Shown here piece after piece: positions 1-64,000 of a stretch of DNA of 64,000 nucleotides (position 1 is its first letter; each line of letters opens with the position of its first letter). The DNA lies in NCBI RefSeq assembly GCF_023017165.1, contig NZ_JALKBW010000001.1:248001-312000 (forward strand), given 5' to 3'. The position numbers and the translations under genes were made by a program. This stretch comes from Gordonia alkaliphila (lineage in GTDB: Bacteria; Actinomycetota; Actinomycetes; Mycobacteriales; Mycobacteriaceae). The notes beneath the pieces were generated by a model. That model saw only the letters and a program-made list of their open reading frames with translations. It searched no databases and had not been told where the DNA came from.

Positions 1-1
1 C

Positions 2-244
2 CTGCTCGGCGCCAACGCCGGCTGCGGCATCCCCCTCGGCGACGACTGCGTGGTGGAGGCCGGGCTCTACATCACCGCGGGCACCAAGGTGACCGGACCG
101 GACGGCAAGGTGGTCAAGGCGCGCGCACTGGCCGGCCGCAACAACCTGCTGTTCCGCCGCAATTCCCAGACCGGCACCGTCGAGGTGACCGCCTCGCAGG
201 GGGACGGCATCGAGCTCAACGAAGCCCTGCACGCCAACGACTGA
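2..244 (+). CDS. dapD: Tetrahydrodipicolinate N-succinyltransferase, C-terminal part
   Basis: The last 80 residues of a gene that begins before the window. The reading frame is open from base 2 and ends in TGA. The protein shows hexapeptide left-handed beta-helix character ([19 protein letters not shown]) followed by the conserved segment [14 protein letters not shown] near the end, typical of actinobacterial DapD. The enzyme succinylates tetrahydrodipicolinate in the succinylase branch of diaminopimelate/lysine synthesis in the cytoplasm. The convergent neighbour is dapC, which catalyses the next step of the same branch, supporting the call. The intergenic gap to the dapC stop is about 40 bases. 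Confidence 0.85.
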
Positions 245-283
245 TGTCCTCCGGCGCCGCGCCGCCCGCCTTTTCGGCCGTAC

Positions 284-1390
284 TCAGGCTAGGCGGGCGG
301 CCGCGGCGGCGACGCGTTCGTCGGTGGCGGTGAACGCCATCCGAATGTGGCGGGCGCCCTGCGGTCCGTAGAAGTCGCCGGGGGCCACCAGGATGCCGCG
401 CTCGGCGAGCCAGTCGACGGTCGCACGCGCGTCGTCGCCCCGCGTGGCCCACAGGTAGAGGCCTGCCTCGGAGTGGTCGACGGTGAACCCCGCCGCGCCC
501 AATGCGGCCTTCAGGGTGTCGCGGCGCAGGCGGTAGCGCTCGCGCTGCTCGTTCACGTGCACGTCGTCGTTCAGGGCGGCGATCATCGCCCCCTGCACCG
601 GGTACGGCACGATCATGCCCGCGTGCTTGCGCACCGCGAGGAGCTCGGCGATGAGCGCGGTGTCTCCGGCCAGGAAACCGGCCCGGTAGGAGGCGAGATT
701 GGAGACCTTGGACAGCGAGTGCACGGCGATCAGGCCGGTGTGGTCGCCGCCGCAGATCGCCGGATCCAGGATCGAGACGGCCGGGGTGTCCCAGGCCAAG
801 CCCAGGTAGCACTCATCGGAGACCACCACGACGCCGCGCTCGCGCGCCCACGCGACCACCTTGCGCAGGTGGTCCGCCGGCAGCACCTTGCCCGTCGGGT
901 TCGACGGCGAGTTCAGGAACAGCAGCGCCGGGCGCTCCGGCCCCACCGCCACCGTCGAGTCGGCGCGGAGCACACGTGCACCGGCGAGCAGCGCGCCGAC
1001 CTCATAGGTCGGGTACGCCACCTCGGGGATCACCACCAGGTCGCCGGCGGGTACGCCCAGCTGTGCGGGCAACCCGGCGATGGCTTCCTTGGTGCCGATC
1101 ACCGGGAGGATCGACGACTCGTCCAGCCCGTCGATGCCGAAGCGCCGAGCGAGCGCGGCGACGGCGGCGTCGCGCAGTTCACGGGTGCCGACGGTCGCGG
1201 GATAGCCGGGGAACTCCGAGGAGTCGGCGAGTGCCTGCCGGATGATCGGGTCCACCGGGTCCACCGGGGTGCCGACCGACAGGTCGACGATTCCGCCGGG
1301 GTGGGCGCTCGCCTGCGCCTTCGCGTCGGCGAGGGAGTCCCACGGGAAGTCGGGCAGCGTCGCGCTGACCGGCTGCAGGCGATGGGCCAC
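284..1390 (-). CDS. dapC: Succinyldiaminopimelate transaminase DapC
   Basis: A 368-residue fold-type I, PLP-dependent aminotransferase that converts N-succinyl-2-amino-6-ketopimelate to succinyl-diaminopimelate with glutamate. Visible motifs are the N-terminal DFPWDSL segment and VDLSVGTPVDPVD, the substrate/PLP asparagine region FLNSPSNPTGKVL (about 159-170), the SDECYLGL strand (191-198), and the Schiff-base lysine K228 in HSLSKVSNLASYRAGF. The start is GTG at 1390, two bases after the ferredoxin stop, with GAAGAAG as ribosome-binding site. The frame is open further upstream, but only as a shadow of the ferredoxin gene. It is an operon with fdxA, as in M. tuberculosis Rv1177-Rv1178. Confidence 0.9.
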   Translation of the reverse strand: MAHRLQPVSATLPDFPWDSLADAKAQASAHPGGIVDLSVGTPVDPVDPIIRQALADSSEFPGYPATVGTRELRDAAVAALARRFGIDGLDESSILPVIGTKEAIAGLPAQLGVPAGDLVVIPEVAYPTYEVGALLAGARVLRADSTVAVGPERPALLFLNSPSNPTGKVLPADHLRKVVAWARERGVVVVSDECYLGLAWDTPAVSILDPAICGGDHTGLIAVHSLSKVSNLASYRAGFLAGDTALIAELLAVRKHAGMIVPYPVQGAMIAALNDDVHVNEQRERYRLRRDTLKAALGAAGFTVDHSEAGLYLWATRGDDARATVDWLAERGILVAPGDFYGPQGARHIRMAFTATDERVAAAAARLA

Positions 1391-1392
1391 CG

Positions 1393-1719
1393 CTAGGCTT
1401 CTTCGCCCATCGGCGGCAGGTTCTTGATGAACGGCGGGTCGAAGTCGACCTTGCCGACCTTGCTGGCGCCGCCGGGCGAGCCGAGCTCGCTGAAGAAGTC
1501 GACGTTCGCCGCGTAGTAGGGCTCCCACTCGTCGGGCACGTCGTCTTCGTAGAAGATCGCCTCGACCGGGCACACCGGCTCGCACGCACCGCAGTCGACG
1601 CACTCGTCGGGCTGGATGTACAGCATCCGGCCGCCCTCGTAGATGCAGTCGACGGGGCACTCCTCCACGCACGCCCGATCGAGCACATCCACACACGGCT
1701 CAGCGATGATGTAGGTCAC
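1393..1719 (-). CDS. fdxA: 7Fe ferredoxin FdxA/FdxC
   Basis: A 108-residue ferredoxin of the mycobacterial seven-iron class that should carry one 3Fe-4S and one 4Fe-4S cluster. Cysteines are at 9, 17, 21, 25, 40, 43, 46 and 50. The second motif C-x2-C-x2-C-x3-CP (40-51) is a canonical 4Fe-4S set, whereas the first half has the longer C9-x7-C17 spacing. The acidic C-terminal extension ends FIKNLPPMGEEA, as in this family. The start is GTG at 1719, with a strong AGAGGAGAG site a few bases upstream; a longer open frame exists but lacks a site. It is a cytoplasmic electron carrier; the partner is not evident. It leads the operon with dapC. Confidence 0.9.
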   Translation of the reverse strand: MTYIIAEPCVDVLDRACVEECPVDCIYEGGRMLYIQPDECVDCGACEPVCPVEAIFYEDDVPDEWEPYYAANVDFFSELGSPGGASKVGKVDFDPPFIKNLPPMGEEA

Positions 1720-1918
1720 GACGTCTCTCCTCTTCACACACGCCAGAACTCCGGTTCGAGGGCTGATCGCACCGGAAAGTCTCAGACAACTATGACAGCC
1801 TAACCGGCATGCCGCCGAGGTCTGCATCGGCGACGCGGGCATACCCCCTCACCGGCGCGGATTTATGCGCAGCCCGAGAAAAACGAGAGTGAACAAGCCC
1901 ACACCAGTCCCGGAATAG

Positions 1919-1934
1919 ATACCCCCGTGGGTAT
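1919..1934. promoter_or_regulatory. CsoR/CstR-like palindromic operator
   Basis: ATACCC-CCGT-GGGTAT is a perfect 6+6 bp inverted repeat. It overlaps a possible -10 hexamer TAGATA (1916-1921) and lies 26 bases before the reductase start, a position suited to repression. Persulfide-sensing CsoR-family repressors (CstR type) bind G/C-tract palindromes with ATACCC/GGGTAT arms, and the controlled gene encodes a persulfide-related enzyme. No csoR-like regulator gene is in the window, so the trans-acting factor is inferred. Confidence 0.55.
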
Positions 1935-1959
1935 AGTTGGACCCACGGAGGAGGCAATC

Positions 1960-3609
1960 ATGAGAATTGTTGTGGTCGGCGGCGTCGCCGGCGGAATGAG
2001 CGCTGCGGCGCGGGCCCGGCGATTGGACGAGAACGCTGAGATCATCGTTTTCGAACGCGGCGAACATCCCTCGTTCGCCAACTGCGGCCTGCCCTACTAC
2101 GTCAGCGGCGAGATCACCGACCGCGCGGACCTGCTGGTGCAGACCCCGGAATCGCTGCGCGAAGCGCTCGACATCGACGTGCGCATCCGCCACGACGTGA
2201 TCGCCGTGGACCCCGCGGCCAAGACCGTGCAGGTGCGCAGCGACGCCGGCGTCGAGACGGTGGCCTACGACGCCCTCGTGCTCTCCCCCGGCGCCTCCGC
2301 CATCCGCCCGCCGCTGCCCGGCCTCGACTCCCCGCGCGTGCAGACGCTGCGGACGGTGGGCGATGCCGTGCAGATGCGCGACACCGTCACCGACGGCGCC
2401 CAGCGTGCCGTCGTGCTCGGTGCGGGCTTCATCGGCCTCGAGGCCGCCGAGGGCCTGCGCATGCAGGGCCTGGCCGTCGACGTCGTGGAACTGGCCCCGC
2501 ACGTGCTGCCTCCCCTGGAGTCGGAGATCGCCGCCCGGATCAGCGCCGAGCTGACCGCGATGGGCATCACCGTCCACGAGGGCGTGGGCGCCACCGCCAT
2601 CGAGTCGGGATCCGACGAGGACGTCGTCGTGCTCGCCGATGGCACGCGGATCCCCGCCGACGTGGTGGTCCTCTCGGTCGGCGTGCGTCCGGACACCCAG
2701 GTATTCCTCGACGCCGGTGTGGCCGACGAGCGCGGCGCGCTCATCGTCGACGAACACGGTCGCACCAACCTCGACGGCATCTGGGCCGTCGGCGACGCCG
2801 TGATCTCCACTGACCGGATCACCGGTCTGCGCCGCCCGGTCGCGCTGGCCGGTCCGGCCAACCGTGCCGGACGCCTGGTGGCCGATCACATCGTCAACCC
2901 GGACACCGCGCGGCCGATCCCCCATCCGCTGGGCACCGCCATCGTCCGCGTCGGCTCGCTGACCGCCGCCCTGACCGGCGCCAATCGCAGCGCCCTGGAC
3001 GCCGCGGGCATCGAGTACCGCACCATTCACCTGCACGCAGACAACCACGCCGGCTACTTCCCCGGCGCCGTCCAGATGAGCCTGCTGGTGCACCTGCGCA
3101 CCTCCGACGGCCTGATCCTGGGCGCGCAGGGCGTGGGCCCGGACGGTGTGGACAAGCGGATCGACGTGTTCGCCACCGCCATCGCCAACCGGATGACCGG
3201 CCCCGAGCTCATCGACCTGGACCTGGCCTACGCACCGCCGTACGGCTCGGCCAAGGACCCGGTGAACCTGGCCGGCATGATCGCCGAGAACGTGCTCGAC
3301 GGTGAGCTGGACCTCTGGTACGCCGATCAGCTCGACGAGCCCGGCTACTTCCTCCTGGATGCGCGCAGCCGGGAGGAGTACGACGAGGGCCACGTCGACG
3401 GCGCCCTGCTGGTGCCGCACACCCAGGTGCGCGAGCGCCTGGACGAGATCCGCGAGGCCGCGGCCGGCCGCCCGATCCGCGTGTACTGCCAGAGCGGCAA
3501 GCGCAGCTACCTGGCCTACCGGATCCTCCGGCAGTCCGGCCTGGAATCGGCCAACCTGTCCGGCGGCATGCTCACCCTGCGTGCCGTCCACCCCGAACTG
3601 GTCCCCTGA
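1960..3609 (+). CDS. CoA-disulfide/persulfide reductase with C-terminal rhodanese domain
   Basis: 549 residues. Residues 1 to about 450 are an FAD/NAD(P)H pyridine nucleotide-disulfide reductase of the CoADR/Npsr type: FAD dinucleotide motif GGVAGG (7-12), single redox cysteine C42 in SFANCGLPYYVSG, second nucleotide-binding motif VLGAGFIGLEAAEGLR, and FAD-binding WAVGDAV. Residues about 455-549 form a rhodanese domain with active-site cysteine C510 in YCQSGKRS. Such fusions reduce CoA persulfides, CoA disulfide or polysulfide in sulfide/persulfide detoxification. The start is ATG 1960 with an ACGGAGGAG site; an upstream in-frame GTG at 1927 lies inside the operator and was not chosen. It is followed after 44 bases by a small Cys-rich gene, probably cotranscribed. 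Confidence 0.88.
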   Translation: MRIVVVGGVAGGMSAAARARRLDENAEIIVFERGEHPSFANCGLPYYVSGEITDRADLLVQTPESLREALDIDVRIRHDVIAVDPAAKTVQVRSDAGVETVAYDALVLSPGASAIRPPLPGLDSPRVQTLRTVGDAVQMRDTVTDGAQRAVVLGAGFIGLEAAEGLRMQGLAVDVVELAPHVLPPLESEIAARISAELTAMGITVHEGVGATAIESGSDEDVVVLADGTRIPADVVVLSVGVRPDTQVFLDAGVADERGALIVDEHGRTNLDGIWAVGDAVISTDRITGLRRPVALAGPANRAGRLVADHIVNPDTARPIPHPLGTAIVRVGSLTAALTGANRSALDAAGIEYRTIHLHADNHAGYFPGAVQMSLLVHLRTSDGLILGAQGVGPDGVDKRIDVFATAIANRMTGPELIDLDLAYAPPYGSAKDPVNLAGMIAENVLDGELDLWYADQLDEPGYFLLDARSREEYDEGHVDGALLVPHTQVRERLDEIREAAAGRPIRVYCQSGKRSYLAYRILRQSGLESANLSGGMLTLRAVHPELVP

Positions 3610-3653
3610 CCACCCTGCAGATCCCCCGATCAGTCACTTTTAGGAGAACCATC

Positions 3654-3812
3654 ATGTGTCAGCAAGCCACCTGCAAGACCTGCGGCAAAGTCACCTGGCG
3701 CGGCTGCGGCCAGCACGTCGACCAAGTGATGCGCGGCGTGCCCGCCAGCAAGCGCTGCCCGGGCCACGAGAAGCAGCCCGGCCGTCTCGCCAAGATGTTC
3801 GGCGCCCGCTGA
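3654..3812 (+). CDS. Small Cys-rich protein (52 aa)
   Basis: A 52-residue protein starting MCQQATCKTCGKVTWRGCG, with cysteines at 2, 7, 10, 18 and 35 and histidines at 21 and 38. The start is supported by TAGGAG 8 bases upstream. Short proteins of this type are common in actinobacteria, but I know of no assigned function. The C-x2-C plus later Cys/His residues suggest a zinc- or metal-binding knuckle, or a persulfide carrier. Its position directly behind the reductase-rhodanese gene, under the same predicted operator, links it to sulfur or metal stress. It is too short to be reported by default ORF length filters. Confidence 0.65.
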   Translation: MCQQATCKTCGKVTWRGCGQHVDQVMRGVPASKRCPGHEKQPGRLAKMFGAR

Positions 3813-3833
3813 GCCGAGCCTCAGCCACTCAGT

Positions 3834-3866
3834 AGCCCAGCCCGGAGGACGCCTCCGGGCTGGGCT
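3834..3866. terminator. Bidirectional terminator hairpin
   Basis: A perfect 15-bp stem (AGCCCAGCCCGGAGG and its complement) with a 3-base ACG loop lies in the gap between the convergent small Cys-rich gene and fbiC. It has no long U-tract on either side, as is usual in high-GC actinobacteria. It should end transcription from both directions. Confidence 0.75.
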
Positions 3867-3884
3867 GCCGCCTTCCGGCTCGGA

Positions 3885-6449
3885 TCAGTCGACGACGGCG
3901 AGGGTGGGGCGAGCGGCGACGGGTGAGTCGACGCGGCCGTACTCGGTGCTCCGCTGGCGCGGGGTGCGGCCGATGCCCTCGACGATCTCGTGCAGTTCGG
4001 CGACGGTCTTCTCCGAGCCGTGCGCCGAGCCCGCCATCCGGGAGATGGTCTCCTCCATCAGGGTGCCGCCGAGGTCGTCGGCGCCGCCGCGCAGCATCGC
4101 GCGTGTGCCTTCCACGCCCAACTTCACCCAGCTGGTCTGGATGTGGTCGATCCGGCCGTGCAGCATGATCCGCGCCAGCGCGTGCACGGCCCGGTTGTCC
4201 CGCTGCGTGGGGCCGGGTCGCGAGGCGCCGGCCAGGTAGAGCGGCGACGACTGGTGCACGAAGGGCAGCGGCACGAACTCGGTGAACCCGCCGGTGCGGT
4301 CCTGGATGTCGCGCAGCACGTTCAGGTGCCCCACCCAGTGCCGGGGCGCGTCGACGTGGCCGTACATCATCGTCGAACTCGAGCGCAGGCCCACCTCGTG
4401 CGCCGTGGTGATCACGTCGATCCACGACGCGGTCGGCAGCTTGCCCTTGGTGAGCACCCACCGCACCTCGTCGTCGAGGATCTCGGCGGCGGTGCCCGGA
4501 ATGGAGTCGAGCCCGGCTTCACGCAGACCGAGCAGCCACTCGCGTACCGACTCGCCGGAGCGGGCGGCGCCGTTCACCACTTCCATCGGACTGAAGGCGT
4601 GCACGTGCATGGACGGCACCCGGGCCTTCACGGCGCGCACGATGTCGGCGTACCCGGAGGCCGGCAGCTCGGGATCGATGCCGCCCTGCATGCACACCTC
4701 GGTGGCGCCGGCGAGGTGCGCCTGGAACGCCCGGTCGCCCACCTCTTCGGTGGACAGCGTGAAGGCATCCTCGTCGCCCTTGCGCTGGGCGAACGCGCAG
4801 AACCGGCAGCCGGTGTAACAGATGTTGGTGAAGTTGATGTTCCGGTTCACCACGTACGTGACGTCGTCGCCCACCACGTCCGCGCGGATCGCATCCGCCA
4901 GGGCTGCCAGGGCTTCGAGGCCGTCGCCGTCGACGGTGGCCAGCGTCAGGTATTCGTCGTCGGACAGTCCGGCCGGGTCGTTCTCGGCGCGGGCGAGGGC
5001 ACTGGCCACCTCGGAGTCGAGGCGGCGCGGCGCCCCCTGGTCGCCGAGCGCGAGCACCTGCTCGCGGATAGTGTCCCAGTCGCCGAAGGCGCTGCCGAGG
5101 TCACTGCGGGTCTCGGTGTTGCGGCCGTCGACGTCGATCTCGGTGTTCAGATCGATGCGGCCCGACGACCCCCACTCCTCGTCCGGCTCCTGCCACGGCA
5201 GCCCGGTGGGCAGCACGTCGCGGGCCAGCCCGGTGACGGGATCGGACAGCGCGGCCACGTGACCGGCGATCCGCGGGTCGATCCACGGCTGGCCGGCCAG
5301 CACGTAGCGCGGCTGCGCGGCGATCCGCTCGGTCAGCGTGTATCCGCCCGCCGCGGTGATGCGCGCCAGATCGTCGAGGTTGGGCCACGGGCGTTCCGGG
5401 TTGACGTGGTCGGGGGTCAGCGGCGAGACGCCGCCCCAGTCGTCCACGCCGGCCGCGATCAGCGCGCGACATTCGTTCTCCGACACCAGGTTCGGCGGCG
5501 CCTGAATCCGCATCTTCGGCCCCAGCAGCAGGCGGGCCACCGCGACCGACGCGAGGAACTCGCTCATCTCGGCGTCCGGCACCGCGCCCATGGCGGTGTC
5601 CGGCTTGGCCCGGAAGTTCTGGACGATCACCTCTTGCACCTGCCCGAAAGCCTTGTGCACCTTGCGGATCTCCAGGATCGAGTCGGCGCGCTCGAAGCGC
5701 GTCTCCCCGATACCGACCAGGATCCCGGTGGTGAACGGCACGGACAGGCGCCCGGCGTCGACCAGCACGCGCTTGCGGACCTCGGGGTCCTTGTCCGGAC
5801 TGCCGTAGTGGCATTCGCCCTTGTCGGTGAACAGCCGCCGCGCCGTGGTCTCGAGCATCATGCCCATCGACGGTGCGACGGGCTTGAGCCGGTTGATCTC
5901 CTCCCAGCTCATCACGCCGGGATTCAGGTGCGGCAGCAGACCGGTCTCTTCGAGTACCCGGATCGACGCGGCGCGCACGTAGTCGAGCGTCGAGTCGTAG
6001 CCGCGCTCGTCGAGCCACTGGGCCGCGGCGGGCCAGCGGTCCTCGGGCCGGTCGCCGAGGGTGAAGAGCGCTTCCTTGCAGCCGAGTGCGGCGCCCTCGC
6101 GGGCCAGCGCCACCACTTCGTCGAGTTCGAGGAACGCGCCCTGTCCGGCGCGGGCCAGTTTGCCCGGCACGGTGACGAAGGTGCAGTAGTGGCAGCGGTC
6201 GCGGCACAGGCGGGTCAGCGGGATGAAGACCTTGCGCGAATAGGTGATCTGCCCGGCCCGCCCGTCGGCTTCCAGGCCGGCGTCACGGACGCGGGCGGCC
6301 GCCTCGCAGAGGGCGGTCAGATCGTCCCCGCGCGCGGCCATCAGGACCGCGGCCTCGTCCTGATTGAGGGTGACGCCGTCGTGCGCCCGACGAAGAGCGC
6401 GCCGCAGTGCCGAGGGGGTGGGATCGACTTCGAGGGTCACACGACCCAC
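3885..6449 (-). CDS. fbiC: F420 deazaflavin synthase FbiC (CofG-CofH fusion)
   Basis: An 854-residue fusion of two radical-SAM enzymes that together make 7,8-didemethyl-8-hydroxy-5-deazariboflavin (Fo), the chromophore of coenzyme F420, from a tyrosine and a flavin precursor. The first 4Fe-4S motif is C82-x3-C86-x2-C89 (CRDRCHYC). The second, CYTGCRFC, is at about 543-550. The two halves correspond to CofG (N-terminal) and CofH (C-terminal), the actinobacterial arrangement. The start is GTG 6449 ([10 protein letters not shown]). The gene lies 19 bases after the small membrane protein gene on the same strand, and the mshB-fbiC neighbourhood matches the M. tuberculosis Rv1170-Rv1173 area. Confidence 0.95.
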
Positions 6450-6468
6450 TGTAGACAGCCGTGCTTCC

Positions 6469-6810
6469 TCACCGCAGACGGGCGGCGACCGAGGCGGGCA
6501 GCCCCAGGCCGAACAGCAGCATCAGCAGCATCGGGAGCCCGGTGATCCACCCGGGGAAGTCGCCGGGGATAGGCATCATCGCCACGATCATCACCACCCC
6601 GGACACGGCCAGCGGCGCGAATCGCCACGCGGAATCGGTGTACTGCGCGGCCAGCCACACCAGGCCGAAGTTGCCGAGTCCGGCCAGCAGCGCGGTCACC
6701 GGGAACGGCACCGGCCCCACCGAGATCATCAGGAAGGCGCAGCAGAGCACGGTCAGGAGGCCGGCGGCCACCGTCACCAGTGCCAGTTCGACGCGCTCGC
6801 CCGCGGTCAC
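6469..6810 (-). CDS. Small four-helix membrane protein downstream of mshB
   Basis: 113 residues with four predicted transmembrane segments (about 8-30, 36-56, 63-80, 88-108) and no charged catalytic motif. The start GTG (6810) overlaps the mshB stop in GTGA, so it is translationally coupled to mshB. A conserved small membrane protein follows mshB in mycobacteria too (Rv1171 position). The function is unknown; the coupling to mycothiol synthesis is contextual only. Confidence 0.75.
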
Positions 6811-7679
6811 GGCAGACCCGCGAACAGATCGGTCTCGCGCTGCGCCGGGGTGTCGAGGTCGTCGCCGACCCGCAGGAAGTACTCGGTCGGCAGGATCGGC
6901 TGGATGATGTTGTTGCTCAGCGCGAACTCGGTGCCCGACGGCGCCACCGTGATCTGGGTGGCGTGCGCCGCCAGTCCGGCGACCTTGGCCGCGTACACGT
7001 CGGAGACGTCCACCGCGGCACCGATCGCCTCGTCCGGGTAGCTGGCCAGCTCACCGGGCTCCGGTCGACGCCAGCCGGCGGGCACATCGCCGATGCGCGC
7101 CTGCCCGGCGGCCAGTCCCCCCGCTTCGGTGACCGATTCGTAGACCTTGGCGCCGTGCCCCAGTTCCGCGGCGGCCAGCGGGATCGCCAGGTGCGAGATC
7201 TCGTGCACCCGCATGTGGTCGGGGTGCCCGTACGTGCCTGCGACGTCGTAGGTGACGATCACGTGCGGATCGAAGGCGACGATCTCGTCGGCCAGGGTCC
7301 GCGCCAGCAGGTCGGCGTCGGCCTGCACCAGCGCCCGCGGGTGCTGCGCCGACGGGGTGCCCGCCATGCCCGAATCCCGCCACCGGCCGGCGCCGCCGAG
7401 AAAGCGCGGTCGCACCGGCGCACATCCGGGCGGCGTGAGGGCGGCGAGCGCGGCCGTCAGTTCGGAGATCCGGAAACCGCCGAGTTGATCGGCGCGATCG
7501 GCGATGAGCTCGGCCCATTCGTCACCGATCACCTCGCCCTCTTCCCCGAGCGTGAAGGTGAGGACGCGGACGTCCACGCCCGCGGCCAGGTAGTGCGCGA
7601 TGATGCCGCCGGTCATGATCGACTCGTCGTCCGGGTGCGCGTGCAGCACCAACAGGCGCCGTCGGCCGACTGCGGTCAC
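6807..7679 (-). CDS. mshB: Mycothiol deacetylase MshB (GlcNAc-Ins deacetylase)
   Basis: A 290-residue LmbE/PIG-L family zinc deacetylase. It removes the acetyl group from GlcNAc-myo-inositol, the second enzymatic stage of mycothiol synthesis. The N-terminal motif HAHPDDES gives zinc ligands H15 and D18 with catalytic D17. A later GHPDHMRVHEI segment supplies the third histidine ligand. I chose GTG 7679: it overlaps the lpqW stop in GTGA, has a GGAGG site about 7 bases before it, and leaves 12 residues before the motif, close to characterised MshB. A GTG at 7691 in the same frame would add four residues. Confidence 0.92.
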   Translation of the reverse strand: MTAVGRRRLLVLHAHPDDESIMTGGIIAHYLAAGVDVRVLTFTLGEEGEVIGDEWAELIADRADQLGGFRISELTAALAALTPPGCAPVRPRFLGGAGRWRDSGMAGTPSAQHPRALVQADADLLARTLADEIVAFDPHVIVTYDVAGTYGHPDHMRVHEISHLAIPLAAAELGHGAKVYESVTEAGGLAAGQARIGDVPAGWRRPEPGELASYPDEAIGAAVDVSDVYAAKVAGLAAHATQITVAPSGTEFALSNNIIQPILPTEYFLRVGDDLDTPAQRETDLFAGLP

Positions 7680-9613
7680 GACTGCCTCCACGCCACGGCG
7701 TCACCGAAGATGCCGACCTGCATCGGGCCGGTCACCGGCACCCCGGTCACCTTGTCGGTGACGGCGACGAACACCGAGTCCTGGTAGATCGGCAGGTACA
7801 CCGCCTTGGCGGCCAGCAGCGGTTCGGCGGTGGTCAGCGTGGCGGTCGGATCGGACTCGGTCATCGCGGTCGCGGCCAGGGCGATCAGCTCCGGGTCGCA
7901 GAGACCGGAGATGTTGCCGATGTAGCTCGCGTCCGGGTCGGACTCGCCCTCGTCCTTCGTGCCGGACGGTGCCGGCGTACCGGCCGAGCCGGTGGGCGTG
8001 GGCAGCACGCTGTGGTCGACGGCCGGATCGGCCTCCGGTTCCACGGTGTGCGCACCCGATTCGGTGCCAGCGGGCGGCTCCTGACAGCCCACCTGGGAGG
8101 CCAGTGCCGCGGCCGGGTCGATACCGGCGGAGGCCCAGCCCACCACGAGGTCGACCTCGGCGCGGGAGAGCGCCTGGCCGTACAGCTCGGTGTTGCTCAG
8201 CCCGCGGACCGCCGCGCGCACGCCTTGGCCGCGCAGTTGGTCGGCGATGTTCTCGGCGGCGGACATCGCGCGCTGATCGGTGTTCGTGGCGCCGATCTGC
8301 ACCACCAGCGGCCTGCCGTCCTTCAGATACGGCGCGACGCCGTACGGAAGTTCCGGTGCGTTCTTCACCGCGGTGGTGGTGGGCGGCGCGCTGGTCGTGG
8401 GGACCTCGCTCGACGGCTGCACCGAACTGCTCGTCCCGGGCGTCTTCGGCGCGGGACGCTCGCGGGGCACGCCCCGCTCGTAACCGGCCGAGGTGAGCCA
8501 GCGGTGCACCTGGTCGGCGCTCGGGCGGGCGCGATCGACCTCGAAGTAGCCGCGCTCGGACGGCGCGTACACGGTGTTCGCGAACGGCGCGACCACGTCG
8601 TCGCCGGCCGCGGCCGCGGTGATCACGCCGCCGTTGAGCATGCCGAGGACGGCCTGCCGCACCGGCAGCTCCTTCATGACCGAGGCGCGCGTGTTCAGGT
8701 TCACCACCAGCGTTCGGGTGGCGGGGGTGCGAGCGCTGCGGACCCCGGGGATCGCCGACAGTTCGGCGGCGCTCGCCGGTCCGGCCGTCAACGACGCCAC
8801 GTCGGTGTCGCCGTTGCGGACGGTCTGCGCCATCTGCGGCTCGGTGCCCGCGCGACGGAGCACCACCTGGTCCAGGGCCGGCGGCGTGCGCCAGTACCGA
8901 TCGTTGCGGATCAGCCGCACCTCGTCGCGGGCCCGGTCGATCGAGTAGACCGAGAACGGCCCGGCGGTCACCGGCTTGCCCTTGTCCATCCCGGTCTGGA
9001 AACCGATCGGATCCGACCGCAGCTTGTGACTCGGGAGCAGGTTGGTGAACAGCTCGCGCCACGCCGGGTACTCGTCGAAGAAGGTCACCGCGACCACCTT
9101 GCCGCCACCGGAGGTCTGCACGTTCTTGATCGCGCGGTAACCGGCCTGACCGACGACGTTGGGCTGGCGCGCCATCTGCTGCCAGAGGTACGCGAAATCG
9201 TCGCCGGTCACCGGCAGTCCGTCGGACCACTGGGCGTCGTTCACCAGGTGATAGGTCACCGTGAACGGCTCAGTGCTGGTCACCTCCGCGGAGGTGAGCA
9301 GGACGTCGTTGAGCCGCCACACCTCGCCGGCCGGGGTGCTCTCCGGGACGAACGCGCTCGGCAGCGTCATCGCCGCGATCGCCGTGGTCACCACGCTCTG
9401 ATCGGCACCCAGGTGCGGATTGAAACCGGCGCCGATCGAGTCCGTGGCGAGGTAGACGGTCCGCTCGTCCGGATACTCGTTCGGCGTGGGAGTCTGCAGG
9501 GTCTCCCGAACCGGCGGAGGCGGATCACTCATGCAAGCGGTCGCACTCACCGCGACCAGACCGGCCATGGCCGCCACGGTGCTACGACGCCCGAACCGCG
9601 CCCATCGACTCAT
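7676..9613 (-). CDS. lpqW: Lipoprotein LpqW, oligopeptide-binding-protein fold
   Basis: A 645-residue exported lipoprotein. The signal peptide ends in the lipobox VSATAC with lipidated cysteine C27. The mature protein has the family 5 extracellular solute-binding fold typical of ABC peptide-binding proteins (YHLVNDAQWSDGLPVTGDDF, and the DQVVLRRAGTE strand). A low-complexity Pro/Thr/Ser insert lies at about 390-415, with a second such stretch before residue 560. Mycobacterial LpqW has no cognate permease and controls partitioning of phosphatidylinositol mannosides into lipoarabinomannan. The position next to mshB and typA matches Rv1166. The start ATG 9613 has an AGGAG site. The 3' end is coupled to mshB. 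Confidence 0.85.
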   Translation of the reverse strand: MSRWARFGRRSTVAAMAGLVAVSATACMSDPPPPVRETLQTPTPNEYPDERTVYLATDSIGAGFNPHLGADQSVVTTAIAAMTLPSAFVPESTPAGEVWRLNDVLLTSAEVTSTEPFTVTYHLVNDAQWSDGLPVTGDDFAYLWQQMARQPNVVGQAGYRAIKNVQTSGGGKVVAVTFFDEYPAWRELFTNLLPSHKLRSDPIGFQTGMDKGKPVTAGPFSVYSIDRARDEVRLIRNDRYWRTPPALDQVVLRRAGTEPQMAQTVRNGDTDVASLTAGPASAAELSAIPGVRSARTPATRTLVVNLNTRASVMKELPVRQAVLGMLNGGVITAAAAGDDVVAPFANTVYAPSERGYFEVDRARPSADQVHRWLTSAGYERGVPRERPAPKTPGTSSSVQPSSEVPTTSAPPTTTAVKNAPELPYGVAPYLKDGRPLVVQIGATNTDQRAMSAAENIADQLRGQGVRAAVRGLSNTELYGQALSRAEVDLVVGWASAGIDPAAALASQVGCQEPPAGTESGAHTVEPEADPAVDHSVLPTPTGSAGTPAPSGTKDEGESDPDASYIGNISGLCDPELIALAATAMTESDPTATLTTAEPLLAAKAVYLPIYQDSVFVAVTDKVTGVPVTGPMQVGIFGDAVAWRQS

Positions 9614-9628
9614 CGGACTCCTCGCTCG

Positions 9629-11536
9629 TCAGGCGTTCGCGTCGCGCGCCTTCGCCCGCGAACGCTCACGGGCACGGGTCGTGCTGTCCAGGTTGACCTT
9701 ACGCACGCGCACCACCTCGGGCGTCACCTCGACACACTCATCGGCGGCGCAGAACTCCATCGCGGCCTCGAGATCGAGCTCCATCGGCTTGGCGAGGGTC
9801 TCCATCACGTCCGCGGACGACTGCCGCATGTTGGTGAGCTTCTTCTCACGCGTGGCGTTGATGTCGAGGTCCTCCAGTCGCGGATTGATCCCGACCACGT
9901 GGCCCTCGTAGGTGTCGTCGCCGGGATGCACGAAGAAGGTGCCGCGGTCGGCGAGCTGGATCATGGCGAACGGGGTCACCGAACCGGCGCGGTCGGACAC
10001 CAGCGAACCGGTGTGCCGGGCGCGGATCTCGCCGGCCCACGGCGCGTACTCGGCGAAGACCGCGTTGGCGATGCCGGTGCCGCGGGTCTCGGTCATGAAG
10101 TCGGTGCGGAAGCCGATCAGACCGCGCGAGGGCACCGTGAACTCCATGCGCACCCAGCCGGATCCGTGGTTGTTCATCTGGTCCATACGACCCTTGCGGG
10201 CGGCCAGCAGCTGCGTGACCGAGCCCAGGTATTCCTCGGGCACGTCGATGGTGAGGTGCTCGAACGGCTCGTGCACCTTGCCGTCGACCTTGCGGGTGAC
10301 CACCTGCGGCTTGCCGACGGTCAGCTCGAAGCCTTCGCGACGCATCTGCTCGACGAGGATGGCCAACGCCAGCTCACCGCGGCCCTGCACCTCCCACGCG
10401 TCGGGGCGGCCGATGTCTTCCACACGGAGCGAGACGTTGCCGATGAGCTCGCTATCCAGACGGTCCTTGACCATGCGGGCGGTGAGCTTGTGGCCCTTCA
10501 CCCGACCGGCCAGCGGCGAGGTGTTGGTGCCGACGATCGCCGAGATGGCGGGCTCGTCGACGGTGATGCGCGGCAGCGGCACCGGGTTGTCGGCATCGGC
10601 GAGGGTGTCGCCGATCATGATCTCCGGCATACCGGCGACGGCGACGATGTCGCCGGCCACGGCCTCCTCGGCGGGCGCACGGTCGACGCCGACGGTCTGC
10701 AGCAGCTCGGTGATCTTGGCCTTCTCGATCACGGGCCGGCCGTCCACCTCGCGGCACCACGCGACGGTCTGCCCCTTGCGCAGCATGCCGTTGTGGATGC
10801 GGACCAGGGCCAGTCGACCGAGGAACGGGGAGGCGTCGAGGTTGGTGACGTGCGCCTGCAGCGGAGCCTCCGGGTCGCCCTTGGGCGCGGGGATCTTGTC
10901 GATCAGGACGTCGAAGAGCGGGTCGAGGTTGTCGCCCTCGGGAACCGAGCCGTTGGCGGGTTCGACGGTGCTGGCGATGCCTGCGCGGCCGGAGGCGTAC
11001 AGCACCGGCAGCTCCAGGGCCAGCTCGGCGGCTTCGGCGGCCTCATCGTCGAGGTCCGACGCCAGGTCCAGAAGCAGATCCTGCGCCTCGGTGACGATCT
11101 GGCTGATGCGCGCATCGGGACGGTCGGTCTTGTTGACCACCACGATCACCGGCAGCGACGCGGCCAGCGCCTTGCGCAGCACGAAGCGGGTCTGCGGCAG
11201 CGGGCCCTCGGACGAGTCGACCAGCAGCACCACGCCGTCGACCATCGACAGTGCGCGCTCCACCTCGCCGCCGAAGTCGGCGTGGCCCGGGGTGTCGATC
11301 ACGTTGATGACGTACTCGGTGCCGTCGGGCTGGCGGCGGTGAACGGCGGTGTTCTTCGCGAGAATGGTGATGCCCTTCTCGCGCTCGAGGTCTCCGGAGT
11401 CCATCACGCGGTCGACGAGTTCGGCGCGCTCGCCGAAGACGCCTGACTGGCGCAGCATCGCGTCGACCATGGTGGTCTTACCGTGGTCGACGTGCGCCAC
11501 GATCGCGACGTTGCGGAAGTTGGTGACAGGGCTCAC
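9629..11536 (-). CDS. typA: Ribosome-associated GTPase TypA/BipA
   Basis: A 635-residue translational GTPase of the BipA/TypA family that binds the 70S ribosome and is linked to stress adaptation and 50S assembly. Motifs: P-loop AHVDHGKTT (about 14-22), switch [22 protein letters not shown] for guanine specificity, then EF-G-like domains and the BipA-specific C-terminal region. The start is GTG 11536 (SPVTNFRN), with a purine-rich AGAGAGA just upstream; the frame is open further upstream but has no credible start. It is divergent from the small basic protein gene at 11692, leaving about 155 bases for both promoters. Confidence 0.95.
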
Positions 11537-11691
11537 TGAAGGTCTCTCTCGCTCTCTTTGGTTCCACCCGGCCTCAGCACGACGGCATCGCTCGCGGTGA
11601 AAATTAACCTCATCAGAGTACCCGTACCGCACCCCGGTGCGCGATCCGCACCCGGCCCTCGCGGCGCGCCGGTGGGCGTACCGTGAGAGGT

Positions 11692-11886
11692 ATGGGCAAA
11701 CCGGATCCGGCGAAGGTCGCGCACCTGACCCCGAAGAAAAAGTGCTGCAAGAAGAGCACTCGGTGCCTGCGCTGCCCGGTGGTGATCCACCGGATGCAGA
11801 AGCTGGACCTGGACAGCATGTCCAAGAAGGAAGCGCGCAAGGCGCTCAAGAAGGCCCGGCTGAATCCCGCCCGCGAAGGTAAGTGA
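11692..11886 (+). CDS. Small basic Cys-rich protein, divergent from typA
   Basis: 64 residues, strongly basic (about 18 Lys/Arg), with cysteines clustered as KKKCCKKSTRCLRCP near residues 17-30, suggesting a metal or nucleic-acid contact. The C-terminal half (KKEARKALKKARLNP) is likely a basic helix. The start ATG 11692 follows GAGAGG. Comparable short proteins accompany typA in related actinobacteria, but I know of no function. Its last 41 bases overlap the end of the convergent mutT gene, an unusual tail-to-tail coding overlap. Confidence 0.65.
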   Translation: MGKPDPAKVAHLTPKKKCCKKSTRCLRCPVVIHRMQKLDLDSMSKKEARKALKKARLNPAREGK

Positions 11887-12271
11887 GCAGCTCCGGCACC
11901 CACGCGGTATCGGCGGGCACCAGCTCTCCACCGGCGGCCATCGACGCCAATCCGTCGGCATCCACCCAGGTCAGACCTTGATGCTCGACGGCCCGCGGCA
12001 CGCCGTCGACGAGCGTGGCCCAGTGCGCGATGAGGGTCAGGTCGGGCTGGAGCAGCACCTGTTGGGTCAGCGCCGCCCCTGGACGGACGGTGACCGTGAG
12101 CTCCTCGGTCAGTTCGCGCACGAGCGCCGCTGGGGCGGTCTCCCCCGGCGCGAGCTTGCCGCCGGGCAGTTCCCACAGCCCCGCGACGTCGGCCGGATAG
12201 GACCGCTGCGCCAGCAGCAGTTCGCGCTCGACGCGCTCCCGGACCACGGCCCCGGCTACGACGAATCTCAC
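11846..12271 (-). CDS. NUDIX hydrolase, MutT-like
   Basis: A 141-residue NUDIX protein with the full box GGKLAPGETAPAALVRELTEEL (about 35-56, matching Gx5Ex7REUxEE). The fold and length fit (8-oxo-)dGTP diphosphatases of the MutT type. The start GTG 12271 overlaps the stop of the upstream ABC ATPase gene (GTGA), so translation is probably coupled. A much longer open frame upstream is only a shadow of the ATPase gene. The link to the transporter is likely positional rather than functional. Confidence 0.82.
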   Translation of the reverse strand: MRFVVAGAVVRERVERELLLAQRSYPADVAGLWELPGGKLAPGETAPAALVRELTEELTVTVRPGAALTQQVLLQPDLTLIAHWATLVDGVPRAVEHQGLTWVDADGLASMAAGGELVPADTAWVPELLTYLRGRDSAGPS

Positions 12272-13323
12272 AGTCCGATCACCCCCACGTGAGCCGGATC
12301 GAGGGTCAGAGCCACCGCATCGCCGATCCGCACCGGCCGCTCGGCGAGCGCATCGATCTCGCCGAGCACGTCGGTCCGCACACGCAGACGCAGTCCGGAC
12401 GGCAGCGCCGCGACGTGCGTCACCACGCCCACGGCCGCCGGGGCGTCCGGGGCGTCCGGTTCCGCGGAGACCGGCGCCGCGAGTACCGACTCCGGTCGCA
12501 GCGCGAGTCGGCACCGTCCGTCCGGCAGCGCCCCGAAGGCGGTCGCATCGAGTTCTCCGAACACGGTCACCAGGCGGCCGTCGGTCGCCCGGGCATCGAG
12601 CTGCGACGTCGCGCCGAGGAAGTCGGCGACCCAGTCGTCGGCCGGTCGGCGCCACAGGTGCGCGGGCGCTCCGGTCTGCACGATGACCCCCGCGCGCATC
12701 ACCGACACCTCGTCGGCCAGGAGCGCGGCTTCGGCGCGGTCGTGGGTCACCACCACCGTCGGGGTGGCCGCCGCGCGGACGATGTCGCCGATCGCGAAGG
12801 CCAGGTCCTCCCGCAGCCGCGCATCGAGGGCGGCCAGCGGCTCGTCGAGCAGCAGCAGACGCGGCCGCGGGGCCAGCGCGCGGGCGAGCGCGACGCGCTG
12901 CGCCTGCCCGCCGGACAGTTCGGTGACGCGGCGGGCCGCGATACCGGGCAGCTGCACCAGCTCCAGCATCTCCTCGATGCGCGCCGCGATCTGCGGACGC
13001 GTCCAGCGGCGTCGCCGCAGACCGTAGGCGACGTTCGCGCCCACGGTGCGACCGGAGAAGAGTTGTCCGTCCTGGAACACCACGCCGAAGTCGCGCCGGT
13101 GCACCGGCACGGCCGCCAAGTCCTGACCGTCCCAGGTCACCGCGCCGCGTGCGAGCGGCTCCAGGCCGGCGATGGCGCGCAGCAGCGTCGACTTCCCGCA
13201 CCCGGACGGCCCGAGCAGCGCAGTGACCGGACTGTCCTGGGCACCCACCGCCCAGTCCAGGCCGTCGAGCACCGTGGTGGCGCCGTAACGGACGGTCACG
13301 TCGCGCAGTTGCAGAACACTCAT
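12268..13323 (-). CDS. ABC importer ATPase, thiamine type (ThiQ-like)
   Basis: A 351-residue ATP-binding subunit. Walker A is GPSGCGKST (about 35-43), Q-loop VVFQD, signature LSGGQAQRVALARAL, Walker B LLLLDEPLAALD and switch histidine VVTHD. The C-terminal 120 residues form a TOBE-like regulatory domain (LRPESVLA onward). The start ATG 13323 overlaps the permease stop (ATGA, 4 bases), consistent with one transporter operon. The thiamine assignment rests on the binding protein in the same operon; iron or spermidine importers have a similar ATPase. It is peripheral to the membrane. Confidence 0.8.
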   Translation of the reverse strand: MSVLQLRDVTVRYGATTVLDGLDWAVGAQDSPVTALLGPSGCGKSTLLRAIAGLEPLARGAVTWDGQDLAAVPVHRRDFGVVFQDGQLFSGRTVGANVAYGLRRRRWTRPQIAARIEEMLELVQLPGIAARRVTELSGGQAQRVALARALAPRPRLLLLDEPLAALDARLREDLAFAIGDIVRAAATPTVVVTHDRAEAALLADEVSVMRAGVIVQTGAPAHLWRRPADDWVADFLGATSQLDARATDGRLVTVFGELDATAFGALPDGRCRLALRPESVLAAPVSAEPDAPDAPAAVGVVTHVAALPSGLRLRVRTDVLGEIDALAERPVRIGDAVALTLDPAHVGVIGL

Positions 13324-14963
13324 CGTCGCCCTCCCACCGCGGCCTGCGCGCCGCGCGGCGCGGCGAGCTCGACGAAGAAGACCACCGCTGCACTCACAGC
13401 GACCAACAGTACGGAGGCCGCCATCGCGGCGGCCAGGTTGTCCGCGCCCGGCCGGCCCATCAGCGAACCGATGAGGACCGGCAGCGTGGTGGTGTGGGCC
13501 TGGGCCAGGAAGGTGGTGGCGCCGAACTCCCCCATCGCCATCACGAACGCGAAACCCGCTGCGGCGCCCAAGGATCGACCGATCATCGGCAGGTCGACGG
13601 TCCAGAACACGCGCGCCGGACCGGCGCCGAGCACGGCGGCGGCATCGCGGCGCCGCTGCGGCACCTCGGCCAGCGCCGGCACCACCATGCCGATCACCAC
13701 CGGGATGGCGATGAGCGCCTGCACCGCGGGGATCAGCAGCGACGACGTCCCCACCTCCCGCGGGAGGTAGGTGGTGAGCACCACGTATCCGAAACCGAGG
13801 GTCACCGCGCTCACCCCCAGCGGCAGAATCGCCAGGGCCGCACCGACTTTGGCCACCGCATCGCGGCGCCGGGTCATGACGGTCGCGGCGATCAGGCCCA
13901 CCGCCACCGCGATGACCATCGCCGCGAAGGCGCTGCTGACCGAGTAGCGGAGCGAGTCCGCGATGCTGACCGACGAGGCGTCGTCGAACAGCACCCGGTA
14001 GCCCGCGGTGGACCACTGGCCGCCCGGCCGCAGCGAGCGCACCACCAGCGAACCGATGGGCACCACGAGCCACAGCACCGTCCACGCCGAGACCGCGAAG
14101 ACCGCGAACCAGACCCACCCGCGCGGGCGCTGTCGACGGCCGCCGCGGTCGCTGGTGGCCGGGGCCGACCGCCCCAGCAGCCGCGCCAACAGCAGGGCGC
14201 ACACCACCAGCAGGATCTGCAGGAACGAGAGCGAGACCGCCTCCGGGATCCGGAAGTACCCCACCCCCTGCTGATAGATCTCCGTCTCCAGGGTGCGCAC
14301 CCGACCGTCGCCGAGAATCACGATCACGCCGAAACTGGTGGAGCAGAACAGAAAGACCAGCGCCGCGGCCGCCGCGACGGCGGGCACCAGGCGGGGCGCC
14401 ACCACGTCGAGGAAGGCCCGCCACGGCGAAGCCCCCAGGGTGCGGGCGGCGACGACGGCCTGCGGATCGACCTGCTGCCAGACGGCCGAGACCACGCGCA
14501 CCACCACGGCCACGTTCAGGAAGACGTGCGCCAGCAGGATCGCGCCCAGCCCGGAGTCGAGGCCGAAGCCGTCGAGCAGCCCGGTGCCCAACGCGCGGAA
14601 GGCGACGCCGACCACCACGGTCGGCAGCACGAACGGCAGGGTGACCAGCACGCGCACCGCCAGCATGCCGGGCAGATCGACGGTGGAGACGAGCCACACG
14701 ATCGGTGCCGCGACCAGCACCGCCAGCACCGCCGACGCCGCCGCCATGCCCACCGTCACGCCCAGTAGGTCCAGCGCCTCGGTGCGCCGCCATGCTTCGG
14801 CCAGGGACACCGCGTCGGCGTCGTCGAACGCCCGCTTCGCCAAGGCGGCCAGCGGCGCGAGGAACAGCGCCCCGACGAACAGCAGCGGGACGAGGGCCGG
14901 CAGCGCGCCCGCGGCCCGTCGGCCGAACCGACGGGTCGAGGGAGCGGGCGGCGGAACCGTCAT
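13320..14963 (-). CDS. ABC importer permease, fused two-domain (ThiP-like)
   Basis: 547 residues with about twelve transmembrane helices, two concatenated binding-protein-dependent permease domains. Each carries an EAA-loop-like segment: AARTLGASPWRAFLDVVAPRL in the first half, AAAVLGAGPARVFWTVDLPM in the second. Fused double permeases of this length are typical of ThiP and FbpB. The start ATG 14963 shares one base with the stop of the substrate-binding gene (TGATG), and the 3' end overlaps the ATPase start. It transports the ligand delivered by the lipoprotein encoded upstream. Confidence 0.82.
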   Translation of the reverse strand: MTVPPPAPSTRRFGRRAAGALPALVPLLFVGALFLAPLAALAKRAFDDADAVSLAEAWRRTEALDLLGVTVGMAAASAVLAVLVAAPIVWLVSTVDLPGMLAVRVLVTLPFVLPTVVVGVAFRALGTGLLDGFGLDSGLGAILLAHVFLNVAVVVRVVSAVWQQVDPQAVVAARTLGASPWRAFLDVVAPRLVPAVAAAAALVFLFCSTSFGVIVILGDGRVRTLETEIYQQGVGYFRIPEAVSLSFLQILLVVCALLLARLLGRSAPATSDRGGRRQRPRGWVWFAVFAVSAWTVLWLVVPIGSLVVRSLRPGGQWSTAGYRVLFDDASSVSIADSLRYSVSSAFAAMVIAVAVGLIAATVMTRRRDAVAKVGAALAILPLGVSAVTLGFGYVVLTTYLPREVGTSSLLIPAVQALIAIPVVIGMVVPALAEVPQRRRDAAAVLGAGPARVFWTVDLPMIGRSLGAAAGFAFVMAMGEFGATTFLAQAHTTTLPVLIGSLMGRPGADNLAAAMAASVLLVAVSAAVVFFVELAAPRGAQAAVGGRR

Positions 14964-15985
14964 CAGCGGACGGTGGCTCGCCAATCCTTCAACCAGGCTT
15001 CCCGATTGGCGTTGATGTACTGCGGCGACATCGTCACCGTGTACTGCGGCGCCGGCGCGCGCAGACGCCAGTTCTGCGGCAGCGGCGTGCCCTCACGGAC
15101 CGGGTAGACGTACATCGACGTCGGGAGCGCGGCCTGCACCTGCGGGCTGAGCATCCAGTCGATCACCTTACGCGCGCCGTCGACGTTCGCCGCACCGCGC
15201 AGCACCCCGATGTACTCGATCTGGGCGAAGCAGCCCGACAGCAGGGCGCGAGTACCCGGCGTCGCCGCGGGCGAACTCGCATAGGAGACCACGATGGGCT
15301 TGGTGCCGTGTCCTTCACCGGCACTGAAGAGCTGGTTGTAGGCGATCTCCCATCCGGAGACCACCTGCGCGCCGTTGTCCATCAGTGCACGCCAGTAGTC
15401 GGGCGCCTTGTCCTTGTACGTGCCGATGGTCGCCAGGAGGAAGCTCATGCCCGGGGACGACGTCGCCGGATCGAGCAGCACCGCCTGGTTCGCGTACTGC
15501 GGGTCCTTCAGGTCGTCCAAACCGGTCGGCGCGGGGATGCCCTCGCGGTCGTACCACTGTTCGTCGATGTTGATGCAGACGTCGCCGTGGTCGATCGCGG
15601 TCAGTTCGTTCTCCGAGTCCGGCACCGCATAGCGATCGGCGCCCTCCCCGGCCAGCGGCGAGGTGTACGGATCGAGCGCACCGGCCTCGATCGGTCGCGC
15701 GGCGAACGTGTTGTCGATGCCGAAGACCGCGTCCCCCTTGGGCTTTCCAGCGCTCAGCGAGACCACCGAGGACAACTGGCCCGCGCCGCCGGACGCGACG
15801 AAGTCGACCTTCAAACCGGTCTCGGCGGTGAACTCCTCGATGAGCGAGCTCGGCAGCTCGAAGGAGTTGTGCGTGAGGACGGTGACCGTCGTGTCCGACG
15901 AGTCACTGGTGCACGCGGTGAGCGTCGCCACGAGGGCGCCGACGGCGAGCAGCGCCACCGGTGTGCGACGGGACAGCTTCTTCAC
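14963..15985 (-). CDS. Thiamine-type ABC substrate-binding lipoprotein (ThiB-like)
   Basis: A 340-residue exported lipoprotein. The signal peptide MKKLSRRTPVALLAVGALVATLTAC has its lipidated cysteine at C25. The mature protein resembles thiamine/iron/phosphonate binding proteins (type II periplasmic fold): TVTVLTHNSFELP, GAGQLSSVVSLSAGKPKGDAVFGIDNTFAAR and MYVYPVREGTPLP. The GIDNTFAAR segment and PVR...LP region fit the ThiB subgroup best. It is the first gene of a tightly overlapping three-gene importer operon. I looked for a TPP riboswitch upstream and found none. Instead, three short direct repeats lie in the leader or promoter. The ligand is therefore likely, not proven. Confidence 0.72.
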   Translation of the reverse strand: MKKLSRRTPVALLAVGALVATLTACTSDSSDTTVTVLTHNSFELPSSLIEEFTAETGLKVDFVASGGAGQLSSVVSLSAGKPKGDAVFGIDNTFAARPIEAGALDPYTSPLAGEGADRYAVPDSENELTAIDHGDVCINIDEQWYDREGIPAPTGLDDLKDPQYANQAVLLDPATSSPGMSFLLATIGTYKDKAPDYWRALMDNGAQVVSGWEIAYNQLFSAGEGHGTKPIVVSYASSPAATPGTRALLSGCFAQIEYIGVLRGAANVDGARKVIDWMLSPQVQAALPTSMYVYPVREGTPLPQNWRLRAPAPQYTVTMSPQYINANREAWLKDWRATVR

Positions 15986-16026
15986 AGCGGGTCTCCTGAC
16001 AGATGCGATGCGGTAGAGATCTAGGC

Positions 16027-16071
16027 GAACATAGATCTGCCGCGGAACATATCTGGGGCAGAACAGATCTG
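16027..16071. repeat. Three direct repeats upstream of the ThiB-like operon
   Basis: Three copies of a GAACATAGATCTG-like element lie at 16027-16039, 16045-16055 (GAACATATCTG) and 16061-16071 (GAACAGATCTG), spaced 18 and 16 bases. A further AGATCTAG half-match sits at 16017-16024. They lie 40-90 bases before the importer start. Regular spacing near two helical turns suggests a cooperatively bound regulator site; no known regulator is assigned. Confidence 0.55.
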
Positions 16072-16258
16072 GGTCGGCTCCGGGGTGTCCGGCGACCGTT
16101 CAGGAATCTACCGAGTCCGCGCCGTCGACGACACCCCTACCGCTCGACACTGCCGTCACACATCACTTTGGTAACACTGGCAACAATTGCCACAGTAGTT
16201 TCAGGCAAGTGTGGTTACACTCGCCCGCAGACTGTTTTCGAACGTTAGGAACTCCGCT

Positions 16259-17146
16259 GTGCGTACCGTTCGCACCCGCACCCGAGTAGCCCCGGCCTCG
16301 CTCGCCGCGCTGTCGCTGGCCGCCGCACTGGCCTTCACCGCTCCGGCCGCCTACGCCGAGCCCGGCGCGCCCGCCCCCCAATCGGATCAGGCACAAGAGC
16401 TCCCCATCCCGGACGCCGCCGACGCGCCCGAGGTGGATCAGCAGGTTCTCGACGCACTCGGGGCGATCGCCCCGGCCCTGATCGGCTCCGTGGCCACCCG
16501 CGACTCGGACGGCCAGGTGAACACCAAGCTGCTCGCGGACGTGCGCTCGATGGCGGACAACCCCCTGCTCCCCGCCGAGGCCGCCGACACCTTCCGTCAG
16601 CTCATCGACTTCCTCGGCGAGCCCGGCGCGACCGAGGCCGCCGCCGTCCACGCCCGCGAGGATGCCGCGCTGCGCACCCCGGCCGCCAAGGACGACGACT
16701 CGCCGCAGCTGCCGAGCGGACCGAACAAGCCGCGCATCCAGCAGTTCCTCTACCCGACCATCGGCCTGGGCTGCATGCCCGGCAACGGCAACTCGGTCGG
16801 CATGGCCCTGGTGACCGCGGGACCGCAGAAGGCCCCGGCCCCCGGCCCCAAGCGCGGCCAGGCGGGCTACGTCTACACGAGCCTCGGCACCGGCGTCGCC
16901 CAGAAGAACACCGCCCGCTCACTGTGGGTCTCCTGGCTGAACATCGATAACGGCCGGACCGGCCAGCAGCGCCTGCTGCCGAACGCGAAGATCAACGCCG
17001 AGAAGGGCCCGGGCACCTTCACCGCGATCGCCAATACCGGCCGCGGCCGGATCGTCTCGACGATCCACGGCAACGTGACCACCAAGATCAAGGGGAAGCG
17101 GATCACCTGCGGCATCGCGCCCACGATCGGTACCGCGATCATCTGA
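16259..17146 (+). CDS. Secreted protein of unknown function, paralogue of the next gene
   Basis: 295 residues with a Sec signal peptide (basic MRTVRTRTR, hydrophobic core, cleavage near AAYA-EPG, about residue 33). A Pro/Asp-rich spacer follows. The C-terminal domain starts around IQQFLYPTIGLGCMPG and ends ITCGIAPTIGTAII, with two cysteines that could form a disulfide. The sequence pattern (GxxxVTAGPxxxPxPGPKxG, WLNIDNGRTG) recurs in the downstream frameshifted gene, so they are paralogues. The start GTG 16259 has AGGA nine bases upstream; an in-frame GTG at 16211 would break the signal peptide. Function unknown; likely exported to the cell envelope or outside. Confidence 0.75.
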   Translation: MRTVRTRTRVAPASLAALSLAAALAFTAPAAYAEPGAPAPQSDQAQELPIPDAADAPEVDQQVLDALGAIAPALIGSVATRDSDGQVNTKLLADVRSMADNPLLPAEAADTFRQLIDFLGEPGATEAAAVHAREDAALRTPAAKDDDSPQLPSGPNKPRIQQFLYPTIGLGCMPGNGNSVGMALVTAGPQKAPAPGPKRGQAGYVYTSLGTGVAQKNTARSLWVSWLNIDNGRTGQQRLLPNAKINAEKGPGTFTAIANTGRGRIVSTIHGNVTTKIKGKRITCGIAPTIGTAII

Positions 17147-17169
17147 CCACACCGGTCGCCCAGCTCAGC

Positions 17170-17200
17170 GGGCCCCGACGCCGATTCGGCGTCGGGGCCC
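17170..17200. terminator. Terminator hairpin after the secreted protein gene
   Basis: A perfect 14-bp G+C-rich stem GGGCCCCGACGCCG / CGGCGTCGGGGCCC with a 3-base ATT loop, 24 bases after the stop codon. No U-tract follows, as usual in this genome type. Confidence 0.75.
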
Positions 17201-17373
17201 GTCCGCATCGACGGACCGTCCGCCGGCCACCCCCTGCATGCGGGAATCTCCTGCGGGTCGCGATCAGGTCACGGTAAGAACTCGGCGACTTGCAAAGAAG
17301 TCACAAGACTGTTGTTCTTTAACATAAGCAACATTAGTCCCATCTGTTTCACGTACTCGTGAGGAGTTTCGCC

Positions 17374-18413
17374 GTGGCCGCACGCCTTCGCCCCGCCGCT
17401 CGTACCGGCGCCATCGCCGTGGCCGCCGCACTCGCCGCCGCCCTCATCGGCACCGGACCCACCCAGGCCGAACCGGTATCGCAGGCCCCGGCGCTGCTCG
17501 CCGGCGGACTGCAAGCCCTGTCGCTCGGCCAGATTCCGTTCGACGCCGAGTTGGCCGCCGCGCTACGCGCGCTGAAGGCCGCGGGCGGCGATCAGATGAC
17601 GACCGAAGCGCTGCAGGCGATCCTGGAGGCCGGCGGCCAGCTCGATCCGAGTTCGCTGCTGCCGGGCACGGACGGCGATCCCGCGGCGCCCGCGAGCCCG
17701 ACCGCACCGGCACCGGCACCGGCCGACCCGAACCCCGCTGCACCGGCACCTGCGGACCCGGCGGCCCCGGCACCGGCTCCCGCGGACCCGGCACTGCCCG
17801 CACCCGCCCCGCGGCGGCCAATGACGTCGACAGCCCGCTGGGTGTGGCGGGCAGCGGGCTGGAGGCCCTGGAGCGACTGACCGGAGCCAAGGCGCTGACC
17901 CCGGCCTTCGCCCCGTTCTGCGGAACCCCCACCGACGACAATCCGCTCGGCCTGGTCACCGCGCCCGCCGTCGGCTTCCCCGGACCGTTCCCCAAGGTCG
18001 GCGACAAGACCGCAGGCGAGGCCCTGGGCGACCTGCTCGACGGCCTCGGCATCGGCGCACTCGGCGATCTGCTCGACCAGAATCAGGATCTCACCGAGAT
18101 CACGTCGGCACTGAGCGCCGACCAGACCGCCTACGCCCTGCTCCCGCCGGCCGGCCACACCCGCGACAACTTCCAGGTGGCGTGGTTCAACACCGCGTCG
18201 ATGAAGGGCGGCCTGGCCGATCTGAAGCCCGTCTCGGAGATCACTGATTCGGCGGCCCTGAAGGCGCTGACCCGGTCGGCACCGATCCGCATGGCCCGGG
18301 TCGACACCGGCCAGGGGTCGATCCTGACCGCGGTGTTCGGCACCACCACCAACGCGGGCCGCACCTGCTTCTTCCTGCCCGCGGTCGGCATCGTCGACAC
18401 CCCCGCCTCCTGA
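17374..18413 (+). pseudogene. Secreted protein, paralogue of 16259 gene, with one-base frameshift
   Basis: Frame 1 begins at GTG 17374 (GAGGAG site 8 bases upstream), encodes a signal peptide ending near TQA-EP and then a Pro/Ala-rich linker, but runs into unrelated sequence and stops at 17880. The missing C-terminal domain continues in another frame up to 18413 (AANDVDSPLGVAGSGLEAL ... RTCFFLPAVGIVDTP). Restoring one C in the C-run near 17807-17810 would join APAP to AAND without a break and give a protein of about 346 residues. The C-terminal domain resembles that of the preceding secreted gene. Either a real inactivating or phase-variable slip, or a sequencing error in a homopolymer-like GC tract. 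Confidence 0.7.
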
Positions 18414-18543
18414 GTCGGCACCGCCCGACCGGCGTGCCGCGGCCGACCGGTCCGGCGCGTCGGCGGCTTCCGCTCTGCTGATCCCCCCCGATCCCTTGAT
18501 GGAACCCCGATCCCTGGATCCTTGAATTGAACAGAGAACGCTC

Positions 18544-19731
18544 ATGAATCCCCGCCGCTCCCGCCTTCAGTCCCCCCGTCTCCGCAAGACACTGGCCGCG
18601 ACCACCGCCGTGGCCGCGCTGGCCGCGGGCGGCGTGGTGACAGCGACGCAGGCGTTCGCCGAGCCGGATACGGCTCAGCCCAGCCAGCCGAGCCGATCGG
18701 CGCCCGGCCAGACCGCGGGCGCGGTCTACGCCAACCAGCAGCTGCTCCAGGATTCGCTGCCGACCGCTGCGGCGGCGGGACAGCGGTACAGCTACTGGAC
18801 CACCGGCGTCGACGACAGCCTGCACTTGGCGATCGCCACCATCCTCGAACCCAAGGGCAAGGCACCCGCGGGGGGATGGCCGGTGGTGGTCAACGCTCCC
18901 GCCGGCTACGGCATCGCGGAGACCTGCAACGCCTCCAGCGGCCCGGTCGCCGGCAATCGCGACACCGTCGCCGCCTTGCTGCGCAACGGTTTCGCCGTCA
19001 TCACCCCGGACTACGGGATGGTCGGCGCCGGCACCTCGCCCCAGTACATCGATCATGCGGTGACCGCTCGCAACCTGCTCGACGCCGTCCTCGCCGGCGT
19101 CGTGGTCGACGGCTCGGTGGCCCCGCAGTGGGCGGTGCTCGGCGAAGCGCAGGGTGCTGCCGCCGCAATCGAGTTGGCGCGCAAGGGCACCCAGTGGCAG
19201 GGACGCGACAGCGACTTCCAGGGCGCCGTCGCCACCAGCATCCCGGCCGGCATCGACGTGCTGATCAGCGGCCTCAAGCCCTCCTCGCCCGCGGTCTCCG
19301 AGACGATCACCGCCGACGTGGTCTACGCGCTGGCCTCCCTGGAGGCCGACGACGTGGCCTCGGTGCTGTCGAAGACCGGCCAGCAGCTGGTCACCAAGGC
19401 GCAGACGATGTGCGCGCCCGACCTGCGCGACGCCGTGAAGGGTGTGGCCCTCGGCGATCTCGTCAGCAAGTCGGTGGCGTCGAGCCCGAAGCTGGCGGCG
19501 TCGCTGCGACGTTCACTCGCGTTGCCGCGCAACGGTTTCAGCCGTCCGCTGATGATGAGCCAGACGCTGCGCAACGACGCCAACCAGGTCCACGAGGCGC
19601 TGCGGTACCTGGCCGACGCACAGCTCGCCAGCAATAAGGTGACCGCGAAGACGTACTTCACGCCCGACGCCGCCGACGGTGATCGTCAGGAGAAGGCCGC
19701 CGTCCTCACCTACCTCGAGGGCCTGTTCTAG
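18544..19731 (+). CDS. Secreted lipase-fold protein lacking the nucleophile serine
   Basis: 395 residues: signal peptide (cleavage near AFA-EPDT, about residue 39), then an alpha/beta-hydrolase domain resembling the secretory lipase family (GWPVVVNAPAGYGIAETCNASSG; FAVITPDYGMVGAGTSPQYID). The nucleophile elbow, normally GxSxG, reads GEAQG, with alanine at residue 202 (codon GCG, one base from the serine codon TCG). The usual Ser nucleophile is therefore absent. Later conserved segments (ADVVYALASLEADDVA, TYLEGLF) are intact, so the gene is not otherwise degraded. Possible roles are a binding or scaffolding pseudo-enzyme; hydrolysis is unlikely. The ribosome-binding site is weak. Confidence 0.7.
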   Translation: MNPRRSRLQSPRLRKTLAATTAVAALAAGGVVTATQAFAEPDTAQPSQPSRSAPGQTAGAVYANQQLLQDSLPTAAAAGQRYSYWTTGVDDSLHLAIATILEPKGKAPAGGWPVVVNAPAGYGIAETCNASSGPVAGNRDTVAALLRNGFAVITPDYGMVGAGTSPQYIDHAVTARNLLDAVLAGVVVDGSVAPQWAVLGEAQGAAAAIELARKGTQWQGRDSDFQGAVATSIPAGIDVLISGLKPSSPAVSETITADVVYALASLEADDVASVLSKTGQQLVTKAQTMCAPDLRDAVKGVALGDLVSKSVASSPKLAASLRRSLALPRNGFSRPLMMSQTLRNDANQVHEALRYLADAQLASNKVTAKTYFTPDAADGDRQEKAAVLTYLEGLF

Positions 19732-19768
19732 GTCGCGGTCCGTCCGCGCGGGTCGGCGTCGACAGGCG

Positions 19769-20275
19769 TCAGGCCCGTGCGGAACCCCGGCAGGTGGACA
19801 CTTGCGGGTTCACCATGGGCACGAAGACCAACGCGCCGATGCGTTGCGTGATGCGGAAGTTCACCTGGCCCGCACCGGGGTGCAGGACGGCCTGCCACGT
19901 GATGCGGTTCGCGCGGGTAGGCACGCGCACCACGCCGCGCTTGCCGGTGGTCACGTTGTGCCAGTTCACCGTGGTCGACATGGTGTAGATCCCGGTGTTG
20001 GGCAGCAGCCCCTGCGGGCGCGGGCTGCTGGCAATCAGTTCGATCGCGGGCCCGGGCAGACCGTCGGACGGGAAGCGCACCTGATTCCACACGTCCACCG
20101 TGATCGGTACGCGGGGCGCCGGGAACGGGTTGGCACTGTCGCACCGGATGGTCTTGACGTAGTTGCGCAGTTCCGGCGCGGCCTGCGCCTCCCCCACCGC
20201 GACGCCTCCGGCGACGGTGGCGGCCGCGAGGGCCAGCGAGGCGAAGGGACGGACGAGGCGCGAGCGGCGGGACAT
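19769..20275 (-). CDS. Small secreted protein of unknown function
   Basis: 168 residues with a Sec signal peptide (basic MSRRSRLVR, hydrophobic core, cleavage near AQA-APEL, about residue 33). The mature part of about 135 residues looks beta-rich (VPITVDVWNQVRFPSDGLPG, TGIYTMSTTVNWHNV) with two cysteines about 120 residues apart that could form a disulfide. I do not recognise a family. It is convergent with the lipase-fold gene and divergent from the glycosylase gene across the 16-bp tandem repeat. Confidence 0.65.
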   Translation of the reverse strand: MSRRSRLVRPFASLALAAATVAGGVAVGEAQAAPELRNYVKTIRCDSANPFPAPRVPITVDVWNQVRFPSDGLPGPAIELIASSPRPQGLLPNTGIYTMSTTVNWHNVTTGKRGVVRVPTRANRITWQAVLHPGAGQVNFRITQRIGALVFVPMVNPQVSTCRGSARA

Positions 20276-20314
20276 GTCAGCAGAGTCTGCCAGCCCACCG
20301 ACGTCGCCGCGGCT

Positions 20315-20400
20315 GATTAGCCCCGAGCCCGATTAGCCCCGAGCCCGATTAGCCCCGAGCCCGATTAGCCCCGAGCCCGATTAGCCCCGAGCCCGATTAG
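20315..20400. repeat. 16-bp tandem repeat (5.4 copies) in a divergent promoter region
   Basis: GATTAGCCCCGAGCCC occurs five times without variation (20315-20394), followed by a partial GATTAG. The array fills the space between the divergent secreted-protein and glycosylase starts and ends 9 bases before the glycosylase ATG. The perfect copies indicate recent expansion. It is not a CRISPR array: there are no spacers. Confidence 0.95.
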
Positions 20401-20409
20401 CATGGCCTC

Positions 20410-20982
20410 ATGGCCGACCTACACCTGACGATGGATCCCGTCGCCGACGAGCTCATCTCCCGCGACCCGTTCGCCCTGCTCATCGGCGGGCTCTTGGATC
20501 AGCAGTTCCCGATGGAGCGCGCCTTCGCCGGACCGGTGAAGATCCTCGAGCGCTTCGGCACCCTCGACCCGGTCACGATCGCCGACGCTGACCCCGAGGA
20601 GTTCGCGGAGCTCTGCGCCACTCCCCCGGCGGTCCATCGTTACGGCCGATCCATGGCCGCGCGTATCCAGCAGTTGGCCCGGGTCGTCGTCGACGAGTAC
20701 GACGGCCACGCCGCGCGTGTCTGGACGGAGGCGACGACCGGCCGCGATCTGGCACGTCGCCTCGAGGGCCTGCCCGGCTACGGCAAGGCCAAGGTGAAGA
20801 TGTTCGTCGCCCTCCTGGGCAAACAACTCGACGTGCGCCCGGACGGCTGGGAGAAGATCGCCGGGGATTTCAGTGAGGACGGCTACCGGTCGATCGCCGA
20901 CGTGGTGGATCCGGAGTCGTTGCTGAAGGTCCGCGAATACAAGAAGGCCGCGAAGAAGCGGGCCGCCGCGGAAAAGGGCTGA
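20410..20982 (+). CDS. HhH-GPD base-excision repair family protein
   Basis: A 190-residue helix-hairpin-helix DNA glycosylase superfamily protein. The N-terminal part MDPVADELISRDPFALLIGGLLDQQ matches the entry helices, and the hairpin LEGLPGYGKAKVKMFVALLG (about 116-135) is followed by the region that carries the catalytic Asp in true glycosylases (KQLDVRPDGWEKIAGDF). No C-terminal Cys cluster is present. Substrate unknown. The start ATG 20410 has no clear ribosome-binding site because the tandem repeat occupies the leader; a leaderless or very short 5' UTR is possible. Confidence 0.75.
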   Translation: MADLHLTMDPVADELISRDPFALLIGGLLDQQFPMERAFAGPVKILERFGTLDPVTIADADPEEFAELCATPPAVHRYGRSMAARIQQLARVVVDEYDGHAARVWTEATTGRDLARRLEGLPGYGKAKVKMFVALLGKQLDVRPDGWEKIAGDFSEDGYRSIADVVDPESLLKVREYKKAAKKRAAAEKG

Positions 20983-21066
20983 TGCGAAATAGGGGGTCGA
21001 CGCCGACACGGTCCCCGTCGGCCGAGGGGGTTGTTGTGACCATCGGTAACGGTAGAGTTCTGGCCT

Positions 21067-22095
21067 ATGAGTAAGCTGCCCGACCCCCGTGGCCTGGTGA
21101 CCACGCCGATCCGGCTCGGTTTCGCGGCCACCGGCGTGGTGCTGAGCACCATCGAGTCGACGATCAACGTGGCCCGAGTGGCTGCCAACAGCATCGAGTC
21201 CGAGGTCAACAGCGCGCTCGGTCTCCAGGGCGAGGGCGAGGTCGCGACGGTCCGCGCGCCGCTGGTGATTCTGGCGCAGGTCGCCGACCTGATGAGCCCC
21301 GATCGTCCCTTCGGCCGACTCCTGGCCACCGGGGGGCCGCTGGATCGGCTGATCAAGCCGGGCGGTGTAATCGACCGGTTGACGGCGCCGGACGGACTTC
21401 TCGAGAAGCTCACCGAGCGCGGCGGCCTGCTCGATCAGATGACCGACGAGAAGGGCGCGCTGATGCGCATCGCCGCCAAGGACGGCCCGATCGACCGGCT
21501 CACCCGGGCCGGCGGCGTCGTCGACCAGTTCACCGAGAACGACGGCATCCTCGATCGCCTCACGCAGCCGGGCGGCGCCATCGACCTGCTGACCGACGAG
21601 AACGGCGCCCTGATGCGCATCGCCGCCAAGGACGGTCCGCTGGACCGTCTGACGCGGGCGGGCGGGGTGATCGATCAGATCACCGAGAACGAGGGCATCC
21701 TGGAACGACTGACCAGCCAGGGCGGCGTCATCGACAAGCTGACCGCGCCCGACGGCGTGTTGACCAAGCTCGCCCAGCCGGGCGGCGTGCTCGATCGCGC
21801 GGCCAGCGACGAGGGCCTGCTCGACCAGCTCGTCGGCGAGGGCGGCGCGCTGGAGCAGATCATCGCCCCGGACGGTCCGCTAGACAAGTTCGCCGAGCTG
21901 TCCGACACGCTGGCCGCTCTGCCGTCGAACCTGTCCGCGATGCAGGAGACCGTCGACCATCTCAACGAGGTGGTCGAGCTACTGAATCGATCGGTGGCGC
22001 CGATCGGCGGGCTCGCCGACCGTCTGCCCAAGCGGTTGACTCGCGGCACTCCGCGCGGCATCAGCGCGGCGACCGTCGACGACTACATCGAGTAG
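21067..22095 (+). CDS. Decapeptide-repeat protein
   Basis: 342 residues. Residues 1-89 include a helical, weakly hydrophobic N-terminus (TPIRLGFAATGVVLSTIEST). Residues 90-279 are nineteen back-to-back 10-residue repeats with consensus G-hydrophobic-hydrophobic-D-R/K-L-T-x-x-G/D, for example GVIDRLTAPD and GPLDRLTRAG. Repeats 4-8 and 9-13 are almost identical 50-residue blocks, a recent internal duplication. The remainder is a helical region (MQETVDHLNEVVELLNRS) and a basic tail. There is no signal peptide. I do not recognise a characterised family; a solenoid or coiled scaffold is plausible. Confidence 0.75.
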   Translation: MSKLPDPRGLVTTPIRLGFAATGVVLSTIESTINVARVAANSIESEVNSALGLQGEGEVATVRAPLVILAQVADLMSPDRPFGRLLATGGPLDRLIKPGGVIDRLTAPDGLLEKLTERGGLLDQMTDEKGALMRIAAKDGPIDRLTRAGGVVDQFTENDGILDRLTQPGGAIDLLTDENGALMRIAAKDGPLDRLTRAGGVIDQITENEGILERLTSQGGVIDKLTAPDGVLTKLAQPGGVLDRAASDEGLLDQLVGEGGALEQIIAPDGPLDKFAELSDTLAALPSNLSAMQETVDHLNEVVELLNRSVAPIGGLADRLPKRLTRGTPRGISAATVDDYIE

Positions 22096-22119
22096 CCGCG
22101 ACGGTCGCGCGCTCAGGTC

Positions 22120-22154
22120 ACGTCAGGACTTGGTGAAACGTCAGGACTTGGCGA
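22120..22154. repeat. 17-bp tandem duplication at the aldehyde dehydrogenase stop codon
   Basis: ACGTCAGGACTTGGTGA (22120-22136) and ACGTCAGGACTTGGCGA (22138-22154) are near-identical, with one mismatch. The second copy contains the dehydrogenase stop codon and last codons; the first lies just downstream of it. Confidence 0.8.
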
Positions 22155-23514
22155 TACGACGCAGACGCAGGTTGGCGAACTCGCCCAGTCCCCACGGACC
22201 GAGTTCCCGGCCGTAACCGGACGCCTTGACGCCGCCGAAGGGCAGGCCGGGCAGCGACGTGCCGTGCTCGTTGACCATGGCCATGCCGACGTCGAGCCGG
22301 TCGGCGATGGCGCTGGCGCGCTCGACGTCCGAGCTCCAGACCGAGCCGGACAGTCCGTAGTCGACGTCGTTGGCCAAGGCGACGGCCTCCTCGTCGCTGC
22401 TCACCGAATAGACCATCGCCACCGGGCCGAAGACCTCTTCGGAGTACACGTCCATGTCCGGGGTCACGCCGGTGAGCACGGCCGGGGCCATGAAGGCGCC
22501 GGGGCCCTCGAGCGCTGCCCCGCCGGTGTGCAGGGTCGCGCCCTGCGCGACGGCACGCTGGACCTGGCCGACCACCTGGTCGCGCGCCGCCACCGACGAC
22601 AGCGGACCGATGGCGGTACCGGGATCGGTCGGGTCGCCGACCGCCATGGCCTCCACCGCGGCCGTCAGGTTGGCCACGAAGCCGTCGTAGAGGTCCTCGT
22701 GCACGATGAACCGCTTGGGCGAGTTGCAGGCCTGGCCGCAGTTCATCATCCGGCGCGCGGCGGCGCCCGCGGCGGTGGCCGCCACATCCGGGGTGTCCAG
22801 GAGGATGAAGGCGTCCGAACCGCCGAGTTCGAGCACCGACTTCTTCAAGTGCGCGGCCGCGGTCTGCGCGACCGCCGCGCCGGCCCGGCCGCTGCCGGTC
22901 AGCGAGACGCCCTGGATCCGCTTGTCGGCGATCATCGTCGCGGCCTGCTCGTTGCTCGCGTACACGTTGATGTACGCATCGCGCGGCACCCCCGCGGCGT
23001 GCGCGATCTCTTCCATCACCTGCGACGACGCGGCGCAGATCGGGGCGTGCTTGAGGACGATGGTGTTGCCCAGCAACAGGTTCGGGGCCGCGAAGCGCGC
23101 CACCTGGTAGTACGGGAAGTTCCACGGCATGATGCCCAGCAGCGGTCCGACCGACTCGCGGGTGACGGTGGAGCTCGCGGCGCCCTGCGGGGCGAGTTCC
23201 TCGGTCTCCAGCAGCGCCGGACCGTGTTCGGCGTACCAGTCGTAGATCATGGCGGTCAGGGCGAGTTCGCCCTGGGCCTGGTTGAGCGGCTTGCCCATCT
23301 CGCGCGCGATGATGGCGGCCAGTTCGTCGGCCCGATCGCGGTAGGCCTGCGCGGTGTCGCGGAGCATGCGCACCCGCTCGTCGATCGGCGACAGCCGCCA
23401 TTGCGCGTACGCGGCGGCCGAGCGTGCGAGGACGTCTTGGACGTCCGCGTCGCTCATGGTGTCGAAGGTGCGTTCCACGGTTCCGGTGGCCGGATTCTCA
23501 GTGACGTAGCTCAT
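22141..23514 (-). CDS. NAD(P)-dependent succinate-semialdehyde dehydrogenase-type aldehyde dehydrogenase
   Basis: A 457-residue aldehyde dehydrogenase, the length of the short GabD1/Sad subgroup. Visible: IMPWNFPYYQVARFAAPNLLLGN, NAD-binding GVSLTGSGRAGAAVA, general-base glutamate in LELGGSD, catalytic cysteine in NCGQACNSPKRFIV, and the C-terminal PFGGVKASGYGREL. It likely oxidises succinic semialdehyde or a similar short aldehyde to the acid in the cytoplasm. The start ATG 23514 (MSYVTENPATG) is the standard N-terminus. It is 10 bases downstream of the acyltransferase-like gene on the same strand, so probably cotranscribed. Confidence 0.85.
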   Translation of the reverse strand: MSYVTENPATGTVERTFDTMSDADVQDVLARSAAAYAQWRLSPIDERVRMLRDTAQAYRDRADELAAIIAREMGKPLNQAQGELALTAMIYDWYAEHGPALLETEELAPQGAASSTVTRESVGPLLGIMPWNFPYYQVARFAAPNLLLGNTIVLKHAPICAASSQVMEEIAHAAGVPRDAYINVYASNEQAATMIADKRIQGVSLTGSGRAGAAVAQTAAAHLKKSVLELGGSDAFILLDTPDVAATAAGAAARRMMNCGQACNSPKRFIVHEDLYDGFVANLTAAVEAMAVGDPTDPGTAIGPLSSVAARDQVVGQVQRAVAQGATLHTGGAALEGPGAFMAPAVLTGVTPDMDVYSEEVFGPVAMVYSVSSDEEAVALANDVDYGLSGSVWSSDVERASAIADRLDVGMAMVNEHGTSLPGLPFGGVKASGYGRELGPWGLGEFANLRLRRIAKS

Positions 23515-23523
23515 GCCTGGACC

Positions 23524-24831
23524 CTAACCGTCCAGAGCAGCCGCCAACAGGGGGACCAGGCAATCGGCATCGACGGCATCCGGGTCTGTGGTGATCGACA
23601 CCGCGACGACCCCGCCGATGGCGTGCACCCCAATGGTCATCGCGTGCGCTGCCGACAGCGCCGGGAAACCCGCGGTGAACAGGACGGCCCCGCCCGCGAG
23701 GGTCAGATCGGCCGGTCCACGGTGCACCGAGGAGACCACCGTGGCCCCGACCACGGCGGCGGGGGCGACGTCGGTGGGCGTCAGCCGCACCGCCAACGCC
23801 CGCAGCACCGCCGGGGTGGCCGCTGCGGCGCGCCGTTCGAGCCGCCGCCCCGCCGTCTGGTCCCGCTCCCGCGCGGCGCGGATCTGGGCGTCGATGGCCC
23901 GCACCCGTTGGGCCCGTGCGAGTTCCGGGTGCAGCCGGATGCCGGCGTTGTGGAAGTTGTTGCGGCCCTGCCGCTGTCGGTCCGAACTTGGTTCGCGGCC
24001 GACGGTGAGTTCGACGGCCGACGTGGTGTCGTCGATGCCGAGGTTCCTGCCGAGGACCTCCGCGAGCCGCGCGAGCACCGAGACGGTGACCGTGGCGCCG
24101 TCTATGCGCAGTGCGGACGCATCGGCCACGACCACGTCGATCCGACGTCGATCACCGGCGACCCGATTGAGCACGGTGGCCGCGGTGGCCGGCGAGCCCG
24201 GTTCGGCGGCGTCGGAGGCAGCGGAATCGACGGCGGACCGGCGCCAGGCCCCGATCCCGAGCGCCATCCCGGCGGCCACGCGCGCCGGCGCGGCGACGGC
24301 GCCGCCGACCACCGCGAGCAGGCCCGGCGGCGGTCCCGCCGGCGACGGGGGTTCGTCGACCGGCTCGGGACCCAGCAGCGCTCGGGCGAGATCGGCCACA
24401 CCCCGTCCGTCGGCGAGGGCGTGCGAGACCTGCAGCACCACCACCCACGCGAGACCCGCCGCGCGGGGCACCCCCTCGACCGGCCCGACGAGGTGGAGCC
24501 GCCAGGTGTGTGCGGTGGCGTCGAGGCGGTCGGTGAGCAGCCCGGCCACCGCCGCCCGGCAGTCGTCCCACGACCGGGGGCCGGGGTGATGTCGGAACTG
24601 GGCGTCCACGACGGGTGCGGCGCACCACCGCGGGAACGCGAGATCGTGGCGGGCCGGCGCCACCCGCAGGTGCAGCCGCGGAAGTCGGTCAGCCCGCGCC
24701 CGCAGTGCGGAGAGGATCTCGGCGGCTGCGCAATCGCGTTCCGCGGCAAAGCAATACAGCGCGAACTGGTCGGTCGCGCTGTATTGCGCACGCCAGAACA
24801 TGTCGGCGTCCTGCGGGGCCAACTCGGTCAA
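23524..24831 (-). CDS. Wax ester synthase/diacylglycerol acyltransferase-like protein
   Basis: 435 residues resembling the WS/DGAT family, which esterifies acyl-CoA to alcohols or diacylglycerol. The N-terminus LTELAPQDADMFWRAQ matches the start of the family, and the active-site motif HHxxxDG appears as SHALADG (the second, catalytic histidine and the DG are kept; the first histidine is Ser). The C-terminal part (VVGATVVSSVHRGPADLTLAGG) fits the second subdomain. The start is TTG 24831 with a strong AGGAGG site 5 bases away. Sequence outside the motif is divergent, so activity is uncertain. Divergent from the thiolase-hydratase gene. Confidence 0.7.
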   Translation of the reverse strand: MTELAPQDADMFWRAQYSATDQFALYCFAAERDCAAAEILSALRARADRLPRLHLRVAPARHDLAFPRWCAAPVVDAQFRHHPGPRSWDDCRAAVAGLLTDRLDATAHTWRLHLVGPVEGVPRAAGLAWVVVLQVSHALADGRGVADLARALLGPEPVDEPPSPAGPPPGLLAVVGGAVAAPARVAAGMALGIGAWRRSAVDSAASDAAEPGSPATAATVLNRVAGDRRRIDVVVADASALRIDGATVTVSVLARLAEVLGRNLGIDDTTSAVELTVGREPSSDRQRQGRNNFHNAGIRLHPELARAQRVRAIDAQIRAARERDQTAGRRLERRAAAATPAVLRALAVRLTPTDVAPAAVVGATVVSSVHRGPADLTLAGGAVLFTAGFPALSAAHAMTIGVHAIGGVVAVSITTDPDAVDADCLVPLLAAALDG

Positions 24832-24901
24832 CGCACCTCCTCTCTCGCTCGGGCGACGTCGCCCGTAGGGTCCGAGTACTACCGTACGAGGGAGCACGCA
24901 C

Positions 24902-27286
24902 ATGCCTGATGAGAGCACGTTGATCCACGGAGTCGATCCGTCCACCCCGGTGATCGTCGGGGTGGGGCAGGCCGCCGAGCGGCCCGACGACGCCGACTAT
25001 GCGGCGCTGAGCGAGGCCGACCTGGCCGCGCGGGCCGTGCGCGCAGCGCTGGCCGATGCGGGCGCCGCGACAGATCTGGCGGCCGCCGTGGACGTGGTGG
25101 CGGCGACGCGCTCCTTCGAGATCTCCAGTCCCGCAGCGCAATCGCCGTTCGGTCGGCCGGACAACCTGCCGCGGGCCGTGTCGGCGCGCACCGGCATGAA
25201 CCCGCGCCGAGCCGTCGCCGAGATCACCGGCGGCCAGAGCCCGCAGCACCTGGTCAACGAGTTCGGCGCCGAGATCGCCGCCGGCCGGTGCGGTCCGACT
25301 CTGCTCTTCGGCGCCGAGGTGATGTCGACGGTGCGGCAGGCGCTGGCCGGCCGCATCGATCCGGCGCCCGACTACACCGAGGAGGTCGGCGGGCAGCTCG
25401 AGGACCGCGGCTTCGGCATCGCCGGGCTCACCTCGGTGGAATCGGTCAAGCACGGGGTGATGCTGCCGATCCACCAGTACGCCCTGCTCGAGAACGCCCG
25501 CCGGCACCGCCTGGGTCTGTCCGCGGCGGAGTACGCGCAGCAGATGGGCGAGCTGTTCGCCCCGATGACCGCGGTGGCCGCCCGCAATCCGTACGCGGCG
25601 GCGCCCCGCGAGCACACCGCCGCCGAACTGGCGACGCCCGGGGAGAACAACCGCGTCGTCGCGACCCCGTACACGCGGCGCCTGATCGCGCGCGACCACG
25701 TGAACCAGGCGGCCGCGGTGCTGATGATGTCCGTCGGCGAGGCGGCGGCCGCCGGGATCGATCCGACCCGCTGGGTGTTCCTGCACGGCCACGCCGACGC
25801 CGCCGAGGCCCCCGTGTTGGAGCGCCCGGAGCTATCGGCGACCCCAGCCTCCGATGCCGCGCTGGCGCAGGCCCTGGACATGGCCGGCGTCGGCCCCGAC
25901 GACATCGCCGCCTTCGACCTCTACAGTTGCTTCCCCATCGTCGTATCGACGGTGGCCGACGCGCTGGGATTGCGCGCCGATGACCCGCGCGGGTTGACCG
26001 CGACCGGCGGGCTGCCGTACTTCGGCGGCCCCGGCAACAACTATTCGATGCACGGTATCGCCGAGATCGTCGACCGGGTGCGCAGCGCCCCGGGCACCCG
26101 CGGTCTGGTGACCGCCAACGGCGGCCTGCTGAGCAAGATGTCGGTGGGCGTGTACTCCACCGCGCCCGCACCGTGGCGTCCGTCCCGCTCGGCGGCGCTG
26201 CAGGAATGCCTGGACCGCGGTCCGCGGATCCCACTGTCCCGCTTCCCCGACGGGCCCGCGACGGTGGAGTCGTTCACCGTCCTCGACCCCGATCGCGACG
26301 CGCCCGTCGGCGTGGTGGTCGGCCGGTTGGAGGACGGCTCCCGGTTCATCGGCCTGGCCGACCCTAACGACGCTGTACTGGCCGAGCGTCTCCTGGGCGA
26401 TCCGATCGGCACGCCGATCTGGGTGCGCTCGTCGCCGACGCGCAACACCGTGACCGTCGACGAGAACACCATGGAGCGGCTGCACCCGCGGCGTGCGGTG
26501 GGCTTCCGCGACGACTACTCGGACGTGATCGTGCGGCGCGACGGCCACCTGCTGGAGATCGTCATCAACCGGCCGCAGGCGCGGAACGCGCTGACCGCGC
26601 ACACGAATCAAGAGCTGGACGAGATCTTCGACGCCTACTTCGCCGACCCGGACCTGTGGGTGGCGATCCTGACCGGCGCGGGCGAGAAGGCGTTCTCGTC
26701 GGGCAACGACCTCGCGGCCAGCGCCGGCGGCGGCGGACTCGCGACCCCGGCCAACGGTTTCGGCGGCCTCACGTCGCGGCGGCACAAGCCGAAGCCGATC
26801 ATCGCCGCGGTCAACGGTTTCGCTCTCGGCGGCGGCCTGGAGGTGGCCCTGGCCTGCCACCTGATCGTCGCCGACGAGCACGCCACGTTCGGGTTGCCCG
26901 AGGTGAAGGTCGGGCTGGTCGCCGCCGCGGGCGGTCTGGTCCGGCTGCCGCGGGTGCTCCCGCCCGCGCTGGCCCGCGACCTGATCCTCACCGGCCGCCG
27001 TCTGACGGCCGCCGAAGCCCTCACCCACGGGTTGGTCTCCCGCGTGGCCGCACCGGGCGGAGTGCTCGACCTGGCCCGCGAGGTGGCCGCCGAGGTGCTG
27101 GCGGCCTCCCCCACGGCGGTGCGCGCCTCGTTGTCGACGATGGCCGACGCCGAAACGCAGCCCGACACCGTGCAGGCGGTGCAGGACAGCCTGGCGGTGC
27201 TGGACGAGATCCTGGTCAGCACGGACACTCGCGAGGGCATCCTGGCATTCGTGCAGAAGCGGGAGCCTCGCTGGACCGGCCGCTGA
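24902..27286 (+). CDS. Fusion of thiolase-like acyltransferase and enoyl-CoA hydratase
   Basis: 794 residues. Residues 1 to about 510 belong to the thiolase-like group annotated as acetyl-CoA acetyltransferase in mycobacteria; the canonical nucleophilic cysteine region reads ITGGQSPQHLVNE with no cysteine, while the C-terminal SKMSVGVYS replaces the usual His motif. Residues about 535-794 are a crotonase: oxyanion residues in SSGNDLA and AVNGFALGGGLEVA, with both catalytic glutamates kept (E647 and E667, 20 apart as in hydratases). The hydratase half should be active; the thiolase half may bind CoA or act differently. Start ATG 24902 has GAGGGAG upstream. Confidence 0.8.
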   Translation: MPDESTLIHGVDPSTPVIVGVGQAAERPDDADYAALSEADLAARAVRAALADAGAATDLAAAVDVVAATRSFEISSPAAQSPFGRPDNLPRAVSARTGMNPRRAVAEITGGQSPQHLVNEFGAEIAAGRCGPTLLFGAEVMSTVRQALAGRIDPAPDYTEEVGGQLEDRGFGIAGLTSVESVKHGVMLPIHQYALLENARRHRLGLSAAEYAQQMGELFAPMTAVAARNPYAAAPREHTAAELATPGENNRVVATPYTRRLIARDHVNQAAAVLMMSVGEAAAAGIDPTRWVFLHGHADAAEAPVLERPELSATPASDAALAQALDMAGVGPDDIAAFDLYSCFPIVVSTVADALGLRADDPRGLTATGGLPYFGGPGNNYSMHGIAEIVDRVRSAPGTRGLVTANGGLLSKMSVGVYSTAPAPWRPSRSAALQECLDRGPRIPLSRFPDGPATVESFTVLDPDRDAPVGVVVGRLEDGSRFIGLADPNDAVLAERLLGDPIGTPIWVRSSPTRNTVTVDENTMERLHPRRAVGFRDDYSDVIVRRDGHLLEIVINRPQARNALTAHTNQELDEIFDAYFADPDLWVAILTGAGEKAFSSGNDLAASAGGGGLATPANGFGGLTSRRHKPKPIIAAVNGFALGGGLEVALACHLIVADEHATFGLPEVKVGLVAAAGGLVRLPRVLPPALARDLILTGRRLTAAEALTHGLVSRVAAPGGVLDLAREVAAEVLAASPTAVRASLSTMADAETQPDTVQAVQDSLAVLDEILVSTDTREGILAFVQKREPRWTGR

Positions 27287-27342
27287 TCGCGAAACTGCGT
27301 ACCGTGGACGTCGAATACGTTCGCGATCGGCGAGGAGCGCCC

Positions 27343-27732
27343 ATGTCCCCCAGCAATTCCGCCTCGGGCGGCTCGTTCGGCCCCGGCGACGACGACTTCG
27401 ACCGCTTCACGCGGGAGGTCGGCGACGGCCTCAAGGACATGATCGGCAAGTTTCTGGCCGGGCAGGGCGGCCAACTCGCCTGGTCCACCCTCTCCGATGC
27501 CGCCGCGCGTCCCCGCCGGGAGGCGCCGCGCCCGGAAGCGCCGGTGGTCAGCGCCGACTCCGACAGCGGCGTCTGGGCCATCGTGGCGAGCGACGAGGGC
27601 GGTGCGCGGGTGGAGCAGGTGTTCCCCACCGAACTCGACGCCCTGCGCGCGCATCAGCACAACACTGATCCGGGCCGTCGCGTGCGCTTCCTGCCCTACG
27701 GGATCCCGGTCACCGCGCTCGACGCCGACTGA
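27343..27732 (+). CDS. Hypothetical protein, 129 aa
   Basis: 129 residues beginning MSPSNSASGG, start supported by GAGGAG. The N-terminal half is acidic and flexible with a predicted amphipathic helix (DDDFDRFTREVGDGLKDMIGKFLAG); the C-terminal half (SGVWAIVASDEGGARVEQVFPTELDALRAHQHN, ending VRFLPYGIP) resembles short actinobacterial proteins of unknown role. It follows the fusion gene by 56 bases on the same strand and converges on the peroxiredoxin gene. No function is proposed. Confidence 0.6.
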   Translation: MSPSNSASGGSFGPGDDDFDRFTREVGDGLKDMIGKFLAGQGGQLAWSTLSDAAARPRREAPRPEAPVVSADSDSGVWAIVASDEGGARVEQVFPTELDALRAHQHNTDPGRRVRFLPYGIPVTALDAD

Positions 27733-27742
27733 ACCGCCGTTC

Positions 27743-28201
27743 TCAACTCCGCAGCGCGGTGAGCGCCCGGTCGGCGTGCACGGTCATGTTGACCTCCGAG
27801 GCGATGACGTCGGCGATCGTGCCGTCGGTCCGAATGGCGAAGGTGGTGCGCTTGGTCGGCATGCCGATCGTGCGCAGCAGCGAACCCCGTTGCACGCCAT
27901 AGGCCTTCGCGACCTCCCCGGACACGTCCGCGAGCAGTGGGAAGTCCAGGCCGTGCTCGACGGTCCACCGGTCGAGCTTCTCCACCGCGTCGGCGCTGAT
28001 ACCGATCCGCTGCACACCGGCCGCGGCGAACTCGGCGGCCAGGTCGCGGAAGTGACAGGCCTCCTTGGTGCAGCCCGGGGTGAACGCCGCCGGGTAGAAG
28101 AACAGCGCCACCGGACCGGCGGCCAGCAGTTCGTCGAGCCGCCGCACCGTGCCGGTCTGGTCGGGCAATGCGAATGCGGGGGCCTGCTCACCGGGTCTCA
28201 T
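27743..28201 (-). CDS. Peroxiredoxin of the AhpC/TSA (BCP-like) family
   Basis: 152 residues, a thiol peroxidase. The peroxidatic cysteine is C44 in PAAFTPGCTKEAC, with a possible resolving cysteine C49 five residues later, the arrangement of atypical BCP/PrxQ enzymes. The conserved Arg appears later in the RTDGTI region context. It reduces hydroperoxides in the cytoplasm using thioredoxin or mycoredoxin. Start ATG 28201. It lies 10 bases from the convergent hypothetical gene and 40 bases after the crotonase gene on the same strand. Confidence 0.88.
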   Translation of the reverse strand: MRPGEQAPAFALPDQTGTVRRLDELLAAGPVALFFYPAAFTPGCTKEACHFRDLAAEFAAAGVQRIGISADAVEKLDRWTVEHGLDFPLLADVSGEVAKAYGVQRGSLLRTIGMPTKRTTFAIRTDGTIADVIASEVNMTVHADRALTALRS

Positions 28202-28241
28202 GCACTCCAGTGTGCCGGACGCCCCGCTGCCGATGACCCGC

Positions 28242-29033
28242 CTACCGGTCGGACCAGACCGGCGGGCGCTTCTCCAGGAACGCGGAGATCCCTTCCTTAG
28301 CGTCGGGAATCACGGCGTTGACGGCCATGGTCTCCGACATCAGTTCGTAGGCCGCGGGCTCGGACACGTCGATCTGGTCGTAGAAGGCCCGCTTGCCGAT
28401 GGCCAGGGTGGCGCTGCTGGAGGCGGCGATCGAGGCGGCGAGCTGCGCCACGGCCCGGTCGAGCTCGTCGGCAGGCACCGCCTGGTTGATCAGGCCCCAG
28501 TCGGCGGCCGTCGCCGCGTCGATCATCTCCCCGGTGAGGAGCATGTGCATGGCGCGCTTGCGTCCGACGGCCCGGGTGAGCGGCACCATCGGGGTGGAGC
28601 AGAACAGTCCGATCTTGACGCCCGGGGTGCTGAAGCGGGCGGTGTCGGCGGCGATCGCGAGATCGCACGTGGCCACCAGCTGGCAGCCGGCGGCCAGTGC
28701 CATCCCAGCGACCTTCGCGATCACCGGCTGGCGCACCTCGTGGAGGGTGAGCATCAGATCCGAGCAGGCGCCGAAGATCTCGCGCTGATCGTCGAGCTCG
28801 GCGCCGGCCACTTCGGCGAGGTCGTGCCCGGCGGAGAACGCCGGGCCTTCGGCGGCGATCACGATGACCCGCACCTGCGGATCAGCGTCGAGCTCGCGCA
28901 GCAGGCGCGTGGCCGTGCGCATGGTGTCCTTGGACAACGGGTTGCGGCGTTGCGGCGCGCGGAGGGTGAGGGTGGCGATCGGGTCGACCACCTCGACGGT
29001 CACGGCGGTGCTGTTCTCGGTCATGGCTGCCAT
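28242..29033 (-). CDS. Crotonase-fold protein without the hydratase glutamates
   Basis: 263 residues of the enoyl-CoA hydratase/isomerase superfamily: IVIAAEGPAFSAGHDLAEV and KVAGMALAAGCQLVATCDLAIA form the oxyanion hole. The two glutamates used by true hydratases are replaced by Q118 and G138, spaced correctly. It is therefore more likely a hydrolase, isomerase, decarboxylase or a damage-control ECHDC-type protein. Start uncertain between ATG 29033 and ATG 29024; neither has a clear ribosome-binding site. Downstream is the peroxiredoxin gene on the same strand. Confidence 0.8.
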   Translation of the reverse strand: MAAMTENSTAVTVEVVDPIATLTLRAPQRRNPLSKDTMRTATRLLRELDADPQVRVIVIAAEGPAFSAGHDLAEVAGAELDDQREIFGACSDLMLTLHEVRQPVIAKVAGMALAAGCQLVATCDLAIAADTARFSTPGVKIGLFCSTPMVPLTRAVGRKRAMHMLLTGEMIDAATAADWGLINQAVPADELDRAVAQLAASIAASSSATLAIGKRAFYDQIDVSEPAAYELMSETMAVNAVIPDAKEGISAFLEKRPPVWSDR

Positions 29034-29125
29034 TGTGTCGTCGACGGCCCGGATTATCTCGGCAACCGCGAGCGTGGGATCTGCGCCACTGACCTCAGTC
29101 CGCGTGCGCCCATAGAATTCTCGGT

Positions 29126-29542
29126 ATGGCCCCCACGACGCGCTTTCGCTGGTTCTGGTGGCTCGTCGCTTACCTGGCGCTCGCGCTCGGGGTGATCGGC
29201 ATCGTGCTTCCGGTGGTGCCGACGGTGCCGTTCATTCTGCTGGCCGCGTTCGCCGCGGCCCGCGGTTCGCAACGCCTGCACCACCGTCTGCTCAGCCATC
29301 CCCGCCTGGGCCCGATGATCACCGACTGGCAGGCGCACGGCGCGCTGCGTCGTCGGGCCAAATGGCTGGCCACCGTGATGATGCTGCTCGCGGCGGCACT
29401 GCTGTTGTGGCTGACCCCGCACCTGTGGATCCCGCTGGTGGCGTCGTCGATCATGACCGTGGTCTGCATCTGGCTCTGGCTCCGCCCCGAGCCGCCCACG
29501 GACCCGGAACCCACGGCGGCGACAGCACCTCCTCCGGACTGA
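29126..29542 (+). CDS. DUF454/YbaN-family small membrane protein
   Basis: 138 residues. The N-terminal TM hairpin (about 9-45) contains the family signature ALGVIGIVLPVVPTVPFILLAAFAAARGS, followed by a cytoplasmic basic segment with HHRLLSHPRLGPMITDWQAHGALRRRAKW and two more TM helices (about 80-115). A proline-rich C-terminal tail follows. The role of YbaN proteins is not established. Start ATG 29126. Divergent from the crotonase gene. Confidence 0.85.
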   Translation: MAPTTRFRWFWWLVAYLALALGVIGIVLPVVPTVPFILLAAFAAARGSQRLHHRLLSHPRLGPMITDWQAHGALRRRAKWLATVMMLLAAALLLWLTPHLWIPLVASSIMTVVCIWLWLRPEPPTDPEPTAATAPPPD

Positions 29543-29611
29543 CTCGGCGCGGATGCGAACCGGCCGCCGAGTGAGCTCGGCGGCCGGTCGCGATGCGGTG
29601 CGCGGAAGGCG

Positions 29612-31846
<2,235 letters not shown>

Positions 31847-32066
31847 TAGGGTATCGACTCTTTTCAGCTCGGTCGGATCGCAAGTTCTTGTGGAACATCC
31901 GTGTCTAACTCGTCGCAGACATTCTCCACCTGTTTGTGATTTTCCGCGAACGTAGTTCGAGAATGCGAGAGGGCCCACACCCCCGTCACGCCCCTGCCTG
32001 CGGTGCTAGCTGGAGGTAGCAGCCCGTCGGCGTGTTGCCCGACGACCTCACCTAGGATCTGCACCC

Positions 32067-32411
32067 ATGGCAGGTCGCAGCCGTTCCGCGGTGTACGCAC
32101 GTCGTCGACGCCGGCGGATGTCGGCCGCCGACCACGATCTCACCGACGCACAGTGGACGGCGCTGGTCGCCGAATGGGGCGGCTGCGCCTACTGCGAGGA
32201 GCCCGATGAGGCGCCGCAGCGGGACTGCATCCTCCCGATCTCCCGGGGCGGCCGGTACACGCTCGGCAACGTGGTCCCGGCCTGCCGGTCGTGCAATGCC
32301 AGCAAGTGCAATGCCGAAGTGACCCAGTGGATGCGCCGCAAGAAGCTCGACGAGAAGCGGTTCCTGGTGCGCCAGTTTCAGATCTCCCGACTGCTGGAGG
32401 AGCGGGACTGA
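32067..32411 (+). CDS. HNH endonuclease-like protein, 114 aa
   Basis: 114 residues with a basic N-terminus (RSRSAVYARRRRRR) and an HNH zinc-finger core: CAYC (about 36-39), then DCILPISRGGRYTLGNVVPACRSCNASK (about 52-78). In this small-protein subgroup the usual first His of HNH is a Cys (DC instead of DH); the central Asn and the second CxxC are kept. Possibly a nuclease or a zinc structural domain. A TAGGAT -10-like hexamer at 32053-32058 ends 8 bases before the ATG, which suggests a leaderless transcript. Confidence 0.75.
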   Translation: MAGRSRSAVYARRRRRRMSAADHDLTDAQWTALVAEWGGCAYCEEPDEAPQRDCILPISRGGRYTLGNVVPACRSCNASKCNAEVTQWMRRKKLDEKRFLVRQFQISRLLEERD

Positions 32412-32442
32412 CGCGGCCTACCCTGGTTCGCGGAGGTAGACG

Positions 32443-33297
32443 ATGAGCACGGCGATCGTACTGTCCGGCGGCGCCAATCTGGGTGCGAGGCAGGTGGGCA
32501 TGCTCCGCGCCCTCGCCGAACACGGGGTGACCCCGAACCTCATCGTGGGCACCTCGGCGGGCGCGCTCAACGCGGCGTTCATCGCCGAGCGGGGCCTCAC
32601 CACCGCGGCCGTGGACGAGTTGGCGCAGATCTGGCGCTCGCTGCGCGCCCGAGACGTGTTTCCGCCCGACCCCAAGTACCTGTTCAGCGCCGTGCGGGGG
32701 CGCAGGCCGTCGCTGTTCAGCGATTTCGGTCTGCGCAAGCTGATCGACCGGCATGTGAATCTGACGGTGCTCGAGGATGCGCAGATCCCACTGATCGTGG
32801 TGGCGACCGACCTCCTGACCGGCGGCGAGGTGGATCTGGGCTGGGGCCCGGCCGCCGACGCCGTTCTCGCCAGCAGCGCGATCCCCGGACTGCTGCCGCC
32901 GGTGATCTGGCGCGGCCGCACCCTGGTCGACGGCGGGGTCGCCGACAACACCTCGCTTGCGCCCGCCATCATCGCCGGTGCAGAGACGGTGTACGTCCTG
33001 CCCACCGGGTACCGGTGCGCCCCGGCGGAGGTGCCCGACGACGCCGCCGACATCGTCTTGCACGCCACCACCCTGCTGGTGCAGAAGCGACTGATCCGCG
33101 ACATCGAGCAGTACGCCGGTGCGGCCGACCTGATCGTGCTGCCGTCCCCGTGTCCCCTCGACATCAGTCCGCGCGACTTCAGCCGGGCCGACGAGTTGAT
33201 CGAGCGGGCCTACCGGGAGGCCGTCAGCCAGTTGGCCGTTGACGGCGGCCTGCGCGCGCGCCCCGCAACACAACTCGCACTCCAACCGCGACGCTAG
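32443..33297 (+). CDS. Patatin-like phospholipase
   Basis: 284 residues of the patatin family. Oxyanion hole GGANLGARQVG (9-19), nucleophile elbow GTSAG with S38, and catalytic aspartate in DGGVADN (about residue 165) complete the Ser-Asp dyad. It should hydrolyse acyl esters of phospholipids or other lipids. No signal peptide is apparent. Start ATG 32443 with a CGGAGG site 7 bases upstream, 31 bases after the HNH gene, so possibly the same transcript. Confidence 0.88.
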   Translation: MSTAIVLSGGANLGARQVGMLRALAEHGVTPNLIVGTSAGALNAAFIAERGLTTAAVDELAQIWRSLRARDVFPPDPKYLFSAVRGRRPSLFSDFGLRKLIDRHVNLTVLEDAQIPLIVVATDLLTGGEVDLGWGPAADAVLASSAIPGLLPPVIWRGRTLVDGGVADNTSLAPAIIAGAETVYVLPTGYRCAPAEVPDDAADIVLHATTLLVQKRLIRDIEQYAGAADLIVLPSPCPLDISPRDFSRADELIERAYREAVSQLAVDGGLRARPATQLALQPRR

Positions 33298-33336
33298 TCC
33301 GGTATCCGTCGGACCGGCGGATGCGAGGATGGTGGG

Positions 33337-34311
33337 GTGTCGATGCTTGCTCCGCTCCCGATGAAGGACGGGGTCGGACCGACCCGCCTGCGGGTGCCCG
33401 CCGACGGGCCCTGGCCCACCGTCGCCGCGTTCGTCGTCGAGCATTTCGGTCACATCGCCGCCGACGAATTGCACCGGCGGTTCGCCGACGGTGAGATCGT
33501 CGGCACCGACGGCGCGCCCCTCGCCGCCGACACGCCCCTCGGACGGCACGAGTTCCTCTGGTACTACCGGGAACTCCCCGACGAGCAGCCGCTGCCGTAC
33601 CGCGAGGAGATCCTGCACGTCGACGACGACCTGATCGTGGTGGACAAACCGCACTTCCTGCCCACCACGCCGGGCGGGCGGTATCTGCGCGAGTCGGCGC
33701 TGGTGCGGTTGCGGGTGCGTCTGGACAACCCGGAGATCGCTCCGATCCATCGCCTCGACCGGCCCACGGCCGGGCTGGTCCTGTTCTCGGCGCGCCGCTC
33801 CTCGCGCGGCGCCTACCAATCGTTGTTCGAGCGACGGACGGTCACCAAGGTGTACGAGGCCGTGTCCGCGCTGCCGGCCGACTGGGATCCCGACCACCCG
33901 CACCTGGCCGGACACCGTTTCCCGCTGGTCTACCGCAACCACATCTACCGCGACCGGTCGGCCGCGGACCGCAACGATCCGCGGGTGTTCGTCGACCCGG
34001 ACCGCCCACCCAATGCCGAGACCGCGCTGGAGGTCCTCGGGACCGGCGTCAGCGCCGCCGGCCGTTCGGTGCTGCACACGGCACTGCGCCCGCACACCGG
34101 TCGCATGCACCAGCTGCGGGTGCACCTGGCTGCCCTGGGCGCGCCCATCCTCGGCGAGCGCCGCTACCCCGAGCTGCTGCCGGAGACGGCCGACGACCCG
34201 GCGCTGCCGCTGCAGTTGCTGGCCCGTTCGCTGGCGTTCACCGATCCGCGGACCGGGCGGGTTCGCGAGTTCACCAGCGAGCGCACGCTCAGCGAGGCGC
34301 CGACCGCGTGA
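33337..34311 (+). CDS. RluA-family pseudouridine synthase
   Basis: 324 residues. The N-terminal part resembles an S4-like/RNA-binding region (FVVEHFGHIAADELHRRFADGEI). The catalytic domain has the RluA motif HRLDRPTAG with catalytic aspartate D141, then KVYEAVSALP and the C-terminal GRMHQLRVHLAALGAPILGERRYPE. It isomerises uridine to pseudouridine in rRNA or tRNA; the target cannot be read from the sequence. Start GTG 33337, with an alternative ATG two codons later. It lies 39 bases after the patatin gene. Confidence 0.88.
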   Translation: MSMLAPLPMKDGVGPTRLRVPADGPWPTVAAFVVEHFGHIAADELHRRFADGEIVGTDGAPLAADTPLGRHEFLWYYRELPDEQPLPYREEILHVDDDLIVVDKPHFLPTTPGGRYLRESALVRLRVRLDNPEIAPIHRLDRPTAGLVLFSARRSSRGAYQSLFERRTVTKVYEAVSALPADWDPDHPHLAGHRFPLVYRNHIYRDRSAADRNDPRVFVDPDRPPNAETALEVLGTGVSAAGRSVLHTALRPHTGRMHQLRVHLAALGAPILGERRYPELLPETADDPALPLQLLARSLAFTDPRTGRVREFTSERTLSEAPTA

Positions 34312-34440
34312 ACCGGCCCGGCGGGACCTGTCCGGACAACCGGGCGGACCGTCCCGATTCCCGGTAGCGTGCCAACCACGCCCACCCGCCACGCGCGGCC
34401 GACGACCCGCGCCCACCTCGAAGGGAAGGTCCCAGGCTCC

Positions 34441-34719
34441 ATGCCGATCTATCAGTTTCACTGCGCCGAGTGCGGGCGATTCGAAGCCTCGTTCTCCATG
34501 GCCGACGTGCCCGACTCCACCGACTGCGCCTGCGGCGCGGCGGCCCGTCGCGGCATCAGCTCCCCGCACCTGGGGCGCGGCGGCAGCGCGATGAACCTGT
34601 TGGACGCCACCAAGGCGACGGCCGACAAGCCCGCCGTCGTCGACCGGATTCCCAGCGGTGGTCGTCGCGCCGCCGGTGGATCCACCAATCCGCTGCACGC
34701 CAAGCTGCCGCGCCCCTGA
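34441..34719 (+). CDS. fmdB: FmdB-family zinc-ribbon regulator
   Basis: 92 residues. The N-terminal zinc ribbon MPIYQFHCAECGRFEASFSM carries one Cys pair (CAEC), and a second pair (CACG) lies at about 30-33, the FmdB/putative regulatory protein signature. The C-terminal part is polar and disordered. The start is ATG at 34441. It lies 44 bases upstream of the formamidase gene on the same strand, the classic fmdB-fmdA association in which FmdB affects amidase expression or assembly. Confidence 0.85.
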   Translation: MPIYQFHCAECGRFEASFSMADVPDSTDCACGAAARRGISSPHLGRGGSAMNLLDATKATADKPAVVDRIPSGGRRAAGGSTNPLHAKLPRP

Positions 34720-34763
34720 CCCACCGTTGCGCCGGCCAACTCCAGTGTGAAAGGACCGCTCCC

Positions 34764-36020
34764 ATGCCCGAGCTCGTATTCCCACTCGATTCGACCAAGA
34801 AGTTCACCGAACAGGAGATCCTCGGTCACAACCGGTGGCACTACGCGATCCCGCCGGCGGTCACCGTCAAGCCCGGCGACACCTTCCGCGTGCACTGCCG
34901 GGAATGGTTCGACGGCGCCATCGTGAACGACGATTCCGCCGAGGACATCCTGAACGCGCCGCTGAAGACGGTGCACACCCTGTCCGGCCCGTTCGCGGTG
35001 GAGGGCGCGCAGCCCGGCGACCTGCTGATCGTCGACATCGTCGACGTCGGGCCGATCCCGCAGGAGGACTCCGGCCCGCTCGCCGGTCAGGGCTGGGGTT
35101 ACACCGGCATCTTCGCCAAGCAGAACGGCGGCAGCTTCCTCACCGACCAGTTCCCCGACGCCTACAAGGCGGTGTGGGACTTCCAGGGCCACACCGCGAC
35201 CTCCCGGCACATCCCGCACGTCAGCTTCACCGGCATGATCCACCCCGGGCTGATGGGCACCGCGCCGTCGAAGGAGCTGCTGGGCAAGTGGAATGCGCGC
35301 GAGGCCGCGCTGATCGCCACCGACCCCGAGCGCGTGCCGCCGCTGGCGCTGCCGCCGGAGCCCGAGCACGCCCTGCTCGGTTCGCTGACCGGTGACGCCT
35401 TCACCGCCGCGGCCGCCGAGGCCGCCCGCACCGCGCCGCCGCGGGAGAACGGCGGCAACCAGGACATCAAGAACCTCACCCGCGGCACCCGCGTGTTCTA
35501 CCCGGTGTTCGTCGACGGCGCGAACCTGTCGGTGGGCGATCTGCACTTCAGCCAGGGCGACGGTGAGATCACCTTCTGCGGCGGCATCGAGATGGGCGGC
35601 TTCATCGATCTGCACGTCGACCTGATCAAGGGCGGCATGGAGACCTACGGGGTCAGCGAGAACGCCATCTTCCTGCCGGGCGGCGACGTGGGGCCCCGCT
35701 ACGAGAAGTTCCTCGCCTTCTCCGGCACCTCGGTGACGCTCGACGGCGAGCAGCGCTACCTGGACTCGCAGCTGGCCTATCAGCGCGCCTGCCTGCACGC
35801 GATCGACTACCTGACCAAGTTCGGCTACAGCCCCGAGCAGGCTTACCTGCTGCTGGGCGCCGCGCCCATCGAGGGTCGCTTCTCCGGGGTGGTCGACATT
35901 CCGAACTCGTGCGCCACGGTGTACATCCCGACGTCGATCTTCGATTTCGATGTGGAGCCCGGCAAGGACGGTCCGGTGCAGATCGATCCCGGTATCGGGG
36001 CGCCGCGCGCCTCGGCCTGA
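34764..36020 (+). CDS. fmdA: Acetamidase/formamidase
   Basis: 418 residues of the FmdA_AmdA family, which hydrolyses short aliphatic amides such as formamide or acetamide to ammonia and the acid. Visible segments are HNRWHYAIPPAVTVKPGDT, SGPFAVEGAQPGDLLIVDIVDV, the hinge HIPHVSFTGMIHPGLMG, and GDLHFSQGDGEITFCGGIEMGG. The start ATG 34764 follows GAAAGGA and is the family N-terminus; a longer open frame upstream lies over fmdB. It forms an operon with fmdB and probably contributes nitrogen scavenging. Confidence 0.9.
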   Translation: MPELVFPLDSTKKFTEQEILGHNRWHYAIPPAVTVKPGDTFRVHCREWFDGAIVNDDSAEDILNAPLKTVHTLSGPFAVEGAQPGDLLIVDIVDVGPIPQEDSGPLAGQGWGYTGIFAKQNGGSFLTDQFPDAYKAVWDFQGHTATSRHIPHVSFTGMIHPGLMGTAPSKELLGKWNAREAALIATDPERVPPLALPPEPEHALLGSLTGDAFTAAAAEAARTAPPRENGGNQDIKNLTRGTRVFYPVFVDGANLSVGDLHFSQGDGEITFCGGIEMGGFIDLHVDLIKGGMETYGVSENAIFLPGGDVGPRYEKFLAFSGTSVTLDGEQRYLDSQLAYQRACLHAIDYLTKFGYSPEQAYLLLGAAPIEGRFSGVVDIPNSCATVYIPTSIFDFDVEPGKDGPVQIDPGIGAPRASA

Positions 36021-36040
36021 GCCGGCCGAACTCTGGTGGG

Positions 36041-36604
36041 TCAGCGGCGCGCCCGGTAGTGCACGTACACCGTGTCGCCGTAGGCGCGCTGCTCCACCAG
36101 TTGCAGGTCGAGCCGGGCGTCGGCCGGTAGGGCGCGCAGGCCCCCGCCGACCAGCTTGGGCACGATGAAGAATCGGAAGTCGGTCACCAGGCCGGCGCGA
36201 ATCGCGACGGCCGCGGTGGTCGGCCCGAAGATCTCGACCTCGCCGGGCTCTTCGTCGACGATGCGCCGCAGCTCGGCCAGGTCCAGTTCGGGCACCAGCC
36301 GGGTGTGCGGGGCGCCGAGGTCGGAGTCGGTGAGCGTCGTGGAGACCACCACCTTGCGTAGGTCACGCCAGGCCTGCGCGAACTGCTTCTCGAGTGGACC
36401 CCACGGGTCGTCCGCCGGTTCGTGCTCCCAGTACCGCATGAGCAGATAGGTCTTGCGGCCGAGGATCTCGGTGGAGATCGGCCCCATCCGCTCGACGTGG
36501 AAGGCGAACACCTCGTCGTCGGGTGCCGACCACTGGAAGTCGCCGTCGGAGTCGGCGGCGAAACCGTCGATCGAGACTGTCGCGGTGTAACTCAGAGTGC
36601 CCAT
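36041..36604 (-). CDS. RibD C-terminal/dihydrofolate reductase-family protein
   Basis: 187 residues of the RibD_C/DHFR-like fold: SVDGFAADSDGDFQWSAPDDE and ILGRKTYLLMRYW near the N-terminus, then VVVSTTL, EIFGPTTAAVAI and the C-terminal VDFRFFIVPKLVGGG-type segment. It is probably an NADPH-dependent reductase; the substrate is unknown. ATG 36604 with a GAGGAG site is the start; the open frame upstream is not coding. Convergent with the amidase operon and divergent from the cupin regulator. Confidence 0.85.
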   Translation of the reverse strand: MGTLSYTATVSIDGFAADSDGDFQWSAPDDEVFAFHVERMGPISTEILGRKTYLLMRYWEHEPADDPWGPLEKQFAQAWRDLRKVVVSTTLTDSDLGAPHTRLVPELDLAELRRIVDEEPGEVEIFGPTTAAVAIRAGLVTDFRFFIVPKLVGGGLRALPADARLDLQLVEQRAYGDTVYVHYRARR

Positions 36605-36706
36605 GTCGATCTCCTCACCCTCCGATTCTGGCGCGGTGTATCGACGCGGCGCAATGGTTGACCGGCCCCCGTTTGCGGCGGAGACGACCGCAGCCTTGAT
36701 TCGCCA

Positions 36707-36734
36707 GTGCACTCAATAGTGCAATATCGTGCAC
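36707..36734. promoter_or_regulatory. Triple GTGCA repeat upstream of the XRE-cupin regulator
   Basis: GTGCAC (36707), GTGCAA (36719) and GTGCAC (36729) are spaced 12 and 10 bases apart, about one helical turn each, and end three bases before the regulator ATG at 36738. The outer copies lie in the self-complementary AGTGCACT and CGTGCACT. A plausible autoregulatory operator, inferred only from position and phasing. Confidence 0.45.
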
Positions 36735-36737
36735 TCC

Positions 36738-37343
36738 ATGGAGGAGGACACCGAACGGTTGGCCCGCGCGATCGGCGAACGCGTGAAGCGGGAGCGGAAC
36801 GCTAAATCGTGGACGCTGGATCAGCTCGCCGCGAAGGCGACGCTGAGCCGACGCATGGTGGTCAACGTGGAGCAGGGAGCGACCAATCCCAGTCTGGGCA
36901 CCCTGCTGCGGTTGTCGGCGGCGCTCGGCGTCGGGCTTCCGACGCTGGTGGAGGAGCCGCCCTCACCGGTGGGCACGGTGATTCGCCACGGCGACGGCGC
37001 GGTGCTGTGGACCGGCGCCCACGGTGGCCGCGCCGTGCTGGTGGCCGGCACCGAATCGCCGGACATCGTGGAGCTGTGGGACTGGACGCTCGGCCCGGGC
37101 GACGTGCACAGCACCGAGGCGCACGCGCCCGGCACCCGCGAACTGCTGCGGGTGGACTCGGGCGAGCTCACCGTGCAGGTCGAGGACCACGTTCACCGGC
37201 TCGGCCCCGGCGACGCGCTCAGTTTCCGCGCCGACGCCGCCCACTCCTACGCCAACCACACCGACGCGCTCGCCCGCTTCACCCTTGCGGTGTATGAGCC
37301 GGGTATCGGCGGCGCCCATCGGGCGGAGCATTCCGATGCGTGA
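36738..37343 (+). CDS. XRE-family regulator with C-terminal cupin domain
   Basis: 201 residues. Residues about 8-62 are a helix-turn-helix (SWTLDQLAAKATLSRRMVVNVEQGATNPSLGTLLRLSAAL); residues about 110-190 are a small cupin (GELTVQVEDHVHRLGPGDALSFRADAAHSYAN) that may bind a ligand or metal. Such regulators often control an adjacent exporter. I took ATG 36738 as start; a GTG at 36729 would place the start inside the repeat. The exporter gene follows 30 bases later on the same strand. Confidence 0.85.
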   Translation: MEEDTERLARAIGERVKRERNAKSWTLDQLAAKATLSRRMVVNVEQGATNPSLGTLLRLSAALGVGLPTLVEEPPSPVGTVIRHGDGAVLWTGAHGGRAVLVAGTESPDIVELWDWTLGPGDVHSTEAHAPGTRELLRVDSGELTVQVEDHVHRLGPGDALSFRADAAHSYANHTDALARFTLAVYEPGIGGAHRAEHSDA

Positions 37344-37373
37344 GCGGAGCGCACCGAGCGCGACGATGCGGTC

Positions 37374-38258
37374 ATGATCGGGCAGAACCTGCCGGCCAAG
37401 GTGCCGGCGTGGTCGATGGCGGTCGCGGCGATGCTCGGCATCCAGATGGCCAGCGCACTCTCGGTGCGGGTGATCGAGCAGGTGGGTCCGGCGGGCACCG
37501 CGTGGCTGCGGCTGAGCTTCGGCGTGGCCCTGCTGTGGCTGATCTCGCCGCCCAAGTTCGGCTCGATTCGTCGACGCGACGTGCCCGCGCTCCTGGCGCT
37601 CGGTGCGGCGACCGGCTTGATGACCACGTTCTTCCTGTCCGCGCTCGAGCGCATCGAACTGGGCACCGCGGTATCGATCGAGTTCCTCGGGCCGCTCGTC
37701 GTGGCCGCGGTGATGAGTCCGCATCGCAAGGCGCTGATCTGGCCGCTGGTGGCCCTGGCCGGCGTGCTGCTGTTGACCGAGCCGTGGCGCGGCGAGATCG
37801 ACCTGCTGGGCGTGGCTTTCGCGCTGCTCGCCGGCGCCTGCTGGGGCACCTACAACGTGCTCACCCAGCACGTGGGAAGCCGGTTCGAGGGAATCAGCGG
37901 CTTGTCGTTGACCATCCCGGTCGCGGCCCTGGTGGCCCTGCCGATGGGGCTGCCCCAGGTACTCGGCGGCGACGTGCTCTGGTGGGTGCTCCCCACCGCG
38001 GCGGGTATCGCACTGCTGGCCCCGGTGATCGCGTTCGCGCTGGAGATGGCGTCGCTGCGCCGGATGACCCAGACCGCGTTCGGCACGCTGCTGTCGGTGG
38101 AGCCGGCCCTCGCGGTGCTCATCGGCCTGATCGTGCTCACCCAGCTGCCCTCGCCGGTGCAACTGCTCGGGATCGCCCTGGTGGTGGTCGCCGCCGCCGC
38201 GGCACAGCGCGGCGGCAAGCGACCGTCCACCGGGACGAGGGAAGAAGCCGTCCTGTAG
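37374..38258 (+). CDS. DMT/EamA-family exporter (RhtA-like)
   Basis: 294 residues with ten predicted TM helices forming two EamA halves (about 12-135 and 140-280). Conserved features are MLGIQMASALSVRVIEQVGPAGTAWLR, LERIELGTAVSIEFLGPL and the second-half CWGTYNVLTQHVGSRF, characteristic of the RhtA amino-acid/homoserine exporter group. The substrate is not determined. Start ATG 37374. It is probably controlled by the XRE-cupin protein encoded just upstream. The stop TAG (38256-38258) lies one base before the IS630 target site. Confidence 0.87.
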   Translation: MIGQNLPAKVPAWSMAVAAMLGIQMASALSVRVIEQVGPAGTAWLRLSFGVALLWLISPPKFGSIRRRDVPALLALGAATGLMTTFFLSALERIELGTAVSIEFLGPLVVAAVMSPHRKALIWPLVALAGVLLLTEPWRGEIDLLGVAFALLAGACWGTYNVLTQHVGSRFEGISGLSLTIPVAALVALPMGLPQVLGGDVLWWVLPTAAGIALLAPVIAFALEMASLRRMTQTAFGTLLSVEPALAVLIGLIVLTQLPSPVQLLGIALVVVAAAAAQRGGKRPSTGTREEAVL

Positions 38259-38261
38259 CTA

Positions 38262-39384
38262 GTGTCGCGTGTCTTTAATTAGTTTTCGGTTGGGCTTTCT
38301 TCAGAATGTCCTCGGCGTTCTTGGTCCAGACGAAGGGGTGTTTGCGGTCGTTCCAGCCGTTGATGAAGGCTCGGATCTTTGCATTGAGGTCTTTGACTGA
38401 GGTGAAGACGCCTCGGCGGATGGCTTGTCGGTCGATGATGCCGAACCAGACTTCGACGAGGTTGAGCCACGATCCAGAGGTCGGGGTGAAGTGGACGTGG
38501 ATGTTCGGATGCTGTTCGAGCCAGTTGCGGACTTCGGCTTTCTTGTGGGTGGCGTAGTTGTCCATGACCAGGTGTAGTTCCTGGTCGGGGTAGGTGCGGT
38601 CGATCTGCCGCAGGAAGGACAGGAACTCCTGGTGGCGGTGTCGGGGCTTGACCGCTGCGGTCACCTGCCCGGTCGCGATCTCCAACGCCGCGAACAGTGT
38701 GGTGGTGCCGTGGCGCTTGTAGTCATGGGTGCGGCGTTCGATCTGCCCGGGCTGCATCGGCAGCATCGGCGCAGTGCGGTCCAGGGCTTGGATCTGCGAT
38801 TTCTCGTCCACACACAACACGATCGCGTTCTCCGGCGGCTCCAGGTACAAGCCGACGACATCGGTGACCTTGGCGACCAGTTCCGGGTCGGTGGAGAACT
38901 TGAATGTTCCCGACCTCCACGGCGCAACCCCGTACTCGCGCCAGGCCCGGGCGACCGTCGCGTTCCCGATGCCGAGATGCCCGGCCAACAACCGCGACGA
39001 CCAGTGCGTGACCCCGTACTTCTTCGGCGGCGGCATCAACGTCGCCGACACGATATCGGCGTGATCGAGATGCCGTGGCCGACCGGGCCTTTCGGCGTCG
39101 AGGAGCCCCGCGAGTCCGTCCTGGAGATACCGGGAACGCCACTTGATGACCGTCGGTATCGAGGTTCCCACAACCTCACTGATCCGAGAATTAGCCATTC
39201 CGTCGGCAGCGAGCGTGACGATCCGCGCCCGACGCACCAGACCGGCCGGCGTTGTAGTCGATCGCAACAACTGATCGAGCTCATCCGCATCGCCATCACG
39301 CAGTTCCAGGGCCGGTGCAGGAGAATTCGCCATAGCCAATTATCTCAACCCAGGAACCATAAACTAATTAACGACACGCGACAC
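38262..39384. mobile_element. IS630-family insertion sequence, intact
   Basis: A 1123-bp element with 28-bp terminal inverted repeats (38262-38289 and 39357-39384, 25 of 28 identical; the tips read GTGTCGCGTGTC), flanked by the TA duplication typical of IS630/Tc1 (38260-38261 and 39385-39386). It carries one transposase gene. Removing the element and one TA restores TAGCTA, in which TAG is the stop of the exporter and CTA the reverse-strand stop of the SDR, so neither gene is disrupted. Confidence 0.93.
38275..39333 (-). CDS. IS630-family transposase
   Basis: A 352-residue DDE transposase. The N-terminal helix-turn-helix (RARIVTLAADGMANSRISEVVGTSIPTVIKWRSRY) is followed by a winged-helix part and the catalytic core: D in LCVDEKSQIQALDR, D in LVMDNYATHKKAEV, and E in GSWLNLVEVWFG. 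The single frame is uninterrupted, so no frameshift is needed. Start ATG 39333 (an in-frame TTG at 39339 is possible). The stop codon TAA lies within the left inverted repeat. Confidence 0.92.
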   Translation of the reverse strand: MANSPAPALELRDGDADELDQLLRSTTTPAGLVRRARIVTLAADGMANSRISEVVGTSIPTVIKWRSRYLQDGLAGLLDAERPGRPRHLDHADIVSATLMPPPKKYGVTHWSSRLLAGHLGIGNATVARAWREYGVAPWRSGTFKFSTDPELVAKVTDVVGLYLEPPENAIVLCVDEKSQIQALDRTAPMLPMQPGQIERRTHDYKRHGTTTLFAALEIATGQVTAAVKPRHRHQEFLSFLRQIDRTYPDQELHLVMDNYATHKKAEVRNWLEQHPNIHVHFTPTSGSWLNLVEVWFGIIDRQAIRRGVFTSVKDLNAKIRAFINGWNDRKHPFVWTKNAEDILKKAQPKTN

Positions 39385-40220
39385 TAGCCGGTGACGCGTG
39401 CGGCGTTGCCCGCATCGACCGGCACGACGATGCCGGAGATGTGCGCGCTGCCCTCGGCGGCGAGGAAGGTGACCACGCGGGTGATCTCCTCGGCCTCCAC
39501 CCACGGCACCGGCTGGGCGTGCAGGCTGGTGAAGACCGGCGCGACGTCGTCGGCGGTGGGCGACTCCAGATCCGGGCGCATCAGCGAGTAGAGCGCGTCG
39601 TTGTGGATCATCGGGGTGGAGACGTTGCCCGGCGCGACGGCGTTGACGGTGACGCCGGACGGCGCCAGGTCGAGCGCGGCACTCTTCGTCAGACCGATGA
39701 CACCCCACTTGGAGGCCGCGTAGCCGACGATGTTGGGTCCGCCCATGCGGCCCATCATCGACGCCACCGTGACGATGCGGCCGTAGCCCCGCTCGGCCAT
39801 GCCCGGCGCGACGGCCGCGACGGTGTGGAACACGCCGGTCAGGTTGCTGGCGATCACCTCGTCCCAGGCCGCCTCCGAGAGCGACTGAATGGAGCCGGGC
39901 ATGGAGACGCCGGCGTTGGCCACGGCGATGTCGATGCGTCCGAACTCGGCCGTCGCCCGGGCGACCAGCGCCTCGACGGCCGCGCGGTCGGCGGTGTCGA
40001 GGGTCTCGGTGATCACGCGGGCGCCGGTCTCGGCGACCAGTCGTGCGGTCTCGGCCAGGTCGTCGGCCGTGGCCAGCGGGTAGCCCATCATCTCCGGGGT
40101 GGCGCACCGGTCGGCGAGCACGATGTCGGCGCCCTCACGCGCGAACTCCAGTGCGTGCGCGCGACCCTGTCCTCGCGCACCGCCGGTGATGAGTGCTACC
40201 CGTCCGTCGAACTGGCCCAT
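39384..40220 (-). CDS. Mycofactocin-type SDR family oxidoreductase
   Basis: 278 residues. Rossmann motif TGGARGQGRAHA (about 12-23), NAG strand VANAG, catalytic Tyr/Lys in GYAASKWG, and Ser in VASMMGRMGG. After the second strand it has the long insertion LADRCATPEMMGYPLATADDL, a hallmark of SDRs that keep NAD tightly bound and need mycofactocin for reoxidation. No mycofactocin genes are in the window. Start ATG 40220 with a GAGGAG site. The stop TAG straddles the insertion junction: TA is the target duplication and G is the first base of the IS. Confidence 0.85.
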   Translation of the reverse strand: MGQFDGRVALITGGARGQGRAHALEFAREGADIVLADRCATPEMMGYPLATADDLAETARLVAETGARVITETLDTADRAAVEALVARATAEFGRIDIAVANAGVSMPGSIQSLSEAAWDEVIASNLTGVFHTVAAVAPGMAERGYGRIVTVASMMGRMGGPNIVGYAASKWGVIGLTKSAALDLAPSGVTVNAVAPGNVSTPMIHNDALYSLMRPDLESPTADDVAPVFTSLHAQPVPWVEAEEITRVVTFLAAEGSAHISGIVVPVDAGNAARVTG

Positions 40221-40489
40221 GCCGTCTTCTCCTCGTTGATCCAGTGGTTCAACTTCCAGCCTAGGCACCGCGCGCGAGCGCGGCACCGATTGTGCTGGAC
40301 CAGACTCCGGGCCATTACCGCACGGGATCGAAGGCCGGACCGGGTGGATTAGTGGCGAGGCCACCGGATGGTCACACCCATCCTGGTCCTCGGTGCGGTC
40401 GCCCCCGGCGGGGCCCGAGCGGTCCCCGTGACCGCCCGGGCCCACCCCATGGCAGGCACACTATGAAATTTTCAAACAACACATCGCGT

Positions 40490-40504
40490 CGGGAACCGTT
40501 CCCG
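40490..40504. terminator. Possible terminator after the 13E12 HNH gene
   Basis: CGGGAACCGTTCCCG palindrome 19 bases downstream of the HNH gene stop (reading leftward), followed on that strand by T-rich sequence within about 25 bases. The remaining roughly 280 bases up to the SDR start (40221-40489) show no gene; they hold GC-rich sequence and presumably the SDR promoter. Confidence 0.4.
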
Positions 40505-40522
40505 GCACTGGTTTCACGCGCC

Positions 40523-41923
40523 TCACGCAGCGCTGGTCGACAAGGTCAAGGTTCGTCGCGCGTTCGACCGGATCGGTTCGCGTCGACGTTTCGGATGGTC
40601 GGGATCGGCCGGCGGGGTGAACCACGGCTGCCGATCGTGGCCGATGAAGACTTCCCATCCACCGTGGTGGATGAGGGTGTGGTGTCGGCGGCAGAGCAGG
40701 ACACCGTTGTCCAAGCTCGTCACCCCTCCGTGCTCCCAATGCTCCACGTGGTGTCCGTCGCACCACGACGGCGGAACACCGCAACCCGGGAAGGCGCAAC
40801 CACGATCCCGCAAGACCAGCGCCTTGCGGATACCCGGCGTGAACAGTCGCTTCTCTCGACCGACATTCAACGGCACACCGTTATCGTCGAGCAGTGCCAG
40901 GGCGACGGACGCCTCGCACATGATCAATTCCGCCGTCCGCGCCGAGATCGGTCCGCCGAACCCGAGCCACGGCACCGCCGTCTCGTCCTCAGACATCGGG
41001 ATTGAAATCATCTGTCCCGCACCAAGTCCCGCGCCGGAATCGAGTACCTGCCCGTTCATCACCACCGCCGCCGGCACCGACAACGTCACGTGCGGCAACA
41101 CTCCCCCGGACTCGGGACGCTCCGAATGCGACAGATACGTCCGCACCACCTGCGCCATCGCATCCGCACGCCGCCGCTTGGCCGACCGCCGATCCGCAGA
41201 ACCATCCGGCTCCGGCACCGGCCGCGTCAGCGGATCCAAGGCCGCGCTGAGTTCCTCGGCGGCCACGATGTCGAAGTCGATCGTCACCGCCACCCGACCA
41301 TCATCGGTCCGATTCAAGGTCATCTCGTTCAGATCGTCACGCTCGGCGACCGAAACCTCCCCGTCAGCCGGAACCTCCGGAGCCAGCTTGATCGCCCAGG
41401 CCCGAGCCTTCTCCCTCACCCGCGCCGGCGAAGTCTGCACCAGCAACGAATGCACGATCTTCCGGCGATCCTCGTCGGACAAGTCCACCCGACCCGCCAC
41501 GTGCCCGAGTCCGCTCGCCACGGCATCGCCGTGCTCCGCCGACACCGCACCATCACGCAATCCACGAATGGCCGGAACAAGGTTCTCGTCGGCGATCGCC
41601 TGCCCAAGCCGGCCGGCACGATAGGCCACCGCCGGCGCCGCACCGAGCTCGGCGAGAATCGCCGCAGCGGACCGCACATGCTTCCGGGCCGGCAAACCGA
41701 CTCGTTCGATCGCCGCGCACGTCGCGGCCACCGAATAGTCCGCCACATTGCGCAACCGCAGAACCGCCGCGGTCACAGCCAGTAACTCGCGGTCATCGTC
41801 GACCGCCCGCGCCCGAGCCAAGAACTGCCCCAGATTCGCCGGCGCATCGATGTCGGTACCGACGGGGATAGTGAGGTCATCGCTCATCAGATCGGCGAAG
41901 GCGGTGAGAGTTGCTGCGTCCAT
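40523..41923 (-). CDS. 13E12-repeat/DUF222 HNH endonuclease-like protein
   Basis: 466 residues. The N-terminal two-thirds is a DUF222 helical domain (RARAVDDDRELLAVTAAVLRLR ... RVDLSDEDRRKIVHSLL) and the C-terminal part is an HNH nuclease (DRGCAFPGCGVPPSWCDGHHVEHWEHGGVTSLDNGVLLCRRHHTLIHH). These 13E12-family genes are multicopy in mycolic-acid actinobacteria. The role is unsettled; mobile-element or DNA-processing functions are suspected. ATG 41923 has an AGGAG site; a GTG 9 bases upstream is possible. A 240-base AT-richer gap separates it from the VOC gene. Confidence 0.85.
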   Translation of the reverse strand: MDAATLTAFADLMSDDLTIPVGTDIDAPANLGQFLARARAVDDDRELLAVTAAVLRLRNVADYSVAATCAAIERVGLPARKHVRSAAAILAELGAAPAVAYRAGRLGQAIADENLVPAIRGLRDGAVSAEHGDAVASGLGHVAGRVDLSDEDRRKIVHSLLVQTSPARVREKARAWAIKLAPEVPADGEVSVAERDDLNEMTLNRTDDGRVAVTIDFDIVAAEELSAALDPLTRPVPEPDGSADRRSAKRRRADAMAQVVRTYLSHSERPESGGVLPHVTLSVPAAVVMNGQVLDSGAGLGAGQMISIPMSEDETAVPWLGFGGPISARTAELIMCEASVALALLDDNGVPLNVGREKRLFTPGIRKALVLRDRGCAFPGCGVPPSWCDGHHVEHWEHGGVTSLDNGVLLCRRHHTLIHHGGWEVFIGHDRQPWFTPPADPDHPKRRREPIRSNARRTLTLSTSAA

Positions 41924-42121
41924 GACGCCCACTCCTGAAGGTCATGAGAAGCCAATAGCGGTGGAACCGGTCGAGCCGGCGACGATCGGTCACCCAGCCA
42001 CTCGTGTTCCGCGAGCTTGGAATCGTTGATCCCATCTCGACTACGTCTATGTTATCGCTCACGTACGACAGGAACACAAGTACGAATGAATCTGTGGAAA
42101 TCCCACCTACCCATCCGTCTC

Positions 42122-42160
42122 ACTCGAGCTGGCTCACTCGACCTGGCTAACTCGAACCAG
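42122..42160. repeat. Imperfect 14-bp direct repeat, 2.8 copies
   Basis: ACTCGAGCTGGCTC (42122-42135), ACTCGACCTGGCTA (42136-42149) and ACTCGAACCAG (42150-42160) lie between the HNH gene start and the end of the VOC gene. Possibly a decayed tandem duplication or a regulatory site; nothing else was seen in 42060-42167. Confidence 0.6.
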
Positions 42161-42167
42161 CCGTCAC

Positions 42168-42611
42168 CTATTCGCGGGGCTGTGTCAGAGCTTCGGCGAG
42201 CATGACGATGATCCCGCTCGGACCGCGGACATAGGTGAGCTTGTAGGCGTCTTCGTAGCGCGCCACGCCCCGCAGCGGATAGCAGCCGTGCCGAGCCGCG
42301 ATGGCCAGTGCGTCGTCGAGATCGTCGACCGAGAAGGCGACGCGGTGCATCCCGATCTCGTTCGGCCGGGTCGGCTCGGTGTCGATCGCTGCGGGATGGA
42401 GGTACTCGAAGAGTTCGAGCCGGCCCAGCCCGTCCGGAGTGGCGAGCATCGCGACCTTGACGTGGTTGCCGTCGAGCCCGACGGCGGTGTCGGCCCATTC
42501 CCCGCGCACCGTGTCCGTGCCGAGCACGGTGAGGCCGAGGTCGGTGAAGAACGCGATCGCGGCGTCCAGATCCCGCACCGCGATCGCGACATTCTCCAGT
42601 TTGATGCTCAT
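42168..42611 (-). CDS. VOC (glyoxalase/dioxygenase) superfamily protein
   Basis: 147 residues with two beta-alpha-beta-beta-beta modules: LENVAIAVRDLDAAIAFFTDLGLTVLG and IGMHRVAFSVDDLDDALAIAARHGC. The metal-ligand positions could be His in MHRVAFSV and Glu in RLELFEYLHP. Substrate unknown (methylmalonyl-CoA epimerase- or glyoxalase-like size). I start at ATG 42611 with a GGAG site; an in-frame ATG at 42644 would add an 11-residue acidic extension. Confidence 0.8.
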   Translation of the reverse strand: MSIKLENVAIAVRDLDAAIAFFTDLGLTVLGTDTVRGEWADTAVGLDGNHVKVAMLATPDGLGRLELFEYLHPAAIDTEPTRPNEIGMHRVAFSVDDLDDALAIAARHGCYPLRGVARYEDAYKLTYVRGPSGIIVMLAEALTQPRE

Positions 42612-42653
42612 CTGCTCGTCTCCGTCGGTGGCGTCGATGATCATTCGGGCAGT

Positions 42654-43790
42654 TCACTCGGACGTCGCGGTGGTCTCCAGGAGCCGCAGGCTGTGCGCTG
42701 CCATCCGAGCGCGCGCGGCGACGAGGCGCCGCATCCCGTCGTCCGGGTCACGGTCGAGCAGTTCGACGGGCACTGCAGACAGGCCGCTGAACAGCATGAG
42801 CTGCAGTGCGTGCGCGCGCTCGAGCAGTTCGATGTCGATCGACTCGCCCTCGTCCGCCAGGCCGTCGGCGTACGCCTCAACGATGACGGCATCCCGCCGG
42901 GCGAGATCGTCTGCGTTCCGCTTGCCGAGCTGTACGTCTCCGATGAGCAGCTGCCCCAGGTCGAACCCCACCGGTAGCAACCGGAAGTAGCCGAAATCGA
43001 TCAGCGTGAAGCCCGTTCCGTCGGGCCGCACCAGCAGATTGTTGGGGCACGCATCCCCGTGGGCGGCCAGGTGCGGCATCGCCGACAACTCCGCGACGAT
43101 GGCATCGACCCGCTCCGCCGCCGCCAGCATCGGCCCGCGAAGCTCACCGAATTCGGCGGTCAACGTCGGATGGTCCCAGACGTCGGATCGGAGGACCGGG
43201 AGCACGTCGTGCCGGACCCTGCCTTCGACGTAGAACTGAATCCGAAAGTCATGCGAGACGGTTTCTGCGACGGCCCGGACCGCACCGGACGCAGCGAACC
43301 GACCGAGCAGCCGGGCCGCCTCGGCATACCGTTCCAGGTCCCACTCGCTCTGGTCGACGTCCACCATCTCGAGCCACACCGCGTACGACGAATCATCGAT
43401 CGCCTGCACCATCGCGTCCGGCATCACCAAACCCGGAGGCAGCTCCGCCGCGAGATCCGACGAATAGACCTCCGCCTCCGTCCGCCACGGCACCGTGGTC
43501 CGCGCCCACTCACGGATTTCCACCGGAACGAAGGCGAACTCCGGAGACAGCGACCACTCACGGATGTGTTTGACGAAATACGAGAATTCGCGTTGGACGT
43601 CGTCGACGAGCGCGGTTCCCGTGACAGCGAAGCGCCCGGCGGTGGTCAGCGAGGGAACGTCGTAGGGAAACTCCGCGGCATGCGCACTAAGCAGCGACAC
43701 CGAGCGCGTCCCCCATCGGCGCGTGAGCATGGCCGACAGTGCCTCCTCGGACACCGTCGCCGATCCGAACACTTCCAGATCGATCGCCAT
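42654..43790 (-). CDS. Aminoglycoside phosphotransferase-like kinase
   Basis: 378 residues of the APH/choline kinase fold. The catalytic loop HGDACPNNLLV carries the catalytic Asp with Asn, and the Mg-binding loop reads FTLIDFGYFRL. The N-terminal part with the nucleotide-binding strands is diverged (PDVPSLTTAGRFAVTG-type). Substrate unknown; not evidence of drug resistance. Start ATG 43790 with GGAG six bases upstream. The 5' gap (43791-43957) holds a long hairpin. Confidence 0.75.
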   Translation of the reverse strand: MAIDLEVFGSATVSEEALSAMLTRRWGTRSVSLLSAHAAEFPYDVPSLTTAGRFAVTGTALVDDVQREFSYFVKHIREWSLSPEFAFVPVEIREWARTTVPWRTEAEVYSSDLAAELPPGLVMPDAMVQAIDDSSYAVWLEMVDVDQSEWDLERYAEAARLLGRFAASGAVRAVAETVSHDFRIQFYVEGRVRHDVLPVLRSDVWDHPTLTAEFGELRGPMLAAAERVDAIVAELSAMPHLAAHGDACPNNLLVRPDGTGFTLIDFGYFRLLPVGFDLGQLLIGDVQLGKRNADDLARRDAVIVEAYADGLADEGESIDIELLERAHALQLMLFSGLSAVPVELLDRDPDDGMRRLVAARARMAAHSLRLLETTATSE

Positions 43791-43855
43791 GACATGCTCC
43801 GAACGCAGCGGACCACTCCTACGGATCAAGCGTAAAGCAAATGCACGGCGCTTCG

Positions 43856-43916
43856 CGATTGACGATTCCGTTCCCGCGCGCGTTGCTGAGCCGCGCGCGA
43901 ACGGAATAGTCAATCG
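43856..43916. terminator. Long imperfect inverted repeat (25-27 bp arms)
   Basis: Arms 43856-43882 and 43892-43916 pair over about 24 bp with one mismatch (G/T) and a 2-base bulge, loop TTGCTGAGC. The arms read CGATTGAC-ATTCCGTTC-GCGCGCG. It lies 42 bases after the stop of the CMD-family gene, so it may terminate that transcript, but it is longer than a typical terminator and could be a small palindromic element. Confidence 0.6.
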
Positions 43917-43957
43917 GGAGCTTGACCCGAGGGCCCGCAACGTCCGGCACGGCGGTA

Positions 43958-44332
43958 CTACTGGTCGCCGAACGCCGCCTTCATGCAGCGCATGGCCGCG
44001 AGGGTCTTCGGCACCCCGATGTACGGCATCAGGTGCACGAAGCACTCGGCGACTTCTTCCTTGGTCATGCTGGCGACGTCGACGGCCGTCTTGATGTGAC
44101 CGGTCAACTGCGGTTCGGTCCCACCCATCGCCGCCAGGGCCGCCATGTTGAGCATCTGCCGATCGCGGAGCTGGAGGCCTTCGCGCTGATACGTGCCACC
44201 GAAGACCGCACCGACCACCCAATCCGACGCGCCGGGAGCAAACTCATCGAGTTGCTGCTTCCACGCCGCAGCACCCTCGGGTGACTGCGTCTCTTCGACG
44301 AACTGGTTGCCCTTCTCCATGCTCAGTTCCAC
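43958..44332 (-). CDS. Carboxymuconolactone decarboxylase/AhpD-like family protein
   Basis: 124 residues of the CMD alpha-helical family (FAPGASDWVVGAVFGGTYQREGLQLRDRQMLNMAALAAMGG, KEEVAECFVHLMPYIGVPKTLAAM). The C-x2-C/His pair of AhpD peroxidase-type members is absent; a single Cys occurs in AECFVH, so a decarboxylase or scaffold role is as likely. Start GTG 44332 with AAGGAG 6 bases upstream; ATG 44320 is an alternative. Confidence 0.83.
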   Translation of the reverse strand: MELSMEKGNQFVEETQSPEGAAAWKQQLDEFAPGASDWVVGAVFGGTYQREGLQLRDRQMLNMAALAAMGGTEPQLTGHIKTAVDVASMTKEEVAECFVHLMPYIGVPKTLAAMRCMKAAFGDQ

Positions 44333-44410
44333 GGTGACTCCTTCTCCACTGGCGCCGGGGATGGCTGTCGTTGTCGAGCTTGCGGGTCTGTGCTGCCCGG
44401 GTTCATGAGC

Positions 44411-44851
44411 TCACGCCTTGAGCACGTACCGCAGGATCTCCACCACCTGGTCGGTGGTGGTGCACCAGGCCTGGGTCTCGGCGTCGACCTCCTTGAGCGG
44501 ATGGACGATGTTCTCGTCGTGCAGGGTCACATACGGCTTGCCCAGCGCGGCGGCGTAGCCGGCATCGAAAGCGGCGTTCCACTGCTTGTACTTGTCCCCG
44601 AAGCGCACGACGACCATGTCACTCTGGGCGATCAGGGTGCGCGTACGAATGGCGTTGACCTTGGCGGACTGATGATCACGCCAGAACCCACTCTCGGTGG
44701 CGCCGAGGACATCTCCGGCGGCATCACTCGCGGGATGGTCGGTCACCGGCGAGGTGAAGACCACGTCCAGTCCGGCGGCCTTCGCACCGCGCTCGATCTC
44801 CGCGCGCCAGTCGGTGTGAATCTCGCCGGACAGGTAGACAGAAAAACTCAT
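44411..44851 (-). CDS. YtoQ-family protein
   Basis: 146 residues beginning MSFSVYLSGEIHTDWR, which fits the YtoQ family of roughly 145-residue bacterial proteins. It has a nucleoside 2-deoxyribosyltransferase-like fold (FTSPVTDHPASDAAG, DMVVVRFGDKYKQWNAAFDAGYAAALGKPYVTLH). Biochemical role unknown. ATG 44851 with GAGGAG upstream; the longer open frame is not coding. Confidence 0.82.
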   Translation of the reverse strand: MSFSVYLSGEIHTDWRAEIERGAKAAGLDVVFTSPVTDHPASDAAGDVLGATESGFWRDHQSAKVNAIRTRTLIAQSDMVVVRFGDKYKQWNAAFDAGYAAALGKPYVTLHDENIVHPLKEVDAETQAWCTTTDQVVEILRYVLKA

Positions 44852-45007
44852 TGCTCGAGGCTCCTCTATGAGGTGAAGAATCGGGTGGTCAGACGCCCCA
44901 CCCACCCTAGTTCTTCCGGCGGAAAGTGCCAGTTCACCGCCACAGGGAGCGAGCGAAGTCGCAGTGCGCAACCCACAGCGTCCCGGGAGACTGAAGTACC
45001 TGAGTCG

Positions 45008-45799
45008 TCAGTTGTCGTCGTCGATGAACACGACCATCGACACAATGGCCCGTCGACGGTATTCGAGCATCACCACCGCAGGCCCGCCAGCGGATTCCAT
45101 CGTCGCCGAGACGACGTTGCCCGCGGCGATGACTTTGCCGACCTTCCAGTCGCGCATCCGCCCGGCCATCTCAGCGATCTCCGGGACAGCTGCACCGCCG
45201 AACCGCAGCGAGCACGACGGAGCGAGGTGCGCCGACGCATCGACGTGGTTTCCGGCGCTGAGTGCCCCCAGGAAGTCCTCGCTCCGTCGCTTAGCCCGCG
45301 AACCCACCCCGGCGAAGCCCCGCGCGAAGCCCAGCGCTCCACCGAAGCCTTGATTCCGCAGCATCGCACCGGACAGCCGCGCACCGACGCCGGCTGCCGG
45401 CACTCCGTTGGCCAGCAGCTGCCCCACCATCGGCAGCAACTCCCAATGTGCGTAGAGCCCGTCGATGCGCGCGTCGGCGGTCATGGCGTACCGCAGGTGC
45501 GCGGGCACCCGCAATCGCACGGCCTCGCTCATCCCGATCTCCAGGGTCACATCGCGCACCACATCGTGTCCGCACACGATGTCGTGGTGCACCTCGAAAC
45601 GAATGTCGTTGGGCGCGATGAAGGTGTCGTAGAAGGCCGACAGCTGATCGACGCCCCGATGCGGTGCGGATCCGACCGGGTCGTTGACCAGGCCAGGTCG
45701 CCCGAAGAGCGCCAGCCACCCTGCCTTATCGTGCCGCGCCACAGCCGCGGGCGATCCGCCGGCTGCAGTGAGCAGACTCTGCTTGGTTGACAAAGCCAC
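45008..45799 (-). CDS. SnoaL/NTF2-like ketosteroid isomerase-type protein
   Basis: 263 residues that appear to hold two NTF2-like cone domains: N-terminal (DPVGSAPHRGVDQLSAFYDTFIAPNDIRFEVHHDIV) and C-terminal after about residue 180 (SAGNHVDASAHLAPSC ... VSATMESAGGPAVVMLEYRRRAI). This pattern fits steroid delta-isomerase-like proteins of mycobacterial steroid clusters. GTG 45799 is the start. The divergent 3-beta-HSD-type gene and the shared KstR operator support a role in steroid or cholesterol degradation. Confidence 0.72.
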   Translation of the reverse strand: MALSTKQSLLTAAGGSPAAVARHDKAGWLALFGRPGLVNDPVGSAPHRGVDQLSAFYDTFIAPNDIRFEVHHDIVCGHDVVRDVTLEIGMSEAVRLRVPAHLRYAMTADARIDGLYAHWELLPMVGQLLANGVPAAGVGARLSGAMLRNQGFGGALGFARGFAGVGSRAKRRSEDFLGALSAGNHVDASAHLAPSCSLRFGGAAVPEIAEMAGRMRDWKVGKVIAAGNVVSATMESAGGPAVVMLEYRRRAIVSMVVFIDDDN

Positions 45800-45814
45800 C
45801 TACCTTCCACAAAC

Positions 45815-45828
45815 TAGAACACGTTCTA
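45815..45828. promoter_or_regulatory. KstR-type operator
   Basis: TAGAACACGTTCTA is an exact match to the published mycobacterial KstR consensus TnnAACnnGTTnnA, and palindromic apart from its central two bases. It lies in the 96-base gap between the divergent isomerase-like and 3-beta-HSD-type genes, 16 bases from the former's start, suited to repress both until a steroid CoA-thioester releases the TetR-family repressor. No kstR gene is in the window. Confidence 0.8.
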
Positions 45829-45895
45829 ACATAGGACATAGGTCACACCTCGCGCGACATCGCGCTGGGGACATGCGGAAACGTCGGGAGATGAG

Positions 45896-46912
45896 ATGAA
45901 GGTTGCCGTCACGGGTGCCACCGGTTTTGTGGGGACCAACCTGGTCAACATCCTCGCGTCAGAGGGCCATGACGTCGTAGCGATCGACAAGTCCCCCAAC
46001 CCCCGCACCGACGTCCGACCGAACGTGACCACCGTTGTCGGCGACATTCTGGACCCCGCTGCCATGCGCGCAGCGCTAGCGGACGTCGAAGTGGTGTACC
46101 ACCTGGTGGCGGTCATCACCCTGGCCCACCGCAATGAGATGGCCTGGCGTATCAACACCGAGGGCGTGCGGGTAGTCGCGCAGGCCGCTCTCGACGCCGG
46201 TGTCCGCCGAATGGTGCACTGCAGCTCGATTCATTCCTACAACCAGTATTCGCTGGTGGGCGACATGAACGAGCAGTCCGTGCGCTCCGTCGATCCTGCG
46301 CTGCCGGTGTACGACCGCTCCAAGTATCAGGGCGAAGTGGAGTTGCGCGCCGTCGTCGACCAGGGGCTGGACGCGGTCATCTGCAATCCCACCGCGGTGA
46401 TCGGTCCGATCGACCCGGTCCCCATGTCCCGAGTCAACGGGATCTTGCGAGATGCGGCGCGCGGCCGTGTCCCGGCCTTCATCCGTGGCGGCTTCGACTT
46501 CGTCGACGTGCGCGATGTCGCCGCCGGTCTGGTGCTGGCCGGCGAAAAGGGCCGGACCGGGGAGAACTATCTGCTGGGCGGGCACTACCACCAGTTGTCC
46601 GATCTGGTGCGCGCCACCGCACGACGCTGCGGTCGTCGCGGTCCGATGGTGACTTTCCCGTCATCGGCGCTGTCGGCGGTCATGCCGGTGGTCGAGCCGA
46701 TTTCCAACGCTTTGGGCTCAGACGTACTCACCCGCGCCTCGTTGGCCGCCCTGACCGAGTCTCCGACCGAGGACCGCCGCAAGGCAGTGACCGAGCTGGG
46801 CCACAACCCACGTCCGACCGACGAAACCATCGGCGATTTCGCAGCTCAGTTGGTCTCCTCGGGGCTGCTGAGCCGCGGGGCCGCCACGCACAGTCAGCTC
46901 GTCTCGGCCTGA
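45896..46912 (+). CDS. 3-beta-hydroxysteroid dehydrogenase-type NAD-dependent epimerase/dehydratase
   Basis: A 338-residue extended SDR. NAD-binding GATGFVGTN (7-15) and DKSP; VVYHLVAVITL; catalytic Ser region HCSSIHSY and YDRSK (Tyr/Lys). The C-terminal domain (FVDVRDVAAGLVLAGEKGRTGENYLLGG) resembles 3-beta-HSD/isomerases and dTDP-sugar or lactone epimerases. Context (steroid-type neighbour, KstR operator) favours hydroxysteroid oxidation. ATG 45896 with GGGAG just upstream. Downstream gap 46913-47071 has only a small GCGCG hairpin near 46922-46935, and then brxL in convergent orientation. Confidence 0.78.
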   Translation: MKVAVTGATGFVGTNLVNILASEGHDVVAIDKSPNPRTDVRPNVTTVVGDILDPAAMRAALADVEVVYHLVAVITLAHRNEMAWRINTEGVRVVAQAALDAGVRRMVHCSSIHSYNQYSLVGDMNEQSVRSVDPALPVYDRSKYQGEVELRAVVDQGLDAVICNPTAVIGPIDPVPMSRVNGILRDAARGRVPAFIRGGFDFVDVRDVAAGLVLAGEKGRTGENYLLGGHYHQLSDLVRATARRCGRRGPMVTFPSSALSAVMPVVEPISNALGSDVLTRASLAALTESPTEDRRKAVTELGHNPRPTDETIGDFAAQLVSSGLLSRGAATHSQLVSA

Positions 46913-47071
46913 CCGACGCCAGCGCGCTTCCGCGCGAGCAGCACCACACCACCGACGCTTGTGCCCGTGGCACGCCAGCCCTCACACGTCGACACGCCGG
47001 GCATCCGAGGACTTCCTCGACCGGTGGTCCCAGTGCGATTCACCATGCGAGTCGAGGAGCTCTGTGTCAGG

Positions 47072-49219
47072 TTACTGCTGATCCCGGATATAGGTCACCC
47101 CGAATGCCCGCACTTGACGAAACTCCTGACGTGTACTGCCGAAGTCGAACCAGCCGCCATCCTGCTTTTGGAAGATATCGAGGCCGCGACCGAGGTTGAT
47201 GCGCCATCCGTTGTCCGTGCGGATCCAGCGATCGTGGCCACCGGGGTCCTTGCCCACTTCAAGCTTGATGCCTTGGTGCGCCGCTCCCTGCATGATCTGG
47301 TTGAGCATCTGCAGCTGTCTCTTCTGAATCTCAGCGTCTGGGTCAAGCACGGTGAAGAGCTTGACCGTCACCTCGTCTGCGGGGTCCTTGGCCGACGCGA
47401 TCGAGGCCAGCAGTTCAACGAGGTTCCGGCCTTGGTGGCTCAACCGAATATACGGATCATGCAACTCGATCTCGGCTGCTCCCCGTAAGTACGGCATAAG
47501 GAGGGTCTCGTAGGAGACGCCGCGTTGATTCTCAACGAAATCTCGGTGCCCTTCACGCAATTCCTTCTCAACGGGGGCAGGAACGGCCGTGACCTCCGAG
47601 CCGCCCGCACCCATCGAGGGTGGGGTCGGCAGATCAAGATCGTTGCTTTTCGCCGCAGCGCCGGGGCGATTGCGGTGGTAGTGCGCCGGGTACTGGTTTT
47701 CCTCCAGGGTCGTGACGGCCGTCCACTCACCGTCGAGGGATCTGTACCCGAATTTCACCGCGGCCATGGTGTCGTCCATGCGCAAAATCTGGTCCTTGAC
47801 ACGCTTTCGGCCCTCGATCGCGAAGAGCAGAATCTCCTCGATCTCCTCGGCGGTAGCCTCCTCGTGTGGGTAGAGCAGCTTCATCAGGCCGGAGAAGGTC
47901 TTGTGGATCCCATCGCGGTCGCGGGTGGAGATATCCGGGCCGAGCGAGAAGTGCTGCTGGTAGCGATCGGAGTAGTCGAGGTTCCTCATAGATTTGAGGA
48001 CTTCGGCGATGTAGTCGACGACGAAACCGTAGCCACTGGAGAACATCTCGCCGCGGATCGTGTCGATCTCCCAGCCCGGAATATAGCAATGCAGCCGATC
48101 GAGGTAGGCCGGGTCATGGTAGCTCTCTGGAAGCTCGTCGAAGAGATCGGAGTGCTTGAGCATGTAGGGCACAGTACGCGAGGTGTTGCCGACGAAAACC
48201 ATCGATGCCTCCGCTCCGAGCGTCTCGACGCCGCGGGAGAAGGACTTGTTCGCCATGTAGTTCTTCATGATGTCGACCAGCGCCTTGTCGGCGCGCTTCT
48301 TCTTACCCGCGAACTCGTCAAAGGCGACGACGTCCCAATACCCGACGAGGCCGATCTTCCCGTTGGCGTTGTTCACGAACAGCTTCGGCACCGTGATCTC
48401 ACCGCCGGAGATCAGCATGCCATGGGGCGAGAACTCCGAGTAGATGTGCGATTTTCCGGTGCCCTTCGGGCCGAGTTCAACGAGGTTGTAGTTGCGTTCT
48501 GCAAATGGGATCAGCCGGATAAGCTGAAGCAGCTTCGCGCGGCGGCCGAACATCTCGGGGTTGAAGCCGATCGACTGGATCAGGAGGTCAATCCACTCAT
48601 CGGTGGTGAACTCGGCCCGCGCGGCGAGGTAGCCGTCGTAGTCGAAACTCGACATCTGGATCGGCTGCAATCGGCCCAGAATCCAGGGCGTCGCACGGGC
48701 GTCCTCGCTGTGGAAATACTCGATGTCACACAGGCACCAGACGCCACCCACCAGGAGTTTCTGGTTCGCGTTCACCGTGCTCGGCTCCACCAGCACGCCG
48801 CTGATGCCGAGGTTCGCGAACGACGCCTCATAGACGTCGGCCTTCTCGTTCAGAGTCACGCTGACCCGGTCGATAATCCGGAAGCGACCCTTCTCACGGA
48901 TCTTCGACTTCACCAACTCGGACTGGTTGCGGTGCACGTAGTGCTCGGCCAGGATTCGGCGCACCTTCTCGATGCCCTCCTGGATCGTCGCCTCGTCGTC
49001 AGTCGCGGCGAACTGCCCGAGCAGGTACTCCAGCACATACGACGGCACGATCGCGTTGCCTTTGACTGCCTTGACGAGGTCCTTCCGCACCACCGCTCCC
49101 GGGAAGTGCGCGTTGATCTTGCGGTCCAACGCCGTCGGCTCCGCCACGGTGTCGGCAGGGCCCTCATCGGGTGACTGGCCGACAATTGCCGCCTCGGTCA
49201 GGTCGATGTGGTCGCTCAT
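47072..49219 (-). CDS. brxL: BREX protein BrxL, Lon-like ATPase
   Basis: 715 residues. An AAA+ domain with Walker A GPKGTGKSH (about 254-262) and Walker B VVAFDEFAG is followed by a Lon-type C-terminal part. BrxL is the last core gene of type 1 BREX and is needed for phage restriction; it forms rings on DNA. The start ATG 49219 shares one base with the pglZ stop (TGATG), so the two are co-translated. Cytoplasmic. The gene is intact and ends 159 bases from the convergent steroid dehydrogenase, giving the left edge of the BREX locus. Confidence 0.9.
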   Translation of the reverse strand: MSDHIDLTEAAIVGQSPDEGPADTVAEPTALDRKINAHFPGAVVRKDLVKAVKGNAIVPSYVLEYLLGQFAATDDEATIQEGIEKVRRILAEHYVHRNQSELVKSKIREKGRFRIIDRVSVTLNEKADVYEASFANLGISGVLVEPSTVNANQKLLVGGVWCLCDIEYFHSEDARATPWILGRLQPIQMSSFDYDGYLAARAEFTTDEWIDLLIQSIGFNPEMFGRRAKLLQLIRLIPFAERNYNLVELGPKGTGKSHIYSEFSPHGMLISGGEITVPKLFVNNANGKIGLVGYWDVVAFDEFAGKKKRADKALVDIMKNYMANKSFSRGVETLGAEASMVFVGNTSRTVPYMLKHSDLFDELPESYHDPAYLDRLHCYIPGWEIDTIRGEMFSSGYGFVVDYIAEVLKSMRNLDYSDRYQQHFSLGPDISTRDRDGIHKTFSGLMKLLYPHEEATAEEIEEILLFAIEGRKRVKDQILRMDDTMAAVKFGYRSLDGEWTAVTTLEENQYPAHYHRNRPGAAAKSNDLDLPTPPSMGAGGSEVTAVPAPVEKELREGHRDFVENQRGVSYETLLMPYLRGAAEIELHDPYIRLSHQGRNLVELLASIASAKDPADEVTVKLFTVLDPDAEIQKRQLQMLNQIMQGAAHQGIKLEVGKDPGGHDRWIRTDNGWRINLGRGLDIFQKQDGGWFDFGSTRQEFRQVRAFGVTYIRDQQ

Positions 49220-51723
49220 CAGAAATCCCATCCGTCGTCGCCGGCGAAGGCGCGTTTGATCGTGTACGGCGCGCTCTTGTACTTTTTCCACTGGTCGGTG
49301 CCCTCGATCGGCTCCGAGAGCCGGAACTCGACGCTGTGGTTGTTGGCCTCGTCCGCCTCCTTACTGAGAAGCAGGGTGACGCTTTGGAATCGGTCACGTC
49401 CCGCGTCGCTGCTCGAGTCGAAGGTCATCTCCGGTTCGTCGGAAATCAGGGTCTCTCCGAAGTAGAGGCCGGCCCGCAGACGCCGCGCGGGTTTGTGCGG
49501 CTCCACTTTCGCCGATTGGTACAGCTTGACGACGACCTGTCCGGTCGTGATCCGATCCGACTCGGGGTGGATGTCGACGTTCACCGGCTCCACCGTGTCG
49601 CTGCGGCTCTTGTTGATCGCGACCACCGGCACCACGATCTCCTGCAGTGACGCACCGCCGTGCACGAACTGGTATCCGGCTCCGGGTTGCACGATCCGCT
49701 GGATCGAGTTCGGGATCTGCACTTCCAGATCGCCCGCCAGTCCCAGTTGATCGGCTTGGAAGGTCGTGAACGCGGAGTCCTTCTTCAAGCCGCGCCCCAG
49801 GACGTAGCGGCGCTTCGACTTCACGATCTGTTCGCCCTGCGGCTTCACCGTCAGGTTGAACTGCTCAGCCAGCTTGGACCGCTGGTAGAGGAACCCGTGA
49901 TCGGCGGTGACGATGATGTTCGTCGCGTTCGCACTCGCGAGCTTCTTGACGATGTCGATCAGTTCGCGGACCGCATCCGCTGCCGCCATGAAGGTTCGGT
50001 GCTCGGAGACGGCTTTGTCGCCGGTCGCGTCGATCGTGTCGTGGTAGACGTACAGCACCTGATTGGACGAGTACAGGTCACGCCGGTCGGCAGGCTTCAT
50101 GGCGAGGAAGTCCGTCGCCTGGATCGCGCAGCCACCGACCGCGCCGAGGATCTTGCTGCGATTCGCGGTGCCGTCCGACTTCTGCTCGTCCACCAGCACT
50201 ACGTCGCCTTCTGCGGAATGTGCCAGCGTGGTGTGCGGGAGCAGCGCCGCCATCCCGAGTTGCGTGTACGACGGCAGCACTCCGAGCATCGCCTCGATCG
50301 ACGCGGAGAATTTGTTCTCACCGCGGATTCTGCTGCTCAGTTCTTCGGCAACCTCGTAGCGGAGCGCGTCGGAGACGATCACGACGGCCTTCTTTCGGCC
50401 CGTGAGGGTCGGGGCGACGTAGTGGTCGTAGAACGACGATTGCGCGGTGAGCCCGGTGGTGCGCCACTGTGCGACCGTGTCGACCTGCTGCTGCCACGCC
50501 ACCGCCAGCGGGACGAGGAAATCGGTGACATAGGCGTTTTCGACGAGCTCGGCCAGTGCTTCGATCGGCTGTTTGAACTCGGCCGTCAGGTAGGCCTGGG
50601 TGAACTGTCGATAGCGCTGGTCGATGCGGAACCACTCGTCGCGATAGCGCGTCAGGCCGTCGTCGAAGCCGGTGACCTGGAGCACGGCGTTCCGGATGGC
50701 CGGCAGCAGCTCGGCCGCGGCGCTCAGCGCCGCGTACAGGGTCGCGTAGTCGTCGAACCAGAAGCTGTCGCGGCGCCTGCTGCTGATCGCATCGACGATG
50801 CCGCGATGCGACATCGTCTTCACGCTGATCCCTTCGACGAGACGCCGGATCACCTCCCGCTCACTGGCGTCGAAGACGTCGGTTTCCAGCAATGCTTCCC
50901 ATTCGATCTCACCGACGCGATCGGGGTAGTCGAGGTCGCGCTCGACGGTGCGGGCCAGCGACTTCATCGCTGCACTGCTGCGTTTGGAATCGCGGAAGCC
51001 GCGGAAGTCGAGCGCCAGGTTCCTGACCTTATTCGACTCACTGACGTCGAACCCGCCAACCGCGCGCTGAAACATCCACAGCACCAGCCCCGCCATTGTC
51101 GGCGCCTGCGACGTGAACCCGTAGATGTCGGAGGCTCCGCGCCAGTAGAAGTCCGCGAGGCCGTGGGAGGCCAACGCAGCGAATCCGGAGGTGTCGCCGT
51201 CGGAGTGCTGGATCAACAGCGTGCGGGTGAGTTCGGAGAAGCTGTGTTCCTTCTGGTTCAGCAGGACGGCACACATCTGCGCCTGCACCACCGTCACATC
51301 GTCACCGATCAGTGGTAGCGCCTTGAGCCGGGTCACCAGCTTCGCGTCGTCGAAGAACGACGGGTAACGGTTGATCAGTTCTTCGGAGCCCGGCGCGGTG
51401 AGCCCGAGATCGGACCGCAGGAGCGCGCCGCGGTCGGCAGTGAACACCGGACCGTAGGTCAGCTCGACGTCGAGCAGCCAGTTCCCGACGCCCTCGGGCA
51501 CATCGCCGGAGCGGTAGATCAGGAACTTCGCTGCCGGCTCGTCACGCAACACCCGGTGTTTGATCGTGAACTCGTCGTCGGAGACCCGCAGCACCGTCAC
51601 GTCGCCTGGCGCGAGAGTGTCGAGTTCGGTCGCGTAGCTGCCGTCCGGGTCGTGCCATACGACGATCCTTCCGGCGTCGAAGCGATCCGCGAGGTGGTCG
51701 GCGATCGTGGGAGCCTTGCTCAT
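49219..51723 (-). CDS. pglZ: BREX alkaline-phosphatase-fold protein PglZ
   Basis: 834 residues. The PglZ domain in the C-terminal half carries the metal-binding segments VSDALRYEVAEELSSR and TADHGFLYQRS (alkaline phosphatase superfamily). The N-terminal portion is the PglZ-specific helical region (IVVWHDPDGSYATELDTL). PglZ is the signature of BREX systems and partners PglX; loss abolishes defence. Start ATG 51723 with GAGGA close upstream. Overlaps the brxL start by one base. The 120-base gap to rhuM holds no gene. Confidence 0.92.
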   Translation of the reverse strand: MSKAPTIADHLADRFDAGRIVVWHDPDGSYATELDTLAPGDVTVLRVSDDEFTIKHRVLRDEPAAKFLIYRSGDVPEGVGNWLLDVELTYGPVFTADRGALLRSDLGLTAPGSEELINRYPSFFDDAKLVTRLKALPLIGDDVTVVQAQMCAVLLNQKEHSFSELTRTLLIQHSDGDTSGFAALASHGLADFYWRGASDIYGFTSQAPTMAGLVLWMFQRAVGGFDVSESNKVRNLALDFRGFRDSKRSSAAMKSLARTVERDLDYPDRVGEIEWEALLETDVFDASEREVIRRLVEGISVKTMSHRGIVDAISSRRRDSFWFDDYATLYAALSAAAELLPAIRNAVLQVTGFDDGLTRYRDEWFRIDQRYRQFTQAYLTAEFKQPIEALAELVENAYVTDFLVPLAVAWQQQVDTVAQWRTTGLTAQSSFYDHYVAPTLTGRKKAVVIVSDALRYEVAEELSSRIRGENKFSASIEAMLGVLPSYTQLGMAALLPHTTLAHSAEGDVVLVDEQKSDGTANRSKILGAVGGCAIQATDFLAMKPADRRDLYSSNQVLYVYHDTIDATGDKAVSEHRTFMAAADAVRELIDIVKKLASANATNIIVTADHGFLYQRSKLAEQFNLTVKPQGEQIVKSKRRYVLGRGLKKDSAFTTFQADQLGLAGDLEVQIPNSIQRIVQPGAGYQFVHGGASLQEIVVPVVAINKSRSDTVEPVNVDIHPESDRITTGQVVVKLYQSAKVEPHKPARRLRAGLYFGETLISDEPEMTFDSSSDAGRDRFQSVTLLLSKEADEANNHSVEFRLSEPIEGTDQWKKYKSAPYTIKRAFAGDDGWDF

Positions 51724-51843
51724 TCCTCATCCTCACTGTCGCGGGCCGGGCCGAGGGTGCGGGCAGGGACACTCCACCCCGATTGTTGCCTCAGTGGGGC
51801 CACAATCTCTCGGTCAGGAAATGCTGGGGACGATCGCGCCAGC

Positions 51844-52850
51844 TCACTCATCGGACTTCTCCTCGGCCTTCGCTTCCAGCGCCCGCAGCGCCGCTAGGTC
51901 TGCCGCATCGGCTTCCAGCGCGGCCTGCTTCTTTCGGGCCGAATCGAACTCGACGTAGCGTTCCTCTGCGAGCGCTTGAGCAACCTTGGCCTGCACGGTT
52001 CCGGCGTGGGTGAGGAGCTCGCGGTCGTTGAAGGCGAGGAACGCGTCGAGTTTCTTGGTCCAGTCGGCCATCGTCATGGCGACGCGGCGTTTGGCCTGGT
52101 CCTCCGCGTAGTCGAGTACATGGTCACGACCCGGTCGAGTTCGCGGATCTCGTCACTCGCGAGGTAGTTCTTCGCGGTGACGACATCGCCCTTGCGGACC
52201 ACGGAGCCCGACCAGGTGGTAAGACCCATGTTCGGTGCGGTGGGGTCGCTGCGTACCTTCACGATCTCGGCGGCCGTGTGGCCGGTGACGGCCCAGAGCA
52301 TCCTGTTCTGGACGGTCGCGAAGAACGTCTGCGAGGCAGGCGACTTCGAGTCGTAGTCGATCGAGGTCGCGTACAGGTCACGGACCTTCTGGTAGAAGCG
52401 CTTCTCGGAGGCCCGGATGGAGCGGATGCGCTCCAGCCACTCGTCGAAGTAATCCCACCCGTCGGAGGCTTTGAGCTTGGCGTCATCCATCGCGAAGCCC
52501 TTGACGAGGTACTCGCTTAGCACGCTGGTGGCCCACTGCCGGAACTGCACGGCGCGCGGCGATGTGGAGCGGTACCCGACGGCGAGCACCATGTCGAGGT
52601 TGTAAATCTTCACCTCGCGACGCACCTGCCGGGTGCCTTCGACGCGAACTACTAACTCAGAATTAATAGTTGCCTCGGTCACCTCACCATCGTCGAGAAT
52701 TCGCTTGATCGTCTGGACGACGTTGGGCACCGAAGTGGCGTACAGCTCAGCGATCTGCGCCTGGGTGAGCCAGACCGTGCCGTCCGATGCGCGCAGTTGC
52801 ACCTGTGCGCCGTCGTCGGACTGGTACAGGATGATCTCGCCGTCACTCAT
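51844..52850 (-). pseudogene. RhuM-family protein, split by one-base frameshift
   Basis: The RhuM (virulence protein) sequence starts at ATG 52850 (EIILYQSDDGAQVQLRA, then TVWLTQAQIAELY and KYNLDMVLAVGYR-type segments). After ELDRVVTMY it runs into STTRRTRPNAASP and stops at 52074. Adding one C at about 52116 (TACCTC instead of TACTC) continues it as LDYAEDQAKRRVAMTMADW into the frame ending at 51844, giving about 335 residues, the usual RhuM length. The start overlaps the end of the preceding pglX piece by 8 bases. RhuM proteins are frequent accessory genes in restriction and BREX loci; function unclear. Sequencing error not excluded. Confidence 0.8.
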
Positions 52851-53805
52851 CGGCCGCCTCCAGGCCGGCGATCTTCTTCACCGCCGGGTAGAACTTCGGG
52901 TAGTTCACCTTGACGCCGTCGTCGAGGTCGATGTCGATCTGCCGGGTGGCCAGCGGGTAGAGCACATCGTGCTCGTAGTCGCGCAGTTCGGCCAGCACCT
53001 TCCGCAGCCGGTCGGCTTCCTTCTGGTCTTTCGCTGATGATCCGCCGGCGGCCGCCGCCTCGGCCCGTTCGAGGGCCTTCTGCAGTTTGTTCTCGTACTC
53101 GCGCAGGTACTCGTTGAGCACAGTCGAGACGGTCGCCGGCGTGTAGCGGTGCAGGTAGATGAGCGCGTTGAAAGAACCTTTGGGGCTGGAGAACATCCAG
53201 TAGATCGGGCGCTTCTTGTAGCGCTTGATGTGATCGTCGTAGAACTTCGACTTGCCCGACTTGGTGATGAAGTAGTCGCGCAGTGTCTTGACGCCCAACG
53301 TCTCCTCGGCAAACCGCAGGTTCTCCTCGAAGTGCTCCGCGCCGAACGCCACCTTAAGGAACTGCCGGAATCGCTCGACGATGTCGTCCTCGAACCAGCC
53401 GTCGTCGACGAACGGGATCACGTTGTCGGTGTCTGGCATGAACGCTGGCGAGGGCACCTTCGCGAGGTAGTCCTGCAGCGTTGCACCTTGGTCGGCAAGG
53501 ATCAGCCCCGGCTCGTCGAGGCTGTAGCGGCCGAACATGCAACCGACGGCATACGAGGCGAGATCCACAATGGCGGACTCCGCGAACAGGGCGTCGCGTT
53601 CCTCGGGTGTCTTGTTCGGCCACCGGAACGCGGAGTTATTGGTGAGGGACACGCGTTCGAGCGGAACATGCGACGGTACTTCGTCCTCGAGTCCGTAGAG
53701 TCGCGCGACGGCCTCGTTGTTCTCGATCTCCAGCCGCTGCTGAGCGCGCGACCGCGCCGCCCACTCGTCCCGATGCTGCGCAACAGTCTGTTCAAGCGTC
53801 TTCAA
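52843..53805 (-). CDS. PglX C-terminal domain, detached from PglX
   Basis: 320 residues that match the conserved C-terminal end of type 1 BREX PglX (ENNEAVARLYGLEDEVPSHVPLERVSLTNN, SGKSKFYDDHIKRYKKRPIYW, FNALIYLHRYTPATVSTVLNEYLREYENKLQK). Full-length PglX is about 1200 residues; 874 upstream plus these 320 make 1194. The piece is separated from the rest by the silent cassette and recombinase. It can be expressed alone: TTG 53805 has AAGGA 5 bases upstream, and the frame upstream is closed by TAA. Its end overlaps rhuM. It may be a second subunit of PglX. Confidence 0.82.
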   Translation of the reverse strand: MKTLEQTVAQHRDEWAARSRAQQRLEIENNEAVARLYGLEDEVPSHVPLERVSLTNNSAFRWPNKTPEERDALFAESAIVDLASYAVGCMFGRYSLDEPGLILADQGATLQDYLAKVPSPAFMPDTDNVIPFVDDGWFEDDIVERFRQFLKVAFGAEHFEENLRFAEETLGVKTLRDYFITKSGKSKFYDDHIKRYKKRPIYWMFSSPKGSFNALIYLHRYTPATVSTVLNEYLREYENKLQKALERAEAAAAGGSSAKDQKEADRLRKVLAELRDYEHDVLYPLATRQIDIDLDDGVKVNYPKFYPAVKKIAGLEAADE

Positions 53806-53839
53806 CAGGATTCCTTACGAAGGTGGACCAGGGCCTCGA

Positions 53840-53862
53840 TTCGCACCGCCGTCCGGTGCGAA
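53840..53862. terminator. Hairpin after the recombinase gene
   Basis: TTCGCACCG-CCGTC-CGGTGCGAA, a perfect 9-bp stem with 5-base loop, 39 bases past the recombinase stop and before the detached pglX C-terminal gene. It could attenuate readthrough between the two. Confidence 0.55.
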
Positions 53863-53865
53863 GGA

Positions 53866-55172
53866 TAGCCATGGGGGTAGCCGAAGTGAGCCTCCCCAGG
53901 CTACCGGGAGAGGCCGACCATCTTCGCGGACACGGCGAGCGCCGCTCGAGTTCTCTCGTGATCGGTGTGCAGGTACGGCTGGGTACTCAGCACGGACGAA
54001 TGCCCGAGCACGGCCTTGATGGTGGTCTCGTCGATCCCGTTGGCCAGGAGCAGCGTGGCCGCCGTGTGCCGCGCCTCGTACAGCAGTGGCCTTCGACTGC
54101 TGCCATCGGGGAGAGTGACCGTCACGTTCGCCTCCTCGGCGATCTGGTACCAATGCCGCCGGTCCAGTTCCGCGGATCGAGGGGTGCCGTCACTGCGGGG
54201 CCAAACGAGCCCGCTGGGAGACGACGGTGCGCGGTCTGCCCACGATGCGAGTGCTTCGGCGAGCCACGGCACGAGCGGGATGACCCGGCTCCCGGCGCGG
54301 GTCTTCGGCCGGACCAGATGGTAGGCCCCGTGGAGGTGCCGGGACTCGAAGCCCCGGGGAACCCGGAACCCGCTCTCGGGTTGCCTGAACTCGACATACG
54401 GCAGCGCTTTGAGCTGCCAGGCCAGCGTCATCGTCTCGGCGTCGAGATCCACCATGTCCCAGGTCAGCCCCAGCGCCTCGGCGGGACGCAGACCTTCCAC
54501 GAGCGCCGCGACCCATCGTGACGCATCGGGGCGGTTCGTGGCCACGGCGAGGATTCTTGCTGCCGCGGCGGCACTGAGCGCCTGCCGTGGGGAGTGCCCG
54601 GCACCAGGACTACCCGCCTCCCGGACATTCTGCGGGACCCGGTATCCCTCGGCGACCGCGTCGGAGAGGATCTTACCGAGCACCGCGTGCGTGCGCTGCA
54701 TTGTGGCGAGGGCAAGCCCGGCGTCCTCTTGGGCCGAGATCAGCTTCCGGATGTCAGCGGGCACGAGCGCATCGAGGCGTAGATGCCCGATTGTCGGCAC
54801 GATCCAGCGGTTCACCCCCGACCGATCCGAGACGTAGGTGCCCGGCCGCACGATGCGCTGCCGATGTTCGAGCCACCGGTCGGCCCACCGCTTGACCGTG
54901 ATGCTGCCGAAGGTCCGGGCGGTAGACCCCTCGGCGGCGATCCGCTGTTGAGCCTCGGCGAGCCGCTGGCGGACTGCGGCCTCGGTGCGTGCTTTCAGCG
55001 TGATACGGCGACGCCCACCGCGCTCGGTCCAACCGGCTTCGATCGAGGCGACCCACTGCCCCCGCGAGTTCCGGTAGACCGACCCTATTCCTTTGCTGCG
55101 CTGCTTGAGCCTGGACATGAATCCACGGTAGGAGCCGCCGCGCTGATCATCGGGGTAGCCATCGGGGTAGCC
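53866..55172. repeat. 17-bp direct repeats flanking the tyrosine recombinase gene
   Basis: TAGCCATGGGGGTAGCC (53866-53882) and TAGCCATCGGGGTAGCC (55156-55172) match at 16 of 17 bases in the same orientation and bracket the recombinase gene within about 35 bases on each side. The right copy has a second, partly overlapping GGGGTAGCCATCG unit. They could be recombinase arm/core sites or the scar of insertion of the recombinase gene. Confidence 0.75.
53901..55118 (-). CDS. Tyrosine recombinase/integrase next to pglX
   Basis: A 405-residue phage-type tyrosine recombinase. The N-terminal basic arm-binding domain (GIGSVYRNSRGQWVASIEAGW) and SAM-like core-binding domain (FGSITVKRWADRWLEHRQ) precede the catalytic domain: first Arg in EGLRPAEALGL, the second in LLYEARHTAATLL (Arg and His kept; the usual first His is Tyr), LGHSS and nucleophile Tyr in TQPYLHTD. 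Start taken as ATG 55118 (SRLKQRSKG); the frame is open back to 55265. No other phage genes are present. Placement next to the inverted pglX cassette points to a DNA invertase role. Confidence 0.87.
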   Translation of the reverse strand: MSRLKQRSKGIGSVYRNSRGQWVASIEAGWTERGGRRRITLKARTEAAVRQRLAEAQQRIAAEGSTARTFGSITVKRWADRWLEHRQRIVRPGTYVSDRSGVNRWIVPTIGHLRLDALVPADIRKLISAQEDAGLALATMQRTHAVLGKILSDAVAEGYRVPQNVREAGSPGAGHSPRQALSAAAAARILAVATNRPDASRWVAALVEGLRPAEALGLTWDMVDLDAETMTLAWQLKALPYVEFRQPESGFRVPRGFESRHLHGAYHLVRPKTRAGSRVIPLVPWLAEALASWADRAPSSPSGLVWPRSDGTPRSAELDRRHWYQIAEEANVTVTLPDGSSRRPLLYEARHTAATLLLANGIDETTIKAVLGHSSVLSTQPYLHTDHERTRAALAVSAKMVGLSR

Positions 55173-55176
55173 ATCG

Positions 55177-56361
55177 ATGGTGGCCAACGCAGCCCGGCGA
55201 CGTGATGTGGGACGGCTGCGCGCGCACCCCGGTGAACCGACGGGGCTCTTCGCAACACAGTTCATGAAGGACGAATTCCCGGACGTGAAGCAGGACCTCT
55301 ACGGCGCGTTCGTCGTTCGAGGCATTGAACTTGCACACGATGCTGGACTGCTCGCCATTGTCATCGGCGACACGTGGATGTCGATCAAGTCATTCGAGGC
55401 ACTACGGCTTCGCTTGCTGAACGGCCACGCATTCGGCTCCTTCGTCCACATGCGTGACGTCTCCAACCACCCAGACATCTTTGGCGCCAACGCCGCCTTC
55501 GTCCTCTCAATGGCAGGTAACCGCAGCCGCCGCGCCCCCTTCATCCGCCTGACGCCACTCGGCTCCGACCGCAAGGAGCACGATCTACGGATTGCTCTTG
55601 CCCAGCGGACGGAAGGCACGGGTTTTCATCTCGCCTCGGGGGCCGACTTCGCGGCCATCCCCGGCTCCCCGATTGTCTACTGGCTCAGTGAAAAGATGCG
55701 GGCCGCTTTCGCAACTGGTACTCCGCTTGGCCACGTTGCAGCTCCCCGCAAGGGCATCGACACCGGCGAAAACGCCGAGTTCCTACGTATGTGGTGGGAA
55801 GTGTCTTGTCGCCAACTTGCAGTCGACGGAGCTCATCAAGGTAAGTGGCTTCCCTACAACAAAGGCGGAGGTTTCCGACGCTGGTACGGAAACCGTGACG
55901 TCGTCGTGAACTGGGAGTTTGACGGCGCGGCGATCCGGGCCCGAAAAGACTGGGCGTCCCGAAAGCCAACTCTAAGAAACCTCGATTTCATGAAACGAGA
56001 AGGATTCTCGTGGGGAACTGTTTCTTCCGGCGGCTTCTCCGCGCGATATACGCCCCCGGGCGCACTTTTCGATAACGGTGGCTGCACTCTATTCGCAGAT
56101 CAGGGGCTTGGCAGGCTGGGTGCGTTCCTGAACAGCACGGCGAATGACCTATTCTTAGGGTTCTTGGCGCCCACGCTGAATTTCCAGCCTGGCGACATCG
56201 CATTGGTTCCGCTAGCTCCAGGACTCAACACCCTTGACATCGAGGCTGCCGAGTGCATACAGAACGCCCGGGATGATTACGATTCCTTCGAGGATTCATG
56301 GGACTTTTCCTGGAACCCACTCGTTCGGAGAGCATGTGATTCAGCTAGCCGGTTGGACTAG
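55177..56361 (+). pseudogene. Silent inverted PglX specificity cassette
   Basis: From about 55256 the frame encodes an alternative to PglX residues 485-874: QFMKDEFPDVKQDLYGAF, GFHLASGADFAAIPGSPIVYWLSEK, FLRMWWEVS, APTLNFQPGDIALVP and a WDFSWNPLV end, then a short divergent tail and stop. It lacks the methyltransferase N-terminus (no DPACGSG or NPPY motif). The preceding 80 bases (ATG 55177 onward) are unrelated and have no ribosome-binding site, so it is probably not expressed as it stands. Its GC content and codon use are lower than its surroundings, as is typical of DNA-recognition domains. It overlaps the active pglX end by 17 bases, head-on. Confidence 0.88.
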
Positions 56362-57516
56362 TCGGCAATCCGATCTCCCGGCAGCCGAGCGCAACGAGTG
56401 GGTTCATCTCAAAGTTCCACGATGTTTCAGACGAATCCCAGTCATGCTCTGACGTGTCGCCCAGGCGCGTCACTCCATCGGTGAGGAAGCCGTCGGCGCT
56501 CGGGGGCACTGGCACTGCACCCAGATAGCCGGGATGCAGGTTCAGAGTCGGATTTATCGCCGCGAGCAGCACCGAAGCCACCTGCGAGTTGAGAATCGCG
56601 AGATGCACGTCATCATTGTCCGACTGGCACAACCCTGCGGCAGCGTCGAACAGAGACCCTCTGGGCGCCATACGAAACGATTGCTCGCCCGAGGTGACAA
56701 CTGTCCACGCAAGACCCGGCCGAAAGATGCGATCGAGGTTCAAGTTGGTCGCACGAACCCTAGATCCATCTGTAGTCAAGGTTGTCTGGAGACGTCGCCC
56801 ATCGTCCTCCCAATCGACGACGGAGTCCATGTTCCCGGCCCACCTGCGAAACTCGCCTCCCTTTGCGTACGGGAACCACCGTTTTCCCGATAGCTGCGCG
56901 TCGTCGCGACCTGCAAAGCCAAATCCAGTATTGGCTCGCGAGACCTCCCACCAGAAGCGCACGAACGTAGCGTTGTCCGCCGTCACGAGGCCCTTAGCAG
57001 AGCGTGAGCGCTTCGCAAGGGCTGGCGAATCCCTAAACACAGTACGGATCTTTTCACTGAGCCAGTAGACAATCGGGGAGCCAGGGATGGCCGTGAAATC
57101 TGCGTCCGACGCCAGGTGGAAGCCTGCAGCCTTGGTCCGGACCTCAAGGGCAGTTCTCAGCGCGGCGACCTTCTCCGCTTCTGACGTCCCATCGACGAGG
57201 CGGATGAAGGTGCCCGCACGCTCGCGGGCAGCACTTCGACTCTCCGGCGGCACGTTCTCCAAGACGAACGCGGTCGAGGAGACAACCTCGCCACCGATCG
57301 AGTCGAAGGCGCGAGCGCCGAGGTGCAGCATCGAGACGATTCGCTGCTGTGCAAGAAGGGAGGCTCGGAGCTTCTCGTAGGAGCTGAGGAACATCCATGA
57401 CTGCATGGTGATCATTGCCGCCGCTCCACGCGGCTGTGCGAGGGTGGCGCAGCGTTCGATGAAGGCGGCAAAGAGGTCGGACTTGCCGTCCGGGTACTCG
57501 TCCTTCATGAACTGTG
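55256..57516. repeat. Invertible segment bounded by pglX inverted repeats (IR1-IR3)
   Basis: IR1: CACAGTTCATGAAGGACGA at 55256-55274 on plus and exactly on minus at 57498-57516. IR2: 35 bp perfect at 55663-55697 and 57048-57082, extended to 46 bp with one mismatch (55652-55697 and 57048-57093), encoding AIPGSPIVYWLSEK. IR3: GAACCCACTCGTT at 56313-56325 and 56393-56405. All keep the reading frame of PglX, so crossing over at IR1 or IR2 would give in-frame chimeras with swapped specificity. Sequence between the repeats is much less similar. Confidence 0.88.
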
Positions 57517-58969
57517 CAAGGGGCGCACTCATCTGCTTCGCGCCCATGTACGGCGGGTTCGCGGTGACCACCGAGTACCGGCGACTCAGCATCTCGGCCT
57601 GCGCAACAGCCCTGCGCGCGCGAAGAAGCGTGTCGTAGTAGAAGGTCGCTTCCTGGTCCTTGAGTCCTTCCAAGACCACTGCCGCCTGTGCGGTCGCGTC
57701 CGCATCCGGTCGGATCAGCGATCCGAACGTGTCGGCATCGCGGAACTGATTCCAGAACGATTCTTCGGCGTCGCGGTCGCCGTCTTTCGTGACGAGCAGG
57801 TCCAGCTCATCGGGGGTGAACGAGATCGGCTCGATCACGCAGATCTTCGGGTTTCGCCGGGGCTCAGCCCGCGAGGCCGAGCGGGTGAAGTAGCGACGGT
57901 CCTTCGCGCGGGCCTTCATGGTGAGCGCGAAGGCAGCGAGCGCCCCGGCGCGGGGATCGATCTCGGTGCCGTGCAGGTTGTGGGTGAGGATTAGGCTCGG
58001 GATCTCCGACGGCGCGTAGCCTTCCTCCTCGTAGATCGCGTACAGCAGGTCGAAGGCGTAGGTGAGCATGTGGCCCGAGCCGCAGGCCGGGTCAATCACC
58101 GTCAGCTCTTCCGGGCCCGAGACCGTCAGAAAGTCGGTTTCCTCCTCGACGGGCGCGATGTAGTAGTCCATCTGCTCGACCAGTCGCGAGGCCGGCCGGT
58201 TGAGCATCCACAGCCGGCCGAGTGAGTTCTCCACCAGGTAGCGGACGATCCAGTGCGGGGTGAACAGCTGTGTGGCGGCCGGGATCTCGTCGGCGCCGGC
58301 CTTCTTGTTTCTCTTGAACCCGGCGAAGACCTCGTCTTTCCGCTCGGAGATGTAGAACTGGTAGAGCCAGCCGATCACCTCGACGTCGTCGCAGACGTCC
58401 TCGGTGAGGACCTCGCGGGCCCGGGACAGGACGGAACCGTCGGCGAGCAGGCCGGCGGGCACCAATAGTTCGGTGTACGCGCCCTCGGCCTCGAACATGA
58501 ACGGCATCGTCTTGTGCCAGTGCCGGCAGTACTCGGTGAGCAGCAGCGCGTAGGCCTCGCCCTCGGCGTCGGTGCTGCGGCGGGTGCCGTCCAGCAGGTC
58601 GATGATCAGCTCGTGTGCGCGCGCACCGACCACCTCGGTGTCGAGATCGCCGCGTTTGGCGTCGGCGAGGATCTCCGGCTGGCCGTGGGCCTGACCCGAC
58701 GCCGGCGAGACGACCCCGGCGTCGGTGTAGCCGCGAGCGTCCATGAAGCGCAATGCGATGAGGCGGTTGAACCAGGTGTAGGCGACCCTGTCGATCACGT
58801 GCTCGCGGCCGTGCTCGGCGATCTCCGATTCCAGGGCGCGCACGGTGTCGGCGCGCTCACTGCGTGCGACGGACCCGGCGGCGAGCACCGTCGATACCCG
58901 TGCCTCGACGGCGACGATCAGTTCGCGGCGGGCAGCCTTCGCGAAACCTTCCAGGGGCTTGGTGTCCAT
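56345..58969 (-). CDS. pglX: BREX DNA methyltransferase PglX, N-terminal and specificity parts
   Basis: 874 residues. Adenine-N6 methyltransferase: SAM motif DPACGSG at D293, catalytic NPPY at N471. The part before about 485 is conserved; 485-874 is the invertible specificity half, with IR2 at about 626-641 and IR3 near 855-859. It ends after NPLV with a 15-residue tail (ALGCREIGLPTSPTG) instead of continuing into the usual C-terminal domain, which is encoded at 52843-53805. PglX methylates host DNA as the self mark of BREX. The start is ATG 58969 with AAAGGA, 43 bases after brxC. Lower GC in the variable part. Confidence 0.9.
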   Translation of the reverse strand: MDTKPLEGFAKAARRELIVAVEARVSTVLAAGSVARSERADTVRALESEIAEHGREHVIDRVAYTWFNRLIALRFMDARGYTDAGVVSPASGQAHGQPEILADAKRGDLDTEVVGARAHELIIDLLDGTRRSTDAEGEAYALLLTEYCRHWHKTMPFMFEAEGAYTELLVPAGLLADGSVLSRAREVLTEDVCDDVEVIGWLYQFYISERKDEVFAGFKRNKKAGADEIPAATQLFTPHWIVRYLVENSLGRLWMLNRPASRLVEQMDYYIAPVEEETDFLTVSGPEELTVIDPACGSGHMLTYAFDLLYAIYEEEGYAPSEIPSLILTHNLHGTEIDPRAGALAAFALTMKARAKDRRYFTRSASRAEPRRNPKICVIEPISFTPDELDLLVTKDGDRDAEESFWNQFRDADTFGSLIRPDADATAQAAVVLEGLKDQEATFYYDTLLRARRAVAQAEMLSRRYSVVTANPPYMGAKQMSAPLAQFMKDEYPDGKSDLFAAFIERCATLAQPRGAAAMITMQSWMFLSSYEKLRASLLAQQRIVSMLHLGARAFDSIGGEVVSSTAFVLENVPPESRSAARERAGTFIRLVDGTSEAEKVAALRTALEVRTKAAGFHLASDADFTAIPGSPIVYWLSEKIRTVFRDSPALAKRSRSAKGLVTADNATFVRFWWEVSRANTGFGFAGRDDAQLSGKRWFPYAKGGEFRRWAGNMDSVVDWEDDGRRLQTTLTTDGSRVRATNLNLDRIFRPGLAWTVVTSGEQSFRMAPRGSLFDAAAGLCQSDNDDVHLAILNSQVASVLLAAINPTLNLHPGYLGAVPVPPSADGFLTDGVTRLGDTSEHDWDSSETSWNFEMNPLVALGCREIGLPTSPTG

Positions 58970-59012
58970 GCGTCGTCCTTTAACCGGTGTCGTGTGAAGA
59001 GATTCGGGCCTG

Positions 59013-62000
59013 TCAGAGGGTGATGCGCTTGTTGTCGCTGATCGTCGCGAGCAAAATCGCGCGAAGCTGATCCAGGTAGGCATCGACCTGCTCCTCGGTT
59101 TCGAGGACCCCACCTGCGCCCGGCAGCGCGAGCTTCCTGATCGAAATGCTCTGCTTCACCGGGGGTGTCGGCTTGTCCGGAATCTGTGTCTTACCGTCGT
59201 CGGAGCCCTCTGGCCCGGCAGCCGACGCAGCTTTCGATGCTTCGAGCTCGTCGAGGATCGCGGGATAGACCGTGTCGTCGAATTGCGCAGCAAGGTGCCG
59301 GATCGTGGGGATCTGCGCTTCCTGCTGGACGCGCGCCAGCATTTGCTCGGCCTGTCGGGTCACCGACTGACGAGCAGTCTCCGTGGCGGCCGCATACGCC
59401 GCGCTCACCGGAACCTGCTTCCAGTAGTCATCGATCTTGGACGTTGCTGCGGCCCGCTCAGCCACAATCACGTCATCGAGTTGCTCCCGCACGGCTTCGA
59501 CCGCATTGCCGAGCTTCGTGGTCTTGTTGCCGCGGAAGATCTGAGCGTCGTCGAGTGCGCTGGCGATCCCGTCAGCGATTCCAGCGGGCAGATAAGCGAG
59601 GTTGGTGCTGTTCGCCTGCATGAAGGCGTTGGCGTCGTCGTAGATGGTGCGCTGATTGCCGTTGAGGAACGCCTTGATCGGATCGATCACATTGTCTTTC
59701 GCGTCCAGCAGATCGCCGGCGCCGGCGAAGTTCTCGACGAACCAATCCGCCGGATTGCTGCTGAGCTCGGCCAGGAGTTCGATCGGTTCGTCGAGCTGAG
59801 CGATGAACGGGTAGCCGCCGGCGCCCGAGCGCAGTGCCTTCAGCTCGGCGAGTCTGGCTTCGAGGTGTTCCTTGCCGACGCGGCCGAGTTCGGCGGCATC
59901 CTTGGTGACGGCGCCGTCGTCGGTGAACTCGATGACGAACTTCCGGAACAAGTTCACCACCTTCTGGTCATAGACTCGCTGCGGAGCGACGATCAGATTC
60001 GGGTACCGCTGGGTATTGCGCAGCGCCCCGACGGTCTCCGTGCGCGCGAGAGTCTTCCCGTCGAGAAGGATCTCGATCTTCGCCTGCCCCGCGAGATAAG
60101 CGACCACGGCCGCGACCGACCATTGGTCCCAGCCGTACGGTTTGGTGGTGTACCGCTCGACGAGCTGCTTCATCGTGACCATCTCGTGCCGCTTGCCCCG
60201 CATCGCCAGATGAGCGAGCACATCGTCGGAGGGAACGTCGAGGTGCCCGCCGATTCCGTCGAGCGCATCGTCGATCGGGTTCACCAGCCCACCCAGATCC
60301 TGCTCCCCGAAGGTCTTCCCGCCGAGCATGCCCAGATTGGTGTAGGTGGCCGCGATGACCTTCCCGAAACCGTCGTTCACGCGCATCTGCGGGTCGGTGG
60401 CACTCGCCTCGAGGACACCGGCATTGTGGATCAGGGTCGACGACCCCACGGCAGCCCGGAGACGTTCGACGATCTCCTTCTCCCGCTCGGCATTTTGAGA
60501 ACCCTTCTCGCCGAGGATCCGAGTCTCGACCGCCGTGCGACTGGAGCCCTGAGCCCGCTTGACGTACTTCTCCGTCTTCAGCAGCAGTCGCAGATCGGCG
60601 AGGATCCGGTTGGCTTCCACCGGAAGCGCCACCCGGAGCTCATCGAACCCGGCACTCTGCATCTTGATCTGTTCCAGAGAAAAATCGGTTTCGGGGCTGA
60701 TGAAGTGCAGCGACAGTTCGTACTGCTTGCCGTACGGAACACCGTCGAGTTTGTAACCGAACGGGAAGATCTGGCCGTTCTTGGCGGTGGCCTTCGTGGT
60801 CTTCACCACCGACTCGGCGAGCAACTTGTTGAGTTTCGCGGAGACCTCCGCACTGTCGATGTCGACGTCCTTGATCTCCTGCTCGATCTTCTGCTCTTCG
60901 TTGGTCAGATAGTCGTACAGGTCGCCGTTTCGCTGGATGTAGGTCTGCGCCTCCAACGTGTTCAGCGCCTCGACGACATCCCGGCCGAGCTGCGTCAGGT
61001 CGGTTCCGAAGCGGTCGTAGACGAGCACCGTGAGGTTACGGGGCGTGGCTTTGAAGCTGTCGACGTACTTCACGAGAAACAGCGCCTTGAGCAGCCGCAC
61101 CGCGAGTGCGCTGAGTTTGCCACTGTCGCGAGCGTTCTCGGCGCTCAGGATCGCGCGCTGATTCGCGGACTTGAGCGATGCCCGGATGCCCTCGAACATC
61201 CGATCGAAGGATGCGAGGGTGCCGAGCGGCCGGCCGGTGAGGCCGATGGCGACTTCCTGCACGACGCCGAGCATGGAGCGTTCACCGACCGAGCTGTTGC
61301 GGCCCTCGAAGAGGTTGTGGTCACTGATCGACTCGATTGCGGCCTGGAACAGCGGGAACTGGTAACTCACGAACGGGTAGGTACCGACGAAGTGCTGCTC
61401 GTCGCGGTAGTTCGGGTAGTGCCGGCCCTCGACGAAATCAAACAGGGTCTTGAAGTTTGCGTGCTCCGCGCTGTAGATCGCCTCGACCTCGGTGCTCGCG
61501 CGATCAGTCTTGGCCAGCAGACGCTTGCGAATGACCTCCTCGACGTCCTGGCTGGTGAGTTTGAGCCGGTTCTTGAAGCGGGCCTGGATCTTGGAGAAGT
61601 CGTTGGCCTGCTGTTTGGTGCGGTCGCCGCCAACCTTCTCCATGTCCTCCTGCGAGGTCACGAAGATCCACGCCCGCCCCCGGCATTTGGTGGCCAGCGA
61701 TTCGGCGATGGTCTGAAGGTTCAGCATGAGCTGGGTGTTGGCTCCGATGAACTGGCCCACCTCGTCGACGAAGAAGTTCAGCCGGTAGCCGTCAGGCTGC
61801 CGGTCGAGCCAGGCCGCGACCTCGTCAGCGAAATCTTCGATCGAGACCGAGTAGTTCGCGCTGTACTGGCGGATGATGCCGGGGCTCTCGGAACCGTTGA
61901 CCTCGGCGAAAGCGGCGTCGATGTTGCCTGCTTCGAGCGCCGCCTGTTCGCGCCCCTGGGTCCAGGGGATACCCGCGATCCGCTCGAAGGACTCCTGAAA

Positions 62001-62540
62001 GGCGGTGTACTGGCCTCGAGAGTCGAGGTCGCGTTCGAAACGGGCGATGTGACCCTGGTTGCCGTAGTAGCCGCGGGACTCGTCGAAGATCTTCACGAAC
62101 ACCTTCAGCAGGGCGTCGTTCTGGTCCTTCGAGATCAGGGTGGCCTTCTGATCGATGTTGAACAGCAGACTCTTCGCTTCGATCCGCGCGGCCTTGTCGA
62201 TCAACGGCGGCAGGAATGCATCGTCGGCCTTCGCCTGGAACTGGGCGCAGACATCGGCACGCGGGTAATCGTGGCCGTCGATGTCGCCGAGGAGATGGGC
62301 CAGCATCTTCAGCAGATGCGACTTGCCCGAGCCGAAGAAGCCGGAGATCCAGACGCCATTGGCGTTCGTGTAGTTCGTGTACGCCTCCAGCACCTGCTCG
62401 ACGCCCTTGGCGGCCTCGTTGGTGAGGACGTATTCCTCCACCTCCGTCGCGAGCTGGGAGGTGTCGTCGGCCTTGATGACGCCCTCGATCGAGCGGTCGA
62501 TCGGTTTGGCGAAGATCTCGTTGATCGTGGTCACAGTCAT
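59013..62540 (-). CDS. brxC: BREX ATPase BrxC
   Basis: 1175 residues, the length of BrxC/PglY ATPases. Walker A is GFFGSGKSH (about 67-75), Walker B NFFVDEVGQFIG. N-terminal MTVTTINEIFAKPIDRSIEGVIKAD is characteristic. BrxC is the core ATPase of BREX complexes. ATG 62540 overlaps the brxB stop (ATGA, 4 bases). The strong AGGAGG lies only one base before this ATG, so the in-frame GTG at 62534 (VTTINEIF) could be the true start. Intact frame. Confidence 0.93.
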   Translation of the reverse strand: MTVTTINEIFAKPIDRSIEGVIKADDTSQLATEVEEYVLTNEAAKGVEQVLEAYTNYTNANGVWISGFFGSGKSHLLKMLAHLLGDIDGHDYPRADVCAQFQAKADDAFLPPLIDKAARIEAKSLLFNIDQKATLISKDQNDALLKVFVKIFDESRGYYGNQGHIARFERDLDSRGQYTAFQESFERIAGIPWTQGREQAALEAGNIDAAFAEVNGSESPGIIRQYSANYSVSIEDFADEVAAWLDRQPDGYRLNFFVDEVGQFIGANTQLMLNLQTIAESLATKCRGRAWIFVTSQEDMEKVGGDRTKQQANDFSKIQARFKNRLKLTSQDVEEVIRKRLLAKTDRASTEVEAIYSAEHANFKTLFDFVEGRHYPNYRDEQHFVGTYPFVSYQFPLFQAAIESISDHNLFEGRNSSVGERSMLGVVQEVAIGLTGRPLGTLASFDRMFEGIRASLKSANQRAILSAENARDSGKLSALAVRLLKALFLVKYVDSFKATPRNLTVLVYDRFGTDLTQLGRDVVEALNTLEAQTYIQRNGDLYDYLTNEEQKIEQEIKDVDIDSAEVSAKLNKLLAESVVKTTKATAKNGQIFPFGYKLDGVPYGKQYELSLHFISPETDFSLEQIKMQSAGFDELRVALPVEANRILADLRLLLKTEKYVKRAQGSSRTAVETRILGEKGSQNAEREKEIVERLRAAVGSSTLIHNAGVLEASATDPQMRVNDGFGKVIAATYTNLGMLGGKTFGEQDLGGLVNPIDDALDGIGGHLDVPSDDVLAHLAMRGKRHEMVTMKQLVERYTTKPYGWDQWSVAAVVAYLAGQAKIEILLDGKTLARTETVGALRNTQRYPNLIVAPQRVYDQKVVNLFRKFVIEFTDDGAVTKDAAELGRVGKEHLEARLAELKALRSGAGGYPFIAQLDEPIELLAELSSNPADWFVENFAGAGDLLDAKDNVIDPIKAFLNGNQRTIYDDANAFMQANSTNLAYLPAGIADGIASALDDAQIFRGNKTTKLGNAVEAVREQLDDVIVAERAAATSKIDDYWKQVPVSAAYAAATETARQSVTRQAEQMLARVQQEAQIPTIRHLAAQFDDTVYPAILDELEASKAASAAGPEGSDDGKTQIPDKPTPPVKQSISIRKLALPGAGGVLETEEQVDAYLDQLRAILLATISDNKRITL

Positions 62541-63160
62541 GCCTCCTGCTCCAGGATGTCCTTGGCCCGGTAGTAGTTGTCACTCGCGCCCAGGTTCAGC
62601 GCGCGGAGCTGGTGTCCGGCCGACTGGGTGAACTCGTACGTCCCGGGAAACCACGTCAGCATCGGGTGTCCCACCACCACGCTCTGCAAGTTCTCCAGCA
62701 CCGTGTGTGTGCGGATGAACGGAAACACCTCGCCGCTTCCAGTGAGGAAGACGACGGTCGTGTTGGGCTCGGTTCTCGGCTCGACGTCCAGCCGGGCGCG
62801 GATCGCCGGGGCGAGGTGATCGTGAGGATCGAGCATGCCCTGGAGCATCTCGCGGAATTCGATCTTGTCCATCACCGGCTCCGCCTGGAGAACGCGGTCC
62901 CAGACCCCCCGCTCGGTGAGGAGTTCGACAGCGAGATCGTAGAGATTGATCTCGACCACGCTGATCCCCTCATCGCTCTGCAGCTTCGTGGTGACCCGAC
63001 CACGCATGGCGTCGACGTCGAGTGCCCAGGCGGGCGGGAAGTGATAGATGAAGAAGGGCACCTCCTTGGAGAGACCCTCCATCCTCAAGAACCGGTCGCT
63101 GCGCAGCACGTTGTAGACATGCGTCTCGTCGTGAGCGAGGTTTCGCTGGGTCGATCTCAT
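62537..63160 (-). CDS. brxB: BREX protein BrxB (DUF1788)
   Basis: 207 residues of the DUF1788 family, found only in BREX. Segments KEVPFFIYHFPPAWALDVDAMRG, VVEINLYDLAVELL, VVFLTGSGEVFPFIRTHTVLENL and MLTWFPGTYEF are typical. Role in the BREX complex is structural or regulatory and not well defined. ATG 63160 overlaps the brxA stop by four bases and its own stop overlaps brxC, giving a tightly coupled brxA-brxB-brxC unit. Confidence 0.92.
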   Translation of the reverse strand: MRSTQRNLAHDETHVYNVLRSDRFLRMEGLSKEVPFFIYHFPPAWALDVDAMRGRVTTKLQSDEGISVVEINLYDLAVELLTERGVWDRVLQAEPVMDKIEFREMLQGMLDPHDHLAPAIRARLDVEPRTEPNTTVVFLTGSGEVFPFIRTHTVLENLQSVVVGHPMLTWFPGTYEFTQSAGHQLRALNLGASDNYYRAKDILEQEA

Positions 63161-63807
63161 CGCTGCACCTGACTGCCTGAGGAGGTGAATGGTGTGGTCG
63201 TCGGGAAGAATCGGAGGTCACTGGGCGTGCGGCGGTCCAGGATCTCGGCGACACGCTCGGACATCACGGCGGGGACGATGGCGCCGGCATCGGTACACAA
63301 ATCTGCCTCGCGGAGCATCCGGAACAACGTCTGCCGAAGCTTCTGCCGCGTCGACGGTTTCAGGTCGTCGAGCTCGGAATGCCAGAGACTCTTGCCCGCA
63401 ATGAACCGGTCGAAGTCGTCGGTGTCGAGCGTCGGCGTCATCAGCAGAAACCGCTCGCGCAGCACCTCTTCGGCGAAGTCCCCGATCAGCGTGTAGCGAC
63501 GGCACGCCGCGGCCCACATCAGATGATGCTGTTCCGTAGGGCTGCTATCGACAAGCAGTTCGATTTCGCCATCGTCGAGCGCCTCAAGTCGCTGAATGGT
63601 CTCGCGTGCGAGTCTGATCAGCGATGAGGTGCTACGGGCCTGCAAAAGGTTCTCGTCGACCACTCGGGCACGGGCCGCTTGCCAGTCGCGAGAGTCGAGG
63701 TAGACCGCGGCGATGATTTCACCCTCACGGGACAGGAGGCCTCCGCTGGTGAACGACAATGCATATCGCGGGTGCACTTCCTTGTCCACCTGCCGCAAGT
63801 CCCCCAT
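63157..63807 (-). CDS. brxA: BREX protein BrxA (DUF1819)
   Basis: 216 residues of the DUF1819 family, with the N-terminal YALSFTSGGLLSREGEIIAAVYL and conserved LLMTPTLDTDDFDRFIAGKSLW. BrxA is a DNA-binding helical protein resembling NusB-like folds and opens type 1 BREX operons. The ATG 63807 has AGGAG directly before it with no spacing, so translation initiation may use a nearby codon or coupling to ychF, whose stop lies 18 bases upstream. First gene of the BREX operon. Confidence 0.9.
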   Translation of the reverse strand: MGDLRQVDKEVHPRYALSFTSGGLLSREGEIIAAVYLDSRDWQAARARVVDENLLQARSTSSLIRLARETIQRLEALDDGEIELLVDSSPTEQHHLMWAAACRRYTLIGDFAEEVLRERFLLMTPTLDTDDFDRFIAGKSLWHSELDDLKPSTRQKLRQTLFRMLREADLCTDAGAIVPAVMSERVAEILDRRTPSDLRFFPTTTPFTSSGSQVQR

Positions 63808-63824
63808 CTCCTATTCGGGCAGGC

Positions 63825-64000
63825 CTACACGTTGAAGCGGAACTCGACGACGTCGCCGTCCACCATGACGTAGTCCTTGCCCTCCATGCGGACCTTGCCC
63901 GCGGCCTTGGCCGCGTTCATCGAGCCGGCCTCGTCGAGGTCCTCGAACGAGACGATCTCGGCCTTGATGAAGCCCTTCTCGAAGTCGGTGTGGATCACGC
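63825..64000 (-). CDS. ychF: YchF-type ATPase, C-terminal part
   Basis: The last 58 residues of a gene that runs off the window: [20 protein letters not shown], then [23 protein letters not shown] and stop TAG. This is the TGS-domain end of the universally conserved YchF/OLA1 ribosome-associated ATPase. The BREX operon starts 17 bases after its stop codon, so BREX may be transcribed partly from the ychF promoter, or from a promoter inside ychF. Confidence 0.9.

Follow-up and report, generated by a model that had tools for sequence, protein, structure and literature searches.

A probable invertible, two-module specificity switch in a type 1 BREX operon of Gordonia alkaliphila, with PglX encoded by two genes

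The stretch of Gordonia alkaliphila DNA analysed here (64,000 nucleotides, termed the window) includes a type 1 BREX operon into which a site-specific shufflon is very probably built, with a split PglX that would be completed from two chains and could switch the motif it acts on. In the mechanism that we propose, two alternative central PglX segments, each consisting of the second methyltransferase part and the target-recognition domain (TRD), are arranged tail to tail and flanked by inverted IR1 sites; an internal pair of inverted IR2 sites divides the segments. An adjacent tyrosine recombinase would invert the DNA between like sites. Inversion at IR1 would swap the whole segment, inversion at IR2 would swap only the recognition-domain half, and both together would swap only the methyltransferase half.

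The operon occupies the minus strand of the window in the order brxA (63157..63807, Pfam PF08849), brxB (62537..63160, Pfam PF08747), brxC (59013..62540, full length by PADLOC BrxC PDLC02479), pglX, and then pglZ (49219..51723, minus strand; PADLOC PglZ, Pfam PF08665) and brxL (47072..49291, minus strand; Pfam PF13337, PF20442 and PF16565). All six type 1 BREX genes are present by Pfam or PADLOC, with pglX spread over two genes. The interval between pglX and pglZ holds an inverted second pglX cassette, a tyrosine recombinase gene, a 320-aa gene (termed pglXc) and a RhuM-family gene (52074-52850). Accessory genes differ between operons of this type. The RhuM-family gene recurs in loci L032 and L042, and in L043 (5121-5855) it follows brxC; a YhcG/DUF1016 nuclease-like gene lies between pglXc and pglZ in the same-genus relative G032 (locus L010, 4887-5942). 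The BrxL of the window has an extra C-terminal MIT_C domain (phospholipase D-like) at residues 591-736.

No single PglX of about 1200 aa is encoded in the locus. Instead, the pglX ORF (56345-58969, minus strand, ATG at 58969) specifies 874 aa, and the separate pglXc gene (52843..53805, minus strand, TTG start with AAGGA ahead) specifies the constant C-terminal third. The ORF matches positions 1-870 of the 1174-position PADLOC PglX profile (PDLC02521) and pglXc matches positions 876-1173/1174 of the same profile. Likewise, among solved BrxX/PglX proteins the ORF aligns as far as residue 870 of the E. coli and residue 887 of the Salmonella protein, and pglXc aligns from residue 902 (E. coli, phmmer 902-1191) or 940 (Salmonella). 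Because the two parts cover consecutive stretches of both the profile and the solved proteins, we conclude that PglX is split into two genes. An AlphaFold2 model of pglXc of moderate confidence (pLDDT 68.6, pTM 0.65) returned six PDB matches with E values up to 0.001 in Foldseek, all of which are BrxX/PglX.

The split arrangement is kept in all 18 loci that were read, and in each of them pglXc begins with ATG, GTG or TTG, preceded in most by an AGGA- or GAGG-like stretch. The gene is well conserved, with a mean column identity of 78% over 18 sequences. In a survey of the class with the PADLOC short PglX model, matches came from 6 of 394 genomes; the open frame in the window measures 323 aa, and the remaining six range from 721 to 1208 aa. 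The original prediction had described the active cassette as the active specificity half of pglX. The cassette is indeed open, but pglX is not complete, its last third being the separate gene at 52843-53805 beyond the recombinase. The tail-to-tail layout explains this split, since each cassette must carry its own stop. Convergent cassettes that end in their own stops could not be fused to a constant C-terminal third, which would hence reside in a separate gene beyond the recombinase, and PglX would be completed in trans from two chains.

Behind the constant N-terminal part of pglX (57517..58969, minus strand), which comprises the N-terminal domain and the first methyltransferase part to just past NPPY, the active cassette begins with its copy of IR1 (57498..57516, 13-bp core 57504-57516). 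It continues through module A (57068..57516), IR2 (57048..57082, core 57051-57063) and module B (56345..57050), which ends in its own stop codon, all on the minus strand. The silent cassette (55256-56361) occupies the plus strand, with IR1 at 55256..55274 (core 55256-55268), module A at 55256..55677, IR2 at 55663..55697 (core 55682-55694) and module B at 55695..56361, again closed by its own stop. The two predicted repeats are exact, IR1 over 19 bp (55256-55274 / 57498-57516) and IR2 over 35 bp (55663-55697 / 57048-57082), and the sequence between them is diverged as had been claimed, with 45% protein identity between the A halves and 38% between the B halves. Both the active (389 aa) and the alternative (367 aa) cassette are open and in frame from IR1. 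Because IR1 and IR2 are nested and keep the frame, four states are predicted behind one constant N-terminal part, in agreement with the up to four PglX variants envisaged originally.

Within the whole 3.85 Mb genome, the IR1 pattern (at most 2 mismatches) has one forward and one reverse match, as does the 20-bp IR2 pattern TACTGGCTNAGTGAAAAGAT (at most 2 mismatches), and the reversed control patterns have none. We assessed chance identity by redrawing synonymous codons from the operon's own usage, with both proteins kept, in 20,000 simulations. An identical run of at least 35 bases, the length of IR2, arose in 19 of the 20,000. The IR1 run alone is unremarkable under this test (P 0.28), being no longer than protein conservation gives, and the case for IR1 therefore rests on comparison between genomes. 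A third predicted repeat block of 13 bp, IR3 (56313-56325 / 56393-56405), was rejected as a site: the longest simulated run averages 16 bp, so 13 bp is within chance, and IR3 is without a counterpart in G032. This stretch encodes an NPLV motif common to both cassettes.

The tyrosine recombinase gene (53901..55118, minus strand, 405 aa; Pfam PF00589, PF14659 and PF22022) is where the original prediction had placed one, its start 137 bp from IR1 (55118 to 55256), and it occupies the same place in relatives; the enzyme is a probable invertase. Beside it are tandem pairs of a 12-bp iteron (ATGGCTACCC plus 2), one pair upstream of the gene (55153..55174, minus strand) and a second in the gap between the recombinase gene and pglXc (53863..53884, minus strand). 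Two such pairs adjoin the recombinase in 18 of 19 loci (window, L010 and L027-L043), either one on each side of the gene or both upstream, and one pair is present in L040. Iteron matches with at most 3 mismatches in these loci lie beside the recombinase in 37 of 38 cases. The iterons may be arm-type binding sites of the recombinase or an operator.

A scan of genome contigs for the recombinase yielded 17 loci from scattered Actinomycetota, with 72-92% identity over the best segment. In all 17 the recombinase lies beside pglXc or the cassettes, and with the other loci included, 19 of 19 carry a recombinase of one closely related family. The pglXc gene adjoins the recombinase in 16 of the 17 loci; in L033 the contig ends first and both cassettes are present. 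The arrangement recurs in at least seven named actinobacterial families and is not peculiar to a single mycolic-acid bacterium. Within the genus, pglXc has a match in 4 of 59 genomes, the window's included, and the arrangement is found in the window and in G032. At E 1e-120 the recombinase was detected in 1 of 397 genomes of the order, the window's own, and at E 1e-80 in 2 of 396 genomes of the phylum; G032 is not among the genomes reported in either search. Around the second phylum match, G139 (46% identity; locus L054), annotation of about 1.5 kb in each direction revealed no BREX part. The recombinase does not appear to be a plain plasmid element, as the 30 matches among 72,556 plasmid records are all below 60% identity (best rows about 32%), nor a plain phage element, as none of 24 pattern matches in viral contigs encodes a relative. 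Matches to pglXc in phage records number 8, all below 60% identity.

The comparison of cassettes covers 12 genomes, namely the window, G032 and ten from the scan with 17 loci, each of which has its two cassettes on a single contig. Their IR1-IR2 modules fall into three types (alpha, beta and gamma) plus one singleton at identity thresholds of 55, 60 and 65%; the window has alpha in the active and beta in the silent position. In the alpha/beta pair, alpha is active four times and beta once; in the alpha/gamma pair, alpha is active three times and gamma once; the beta/gamma pair occurs once in each order, and the singleton is paired once with gamma. Thus the three pair types each occur in both orientations, which is a comparison between species only, with one genome per species. 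The inverted alleles that the original prediction sought in an alignment of related genomes are present in this form. Every one of the 12 genomes carries two different types and none carries the same type twice (P 0.018). On a tree of A modules (29 rows, weakly resolved, with 3 of 26 inner branches well supported), the active or silent label needs 10 changes and shuffled labels need means of 9.4 and 9.5, with 402 and 389 of 500 shuffles as low as observed. Since the label changes match those of shuffled labels, active or silent position appears to have no memory of descent.

The two sides of the cassettes also reassort. The active cassette of the window and the silent cassette of Speluncibacter jeojiensis are 91% identical in module A and only 43% in module B. 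Among cross-genome pairs of 23 cassettes in which module A is below 50% identity, module B is at least 60% in 35 of 164 (best 82%), and in the 70 pairs with module A at 60% or more, module B spans 30 to 81%. As the modules were cut at IR2 beforehand, this reassortment shows that the two sides separate from one another and does not by itself place the breakpoint to the base.

Open cassettes number 9 of 11 in the active and 10 of 12 in the silent position, leaving 4 of 23 broken. Frameshifts affect the active cassettes of L027 and L034 and the silent cassette of L041, and the silent cassette of L010, that of G032, is interrupted by an insertion sequence with a DDE_Tnp_1_4 transposase (about 9617-11225). 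The same one-base loss beside the IR2 core is seen in L027 active (8004-8016), where it breaks the frame, and in L042 silent (9449-9461), in different families; this could be a slip product or an assembly error. Locus L042, which is not cut by a contig end, looks decayed, with the recombinase gene and brxL in pieces and no active cassette detected. Such broken cassettes and the broken recombinase of L042, together with the single orientation in the window's assembly, would fit a switch that once worked and is now locked in the window strain. The cassettes, recombinase and both site pairs of the window look intact, however, and we consider a locked state unlikely.

Contigs end inside the cassettes in 6 of the 17 scan loci. 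In G452 (Rathayibacter iranicus) two contigs end at the same IR2 base, and in G454 the first 120 bases of two contigs, which belong to module B, are almost identical. Mixed populations or repeats could cause each of these patterns, and because repeats alone could yield them we discarded the breaks as proof of mixed populations and keep them as a hint. In G452 (locus L056, about 11575), brxC is truncated near the residue matching window residue 842 and joined to a pglX cassette at IR1, perhaps by a wrong recombination at IR1 that removed the intervening DNA.

The sites themselves are kept with a precision that the cassettes around them lack. In each of the 12 genomes the two copies carry an identical 13-bp IR1 core, CACAGTTCATGAA, and all 24 copies are alike, which is partly by choice, since the search motif permitted variation at only three positions. 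Its edges are sharp: the three bases just outside IR1 match between the copies in none of the 12 genomes. These outer flanks track position and not cassette type, with TTT at 11 of 12 active and CAA at 11 of 12 silent copies. The 13-bp IR2 core GGCTNAGTGAAAA is identical within the genome in all 12 despite the diverged cassettes. Its base N varies between genomes (C in 9, G in 2, T in 1) and never within one (permutation P 0.0018). Four further genomes have the two arms on different contigs, with IR2 readable in both arms in three; there N is again alike in both arms (G450 T/T, G452 G/G, G454 T/T), giving 15 of 15 genomes overall. Furthermore, G449 has the same deviating IR1, CACAGTTTATGAA, in both arms. 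As exceptions, the two arms of G450 disagree in the last IR2 core base, the TTT/CAA pattern of the IR1 flanks does not hold in G452, and the silent IR1 of L042 reads CACGGTTCATGAA, deviating from the core.

A third pair of 26-bp sites, IRx (TACTTTTCACCGTCMGTGTCATGGTC), is present inside the target-recognition domain in both cassettes of seven relatives, and a single copy is present in an eighth genome (L033); IRx is absent from the window. Its base M is alike within each genome (P 0.029). The invertible two-module PglX specificity switch that was originally predicted thus gains support, at the level of sequence comparison, from both orientations across genomes, from module reassortment and from core identity within genomes.

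Alternatively, homologous recombination or gene conversion through RecA, in place of the adjacent recombinase, could exchange the cassettes. Both cassettes of L027 (8112-8277/9135-9300), L034, L039 and L043 hold identical tracts of 84-188 bp in module B, a sign that the two cassettes recently underwent exchange or gene conversion, and horizontal exchange could also mix modules. Yet the part common to the 12 genomes is only 13 bp at IR1 and 13 bp at IR2, with the sharp IR1 edges described above, and a closely related recombinase lies beside the cassettes in 19 of 19 loci. Since 13 bp is short for homologous recombination, we regard this route as improbable, although it may act in the longer repeats that some relatives have.

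A further improbable account takes the repeats for no more than conserved protein motifs within a duplicated pglX fragment that is decaying, and the integrase for part of a mobile element that inserted into pglX and split it. In its favour, both repeats fall within conserved PglX motifs (QFMKDE and SPIVYWLSEK), the recombinase belongs to the phage-integrase kind, protein conservation suffices for the IR1 run alone and 4 of 23 cassettes are broken. Against it, 10 of 12 silent cassettes are open, and rare codons are kept at IR2 (AGT, 8.4% of Ser codons in these operons) and at IRx (TTT, 11% of Phe; TCA, 8% of Ser). The IR2 20-mer (at most 1 mismatch) has no match in the 393 other genomes of the class that were searched, some of which carry a long, unsplit PglX, and the IR2 sequence is absent from the IR2-like stretches found in 4 of 8 other PglX loci. 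The same arrangement, its recombinase 72-92% identical, is found in seven named families, and all 18 loci read keep a pglXc start codon.

Read in a common direction, IR1, IR2 and IRx share a half TGAA-R-R (TGAAGG, TGAAAAG and TGAAAAG, respectively). The bases that vary between but not within genomes, namely N of IR2, M of IRx and the changed base in the G449 IR1, adjoin this half. From the shared half-site and the variable bases beside it, we infer that one recombinase probably recognizes a half-site common to all three classes, with class-specific spacers that would keep the sites in register.

The positions of the sites can be placed on the solved E. coli BrxX. The accessible part of the structural report gives its methyltransferase domain (MTD) as residues 211-650, the TRD as 651-837 and the C-terminal domain (CTD) as 838-1205, with hinge loops at 638-675; the last base pair is read by a loop at 587-601, positions 1-2 by R751, K681 and D684, and positions 3-4 by Q784 and N823 (PMC11842806). 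According to the same portion, activity was lost when the base-pair-6 loop was swapped in the laboratory (PMC11842806). By a hand count along the alignment of window residues with BrxX, IR1 encodes residues near 523-530, past the catalytic motif NPPY (508-511), IR2 encodes residues 654-665, the MTD/TRD hinge, and IRx aligns with window PglX 748-756, equivalent to BrxX 756-764, between R751 and Q784. Judging by homology from these positions, the base-pair-6 loop would fall in module A and the residues reading positions 1-4 in module B, and IRx would divide the latter residues into those for positions 1-2 and those for positions 3-4.

These placements lead us to a more specific model, which we put forward tentatively, with somewhat less than even confidence. 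PglX could be a two-chain methyltransferase whose recombination sites fall between the readers of different base pairs within a 6-bp target, such that IR1-IR2 would carry the reader of base pair 6, IR2-IRx those of base pairs 1-2 and the stretch from IRx to the end those of base pairs 3-4. One recombinase could act on orthogonal sites that share a half-site and differ in their spacer, four motifs would be available in the window and eight states, hence eight motifs, in the relatives with IRx, and the C-terminal subunit would dock in trans.

Several known systems resemble this locus. In the R64-type shufflon (Rci), alternative segments are inverted behind a constant gene part, as proposed here; the present locus is set apart by description in having two cassettes with internal sites and not a multi-segment array. 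In lactobacilli, Goldfarb et al. 2015 reportedly described a phase-variable pglX. In L. rhamnosus LRHMDP2/3, according to the section of the report available to us, a full-length PglX (1198 aa) and a partial PglX (743 aa) are encoded with an integrase between them (PMC7513527). That arrangement shares with ours a type 1 BREX system and a second, partial pglX with a site-specific integrase in between. As far as that description goes, however, theirs includes one full-length PglX, unlike the window locus, which has none: here the ORF ends with the cassette and the constant C-terminal third is separate. On the same description, ours also differs in that nested site classes divide the cassette into modules and that iterons adjoin the recombinase.

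In S. pneumoniae Spn556II, the accessible portion of the report describes inversions between silent and expressed hsdS at three repeat classes of 15, 298 and 85 bp, with the tyrosine recombinase PsrA adjoining the hsdS locus and acting only on IR1 (PMC4948785). Both loci, on that account, pair silent with expressed specificity sequences, with several repeat classes and an adjacent tyrosine recombinase. The repeats there are in separate hsdS genes, whereas the cassette here is the middle of a BREX methyltransferase, the IR1 and IR2 cores here measure 13 bp, and a single recombinase is the candidate to act on every class. We recognized no split or modularly shuffling pglX in the literature covered, which consisted mostly of titles and the beginnings of abstracts, for the most part of openly available papers. 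Nothing of the kind appears in the accessible portions of PMC12707154, PMC6256098 and PMC9009780, and the main text of a 2026 survey of BREX diversity is without the words recombinase, integrase, invert or split (PMC12839542). A switching pglX in lactobacilli was known before; what sets the present locus apart is a modular switch that goes with a methyltransferase split into two genes.

If the proposed mechanism operates, inversion within a clone would change the motif that is both methylated and restricted, and a population would carry several BREX specificities against phages. Should the base-pair readers in the modules be independent of one another, as their placement on BrxX suggests, natural swaps would test how BrxX reads DNA. 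No nuclease step is known in BREX, and the locus offers a direct test of how a cell lives through an abrupt switch of the mark that identifies its own DNA.
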